Below are positions 1-21,142 of a stretch of DNA of 21,142 nucleotides, in pieces. The stretch's first letter is position 1; each line of letters starts with the position of its first letter. The notes under the pieces were generated by a model, which was not told the origin of the DNA, did no database searches, and was given only the letters and a program-made list of their open reading frames with translations. The translations under genes were made by a program, and so were the position numbers. The stretch is taken from IMG/VR virus record IMGVR_UViG_3300001523_000043, positions 1-21,142 of that record, one strand, 5' to 3'. The stretch comes from a virus.

Positions 1-16
1 AAGTAATGGAGTAACC

Positions 17-346
17 ATGGCTAAGAAGCGGGGAGTTAAGCGAGACCAGGAGGCAGTGTTCCTCAGTGAGATTTCTCGTCATGGCTCCATTCGTAAAGCC
101 TGCGTTATATCTGGTCTTACAAGGTTGTGGTTAAGGCAGAAGAAACTTGAGGAAGGTTTCCTTGAGATGTATACGGATGCCCTGGAGGATTCCACTGATA
201 GGTTGGAGGAGACTGCTTATACCAATGCCCGAATGGGGGATGATAAGCTGATCCGTTACCTACTGGATGCCAAGAGATATAAAAAGATCAGAGCGGTGGA
301 TCTCGGTGAGGTTGTACCACAAATCAACATCACGATCGGGGGATAG
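17..346 (+). CDS. terS: Terminase small subunit
   Basis: A 109-residue protein that probably recognises phage DNA and hands it to the large terminase at the start of packaging. Residues about 14-45 look like the helix-turn-helix of small terminases: a stretch with HGSIRKACVISGLTR followed by a recognition-like helix. Residues 75-90 (GDDKLIRYLLDAKRYK) match the typical end of the oligomerisation region in this family, where a small residue, a Leu-rich helix and basic residues precede the tail. The start is the ATG after a GGAG ribosome site at about 9-12. It is the first gene seen and is separated from terL by the lysis cassette and a reverse-strand island, so it is not the usual adjacent terS-terL pair. 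The assignment rests on sequence pattern and context; a different phage DNA-binding protein is less likely. Confidence 0.75.
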   Translation: MAKKRGVKRDQEAVFLSEISRHGSIRKACVISGLTRLWLRQKKLEEGFLEMYTDALEDSTDRLEETAYTNARMGDDKLIRYLLDAKRYKKIRAVDLGEVVPQINITIGG

Positions 347-347
347 C

Positions 348-716
348 ATGCCGGATCCTATTCAAAACTTTATTGACAGAGTAGCTGAGGGCCATTATGG
401 ATATTTGTGGTTTGTTGTCCTGGCTCTCTGGGGAGGCACCGTGAATTACATCTCAAGGGTCAAGCACAATCACCCTATCAGGTTCTCAATAGCTGAGCTG
501 GTAGGGGAGTGGTCCATCAGTGGGTTCGTTGGGGTCATTACCATATACGTCTGTCTTGAATTAGAGCTGTCGATATATATGACTGGAGCTCTAGTGGCTA
601 TAGCTGGTCACATGGGTGGACGTGCTCTGTTCTTAATGGAACTCTGCCTGATTCGTAAGATACCAGGCCTGACAAGTAAAGACCTTGAAAAGAGGAGAGA
701 AGACAATGAGCTTTGA
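348..716 (+). CDS. LydA-like holin (holin superfamily III)
   Basis: A 122-residue membrane protein. Three hydrophobic segments are visible at residues about 19-36, 56-73 and 76-97, followed by a short charged tail (KDLEKRREDNEL). The spacing and residues such as GGTVNYISR after the first segment and GHMGGRAL in the third recall the LydA-type holins first described in phage P1. Such holins form the inner-membrane lesion that times lysis and releases the endolysin to the cell wall. The frame is open further upstream to 267, but that part lies within terS, so the ATG at 348, one base after the terS stop, is taken as the start. The endolysin gene starts at 706, overlapping the last codons. Expression is presumably late and coupled to its neighbours. 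Confidence 0.75.
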   Translation: MPDPIQNFIDRVAEGHYGYLWFVVLALWGGTVNYISRVKHNHPIRFSIAELVGEWSISGFVGVITIYVCLELELSIYMTGALVAIAGHMGGRALFLMELCLIRKIPGLTSKDLEKRREDNEL

Positions 717-1215
717 TACATCATTCGATCGGATCTTCGAACATGAAGGGGCTTTCCAGAATCATCCTGGTGATAGGGGTAACTGGACATCAGGCCGGAT
801 AGGTTTGGGGGAGAATAAAGGCACTCGCTATGGTATCAGTGCTATGAGTTACCCCCACCTGGATATAAAGAACCTGACCAAGGCCCAGGCTAAAGAGATA
901 TACCGTGAAGAGTGGTGGGATAAGCTACCCCTGGAACGTATGGCTATCCGGTATCAGCTATTCGATGCTGCTATCAATCATGGTATGTATCACGCCAACC
1001 GGATGGTCCAACGTGCGGTAGGGGCTAAGGACGATGGTATCATCGGACCTAATACAATGGCCTCGGTTAAGTGCACTGAGTTAAACGATCTGTTGCTCAG
1101 GTTCCTGTCAGAACGGTTAACCTTCATGACTCAGGTCCGTACCTGGAACTATTATGGTAAGGGTTGGGCCAGGCGGATAGCTGGTAACCTGAAGCTGGCC
1201 GCGGAGGATAACTGA
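706..1215 (+). CDS. Endolysin, GH108 family N-acetylmuramidase
   Basis: A 169-residue peptidoglycan hydrolase, about the usual length for the family. The N-terminal part is a glycosyl hydrolase 108 domain: the motif HEG with candidate catalytic Glu14, then NHPGDRGNWTSG, GTRYGIS at about 43-49 and YREEWWDKL at about 66-74. The C-terminal part from about residue 95, containing GAKDDGIIGPNT and the RLTFM region, matches the peptidoglycan-binding domain usually attached to GH108. It should cut the glycan backbone of murein at the end of infection. No signal peptide or N-terminal membrane anchor is visible, so it depends on a holin for export. The ATG at 706 was chosen over one at 685 because a strong AGGAG site lies just before it. 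Its stop codon overlaps the ATG of the next gene. Confidence 0.9.
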   Translation: MSFDTSFDRIFEHEGAFQNHPGDRGNWTSGRIGLGENKGTRYGISAMSYPHLDIKNLTKAQAKEIYREEWWDKLPLERMAIRYQLFDAAINHGMYHANRMVQRAVGAKDDGIIGPNTMASVKCTELNDLLLRFLSERLTFMTQVRTWNYYGKGWARRIAGNLKLAAEDN

Positions 1216-1517
1216 TGAAATTCAGAAAGAAGCCGGTAGTGATTGAGGCGAGGCAGTGGGATGGAACCGCGAAATGCGCCACGACCATTATCGATTGGAT
1301 ATTAAAGTCGGGAAGCCGTTCCGCGAGATACCACGGCCCCGAAGAATTCGGCGATTGTGGGAGCAAAAAATACTCGCCTCCAAAAATTGCGATAGACACG
1401 CTTGAAGGAACCCTTACCGCATCGCCCGATGATTTTATTATTCAGGGTGTTCAGGGCGAGTTCTATCCCTGCAAGCCTGACATTTTCGATATAACCTATG
1501 AAAAGGTTGAATCATGA
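1215..1517 (+). CDS. Conserved phage protein, KKPVVIEA/GEFYPCKPDIF type
   Basis: A 100-residue soluble protein of unknown function. It begins with MKFRKKPVVIEARQWDG and ends with the block GEFYPCKPDIFDITYE. Both are hallmarks of a small, widely spread phage and prophage protein type that I recognise by pattern but cannot assign a biochemical role. No membrane segment or catalytic motif is seen. It sits inside the lysis cassette, with its start overlapping the endolysin stop and its stop overlapping the next gene. Its base composition differs sharply from its neighbours: I count 23 CpG steps in 303 bases against 6 in the first 300 bases of the following gene, and it lacks the G-runs common elsewhere in the window. 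This suggests a recently acquired accessory gene (inference). Confidence 0.8.
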   Translation: MKFRKKPVVIEARQWDGTAKCATTIIDWILKSGSRSARYHGPEEFGDCGSKKYSPPKIAIDTLEGTLTASPDDFIIQGVQGEFYPCKPDIFDITYEKVES

Positions 1518-2044
1518 ACTGGTCTGATGTGGGCGGATGGATTAAGTCTAATGCTGGCAGTGGTACTGCTCTGATAGGTTCATTGCTCACTGGGAACGTC
1601 CCAGGGGCAGTCGCAGCAGGTATATCCCTAGTGAGTGGGGCCACTGGCACCGATGATCCTACAAAGGCTTTCCAGGAGCTCACAACAAACCCTGAGACGA
1701 TGGTTAAGTTAAGGGAGCTGGCATTCAAGGAGCAGGATAGTATCCGGCACCACATCCAGGAAATGAAAAGGATTGAACTGGAAGATGAACAAGCCCAGCA
1801 TAGAACCACCCAAGAAACGATCCAGGCTGGCGATAGGGCTGAAGACGTATTTGTTAGGCGCACTCGCCCTGGCCAAAGTTGGATATCCCTTTTTGCTGCT
1901 CTTGCTTATGTATTTGTGGTTGAAGTACCTGACGTAATGATTCTCGGTGCACTGCTGACCCTGCCTTGGGCTTACGCCGGATTAAGGCAAATCGGTAAGG
2001 GAGTGGAGAGCGTCACCAACAGGGTTAAGGGGGGTAAGAGGTAG
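1514..2044 (+). CDS. Putative holin, 3TM type as in gene-transfer agents
   Basis: A 176-residue protein with a Gly/Ala-rich hydrophobic segment at about 17-42, a long charged helix at about 60-112 rich in Glu, Gln and Arg, and two hydrophobic segments at about 123-137 and 141-158 with a basic tail. The pattern of a charged helix followed by RRTRPGQSW and paired membrane segments matches holin-like proteins of the GTA_holin_3TM type. It may act as a second holin, an antiholin-like regulator, or a spanin-like envelope protein; the sequence alone does not decide. It overlaps the preceding gene by four bases (ATGA) and ends the first + strand block. No separate Rz/Rz1 spanin pair is evident, which keeps an envelope-disruption role open. 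Confidence 0.6.
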   Translation: MNWSDVGGWIKSNAGSGTALIGSLLTGNVPGAVAAGISLVSGATGTDDPTKAFQELTTNPETMVKLRELAFKEQDSIRHHIQEMKRIELEDEQAQHRTTQETIQAGDRAEDVFVRRTRPGQSWISLFAALAYVFVVEVPDVMILGALLTLPWAYAGLRQIGKGVESVTNRVKGGKR

Positions 2045-2089
2045 GGTATATCAGGGTATGGGGGCAGTAAGGAGCCTTATGCAACCTCA

Positions 2090-2120
2090 GGGGGCCTCTG
2101 GTTTACTTCCAGGGCTCCCC
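2090..2120. terminator. Hairpin between convergent genes, possible terminator
   Basis: Between the convergent ends at 2044 (+) and 2130 (-), bases 2090-2101 can pair with 2109-2120 around a TTTACTT loop, giving about 11 G/C-rich pairs with one single-base bulge on each side. No U-tract follows on either strand, so this is a weak terminator call. Position between two converging transcripts is the main support. The remaining bases of this short gap hold nothing else I can identify. Confidence 0.35.
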
Positions 2121-2129
2121 AGTGATCGC

Positions 2130-2348
2130 TTATAAGTGTAATTCAATTGCTTCGTAATCTGGCTCTTCCACTTCACAAAAAGCCCAGGGGATGTTATCCC
2201 AGATAAACCTTTGCAATCCCTTAGGTGTGAAGTCAGCTTTCACTAATACCCAGTCAAGGTCGTTAGCTATAACAAAGATATTCTGATCTTGGAATAGTTT
2301 ATCCAATTTCTGGTTTGAAACGTCGGAGTAAACCATCAGGTATCTCAT
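2130..2348 (-). CDS. Small reverse-strand protein of unknown function, 72 residues
   Basis: I do not recognise this protein. It begins MRYLMVYSDVSNQKLDK, has alternating hydrophobic and acidic stretches that suggest a small alpha/beta fold, and ends in an acidic tail (CEVEEPDYEAIELHL). It has no membrane segment. Its start overlaps the stop of the upstream 51-residue gene (ATGA), so the two form a translationally coupled pair read opposite to the virion genes. A sigma70-like promoter lies upstream of the pair. Small reverse-strand genes placed in late regions are often accessory genes expressed outside the lytic programme, such as anti-defence or superinfection functions, but nothing in the sequence identifies which. 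The faint resemblance of the N-terminus to small ferredoxin-like folds is not enough for a call. Confidence 0.65.
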   Translation of the reverse strand: MRYLMVYSDVSNQKLDKLFQDQNIFVIANDLDWVLVKADFTPKGLQRFIWDNIPWAFCEVEEPDYEAIELHL

Positions 2349-2500
2349 AACTTATCCCGCTTAGCCTGGAGGTATTCTTTGTTGATCCGGTTCTGAATCA
2401 CTGCTTTGGATTGTGTGGTCCACCGGGTAGGAGGCTTACCATTCAGCTTTTCCAATTCGTTTAACCGGTCGAATAAAGTATAGATTGAGGTGGTTTTCAT
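2345..2500 (-). CDS. Small basic reverse-strand protein, 51 residues
   Basis: A 51-residue protein starting MKTTSIYTLFDRLNELEKLN and ending NKEYLQAKRDKL. It is rich in Lys, Arg, Asn and Gln and looks helical, with an N-terminal amphipathic segment. I do not recognise the family. The stop (TGA) overlaps the ATG of the 72-residue gene in an ATGA junction, a strong sign of a genuine two-gene operon. A modest GGGA site lies about 7 bases before the start, and a promoter with good -35 and -10 boxes lies about 30-55 bases upstream. It could be a small nucleic-acid-binding regulator or an accessory protein; both are guesses from charge alone. Confidence 0.6.
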   Translation of the reverse strand: MKTTSIYTLFDRLNELEKLNGKPPTRWTTQSKAVIQNRINKEYLQAKRDKL

Positions 2501-2528
2501 TGTGATTCCCGTTATTGACTATGGAACT

Positions 2529-2557
2529 ATTCTATCAAAGTTTGAAGGTGGTGTAAA
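2529..2557 (-). promoter_or_regulatory. Sigma70-like promoter for the reverse-strand gene pair
   Basis: Read on the - strand, TTTACA (2557-2552) and TAGAAT (2534-2529) are separated by exactly 17 bases. Each box differs from consensus at one position (TTGACA and TATAAT). The predicted start of transcription would be near 2522, about 20 bases before the start codon at 2500. The -35 box shares base 2557 with the terL start codon, so RNA polymerase here would sit over the terL ribosome-binding region. This is the clearest promoter in the window. Confidence 0.7.
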
Positions 2558-4044
2558 TGGTCCTTGACATAAAACTTCACACGAAGCAAGGCCAAGCCCT
2601 GTACTGCCTGGCGAACGAGCTGCTGTATGGAGGGGCTGCTGGCGGTGGTAAGTCCCACCTGATGAGGGTACTGGCCATTCTGCTGTGCACTATGGTCCCT
2701 GGGTGTCAGGTATACCTGTTTCGTAAACACTTCGCCGACCTGTATAAGAACCACATGGAAGGCTCAGGATCTTTTCCCTCATTACTCTGGCCCTGGATTA
2801 ACGCCGGCCTGGTCAGGATTAACCTGTCCAAAAACGAGATCGTATTCTGGAACGGATCCAAGGTTCATTTGTGTCATCTCCAATATGAAAAGGATTTGAT
2901 GAAGTATCAGGGGGCTGAGATACACATCCTGCTTATGGATGAGTTAACTCACTTCTCCGAGAAAGAGTATAGGTTCCTTAGAAACAGGGTTCGACTCGGT
3001 GGGTTGGAAATCCCTGATAAGGAACTGCTGCCTGGGATAACACTCAGGCAGAAGATGCCTATGATCATGTGTGGGTCAAACCCTGGATCAAAAGGACATG
3101 TGTGGGTCAAGCGTACTTTCGTAGATTACGCTGAGCCCCTGGAAGTGGTTAGGACTCGTAAAACTGATGGGGGTATGCTCAGATCCTTTATCCCTGCTCA
3201 GCTGGAAGATAACCCAACGCTAATGGAAAATGATCCGGGGTATGAGGACAGACTGGAAGGTCTGGGTGATCCTGCCCTGGTTAAAGCAATGCGAAGGGGT
3301 GATTGGAATATCGTTGCAGGCGGTGCCCTGGACGACGTATGGACTCCCCGTTTAATACTGCCCCGATTCAGAATACCTAAGGAGTGGAAAATTGACCGGT
3401 CATTTGACTGGGGTTCTTCACATCCATTTAGTGTAGGCTGGTGGGCAGAATCAAATGGAGAAGAGGTTGAAATATTAAGGCACGAGTATCAGCAAGGTAA
3501 ACTGGTTGCTTATAAGGAGATGTGGTCCTTCCCTAAAGGATCCCTGATTCGGATACACGAATGGTATGGCACTAAGGAGATAGGTACCAACCAGGGCTTG
3601 AAGTTATCCGCATCAGAAATAGCTAAGGGGATAGTGGAACGGGAGAAGATACTGAGGGACAGGGGTTGGATAAGTACCGCAGTGCGGGCAGGTCCAGCTG
3701 ATGGCCAGATATATCAATCCCCACAAAGTGATGTGGACACTATCGCGTTTAAGATGGAGAAACATGGGGTCAGGTGGACAAGAGCTGATAAGTCCCCAGG
3801 TTCTCGTATCAACGGGTTAGAACTGGTCAGGGAACGTATGAAACAGGAAGAGGGGCCTGGTCTTTACTTCATGTCCCACTGTCGATCGACGATTGCACTG
3901 CTACCAGTACTGCCCAGGGATGAAAAGAATCCTGAGGATGTGGATACTAAGGCTGAGGATCATCCCTACGACGAAGTTCGTTATCGGGTCTTGGCTGGTA
4001 ACACTAAAGCCGCCAGTAATATTAAGACGAGGTTCCCCCAATGA
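2557..4044 (+). CDS. terL: Terminase large subunit
   Basis: A 495-residue packaging motor with nuclease. The N-terminal ATPase has a Walker A motif GGAAGGGKS at residues 25-33 and a Walker B motif ILLMDE at 124-129, followed by THF. A coupling-type motif CGSNPG lies at 172-177. The C-terminal RNase H-like nuclease is marked by FDWG with Asp284, a second acidic site around ADGQIY (Asp382), and the DHPYDEVRY block at 468-476. All key acidic residues expected for cleavage of concatemeric DNA appear present. The start ATG follows AAGGTGG with good spacing, and a reverse-strand promoter overlaps this region. The stop overlaps the portal start (ATGA). Length and motif order are normal for a full-length large terminase. 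Confidence 0.95.
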   Translation: MVLDIKLHTKQGQALYCLANELLYGGAAGGGKSHLMRVLAILLCTMVPGCQVYLFRKHFADLYKNHMEGSGSFPSLLWPWINAGLVRINLSKNEIVFWNGSKVHLCHLQYEKDLMKYQGAEIHILLMDELTHFSEKEYRFLRNRVRLGGLEIPDKELLPGITLRQKMPMIMCGSNPGSKGHVWVKRTFVDYAEPLEVVRTRKTDGGMLRSFIPAQLEDNPTLMENDPGYEDRLEGLGDPALVKAMRRGDWNIVAGGALDDVWTPRLILPRFRIPKEWKIDRSFDWGSSHPFSVGWWAESNGEEVEILRHEYQQGKLVAYKEMWSFPKGSLIRIHEWYGTKEIGTNQGLKLSASEIAKGIVEREKILRDRGWISTAVRAGPADGQIYQSPQSDVDTIAFKMEKHGVRWTRADKSPGSRINGLELVRERMKQEEGPGLYFMSHCRSTIALLPVLPRDEKNPEDVDTKAEDHPYDEVRYRVLAGNTKAASNIKTRFPQ

Positions 4045-5510
4045 CTATTCGATACCGTAGGCCTGAGCTAGTACTCCGGCTACCCATCTACAACATGATT
4101 AAGGATGTCCTGGCAGGACCTACAGCAGTCAAGGAGGCCGGTATACGTTACCTGCCTATGCCTAACACTGAGAAAGATGATAAGGCCAATAGAGACCGTT
4201 ACCTTCCCTACAAACTAAGGGCTCAGTTTTACAATGCATGTGCCCGGACACTTGATGGTCTGGTAGGCCAGATCTTTTATAGGGATCCTGTCATTGAACT
4301 GCCGGCTATTCTGGCTCCACTGATCGAGAGTGTGGATGGTGGGGAGCTAAGCCTTTATCAGCAAGCTAAGGAAGCCTGCAGCCAGGTTATCCCATTGGGG
4401 CATGGTTGCTTACTGACTGATTACCCCACAACCGAACGGGCTGCCACACGTCGGGAACTGATGGATGGAAAGGTACGACCCACTATTACCCTTTATACGC
4501 CTGAGCAGATTATTAACTGGCGATGGGCTACACTGGGGGCTAAGAAGTACCTGTCCCTGCTGGTATTGGAAGAGACTTTCGATAAGGAAGATAACGGGTA
4601 TGAAATAGAGCTGGGTACTCAGTGGCGTGAGTTCCGGGTTGAGAATGAAGAGGGTAAGCGGATCCTCCACTGCATGGTCTGGCGTGAAACAGACATCGGC
4701 CTGGTTATAGCTCAGGACTTTTATCCCAAGATGGGTAATGGTAAGTCTTGGGAAGAAATACCCGTTAGCTTTATCGGGTCGGTTAACAATGATCATGTAC
4801 CTGACAGACCGCCTTTTGAGGACATGGCCCATATTAACATCGGACACTATCGGAACTCAGCCGATTACGAAGAATCCTGTTTCATGGTAGGCCAACCGAC
4901 TCCTTGGGCATCAGGTTTAACTGAGGCCTGGGTTGACGAGGTCTGGAAGGGTGAACTCCGGTTGGGATCACGGGGCATTGTCCCCTTACCCGTGGGGGGT
5001 TCATTTGGTCTGGCCCAGGCTGCTCCTAATATCATGCCGATGGAAGCGATGCTGGCCAAAGAGAAACAGATGGTAGCACTGGGGGCCAAGATCGTTGAGC
5101 AGGCCCAGGTACAAAAGACAGCAACGGAATCTTCACAACAGAATGTGGTCGAATCCTCTACCCTGTCCACTGTGGCCCAGAATATCTCCTCCGGTTATAC
5201 CAAGGCCATTCAATTCTGCCTGATGTATTTAAACTCCAATGATAAATTCGAGTTTGCATTGAATACCGATTTCGAAGTCAGCACTATGAATGCCCAGGAG
5301 CGTCAACAGCTGATGGCTGAATGGCAGGGCGGGGCTATTACCTGGGATGAATACCGTTGGAGCCTAAAGCGGACTGGTGTGGCTTATATGGATGATGCTA
5401 AGGCCAAGACCCAGATCGAAAGTGAAATCAGTCTAAATGTGGGGGGTATTACTAATGGCCAGGAAGAAGAAGAAGACGCTGAGTCAGATAATGAAGGAGA
5501 TGTTTCCTGA
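4041..5510 (+). CDS. Portal protein (DUF4055 type)
   Basis: A 489-residue protein that should form the dodecameric ring at the capsid vertex through which DNA passes. The N-terminal half matches the DUF4055 portal pattern: RYLPYKLRAQFYNACARTLDGLVGQIFYRDP at about 53-83 (shown here only as its key blocks RAQFYN, RTLDGLVG and FYRDP), then DGGELSLYQQA and GHGCLLTDYP around 98-127. The middle includes the YTPEQIINWRW region. The C-terminus has the Gln- and Ser-rich helix ESSQQNVVESSTLSTVAQN, typical of the clip/crown portion, and a very acidic tail. It is immediately downstream of terL and upstream of the head morphogenesis gene, the standard position. A small gene overlaps its last 56 bases in another frame. 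Confidence 0.9.
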   Translation: MTIRYRRPELVLRLPIYNMIKDVLAGPTAVKEAGIRYLPMPNTEKDDKANRDRYLPYKLRAQFYNACARTLDGLVGQIFYRDPVIELPAILAPLIESVDGGELSLYQQAKEACSQVIPLGHGCLLTDYPTTERAATRRELMDGKVRPTITLYTPEQIINWRWATLGAKKYLSLLVLEETFDKEDNGYEIELGTQWREFRVENEEGKRILHCMVWRETDIGLVIAQDFYPKMGNGKSWEEIPVSFIGSVNNDHVPDRPPFEDMAHINIGHYRNSADYEESCFMVGQPTPWASGLTEAWVDEVWKGELRLGSRGIVPLPVGGSFGLAQAAPNIMPMEAMLAKEKQMVALGAKIVEQAQVQKTATESSQQNVVESSTLSTVAQNISSGYTKAIQFCLMYLNSNDKFEFALNTDFEVSTMNAQERQQLMAEWQGGAITWDEYRWSLKRTGVAYMDDAKAKTQIESEISLNVGGITNGQEEEEDAESDNEGDVS

Positions 5511-5577
5511 GGTTAAATCCCGGGAAGGCGGGGTAGTGGATGGTAAGAAGATTCGTGGAATGACTGTAGGGGATTAA
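5455..5577 (+). CDS. Small overlapping protein, 40 residues
   Basis: A 40-residue reading frame beginning MARKKKKTLSQIMKEMFPEV and ending RGMTVGD. It starts inside the portal gene in another frame (56 bases of overlap), after a run of G that could serve as ribosome site, and stops one base before the ATG of the next gene. It fills the otherwise unexplained gap between portal and head morphogenesis genes. The very basic N-terminus followed by an amphipathic helix could suggest nucleic acid or capsid contact, but no family is recognised. The main support is that it fits the gap exactly; codon choice in the overlap is constrained by the portal gene and proves little. Confidence 0.5.
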   Translation: MARKKKKTLSQIMKEMFPEVKSREGGVVDGKKIRGMTVGD

Positions 5578-5578
5578 C

Positions 5579-7357
5579 ATGGCTGACATCAGATATAAGA
5601 TTGATGCTAGATCCAGTCCTGATGTTAATGTCATCCAGGACTTAGCTGAGGCAATAATTAATGCAATAGAGAAAAGTATCCCTGAAGCAAACAGGGGTCA
5701 AGTATCTGTTGCTATTAACACCCTCGGGGATGGGTACTCGATGGATATAGTGGGCTTTAAGAAAAAGTCTGCTGTTGCTCTGGATGCTTTTGACCCTACG
5801 GACATGCAACCTGGATCATTCAACTATTCGATAGTCCGCCAGTTTAATTTCGATGAACAGATTCTAGATCTGGATACTTTTATCATTGATAAAGATCTCC
5901 AGGGTCAGGGCATATCTAGAACTGTTCATAAGTTACAATTAAAAACTGCCAAGAAGCTGGGTTTTAAAGGTTATCAATTAAACGCCAATATGGACGTTGG
6001 TGGATACGCTTGGCTTAAGGCTGGTATGTCCCCCCCTGATGTAAAGTCACTCAGGTTTGCTTACCAGAATAAAATCTTTGAGTATGAGTTAGATGAACCT
6101 ATTACTGACAGCCTGAAGGTTCTTGAAAAAGAACTGGATAAAATACCAGACTCCAAGCTGTTGGCCACTATCAGGAAGAATCCGGAAAGATATAAAGAAG
6201 CTTTTTTAGATACCAGTTGGCGGGGGGGTCTGCAATTCGATGATCCAGCAGCTATGGATATGCTGGAGAAGTACATTGATCCCGTAAAGATTAAGAAAGG
6301 GGGGGTCAGTAATTACTACATTGATATTGCCACTCGGCACCAGGTTTATCTGGAGCGATTAAAGACTGGTCTGGCAGATGATTACGATAAGGTGATCACA
6401 GGGGTCAACAAGGACATTACGACGGTCCTGGCTAGGCTCGAAGGGGATAAGCTGGGGGATTTACCCAGGAAAGAGTTCAAGGCCCTTCTGACTGATCTCA
6501 GAACCACTCAGCTGGAAGCCTATAGTGATCAAACCAATTTATTGGTATCAGATCTACAGGAGCTGGCTGGTGATGAAGTCACGTTTGAAATCGAAGCGAT
6601 CTCAAAAGCGGCTACTGTCAAGCAGGTTAAGGCAGCAGTTAAGGTGTGGCAGGCAGTACAACGTCAACCATTGCAATCCAGTGGTCAACTATTGGATCCC
6701 TTCCTCAAAGAACTAACTGGTCGCCAGATACTGAGGGTTGAGAATCAGCTTAGGACATCCCGAGCCCAGGGTATGACTATTGGTCAGACTGTTAGGGCCA
6801 TTAGGGGTACCAAGGCTAATAACTACACCGATGGGGTACTGGGTAAAAACTGGTCGGATGCTAGAACTGTGGTACGTACTGCCACGCAGCATGTATCATC
6901 CCAGGCACGCACGGCCACATGGATGGCTAACGATGACCTGATCAAGGGGTACCAGTGGGTCTCTACACTGGATGGGGTCACATCGGCTACATGCCGTACA
7001 CTGGATAGTAACGTCTTTAAACTGGGCGAAGGTCCACTACCACCGATACATCCAAACTGCAGATCAACACATGTGCCTTACTTCAGGGATACTGTTGAAC
7101 TGTTCTCAGAAGGGGCAACCCGTTCTGCGGAGTTTGGTCCGGTGAAAGCAAACGTCTCTTATTACGACTGGCTTAAACGTCAGCCGGTAGCTTTCCAGAA
7201 TGATGCCATTGGGGTAACACGCGGGAAGTTACTTAGGGGTGGGGGTTTATCATCCGAGAACTTTGCTGACTTGCAATTGAATAAGAATTTCAAATCCCTT
7301 ACTCTTGCTGAGATGAGGGAACTTAAACCCAATGCCTTCGAAAGGGCTGGAATCTAG
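5579..7357 (+). CDS. MuF-type head morphogenesis protein with N-terminal GNAT-like domain
   Basis: A 592-residue minor capsid protein made of two parts. The C-terminal part, from about residue 245, is the phage head morphogenesis (SPP1 gp7/Mu gpF) type: helices rich in Gln and Arg, VRTATQHVSSQART at about 432-445, GYQWVSTLDGVTSATCR at 457-473 and PPIHPNCRSTHVPY at 488-501, then a conserved tail ending LTLAEMRELKPNAFERAGI. The N-terminal part, about 40-165, resembles a GNAT acetyltransferase: a strand LDTFIID, then DLQGQGISR at 106-114 fitting the Q-x-x-G-x-S/A acetyl-CoA loop, a helix, and NANMDVGGYAWLKAGM at 135-150. Related proteins next to DUF4055 portals usually lack this part, as far as I know. 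It may be injected or internal to the head; enzymatic activity is unproven. Confidence 0.85.
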   Translation: MADIRYKIDARSSPDVNVIQDLAEAIINAIEKSIPEANRGQVSVAINTLGDGYSMDIVGFKKKSAVALDAFDPTDMQPGSFNYSIVRQFNFDEQILDLDTFIIDKDLQGQGISRTVHKLQLKTAKKLGFKGYQLNANMDVGGYAWLKAGMSPPDVKSLRFAYQNKIFEYELDEPITDSLKVLEKELDKIPDSKLLATIRKNPERYKEAFLDTSWRGGLQFDDPAAMDMLEKYIDPVKIKKGGVSNYYIDIATRHQVYLERLKTGLADDYDKVITGVNKDITTVLARLEGDKLGDLPRKEFKALLTDLRTTQLEAYSDQTNLLVSDLQELAGDEVTFEIEAISKAATVKQVKAAVKVWQAVQRQPLQSSGQLLDPFLKELTGRQILRVENQLRTSRAQGMTIGQTVRAIRGTKANNYTDGVLGKNWSDARTVVRTATQHVSSQARTATWMANDDLIKGYQWVSTLDGVTSATCRTLDSNVFKLGEGPLPPIHPNCRSTHVPYFRDTVELFSEGATRSAEFGPVKANVSYYDWLKRQPVAFQNDAIGVTRGKLLRGGGLSSENFADLQLNKNFKSLTLAEMRELKPNAFERAGI

Positions 7358-7368
7358 GAGCGGTGCTC

Positions 7369-8076
7369 ATGAAGTTTAAAGTAACTAAGGCCCAATTCGA
7401 CGCTTTGTCTGATGACATGAAAGCGGAGTACAAGGCAGAGGGTGAGGAGTATATCCTTACAGTGGAAGGCGGGGAAGATACCGGTGCACTTAAACGTGCT
7501 AAGGAACATGAAAAGACCCGTCGTCAAGCAGCTGAGACCAAGCTGACTGAAACCCAGACCAAGCTGACTGAAACCCAAAGCGAATTGGAAACCCTGTCAG
7601 ACAGTGCCGGATCTGGGGATAAGGATGTGGCTAAGCTGGAGGCCAAGTGGACCAAGAAATTCTCAGATCGTGAGACTGAGCTGTCCGGTGAACGGGATGG
7701 GTTTAAGGGGGAGATCCAACGTCTCATGGTTGATAACGTGGCTATGGACATGGCTCGTAACCTGAGTGATTCTCCTGGTCTGCTTATCCCCCATATCAAA
7801 AGTCGCCTTACTGTTGAAATGGTAAATGGTAAAGCGGTGACTAAAGTTAAAGACGCTGATGGGGAACTGTCAGCACTAACTGTGGACGAGCTCACAAGTG
7901 AGTTCAAGTCCAACAATGACTTTGCCTCGGTAATACGTGGAGGCGAAGGCTCCGGTAGCGGTGCTAGCGGGGGCCAGGGTAAGGGAGGACAACAACCTTC
8001 CAAACCTGACTTTGCAAAGGCCTCAACTAAAGAGGTTGCTGATTACCTTACATCTCAAAAGGCTAAAGGGGCATAA
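7369..8076 (+). CDS. Scaffold protein
   Basis: A 235-residue, highly charged, mostly helical protein just before the major capsid gene, the classic place for a scaffold. Residues about 45-115 are a coiled coil containing two copies of the heptad KLTETQT, encoded by a perfect 21-base tandem repeat. A Gly/Ser-rich flexible linker (GGEGSGSGASGGQGKGGQQ) lies at about 189-207, and the C-terminus from about 208 (PSKPDFAKASTKEVADYL) probably contacts the capsid protein, as in other scaffolds. It should guide procapsid assembly and leave or be degraded before packaging. No protease motif is visible. The ATG at 7369 is preferred to a GTG at 7363 because the AGGAG site is eight bases before the ATG but only two before the GTG. 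Confidence 0.8.
   Translation: MKFKVTKAQFDALSDDMKAEYKAEGEEYILTVEGGEDTGALKRAKEHEKTRRQAAETKLTETQTKLTETQSELETLSDSAGSGDKDVAKLEAKWTKKFSDRETELSGERDGFKGEIQRLMVDNVAMDMARNLSDSPGLLIPHIKSRLTVEMVNGKAVTKVKDADGELSALTVDELTSEFKSNNDFASVIRGGEGSGSGASGGQGKGGQQPSKPDFAKASTKEVADYLTSQKAKGA
7536..7577 (+). repeat. Perfect 21-base tandem repeat, two copies
   Basis: Bases 7536-7556 and 7557-7577 are identical and encode two heptads (KLTETQT, KLTETQS-like) of the scaffold coiled coil. The 21-base period keeps both frame and heptad phase, so copy number could change without disrupting the protein. Confidence 0.9.
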
Positions 8077-8109
8077 GGCCCTCGGATCCTACAACTGGAG
8101 CTTTAAATT

Positions 8110-9069
8110 ATGGCACTTTCCGATTTGGAAGTATTCCAAGAATACGCACAAACCTCTATGACTGAGGTGCAAGACCAGGCTATTGATAAGTTCAATGGTT
8201 CTGTCCGTGGCGGTATCATCCTGACATCCGCTGCCCATGAAGGGGACTTCTCCTCAACTGCAATCTGGGCTAAGATCAGTGGTCTGGTACGTCGTCGTAA
8301 TGCTTATGGAACCGGCACTGTTACCCAAAAGATTCTGAGCCAATTGGTTCGGACTACCGTTAAGGTGGCTGCTGGTACTCCTCCGATTGAAATCAATCCG
8401 GGCATGATGAAGTGGATTCAAAAGTCTCCCCAGGAAGCCGGTGTAGTAATCGGCCGACAGATGGCTGAGGATTCCATGGCTGATATGCTCAACACTGGTA
8501 TCATGATCTATACGGCTGCCGTTGGTAACGTAACCGCTTTGAATCACGATGGCACTGCTGCCACAGCTAAGCTTGAATCGCTGATGACCGGAGCTTCCAA
8601 GTTCGGTGATCGGTCTCAGGACATTGTGGCCTGGCTGATGCATTCCAAGTCTGCCTTCGACATCTATGGTCAAGCTCTGGCTAACAGTCAACGACTGTTT
8701 AACTTCGGCAATGTCCAGGTAATGGATGATGGTTTTGGTCGACCACTGATCATGACCGATTCTCCCAACCTGCTGTTCGACAATGTCGGAACTGATAACT
8801 ACTACCAGATGGGTCTTTCAACTGGTGGTATTATCGTGGAGCAAGGCAACGAGTACACTGATAACATCGAAACCAGTAACGGCGATGAAAACATCCTTCG
8901 TACTTACCAGGCCGAGTGGGCTTATCAGATGGGCATGAAGGGCTTTACTTGGGATACAGCAAATGGCGGTAAGTCTCCGACTGATGCTGCTCTGGGTACT
9001 GCTGCCAACTGGGATCGGGTTTCTACTTCCGATAAAGACTTGGCCGGGGTATTGGTCACAACTCTCTAA
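8110..9069 (+). CDS. Major capsid protein
   Basis: A 319-residue protein after the scaffold and before the connector genes. The overall pattern fits a major capsid protein with an HK97-like fold of the type classed with capsid protein 13-like families: an early helical segment (LEVFQEYAQTSMTEVQDQ), a middle domain with VRRRNAYGTGTVTQ and INPGMMKWIQKSPQEAG, the long helix IGRQMAEDSMADMLNTG, and a late region with FGRPLIMTDSP and ENILRTYQAEWAYQMGMKGF. It lacks a long N-terminal delta domain, which agrees with a separate scaffold gene. Codon use is more regular and more CpG/C-ending than its neighbours, as expected of a highly expressed gene. GGAG lies nine bases before the ATG. A hairpin terminator follows. 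Confidence 0.9.
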   Translation: MALSDLEVFQEYAQTSMTEVQDQAIDKFNGSVRGGIILTSAAHEGDFSSTAIWAKISGLVRRRNAYGTGTVTQKILSQLVRTTVKVAAGTPPIEINPGMMKWIQKSPQEAGVVIGRQMAEDSMADMLNTGIMIYTAAVGNVTALNHDGTAATAKLESLMTGASKFGDRSQDIVAWLMHSKSAFDIYGQALANSQRLFNFGNVQVMDDGFGRPLIMTDSPNLLFDNVGTDNYYQMGLSTGGIIVEQGNEYTDNIETSNGDENILRTYQAEWAYQMGMKGFTWDTANGGKSPTDAALGTAANWDRVSTSDKDLAGVLVTTL

Positions 9070-9093
9070 TCCTGTGGATTAGTTAAAAATAGG

Positions 9094-9120
9094 TAAGGGG
9101 GGCTTAGGTCCCCCTTATTT
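9094..9120 (+). terminator. Hairpin terminator after the capsid gene
   Basis: Bases 9094-9101 (TAAGGGGG) pair perfectly with 9110-9117 (CCCCCTTA) around an eight-base loop, and are followed by TTT. The U-tract is short, so termination is probably partial and acts to set capsid protein expression above downstream genes. The ribosome site of the next gene begins directly after it. Confidence 0.6.
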
Positions 9121-9130
9121 GGAGATCAAT

Positions 9131-9580
9131 ATGATTAGCAAGAAAAAGGTTCTGTTCTTTACTCTTAAGCAGGTTACTGCTCAGGAGATTGAATTCGGTA
9201 AAGCTATCCGGGCTCAGTTCCGTGACTCAGTGGTAGCTGGTCGGAATGAAACGGAGGAATGTGATTATGTGGCGGGCCATATTCCAGACAATTATGCTGA
9301 GTTTCCTGAGTATCCAGCAGACGCCGCTGAGGCGCTCACAGGCTCCACTGATTTACAGGGCGTTGTATCCCCTGAGGGTAACAGTGAACAAGGTAACTCA
9401 GGTCCTGCTCAGGTCCTGCAAGAATCAGATCTTACGCTGGATGTCCTGGAAAAAATGGGTAAGGATGAATTATTGGACCTGGCAAGCCAATATGATGAAA
9501 TCGGGTTGACCCGGGTTCAAAAGAAATCGGCCCCTAAACTTCGGGTTGCAATTGCTGAGTATTTAGAAATTCTGGAATAG
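9131..9580 (+). CDS. Head-associated protein with C-terminal SAP/LEM-like helix pair
   Basis: A 149-residue protein between the capsid and connector genes. The N-terminal 60 residues (MISKKKVLFFTLKQVT through YVAGHIPDNYAEFP) are a compact region seen in capsid-neighbour proteins of related phages by pattern. A low-complexity, Ser/Gly/Glu-rich linker follows at about 60-100. The last 45 residues (LDVLEKMGKDELLDLASQYD and onward to AIAEYLEILE) look like a helix-extended-loop-helix or SAP-type module. It could be a capsid decoration or head-completion protein; no enzyme motif is seen. The start is the ATG seven bases after GGAG. A TTG twelve bases earlier would leave no ribosome site, so it was not used. 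Confidence 0.7.
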   Translation: MISKKKVLFFTLKQVTAQEIEFGKAIRAQFRDSVVAGRNETEECDYVAGHIPDNYAEFPEYPADAAEALTGSTDLQGVVSPEGNSEQGNSGPAQVLQESDLTLDVLEKMGKDELLDLASQYDEIGLTRVQKKSAPKLRVAIAEYLEILE

Positions 9581-9593
9581 CTGGGGACACCCT

Positions 9594-9625
9594 GTTATAA
9601 TCCCCCTTCAGGGGGGCATTATAAC
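9594..9625 (+). other. Long intergenic RNA hairpin with a 2-base bulge
   Basis: GTTATAAT (9594-9601) pairs with ATTATAAC (9618-9625), and CCCCC (9602-9606) pairs with GGGGG (9611-9615) around a TTCA loop, leaving two unpaired bases (9616-9617) on the 3' side. This gives 13 pairs. There is no U-tract, so it looks more like an mRNA stability or processing element than a terminator. Confidence 0.65.
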
Positions 9626-9634
9626 TAGGGTTCA

Positions 9635-9659
9635 GTACCTCCCGTCCTGGGGGGACTAC
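9635..9659 (+). other. Second intergenic RNA hairpin of the same design
   Basis: CCTCCC (9638-9643) pairs with GGGGGG (9649-9654, one wobble) around a five-base loop; outside it GTA (9635-9637) pairs with TAC (9657-9659), leaving AC (9655-9656) bulged on the 3' side. It repeats the architecture of the hairpin ten bases upstream. The rest of the 119-base gap up to 9699 holds only the ribosome site GAGGTG for the next gene. Confidence 0.5.
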
Positions 9660-9699
9660 CGTTACTACCCTGCTATCCACTTCTTCATGAGGTGTTGAT

Positions 9700-10188
9700 A
9701 TGGCCCTGGTAATAGAGGATGGCTCCGGAGTTACTGGGGCTAATTCATATAACAGTGTACAAGAAATAAAAGACTTCGCTGAGCTTCGCGGAGAACTCCT
9801 TCCAAGTACTGATTCAGAAATTGAAATGCTGGCAATCAACGCCATGGATTACATGGAGCAATATCGATACCAGTATCAGGGAAGTCCAGTAGATCCCCTC
9901 CAAGGCTTATCCTTTCCCAGAACTGGGGTCAGTGTGGATGACTATGCTTATCTGCCAACCCAAATCCCCGTCCTATTAAAGAAAGCCCACATACTGGCAT
10001 CCATTCAGGCTTACACTGCCGACCTTAATCCAAACCCCACTCCATCAGTTAAGAAAGAGAAGGTGGATGTAATCGAAGTGGAGTATATGGACACAGCTAT
10101 GTCATCCACTGGGTTCCCGAACATTGAATCATTGGTGTATCCACTGCTTCGTACAAGGGGCGGTTTGATTAACGTGGTGAGGGCATGA
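9700..10188 (+). CDS. Head-tail connector (adaptor), DnaT-like family
   Basis: A 162-residue protein starting MALVIEDGSGVTGANSYNS, the characteristic opening of phage adaptor proteins that databases label DnaT-like single-strand-binding. The body is helical, with DSEIEMLAINAMDYMEQ, LSFPRTGV and QIPVLLKKAHILASIQ, and ends in a C-terminal strand region. This gene class lies just after the capsid genes and is expected to form the first ring below the portal. The DnaT name is probably misleading; position and the adaptor pattern favour a structural role. GAGGTG precedes the ATG. The stop overlaps the next start (ATGA), so translation of the connector genes is coupled. Confidence 0.8.
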   Translation: MALVIEDGSGVTGANSYNSVQEIKDFAELRGELLPSTDSEIEMLAINAMDYMEQYRYQYQGSPVDPLQGLSFPRTGVSVDDYAYLPTQIPVLLKKAHILASIQAYTADLNPNPTPSVKKEKVDVIEVEYMDTAMSSTGFPNIESLVYPLLRTRGGLINVVRA

Positions 10189-10580
10189 ATAAGTATCTAA
10201 GGTTCCAGGGAACAGCGGCCAGGCTGATTAAAGAGAATGGGGGCAAATTCCCCATCCGTAAACAAGGGCCACAAGTGATTGACCCTGTGGCCGGTACTGT
10301 ATCCTCAACGGGTATTACCCAACAAGCCTACGCCGTTATTCTGTTGCCTTCCTCCCAGGTCCGGTCATTACCTGTCCAGGAATACTTGGGGGAGAATGGT
10401 ATCAGGGTCTTGTCTAAAATGAATAACGTTCTATTCTCAGCTGCTGGTTTGGACTTCAGGTTGGAACCGGGGCAAGAGATATATTACGAGGATGAGTGGT
10501 GGATCATAGAGTTTATTTCCCCCCTGCAACCTGATGGTAAAACGACTATTCTCTATAAAGGGTTTATTCGGAGGCCGTAA
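10185..10580 (+). CDS. Head closure (stopper) protein
   Basis: A 131-residue, beta-rich protein in the position of the head-closure or stopper protein that seals the connector after packaging. The N-terminus is basic (MNKYLRFQGTAARLIKENGGKFPIRKQG) and the middle contains strands such as AYAVILLPS and LEPGQEIYYEDEWWIIEFISP, a pattern typical of minor head-tail joining proteins. Its start overlaps the adaptor stop and its stop shares a base with the next ATG (TAATG). The call depends largely on gene order: capsid, adaptor, stopper, tail completion, tail terminator. Confidence 0.65.
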   Translation: MNKYLRFQGTAARLIKENGGKFPIRKQGPQVIDPVAGTVSSTGITQQAYAVILLPSSQVRSLPVQEYLGENGIRVLSKMNNVLFSAAGLDFRLEPGQEIYYEDEWWIIEFISPLQPDGKTTILYKGFIRRP

Positions 10581-10966
10581 TGTTCGCATTTGAAATAGCT
10601 CGGTTTAGAGCTGAGGCATTGGATAAAGCTGAAAGGAACAGACGACAAATACTGTTTGAAGTATTCCGGTCAATTGTTTTGGACACTCCAGTCCTGGAAG
10701 GAACACTTAGGGGGAACTGGCAGTTGGGTACATCCCCTAAACTGGGGGAGCTGGACATCCGTTCTCAATCAGCTGCATTGAGTGAAATAGACTCAGTCCT
10801 TAATGCCACACGCTTTGGTGATACGGTTTATATGACTAACAACCTTCCCTATGCTTACCCTATAGAATTCTATGGTTGGTCCAGTGTAAAGGCCCCCCAG
10901 GGGATGGTAAGGAAAAACGTTCTTCGGGTTAATCAGATAGCACAAGCTATAGCAAGGAGGGGGTAA
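10580..10966 (+). CDS. Tail completion protein, HK97 gp10-like
   Basis: A 128-residue protein with an N-terminal helix rich in charged residues (RFRAEALDKAERNRRQILFEVF) and the core pattern DTPVLEGTLRGNWQ followed by VYMTNNLPYAYPIEFYGWS and APQGMVR. The segment in which a new N-terminus is threaded through TP(V)xxGxLR and NNLPYAxxIE is the signature of the HK97 gp10/lambda gpZ-like group, which completes the tail's head-proximal end and lets it join the head. The gene is tightly packed between stopper and terminator genes with single-base or overlapping junctions. Confidence 0.8.
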   Translation: MFAFEIARFRAEALDKAERNRRQILFEVFRSIVLDTPVLEGTLRGNWQLGTSPKLGELDIRSQSAALSEIDSVLNATRFGDTVYMTNNLPYAYPIEFYGWSSVKAPQGMVRKNVLRVNQIAQAIARRG

Positions 10967-11364
10967 TGCAATCAGAGATTAAATCAGCCTTAGTTAGTTA
11001 TCTTCAGGGCTTGTCATTATCGATGCCCTTGAACTATCCAAATGTCCGACAAGACACATCAATCCCAGCGGGGGATGTGACTATCCATTTTAATGAACCC
11101 ACTGTAGTTACTCTCGGAATAAATGGTGAGGATAACCACGAGGGGTTCATGCAAATTCTTCTGAAGTACCCGGTGGGTGAAGGAGATGGGCCACTACTGG
11201 CCATGGCAGACACGATACGTCAGGCATTCCTTGCTGGTACGTCGTGTGCATTCGGTGATCAAACGGTCACTATCATCAACTGTGGTTTGGGGACTTTTGA
11301 CAATTGGGATTCCAAGTTTGTCTGCCCCATTACTATAACCTGGTACGCACGAACACGGAGATAG
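10966..11364 (+). CDS. Tail terminator protein (DUF4128/gpU-like)
   Basis: A 132-residue alpha/beta protein: an N-terminal helix (EIKSALVSYLQGLSL), the YPNVRQD stretch with the strand VTIHFNEPTVVTLG, a central MQILLKYPVGEGDGPLLAMADTIRQAF and a C-terminal strand pair ending ITITWYARTRR. This is the pattern of tail terminators that cap the tail tube once it has reached the length of the tape measure. Its position just before the tube gene agrees. The start shares a base with the stop of the previous gene, preceded by AAGGAGGG. Confidence 0.8.
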   Translation: MQSEIKSALVSYLQGLSLSMPLNYPNVRQDTSIPAGDVTIHFNEPTVVTLGINGEDNHEGFMQILLKYPVGEGDGPLLAMADTIRQAFLAGTSCAFGDQTVTIINCGLGTFDNWDSKFVCPITITWYARTRR

Positions 11365-11367
11365 ATT

Positions 11368-12294
11368 ATGGCATCCGGCGCTCTTCACGCGTTATACCTT
11401 ATTCCAGAAACGAGCTATGGGGTTACACCTAGTACTCCCGCCTGGAATAAGCACAGGATCACAGGGACTACCCTGGGCCTGAGTAAAAACATACTTCAAT
11501 CTGAGGAAGTCCGTGACGACCGACAGATTGGGGACACTCGACATGGCTCACGTAGTGTAACTGGGGAAATCCAGGGTGAGCTTTCATACGAAACATGGGA
11601 TGCACTACTCGAAGCTATATTCGGGGGCACATGGGAAGCTGATACGCCAGCTGTTGACACTGACCAGTTAAAGGCTGGGGTAACACGTCGAAGCTTCAGT
11701 GTATTACGTAACTTCACGGACTTAACTGGAAAGCCCTACTTCCTATATACGGGAGTGGAAGCAAACAGTCTAGCACTCACTGTGGCAGCTGATTCTAATG
11801 TGACATGTGTTGTGGGTCTGATTGGTAAAGACCAAACCCTGTCAGCCACTGAGCCCACTGACTCCACTTACAACGCTGCTACCACTACCAAGGTGATTGA
11901 TTCCTTTACGGGGGTTATCAAAGAGGGTGGTACAACAATCGGGGTAGTAACAGAAGTAACCCTGTCAGCGGCGAATGGTATTGAACCACGTTATGTGGTT
12001 GGAAGTAAGACTACTATCCGGCCGTCTATTAGCCGGTTCACGGTAACTGGTCAGGTTACTGCTTTCTTCGAAAGTGTTTCTCTGCTGGAGAAATTCATCG
12101 ATGAAACAGACAGTGATCTGGAATTCAACCTAACGGATGTGGTCGGTAATAACTACCGGTTCTTCCTTCCCCGCATCGTATACACTGGCGGTCAACCAGA
12201 TGTTACTGGTGAAGGCCCCATCACATTGGCTATGCCTTTTACGGCCAATTACGATGCCACTTCTGAAACCAACATCCTTATCGAACGGAGCTAA
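11368..12294 (+). CDS. Major tail tube protein
   Basis: A 308-residue protein starting MASGALHALYLIPETSYGVTPS, a typical opening of the Phage_tube_2 group. The N-terminal half has the blocks LSKNILQSEEVRDDRQIGDTRHG and GEIQGELSYETWDALLEA that form the tube ring in related proteins. The second half repeats tube-like strand patterns and ends NYDATSETNILIERS. Copies of this protein should stack as rings around the tape measure. It lies between the tail terminator and the tail assembly chaperone, the usual order in siphophages. The absence of a sheath gene indicates a non-contractile tail. Confidence 0.88.
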   Translation: MASGALHALYLIPETSYGVTPSTPAWNKHRITGTTLGLSKNILQSEEVRDDRQIGDTRHGSRSVTGEIQGELSYETWDALLEAIFGGTWEADTPAVDTDQLKAGVTRRSFSVLRNFTDLTGKPYFLYTGVEANSLALTVAADSNVTCVVGLIGKDQTLSATEPTDSTYNAATTTKVIDSFTGVIKEGGTTIGVVTEVTLSAANGIEPRYVVGSKTTIRPSISRFTVTGQVTAFFESVSLLEKFIDETDSDLEFNLTDVVGNNYRFFLPRIVYTGGQPDVTGEGPITLAMPFTANYDATSETNILIERS

Positions 12295-12296
12295 AA

Positions 12297-12689
12297 ATGA
12301 TTGAGCAGTTCTTTACTCGTGCTAAAGCCGAGATTGGTCGTGAATTACCATTGTTCTACCCCAGTGGGGAGGTCAGTGAATACAGTCTCTTTATACGGGG
12401 GATTGATTCTGATCACTTCAAGGCTGCCGAACGGACTTCGGTCAGACGGGCTGTTGATCTTCGGGAACAGAAGAACAATGGATCCCTGACAGATGAAGAA
12501 GCCCAGGAAGCGTACGAGGGGGAACGGCTCATTCTAGTTTCCTCACTGGTGATTAAGTGGACACTCCCCGAAGAGTGTACTCAGGAGAATGTGGTTAACC
12601 TATTCAGGGAAGCCCCCCAGATAGCCGATGAAGTAAATAAAGCGGCGGCTAACAGAAAGTCTTTTTTCAAGAAAGAGTCGGACTCCTAG
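12297..12689 (+). CDS. Tail assembly chaperone, short form
   Basis: A 130-residue, acidic, helical protein between the tube and tape-measure genes, the position of lambda gpG. It contains FTRAKAEIGRELPLFYPSG, an ERTSVRRAVDLREQ helix and a C-terminal helix (NVVNLFREAPQIADEVNKAAANRK). Such chaperones coat the tape measure and recruit tube protein, and are absent from the finished virion. The last codons cross a slippery TTTTTTC at residues 123-124, after which a -1 shift would replace the final six residues with a 109-residue extension. Without the shift, translation ends at the TAG at 12687-12689. Confidence 0.85.
   Translation: MIEQFFTRAKAEIGRELPLFYPSGEVSEYSLFIRGIDSDHFKAAERTSVRRAVDLREQKNNGSLTDEEAQEAYEGERLILVSSLVIKWTLPEECTQENVVNLFREAPQIADEVNKAAANRKSFFKKESDS
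12662..12668 (+). other. Slippery heptamer for -1 programmed frameshift
   Basis: T TTT TTC lies in the correct X XXY YYZ phase relative to the chaperone frame (codons TTT 12663-12665 and TTC 12666-12668). After slipping, reading continues in the -1 frame from 12668, which stays open to 12997. The 0-frame stop follows 19 bases later. Confidence 0.8.
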
Positions 12690-12997
12690 AGAATTATACC
12701 CGATGGGAATACCGGCTCCAAAAGGCACCAGCTGGATCTAAGCAAAGTCTTAGGTCCAGTCTAATGCAGGTATATAAGACAACTGGGGTTAAGCCTCAGT
12801 TGTTATTGGATAGGCCTGAGTTCCCTGATGAGCTTTTCTATATTTGGAAATGGCACTGCGGGATGGGGAACCCCCAACAGCTATCTAACATAGAATTAAA
12901 AGCTTGGGCCGATTTAATGAGAATTGAATTGGAGATATGGGAGGTTGAGGTTCTACGCTCTCTTGATAAAATATATTGGGGGATAGTTAATGAATAG
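12668..12997 (+). CDS. Frameshift extension of tail assembly chaperone (gpGT-like)
   Basis: The -1 frame is open from the slippery site to the TAA at 12995-12997 and would add 109 residues, giving a fusion of about 233 residues comparable to lambda gpGT. The extension starts QERVGLLENYTRWEYRLQKAP, continues through TGVKPQLLLDRPEFPD and YIWKWHCGMGNPQQLSNIELKAWADLMRIELEIW (key blocks only), and ends just after the tape-measure ATG at 12990. An ATG at 12764 could start a 77-residue protein, but its only upstream ribosome-site candidate lies inside a stable hairpin, so the frameshift route is favoured. The GT part is expected to bind the tube protein while the G part binds the tape measure. Confidence 0.8.
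   Translation, partial: QERVGLLENYTRWEYRLQKAPAGSKQSLRSSLMQVYKTTGVKPQLLLDRPEFPDELFYIWKWHCGMGNPQQLSNIELKAWADLMRIELEIWEVEVLRSLDKIYWGIVNE
12675..12718 (+). other. Stem downstream of the slippery site, probable frameshift stimulator
   Basis: GAGTCGG (12675-12681) pairs with CCGGCTC (12712-12718) with one U-G wobble, enclosing 30 bases that may form a small inner CCC/GGG hairpin. The stem begins six bases after the heptamer, the usual distance for a frameshift-stimulating structure. Confidence 0.5.
12732..12759 (+). other. Stable 11-bp hairpin inside the frameshift extension
   Basis: Bases 12732-12742 pair with 12749-12759 around the loop CAAAGT, with one U-G wobble. The hairpin lies within the extension reading frame, begins 64 bases after the heptamer, and ends four bases before the ATG at 12764. 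It could pause ribosomes or hide the AGGT element ahead of that ATG. Confidence 0.6.
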
Positions 12998-15377
12998 GAT
13001 AGCTAGTCTAATAATCAGGGCAGACAGTAGGGGGCTAGATACCGCTACTTCCGAACTAGACCGATTAGAAAGACAGGGGGGAAGAACAGAACGGGCAACG
13101 GACGGTGTGGCATCTTCAATTAAGGGGATGGTATTAGCCTCAGTATCCGTTGGGGCTATGACTGCTGCTATATCTAAGCTTATTTCTGTCAGCAGTAACT
13201 TTCAAAACTTGAATGCTTCCCTTGTAACTGCAACGGGTAGTGCTGAGAATGCCGCAATAGCCTTTCAGGCAATACAAGACTTCGCTACTAAGACCCCTTA
13301 CGACCTCAACCAAGCAACTGATTCATTCCTTAAACTGGTTAACCTGGGACTAACACCCTCAGAAGAAGCCATGATGTCGTATGGCAACACTGCATCGGCA
13401 CTGGGTAAGAACCTCAACGATATGGTGGAAGCGGTAGCTGACGCGGCCACAGGGGAGTTCGAACGGCTTAAAGAGTTTGGTATCAAGGCCAGTAAGGAAG
13501 GGGACAGGGTTAAGTTAACCTTCCGGGGTATCACTAAGGAGGTTGGTAATAACGCCTCCGAAATTGAAGACTATCTGATAGCTTTGGGTAACAATGAATT
13601 TGCTGGTCAGATGGAAAAGCAGATGGCTACCCTGGGCGGGGCTATCAGCAACTTCAATGATGAATTCACCAAAGTGGTTAGTAACGTTGCCCAGATGGGT
13701 GCTTCGGATATTATCGAGGATGCTTTCCGGGCTGGCACTGATGCTCTGACAGAATTGAATGCCATGCTTGCTTCTGGTGAATTGCAGGCTCGCATGGATG
13801 CTTTCTTTGGCAAGTTCACTGGATATGCTGAGGATGTGGACAGGTCACTTCGGTATATTACGGATATCTTTGAAGCATACAGTGATGAATGGGGGGATGA
13901 TGCCACATCCAGTGTGGATGAGATAATCAGTGCCTTCACTGATATGCCTGAAAACATACGGGCTGCTATCCAGCTTGTGGTTGTAGAGATTGCTTCCCTG
14001 GTGGATGCCGGCCGAATATTTGGCCAGGCTATGCTGGATATTATCGTTGTCAAGTTTGATCAGCTGGCTGCCGAAGCAAAGGTTTATGGTAAGTCCATGG
14101 CCAATGCACTTAACCCCTTCTCTGACGAATATGACTTGAGGGGGGAGTTAGATGCTGTTATCTCAGAATACTCCGCTAAGACTGGGGATATCTGGGCAGG
14201 TGGTAATGAGCAGTTAGCAAGAACAGCTGATATAAGAAGGGCTTCTATTAGCTCAATACTGGATGAGAGGGATGAATCCCTTAAATCAACTGATGAACAA
14301 ATCAGTGCTGCGGATAAGCTCAGGGAACAATGGGACAAAACTAACGAAGCCCGTCAAGCTGATACCACTGATAAGCTGGCTCAATTTAAAGTGGGGGGCG
14401 ATGCTTCCACTGATGAGGATGGAGGGGATAGTAAAGCAGCAGATAAGGCCGCTAAGCAATTCGATAAGCTGGTTGAATCCCTCCGTAATGAAGAGGAAGT
14501 AATATCCCAGTCTTACGAAGCTAGAAGGAAAATGATCTTTGCTAATACTGATGAGGAATCAGAAGCCCGTAAGAAACTGATGGAAAGGCTGGATGCTCAA
14601 CGGGATGAGCAGTATTCTAAAATGGCCAGGGATAGGGTAAGCGATGTAGAAAAGATTCGGGAATCACTTCTCAGTGAAGAGGAAGCTTTACTAGAGTCTT
14701 ACGAAAGGAAGCGGGAGATAGTACTCGAGAATGAGTATATAACCGAAGAACAAAGACAGGAGTTAATACTAGGTCTTCAACAAGACTACGTTGAAAAGAC
14801 TAAGCAGTTAGAAATGGAAAGGATTGGGGCAGTGCTTAATGCTGGTGAGCAAATGTTTAGTGGATTAGCTGGCCTGGCTAAAGCTTTCGCTGGGGAACAG
14901 TCCACTGCCTACAGGGCTATGTTCGCAGTGTCTCAAGCCTTTGCACTTACTGACGCCACGATGAAGATGTATCAGGCCATCCAGGGGGCATGGGTAAGTG
15001 CTCCGTTCCCCGCTAACTTAGGTCCTGTGGCTATAGCTACTGCTGAGACCGGGGCTAACGTCGCTGCGATCGCCTCACAGAGCTTCAGTGGGGCGTACGA
15101 TAAGGGGGGTATGATTCCCACCGGTAAGGTAGGCTTAGTGGGGGAGATCGGCCCTGAGCTGGTCTCTGGCCCCGCTCGTGTAGTGGGTCGTAAGGATACT
15201 GAGGCACTGATGAAAAAGTCAGCCCCCCAGGAAGAAAATAAGGATAGGGGCATCCGTATTATAAATAGCTTTGATACTGGTGTGATAAACGACCACATGT
15301 CATCCCCTGAGGGTGAGCAAGTAATGCTTAATGTTATCCGTAGGAACCGGACAGTCATTAGAAGCATGGTGGGATGA
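12990..15377 (+). CDS. Tape measure protein
   Basis: A 795-residue protein that sets tail length and is ejected with DNA. The N-terminal 260 residues match the tape-measure N-terminal domain: RADSRGLDTATSELDRLERQ, a hydrophobic stretch at about 46-70, FQNLNASLVTATGS, IQDFATKTPYDLNQAT and the EFGIKASKEGD region. Residues about 490-620 are a coiled coil containing two related copies of a roughly 50-residue unit (496-545 and 558-607). A Gly/Ala-rich hydrophobic region at about 625-700 and the block YDKGGMIPTGKVGLVGEIGPELV precede the tail. Using the usual 0.15 nm per residue, the tail would be about 120 nm. The ATG overlaps the end of the chaperone extension and follows a GGGGGA site. Confidence 0.92.
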   Translation: MNRIASLIIRADSRGLDTATSELDRLERQGGRTERATDGVASSIKGMVLASVSVGAMTAAISKLISVSSNFQNLNASLVTATGSAENAAIAFQAIQDFATKTPYDLNQATDSFLKLVNLGLTPSEEAMMSYGNTASALGKNLNDMVEAVADAATGEFERLKEFGIKASKEGDRVKLTFRGITKEVGNNASEIEDYLIALGNNEFAGQMEKQMATLGGAISNFNDEFTKVVSNVAQMGASDIIEDAFRAGTDALTELNAMLASGELQARMDAFFGKFTGYAEDVDRSLRYITDIFEAYSDEWGDDATSSVDEIISAFTDMPENIRAAIQLVVVEIASLVDAGRIFGQAMLDIIVVKFDQLAAEAKVYGKSMANALNPFSDEYDLRGELDAVISEYSAKTGDIWAGGNEQLARTADIRRASISSILDERDESLKSTDEQISAADKLREQWDKTNEARQADTTDKLAQFKVGGDASTDEDGGDSKAADKAAKQFDKLVESLRNEEEVISQSYEARRKMIFANTDEESEARKKLMERLDAQRDEQYSKMARDRVSDVEKIRESLLSEEEALLESYERKREIVLENEYITEEQRQELILGLQQDYVEKTKQLEMERIGAVLNAGEQMFSGLAGLAKAFAGEQSTAYRAMFAVSQAFALTDATMKMYQAIQGAWVSAPFPANLGPVAIATAETGANVAAIASQSFSGAYDKGGMIPTGKVGLVGEIGPELVSGPARVVGRKDTEALMKKSAPQEENKDRGIRIINSFDTGVINDHMSSPEGEQVMLNVIRRNRTVIRSMVG
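14475..14810 (+). repeat. Degenerate internal repeat in tape measure coiled coil
   Basis: Protein residues 496-545 (starting ESLRNEEEVISQSYEARR) and 558-607 (starting ESLLSEEEALLESYERKR) align without gaps at the pattern ESLxxEEExxxxSYExxR, offset by 62 residues. The DNA copies have diverged, so the duplication is old. Confidence 0.65.
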
Positions 15378-15379
15378 TT

Positions 15380-16513
15380 ATGGAACTTTGGCCTTTTATA
15401 CCTCAAAGCGGAATGACTGAAAGCCTGGAGTGGTTAACCAATGTTATAAGGGCTAAGGCCGGGGAGGATAGGATCTCACTCAGACACTATCCCCGGCAAA
15501 CCTATGATATAGAGTGTTGGTTATCCCCGGAAGAATATGGCAGGGCTAAGATATTTTGTCGGGAAAACTACGAGGGCTTTTATTTCCCCATGTGGCAGCA
15601 TCATGTAAACGTTGCTGCATTAACCTTTGGTGACAGTGTTATCCCAGGGGATTATAGCTCGGGGGTTTGGTTAGGAAAGATAGTGGTGTGGGACAATTCA
15701 ATTCAATGGGAGATTGCCGAGGTTACTAGTGTCAGTGGGGAACTGGTGTTGTCTGGGGATTTATCCAAAAGTTATCTTCGTCCTGTTATCTGCCCCATCC
15801 AAGAGGTTAACTTTTCCCAGTCATCTGATTTTAAACTAAGCAATGATGATATACGAGTGGGGGGATTTAGGTTTAGATCGATACGGGGAACCCAGTTAGA
15901 GTCTGATGCTGACTACCCCCAGCATAGGGGTATAGACGTGCTGACAGATCCTAACATCCTGTCCGGTCAATTAACTGAGCAACACTCACGCGATGTGGAT
16001 GAAATAGATGCTGGTGTGGGTATCATCGAAGTTAACCCCATTTATTCTCAGGCTGAGACTGAGACCATAATGAAATGGGAAACTATAAATAAGGTTGAGC
16101 TTTTATCCACACTAGAATGGGTACATACCCGAAGGGGTAGAAAAATGCCTTTTTGGTATATGAGCCACAACTCGGACTTAGTTCCTATATCCGCCTTGGA
16201 GCAAGATCCGGATAATGCTGCTAAATCCAGGATTCGTATATCAGCCATAAATAAACTAAGTGCTCCTTTTGATATAGCTATCATACATGAATCACTGGGG
16301 GAGGATTACTACCGAGTGGAAAGTGTGGTTGAAGATGGTAGTGGTCAGTATATTTATCTGGACAGGGATCAAGGAAAACCTTGGGACAATAGCTTAATTT
16401 CAATTAGCCTTTTAGTGGGGGTTAGGTTTAAGTCTGATCGGGTAGAAATAAAGTATGGTAATGGGGGGGCAGCTAAGATTGCTGTGCCACTTATAGAGGT
16501 TCCAGGATTATGA
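15380..16513 (+). CDS. Distal tail (tail tip) protein
   Basis: A 377-residue, beta-rich protein directly after the tape measure. It opens MELWPFIPQSGMTESLEWLT, followed by RISLRHYPRQTYDIECWLSPEEYGR; these blocks resemble tail proteins that sit after the tape measure in several siphophage groups. It is in the position of lambda gpM or of distal tail proteins that join tube to hub. No enzymatic motif is visible. The ATG at 15374 overlaps the tape-measure stop (ATGA), but the GGTGGG site touches it directly; the ATG at 15380 has proper spacing and gives the expected N-terminus, so it was preferred. The stop overlaps the next start. Confidence 0.7.
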   Translation: MELWPFIPQSGMTESLEWLTNVIRAKAGEDRISLRHYPRQTYDIECWLSPEEYGRAKIFCRENYEGFYFPMWQHHVNVAALTFGDSVIPGDYSSGVWLGKIVVWDNSIQWEIAEVTSVSGELVLSGDLSKSYLRPVICPIQEVNFSQSSDFKLSNDDIRVGGFRFRSIRGTQLESDADYPQHRGIDVLTDPNILSGQLTEQHSRDVDEIDAGVGIIEVNPIYSQAETETIMKWETINKVELLSTLEWVHTRRGRKMPFWYMSHNSDLVPISALEQDPDNAAKSRIRISAINKLSAPFDIAIIHESLGEDYYRVESVVEDGSGQYIYLDRDQGKPWDNSLISISLLVGVRFKSDRVEIKYGNGGAAKIAVPLIEVPGL

Positions 16514-17955
16514 GCAACGCCCTAACACATCTATATCGATTTTCTGAGATTGGATTCAGGGATCCATTTTCAAGAAACAACAGCCTTTACTTTATACTTG
16601 ATAAGTCCGGATCCATGGGGGAATTTGTGCTTGGATCCAGAACCCGCTTCGATATATCCCGCCAGCAATTAATAGATGTGTTATTAAAGCTGCTTTCCAT
16701 AAAACTGGATAACGGGATAGAGATTGATGTGGGGGTGTGTGTATTTAGTTCAAGTTCCACAGAGGATCTAATTAAAAGGAGTATTGATGAAACTAAGGTA
16801 GATGCTTTAATAACATTTTTAAATTCTTTTTCTCCGAGTGGTGGAACTCCCTACAATACTCCCCTGGCTAAAGCTTCTGACTTTTATTCCTTTTCTACCC
16901 CTGGTTATAGGAGAGCTTGCTTTTTTATAACTGATGGTATTCCTGTTCCTGAGGACTCAGTTGATACTGCCCTGGCCCAAAGTGGGGATTTAATAGGGAG
17001 AAAGGGTAGGTTTAGTAAAGACAATGATAACGACGTAGACATTTATGGAATAGCTGTCGACCTATTTGATGTGGTACAACTGGGTCGTATTGATAACACT
17101 CCCCGGGATGGTATCCAATCAATATCATCCGAAGCTTCCTCGGGATTATCCAATGCACTATTGGCTGCCACATATAAAGAGAACATAGTTTATAACTTTA
17201 CTGATGCACCATTCAATGTGGAATATGGGGGAGAGACTTATATACCTGCCCCTATATCAATGGGAGAGGTTGAAGTAAAGGAAGACATTGCTAAATCAAG
17301 CTTGGATATAACCCTAGGAATAAATAACGTAGCCGCCCAACGTTGGATTTCTGATTCATCTGAAAGTATTATAAATGCCACGGTTTGGCTTAAGGATGAA
17401 ATGGATGATATCTACGTTATATGGAAAGGCAGGCTGTCGGGGAAGAAACCCTCAGGGTCAAAAGTAGAATTAAGTCTGGAGTCAGTTTATACATCACTTG
17501 CTAGGTCTGGACTCGGGGCCAGATATCAAAGGATGTGTAGGCATGGCTTATATGGTAGGGGTTGTGGGGTTAATAAGAATGATCATGTGGTCAGTGGTAT
17601 TCCTTCTGATGTGAGTGGTGCTGTAGTGACAATCAGTGAGGCTTCTGATTACAGCAATGGATGGTTTATAGGGGGCATGTTAGAAACCCCTGACGGCTCC
17701 CTCAGGTTCATTGTGGATCATGTGGGTGATAAGATATATCTGGCACTTGCCATGGACTCCTTATCTAGGCTGTTCGCTAACCAGGGCTATGGTCTTAGCT
17801 ACGGTTTGATATATGGGGGGCTAAGCATTAAGCTTTACCCAGGATGCAACAGGTCTAGATCAATTTGCAATAGCAAGTTTAACAACATAGAAAATTATGG
17901 GGGATTTGATTGGATACCTACCAGAAACCCCTTCGATGGTAATGCTATCAATTAA
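16510..17955 (+). CDS. gpL-like tail tip protein (phage_BR0599) with inserted VWA domain
   Basis: A 481-residue tail tip protein. Residues 1-12 (ALTHLYRF) and 226-475 form a framework of the DUF2163/phage_BR0599 type: YNFTDAPFNVEYGGETYIPAPIS, then CRHGLYGRGCGVN with Cys343 and Cys352, and YPGCNRSRSICNSKFNN with Cys446 and Cys453, followed by NYGGFDWIPTRNPF. In lambda gpL, equivalent cysteines hold an iron-sulfur cluster. Between these parts, residues about 24-222 are a full von Willebrand A domain: MIDAS residues Asp31, Ser33 and Ser35 in DKSGSMG, Thr113 in SGGTPYNT, and Asp142 in ITDG. Strands IDVGVCVFSS and VDIYGIAVD fit the Rossmann-like core. Such an insert is not usual for this family. 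The start overlaps the previous stop (ATGA). Confidence 0.9.
   Translation: MSNALTHLYRFSEIGFRDPFSRNNSLYFILDKSGSMGEFVLGSRTRFDISRQQLIDVLLKLLSIKLDNGIEIDVGVCVFSSSSTEDLIKRSIDETKVDALITFLNSFSPSGGTPYNTPLAKASDFYSFSTPGYRRACFFITDGIPVPEDSVDTALAQSGDLIGRKGRFSKDNDNDVDIYGIAVDLFDVVQLGRIDNTPRDGIQSISSEASSGLSNALLAATYKENIVYNFTDAPFNVEYGGETYIPAPISMGEVEVKEDIAKSSLDITLGINNVAAQRWISDSSESIINATVWLKDEMDDIYVIWKGRLSGKKPSGSKVELSLESVYTSLARSGLGARYQRMCRHGLYGRGCGVNKNDHVVSGIPSDVSGAVVTISEASDYSNGWFIGGMLETPDGSLRFIVDHVGDKIYLALAMDSLSRLFANQGYGLSYGLIYGGLSIKLYPGCNRSRSICNSKFNNIENYGGFDWIPTRNPFDGNAIN
16579..17175 (+). other. VWA domain 1 (MIDAS complete), within the gpL-like protein
   Basis: Protein residues about 24-222. The metal-ion-dependent adhesion site is complete: DxSxS at 31-35, Thr at 113 and Asp at 142. 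Boundaries are estimated from where the phage_BR0599 pattern stops and resumes. The domain should bind a Mg2+ or similar ion and, through it, an acidic ligand residue. Confidence 0.88.
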
Positions 17956-17966
17956 GGAGTAGTTAT

Positions 17967-18200
17967 ATGGTATGGGGATACATAGCGGTATTCGTTGTTT
18001 CTTTGGTTATCAGTTATGCACTGACCCCAAAGCCTCAAAGCCAACCCCCTGCAGGACTGGGGGATTTTAAAGTTCCAACCGCTGAGGAGGGTAGAGAAAT
18101 ACCTGTTATCTTTGGCACTATGGATATTAAAGGACCTAACGTTGTTTGGTACGGAAACTTCCGTTCTGTTCCTGTTAAAAAGAAAGGGGGCAAGAAGTGA
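17967..18200 (+). CDS. Small membrane-anchored tail assembly protein
   Basis: A 77-residue protein with one hydrophobic segment at about residues 2-20 (WGYIAVFVVSLVISYALTPK), then a soluble part with PQSQPPAGLGDFKVPTAEEGR and IPVIFGTMDIKGPNVVWYG. This resembles small proteins encoded just before gpJ-like hub genes, whose last part often looks like the opening strands of the hub protein. The hydrophobic segment may act as a signal or membrane anchor, or may simply pack inside the tail tip. It may play a lambda gpK/gpI-like assembly role. AAGGAG precedes the ATG, and the stop overlaps the GTG start of the next gene. Confidence 0.7.
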   Translation: MVWGYIAVFVVSLVISYALTPKPQSQPPAGLGDFKVPTAEEGREIPVIFGTMDIKGPNVVWYGNFRSVPVKKKGGKK

Positions 18201-18385
18201 TTATATATATGTCCGACATCAGGGCTGCCAGGATGTGTAGTCGGGGAACAAGAGACTTTTTTAAAAGACACGGAATGGATTGGAATAAGTTTCTTAAAGA
18301 GGGATTACCGGTTGAACAGTTTATAAATACCGGAGACCCTATGGCTATGCAAGTTGTGGAGGTGGCACGTGGGCGGAAGCAGTAA
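18197..18385 (+). CDS. Small conserved tail-region protein, 62 residues
   Basis: A 62-residue basic protein: MSDIRAARMCSRGTRDFFKR, then HGMDWNKFLKEGLPVEQF and GDPMAMQVVEVAR. The same kind of small protein sits before the hub gene in other siphophages by pattern, but I know of no function. The GTG at 18197 is taken as the start because a G-run (18186-18190) lies six bases upstream; the ATG at 18209 has no ribosome site at normal distance. The GTG overlaps the previous stop, and the end overlaps the start of the next gene by 17 bases. The single cysteine and basic surface suggest protein or DNA contact in the tail tip, which is a guess. Confidence 0.75.
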   Translation: MIIYMSDIRAARMCSRGTRDFFKRHGMDWNKFLKEGLPVEQFINTGDPMAMQVVEVARGRKQ

Positions 18386-21142
18386 GAAAACAACAGTAGG
18401 CTATAAATACTTCCTGGGGATGCACATGGTCTTATGTCATGGCCCCGTTGATAAAATAACCCGTATTCGAGTGGGGGGCAAAACAGTATGGGTTGGCAAT
18501 CGTCGGTCGGGTAGAATTAACATAGATAAGCCTACTATCTTTGGTGGTGAATCCAGGGAGGGGGGAGTATCAGGTGCTGTAGACTTTGAACCGGGGGAAC
18601 CCACTCAGGGGTTAAACGATTACCTTAGTTCAAACCTGGGATCACTTGTACCTAACTTTAGGGGGGTAGTGGGGATAGTATTAAGGCAAGTCTACCTAAG
18701 CATGAATCCCTACCTTAAGGCATGGGACTTCAGGGTAAGCCGAATTCTGACACGAAGCGGGGGTTTGCCTCAATGGTATCCTGTGGCCGCCAGTATCCCC
18801 ACGGGAGAATCATTTGTAGTAAGACAAAGAATATTACTTTGCATAGATGACTCAGGGTCTATGAATGATTCAGTTGGATCACAAACAAGGTTGGATGTGG
18901 TTAAGTCTAACATCATAAACGTTCTTGACCAAGTGGATATTCTGGCGGGTGAATCAGATGTTCCTGTTGATATAGCTATAGACTTAATGAATGGGGGAGG
19001 TCTTCAAAAACTTAACGCTAGTTCTTCTGATATAAGTAGCTTGAAATCTTATGTTATAGGTATATCAGCTTCAGGTGGAACTGACTTTACATCCCACTTT
19101 GCATACGCTAAAACTTATTTCTCCGCGCACACGGGGGAACGTAATAATGTAATGGTGATGGTAACTGATGGGGTTCCTTCCCCCGTAGAAAACTTTCCTG
19201 GGGCCAGATTAGAAGCTGAGCCTATATTAAAAAGACAAAGTACCTGGTCAGGTAATAATGAGGTTGAGGTTTACGCTATTAACATTGACCTAGGAAATAC
19301 TGACTTTTCAAGACAGCTTGATAATACTGAGGGGGATGGAGTACCCGTAATAGATGGGTCTAGTTCAACAGCACTATTTAATGCTGTATTCTTTGCTTTC
19401 ATGGGTTCCTCCCCTGCTATGAATATTATTCACGCTATTAGGGAATGCATAACAGATGTAATCTGGGGAATGGGATATTCTGAAAGCGAGATAGATGATA
19501 GGTCTTTTATAAAAGCGGCTGATACACTAAGATCAGAAAGACTGGGGGTGTGTCTTATATGGGATAGGCAAAAGCCCATAGAGGATATGGTCCAAGAGTT
19601 ATTAAAGCATGCAGATGCAGCCTTGTATGTGGACAGAAGAACCGGGCTATTTACTATTAAGCTAATCCGAGATGACTATGATCCGGCCACATTGATTCAC
19701 TTAACCGAAGAGAATATTGTTAAGGTGGATGATTTCAACAGGCCTGGGTTTGGAGAACTTACCACATCAGTGACTGTTAACTATTGGAATGTTAACACTG
19801 GTGAAACTGGTAGTGTAATAGCTGAGGATATAGCTTTGGCTAATATGCAACAAGCTAACATCCCCACTACACTTCAGTACCCAGGACTTCCTGACCCCAT
19901 AACCGCAGCTAAGGTTGCACAAAGGGAACTGAAGGCCTTATCAAATCAGTTTGTAAGCTTTACTCTAGAGACTGATCGCATAGCTAAAGATTTAGTAGTG
20001 GGGGATGTGGTTAAAGTAAGCTGGCCGGATTATGGAATAGAAGAAATAATAGTCCGGGTAGTGGGTATAGGCTATGGAGATGGTAAGAATAACAGGATAA
20101 AGCTTTCTGTGGTTGAAGATGTATTTGGTACTCCTTCATTTTCTTACATAGCTCCATCTGAGCCACAATGGGAAGACCCCGCTCAACCACCTACACCGAT
20201 AGTAAGGCAATTAGCTTTTGAAGTCCCTTATCTAGAATTAGTACAAAGACAGGGGGCCGCTATTATAGATGAAGTATTATTGAATAACTCCGACGCTGGA
20301 TTCGTTGGGGCATCAGGTGCAAACCCTGGGGGTTCCATATTAAACTCCAGGCTCTACATTAACAATGGGGTGGGATATGAAGATGTAGCAATGACAGATT
20401 TTACTCCTGTTGCGGACTTACTTGAAGCCGTAAACCAAATAGAAACCATATTTGAACTTTCCAATATTCAAGATCTTGATCAGGTTGTACTTGGAACCTG
20501 GGCTCAGATAGGGGATGAGTTAATTGCTGTGGTATCACTGGACAATGAACTATTGACAGTAAAGAGGGGGGTCTTAGATACAGTTCCTACAACTCACGCT
20601 GTTGGTGACACTATCTTTTTCTGGGATGATTACTCAGTAATAGACACCACGGAGTATGTAACATCTGAAGAAGTACTATTAAAATTAGCCCCAGTAAGTG
20701 GGTCAGGTGAACTACCCCTGTCAGAAGCTACAGAGATGCAAATTACTGTTAGGGGTCGTGCATATAAACCTTTCAGGCCTGCTAACTTAAAGGTTGATGG
20801 AGAAAACTTTCCCGATGTAAACCTCTATCCTGATTACCCTGTGACAATTACTTGGTTACATAGGAATAGGTTACAAGAAACGGGGGGTTCATTAGTTGGT
20901 TACTATGAAGCTTCTATGGACCCGGAGGAAGGAACCACTTATAAAGTGGTCGTTGAAGCACTGGAGGCAGATCAAACGACCGTTGTGGCTGTGGCTTATA
21001 CTGAGTCTGGAATCATTGGAGAAACATTTACTTTGGATCCCAGTGTACTAGGGGAGTATGCTTCAGAACCCTTTATCAAAACTAGTGTTTACTCAGAAAG
21101 GGATGGGGTAGACTCTTGGCAAGCAGGAAGCTTAATATTTAG
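18369..21142 (+). CDS. gpJ-like tail tip/hub protein with inserted VWA domain (3' partial)
   Basis: An open frame of 924 codons running past the window end. It starts at a GTG six bases after GGAGG (18358-18362). Residues 1-140 (MGGSSKKTTVGYKYFLGMHM, CHGPVDKITRIRVGG, then YLSMNPYLKAWDFRVSRI and WYPVA) match the opening of gpJ-like tail proteins. The expected continuation, AMNIIHAIRECITDVIWGMGY, appears only at about 350-370. Between them, residues about 150-347 form a VWA domain with MIDAS residues Asp160, Ser162, Ser164, Thr238 and Asp267. The remainder follows the Phage-tail_3 pattern (RDDYDPATLIHL, KVSWPDYGIEEIIVRV, EDVFGTP), then strand-rich regions including TWLHRNRL, which recall fibronectin-like modules. 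It is the probable receptor-contacting hub. Confidence 0.9.
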   Translation, partial: MGGSSKKTTVGYKYFLGMHMVLCHGPVDKITRIRVGGKTVWVGNRRSGRINIDKPTIFGGESREGGVSGAVDFEPGEPTQGLNDYLSSNLGSLVPNFRGVVGIVLRQVYLSMNPYLKAWDFRVSRILTRSGGLPQWYPVAASIPTGESFVVRQRILLCIDDSGSMNDSVGSQTRLDVVKSNIINVLDQVDILAGESDVPVDIAIDLMNGGGLQKLNASSSDISSLKSYVIGISASGGTDFTSHFAYAKTYFSAHTGERNNVMVMVTDGVPSPVENFPGARLEAEPILKRQSTWSGNNEVEVYAINIDLGNTDFSRQLDNTEGDGVPVIDGSSSTALFNAVFFAFMGSSPAMNIIHAIRECITDVIWGMGYSESEIDDRSFIKAADTLRSERLGVCLIWDRQKPIEDMVQELLKHADAALYVDRRTGLFTIKLIRDDYDPATLIHLTEENIVKVDDFNRPGFGELTTSVTVNYWNVNTGETGSVIAEDIALANMQQANIPTTLQYPGLPDPITAAKVAQRELKALSNQFVSFTLETDRIAKDLVVGDVVKVSWPDYGIEEIIVRVVGIGYGDGKNNRIKLSVVEDVFGTPSFSYIAPSEPQWEDPAQPPTPIVRQLAFEVPYLELVQRQGAAIIDEVLLNNSDAGFVGASGANPGGSILNSRLYINNGVGYEDVAMTDFTPVADLLEAVNQIETIFELSNIQDLDQVVLGTWAQIGDELIAVVSLDNELLTVKRGVLDTVPTTHAVGDTIFFWDDYSVIDTTEYVTSEEVLLKLAPVSGSGELPLSEATEMQITVRGRAYKPFRPANLKVDGENFPDVNLYPDYPVTITWLHRNRLQETGGSLVGYYEASMDPEEGTTYKVVVEALEADQTTVVAVAYTESGIIGETFTLDPSVLGEYASEPFIKTSVYSERDGVDSWQAGSLIF
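18816..19409 (+). other. VWA domain 2 (MIDAS complete), within the gpJ-like protein
   Basis: Protein residues about 150-347. It shows IDDSGSM (Asp160, Ser162, Ser164), SGGTDFTS (Thr238) and VTDGVPSP (Asp267), and the later strand VEVYAINIDL. The hub framework is interrupted between WYPVAASIP and SPAMNIIHAIREC, a loop in ordinary members of the family. The domain resembles VWA domain 1 in its GSxTRxD stretch and in the late LDNTxxDG and ALFNA-like blocks. Confidence 0.88.

Follow-up and report, generated by a model that had tools for sequence, protein, structure and literature searches.

Gene layout and the VWA domains of the window

The window, the whole stretch of 21,142 bases of a virus record that was analysed, comprises a block of packaging, head and tail genes. 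The features of its tail region are the following.

12990–15377, plus strand: tape measure protein (phrog_1538, Pfam TMP_3)
15374–16513, plus strand: distal tail protein (DIT), short form of 379 aa without a VWA domain (phrog_1082)
16510–17955, plus strand: upper baseplate or gpL-like hub protein (JBD30 gp50, DUF2163-type) with an N-terminal VWA domain
16540–17175, plus strand: VWA domain of the hub protein, homologous to that of TipJ, with MIDAS residues D31, S33, S35, T113 and D142
17967–18200, plus strand: small tail protein (phrog_1180)
18197–18385, plus strand: small tail assembly protein (phrog_1196)
18369–21140, plus strand: TipJ, the gpJ-like central tail-tip (baseplate hub) protein, with its C-terminus beyond the window
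18783–19415, plus strand: VWA domain inserted in TipJ, with a full MIDAS
18846–18860, plus strand: first MIDAS motif of TipJ, DDSGS (D160-x-S162-x-S164)
19080–19082, plus strand: MIDAS Thr238 of TipJ (in GGT, 19074–19082)
19167–19169, plus strand: MIDAS Asp267 of TipJ (in TDG, 19164–19172)

An endolysin-like gene (phrog_315, 685–1215) is located 5' of the terminase gene and not behind the tail genes.

The TipJ open reading frame (18354–21140, plus strand) is still open where the window ends, and translation likely starts at the GTG at 18369, which aligns to the MGGSSKK of relatives. Across its whole core the protein is homologous, in sequence and in fold, to the gpJ/TipJ hub of the JBD30 gp53 type. 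It matches phrog_1101 (E 7.7e-278), its closest solved homologue by sequence is 8vjh_A from the phage chi tail tip (E 3e-92), followed by 8rk3_o of JBD30 (E 4e-73), and Pfam places Phage-tail_3 at residues 404–568. The AlphaFold2 model (mean pLDDT 82) is matched by Foldseek to 8rk3_b (E 1e-62), and its TipJ body reaches VIA-align Z scores of 37 to JBD30 and 36 to chi. Foldseek also returned chain C1 of PDB 8fqc, the baseplate of Agrobacterium phage Milano, over about 222 columns at 19% identity; a VWA domain is not mentioned in the main text of the Milano baseplate paper.

An earlier note, made from the letters of this DNA alone, had proposed that the gpJ-like protein is interrupted by a VWA domain with a complete MIDAS, and the insert was confirmed as real and far above chance. 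Pfam reports VWA_2 at residues 160–273 (28.9 bits, cut-off 27; E 1.9e-6). The phmmer alignments to PDB sequences skip the insert, running over residues 7–145 and 355–895 for 8vjh_A and 7–143 and 351–925 for 8rk3_o, so that JBD30 and chi align on either side of it, and in fibre-type relatives the site is just a few residues long. The AlphaFold2 model shows a VWA fold at residues 146–348, which superposes on solved VWAs with VIA-align Z scores of 17–20. All five MIDAS residues (D160, S162, S164, T238 and D267, counted from the GTG at 18369) are present and numbered as claimed, and the borders, given earlier as 18816–19409, proved right if slightly narrow, the insert of 211 aa extending from behind WYP up to AMN (18783–19415). 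Among solved sequences, the closest match is the vWFA domain of LapA (PDB 9no5, E 1.7e-5). LapA and an Aeromonas protein (9das) share the VWA fold but are large adhesins of the bacterial cell surface and do not belong to phage tails, and intracellular VWAs (TFIIH) match the model as well as adhesins do.

The description of the insert as a second VWA was borne out by the adjacent hub gene, which encodes a homologous domain. The hub protein matches phrog_15205 (E 1e-161), contains VWA_2 and Phage_phiJL001_Gp84_N according to Pfam, and has solved homologues in 8vjh_D and 8rk3_g by sequence and in 8rk3_O by Foldseek (E 2e-19). Its cysteines C343/C352/C446/C453 repeat the intervals of 9 and 7 residues seen in JBD30 Cys147/156/238/245 (PMC11445458), a metal-cluster spacing common to the JBD30 hub and lambda gpL (PMC11445458, PMC10721106).

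The position of the insert near the N-terminal part had been contrasted with lambda, which holds only in part. Lambda gpJ, like TipJ of the window, combines the gpJ fold with an extra domain in its N-terminal half, the Ig-like insert 72–215 (FNIII-A; PMC10721106), but the site appears to differ, since a weak profile alignment (probability 27%) places the VWA slot just before about residue 268 of lambda gpJ; identity of the slot with the FNIII-A site was accordingly rejected. Extra peripheral domains are also found in the DIT and megatron proteins of roseophage R4C, where they were proposed by the authors to serve host adhesion, and VWA is not mentioned in that paper (PMC10276861).

Distribution of the VWA subfamily and contents of the TipJ slot

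TipJ profiles were used in three scans of viral contigs and genomes, which contributed about 230 further loci, and about 250 related loci were compared. More than 100 other loci match the window in the position of their TipJ VWA, including those of the cultured phages PaMx28, Mallos, V45iii, QH3, Bordetella MW2/FP1/CN1/CN2, Bhz59, Elanor, R6L and ZS04, whereas in RcTitan and RcHartney the domain is in DIT and not in TipJ. In tblastn searches with either VWA of the window, only 26–27 of 50,697 phage records matched, and all the matches examined fell within a TipJ, hub or DIT gene. The idea that the insert is peculiar to the phage of the window was thus rejected, as the subfamily occurs in 27 phage records and more than 100 loci. 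That ordinary gpJ-like proteins have no equivalent domain is true of many TipJ homologues, but many others do have one. Three loci on two contigs of an Anaerolinea MAG (Chloroflexi; L109–L111) are about 50% identical to TipJ of the window and all of the type with VWAs in TipJ and hub; they are possibly misbinned phage contigs.

The VWA copies of TipJ, hub and DIT form a single subfamily with the common motif DNTPxDGVPV, to which the domains of PaMx28, Mallos, the Bordetella phages, R6L and RcTitan belong together with those of the window, although their position varies among these cultured phages (TipJ and hub, TipJ alone, or DIT). The MIDAS residues are kept in close as well as distant relatives, with DxSxS intact in 143 of 144 tail VWA copies and the metal Asp present in nearly all. 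The one copy found with a broken DxSxS is the DIT VWA of locus L248, whose DIT open reading frame is unusually long.

As judged from the VWA tree, the domain has moved repeatedly and independently among TipJ, hub and DIT: the DIT copies require three changes, all of them forced by starred branches, and the hub copies two, one of them forced in this way. Two loci (L045 and L175, the latter from Wenxinia marina) hold a VWA in both TipJ and DIT, which looks like recent copying inside one tail-tip cluster. At L175 (DIT open reading frame 3478–5169, TipJ open reading frame 6462–9848), the DIT VWA nests among alphaproteobacterial TipJ copies. A non-VWA domain is likewise shared between genes, since the N-terminal extension of the R6L DIT (L021) resembles residues 150–312, the TipJ insert of locus L105 (33%, E 1e-20).

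The site of the VWA in TipJ is occupied differently in other relatives. It is a loop of a few residues in Ab18, Bhz54 and JBD30, measures about 18 residues in phage chi and about 20 in phages with a DIT VWA, and in the remaining relatives holds either a VWA or a different domain. The only clear identification other than VWA is the Laminin_G_3 lectin domain of loci L082 and L083, which lies above the Pfam cut-off. The others resemble beta-rich binding domains, which is a suggestion drawn from sub-threshold matches or likeness by eye, namely a beta-galactosidase all-beta domain for the inserts of L053 and L163 and a propeller for those of L158 and L173. In the Mesorhizobium group (L158, L166 and L173), the insert of about 346 aa is repeat-like and possibly a propeller. 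Apparent inserts at three fibre loci (L003, L004 and L006) were discarded as artefacts, the slot being short there and the extra sequence lying upstream. On a TipJ tree built without the slot region, the 13 representatives with non-VWA contents need 13 changes, which indicates frequent turnover, including between the close relatives R6L and L105. These patterns suggest that the VWA site is a display slot for exchangeable domains.

Fibre genes and VWA domains

Phage JBD30 grips type IV pili by its gp47/gp48 fibres, which are numbered between the tape measure protein gp46 and DIT gp49; domain I of DIT wraps the fibres, which attach at sites formed by DIT, the upper baseplate protein and the hub (PMC11445458). 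VWAs are found in exactly these three fibre-holding proteins (here DIT, hub and TipJ). TipJ and the hub of the window are homologous to their counterparts in the JBD30 baseplate (PDB 8rk3; gp49, gp50 and gp53), and the JBD30 DIT is matched by long-form DITs. JBD30 combines a near-empty slot with a long DIT and the gp47/gp48 pilus fibres and lacks a VWA, whereas the window has no gp47/gp48-like genes between tape measure and DIT, as the stop of the former (15377) overlaps the start of the latter (15374), and belongs to the fibre-less class. Its DIT matches phrog_1082 only at 509–895, the core part, and does not have the JBD30-type N-terminal fibre-holding extension (domains I and II).

This relationship was examined in 186 complete loci comprising DIT, hub, TipJ and upstream sequence. 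None of the 80 fibre loci contains a VWA. The 106 fibre-less loci include 87 with a VWA, 17 with another slot domain and two with neither (L167, whose DIT open reading frame has an extra C-terminal stretch, and L170); in the fibre-less class, DIT is preceded by a long open reading frame (median 839 aa). The VWA is in TipJ in 57 of the 87 loci, in TipJ and hub in 12, including the window, in DIT in 16, and in TipJ and DIT in two. The association between fibres and VWA gives a raw Fisher p of 2e-34, which ignores relatedness; clustering of the core at 60% identity leaves 15 fibre, 25 VWA, 11 other-insert and two clusters with neither. Fibre genes were also not found elsewhere in the VWA genomes of RcTitan and QH3 (whole genomes) and PaMx28 (91% of the genome). 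On the fibre side, Ab18 ORF66 resembles chain 8rk3_S of the JBD30 fibre (E 6e-15), and DLP4 (PMC6469090) and AXL1 (PMC9206674), which are of the fibre type by the gene order in those papers, need type IV pili. In the related phage AXL1, mass spectrometry placed the tail hub protein gp43 in the virion (PMC9206674). Among genome-derived loci, Alphaproteobacteria account for 26 VWA and one fibre locus and beta/gamma for 15 fibre and six VWA loci, in a sample selected for similarity to a query that itself mostly carried VWAs.

Proposed role of the tail-tip VWA

The VWA is probably a tail-tip adhesion module that replaces lateral fibres in the first attachment step. The domain would be displayed outside the tail tip, in a surface loop of the TipJ trimer. 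In the phage of the window, a second, related VWA is located at the N-terminus of the adjacent hub, which would give six VWAs per tip if TipJ and hub each have the three-copy stoichiometry of JBD30. With a divalent metal bound in its MIDAS, the domain would attach to a cell-surface ligand, for which a pilus, a protein or a glycan are candidates, and this binding may constitute the first, reversible step of adsorption, taken over from the lateral gp47/gp48 fibres of JBD30. A metal-dependent attachment domain is plausible, and the presence of a lectin and other domains in the same slot, together with VWA in place of pilus-binding fibres, fits receptor binding. The broader proposition, that an integrin-like, metal-dependent VWA moving among DIT, hub and TipJ has taken over from pilus fibres as the main means of host adhesion across a large set of phages and prophages, mostly alphaproteobacterial in the sample, is put forward tentatively, at slightly below even odds. 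A separate downstream gene could encode the main receptor binder; for PaMx28 gp34, encoded downstream of TipJ, no relative was found in the PDB. The open-access papers examined contained no receptor data for Mallos, Elanor, PaMx28 or RcTitan.

Some receptor-binding domains are hypervariable, unlike the VWA described here. Its divergence nearly keeps pace with that of the TipJ core, so it is not hypervariable, and the accelerated evolution expected from an arms race was not seen. The similar pace favours a ligand that is itself conserved or, alternatively, a role that is in part structural. The latter, in which the MIDAS would bind another tail protein (the TipJ VWA binding the hub VWA, or DIT) and the domain would seal or stiffen a surface that fibres otherwise cover, also agrees with the presence of two VWAs together in 12 of the 186 loci, including the window, and with the protein–protein contacts that VWAs make inside complexes such as TFIIH. 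However, one VWA suffices where it is confined to TipJ (57 loci) or to DIT (16 loci), and a specific internal contact would hardly permit a lectin and unrelated domains to occupy the same slot, which makes a structural role unlikely.

The exclusion between fibres and VWA could instead reflect shared ancestry, two tail-tip lineages happening to differ in both traits and the VWA being no replacement of fibres. The fibre state changes only three to four times on the tree, which is consistent with such an explanation and represents too few switches for an independent-pairs test to reach significance. Nevertheless, PaMx28 (VWAs, no fibre genes) and PaMx74 (fibres, no VWA) are of opposite types despite tape measure proteins that are 76% identical, and their DIT, hub and TipJ are only 31–56% identical, so that whole tail-tip cassettes seem to have been exchanged. 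Moreover, QH3, although filed as Septimatrevirus, is of the VWA type, and 104 of the 106 fibre-less tips hold a VWA or another slot domain. Shared ancestry is therefore considered improbable.

Integrin-type VWAs change conformation on binding, which would suit a trigger, in which ligand or metal binding alters the shape of the domain and makes the hub open the tip for DNA ejection. The slot is also located in the tip-closing protein (PMC11445458), but hub opening, raised as an option in the earlier note, gained no supporting evidence and is the least probable explanation, since a VWA placed on DIT or the hub N-terminus is unlikely to share one mechanical link to the gate, and relatives with a short slot loop manage without a VWA.

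VWA matches had already been annotated in tail genes, as in PHROGs and in the MW2 record, where TipJ is named 'von Willebrand factor type A'. In the open-access literature searched, no paper was found that describes a tail-tip VWA insert, its movement among three tail-tip proteins or the exclusion of pilus fibres, and the other phage VWAs encountered there (Kuttervirus, RsoM2USA and Hardycor1) are not demonstrated as tail proteins. If the adhesion reading is true, phages use, in a swappable slot, the kind of metal-dependent adhesion domain known from integrins and pilus-tip adhesins, and VWA phages should require a divalent metal for adsorption. The kind of receptor used by uncharacterised phages could then be guessed from the tail-tip module (fibre, VWA or lectin). 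The moves between genes indicate that a domain can shift between the subunits of one machine, apparently with its role retained.
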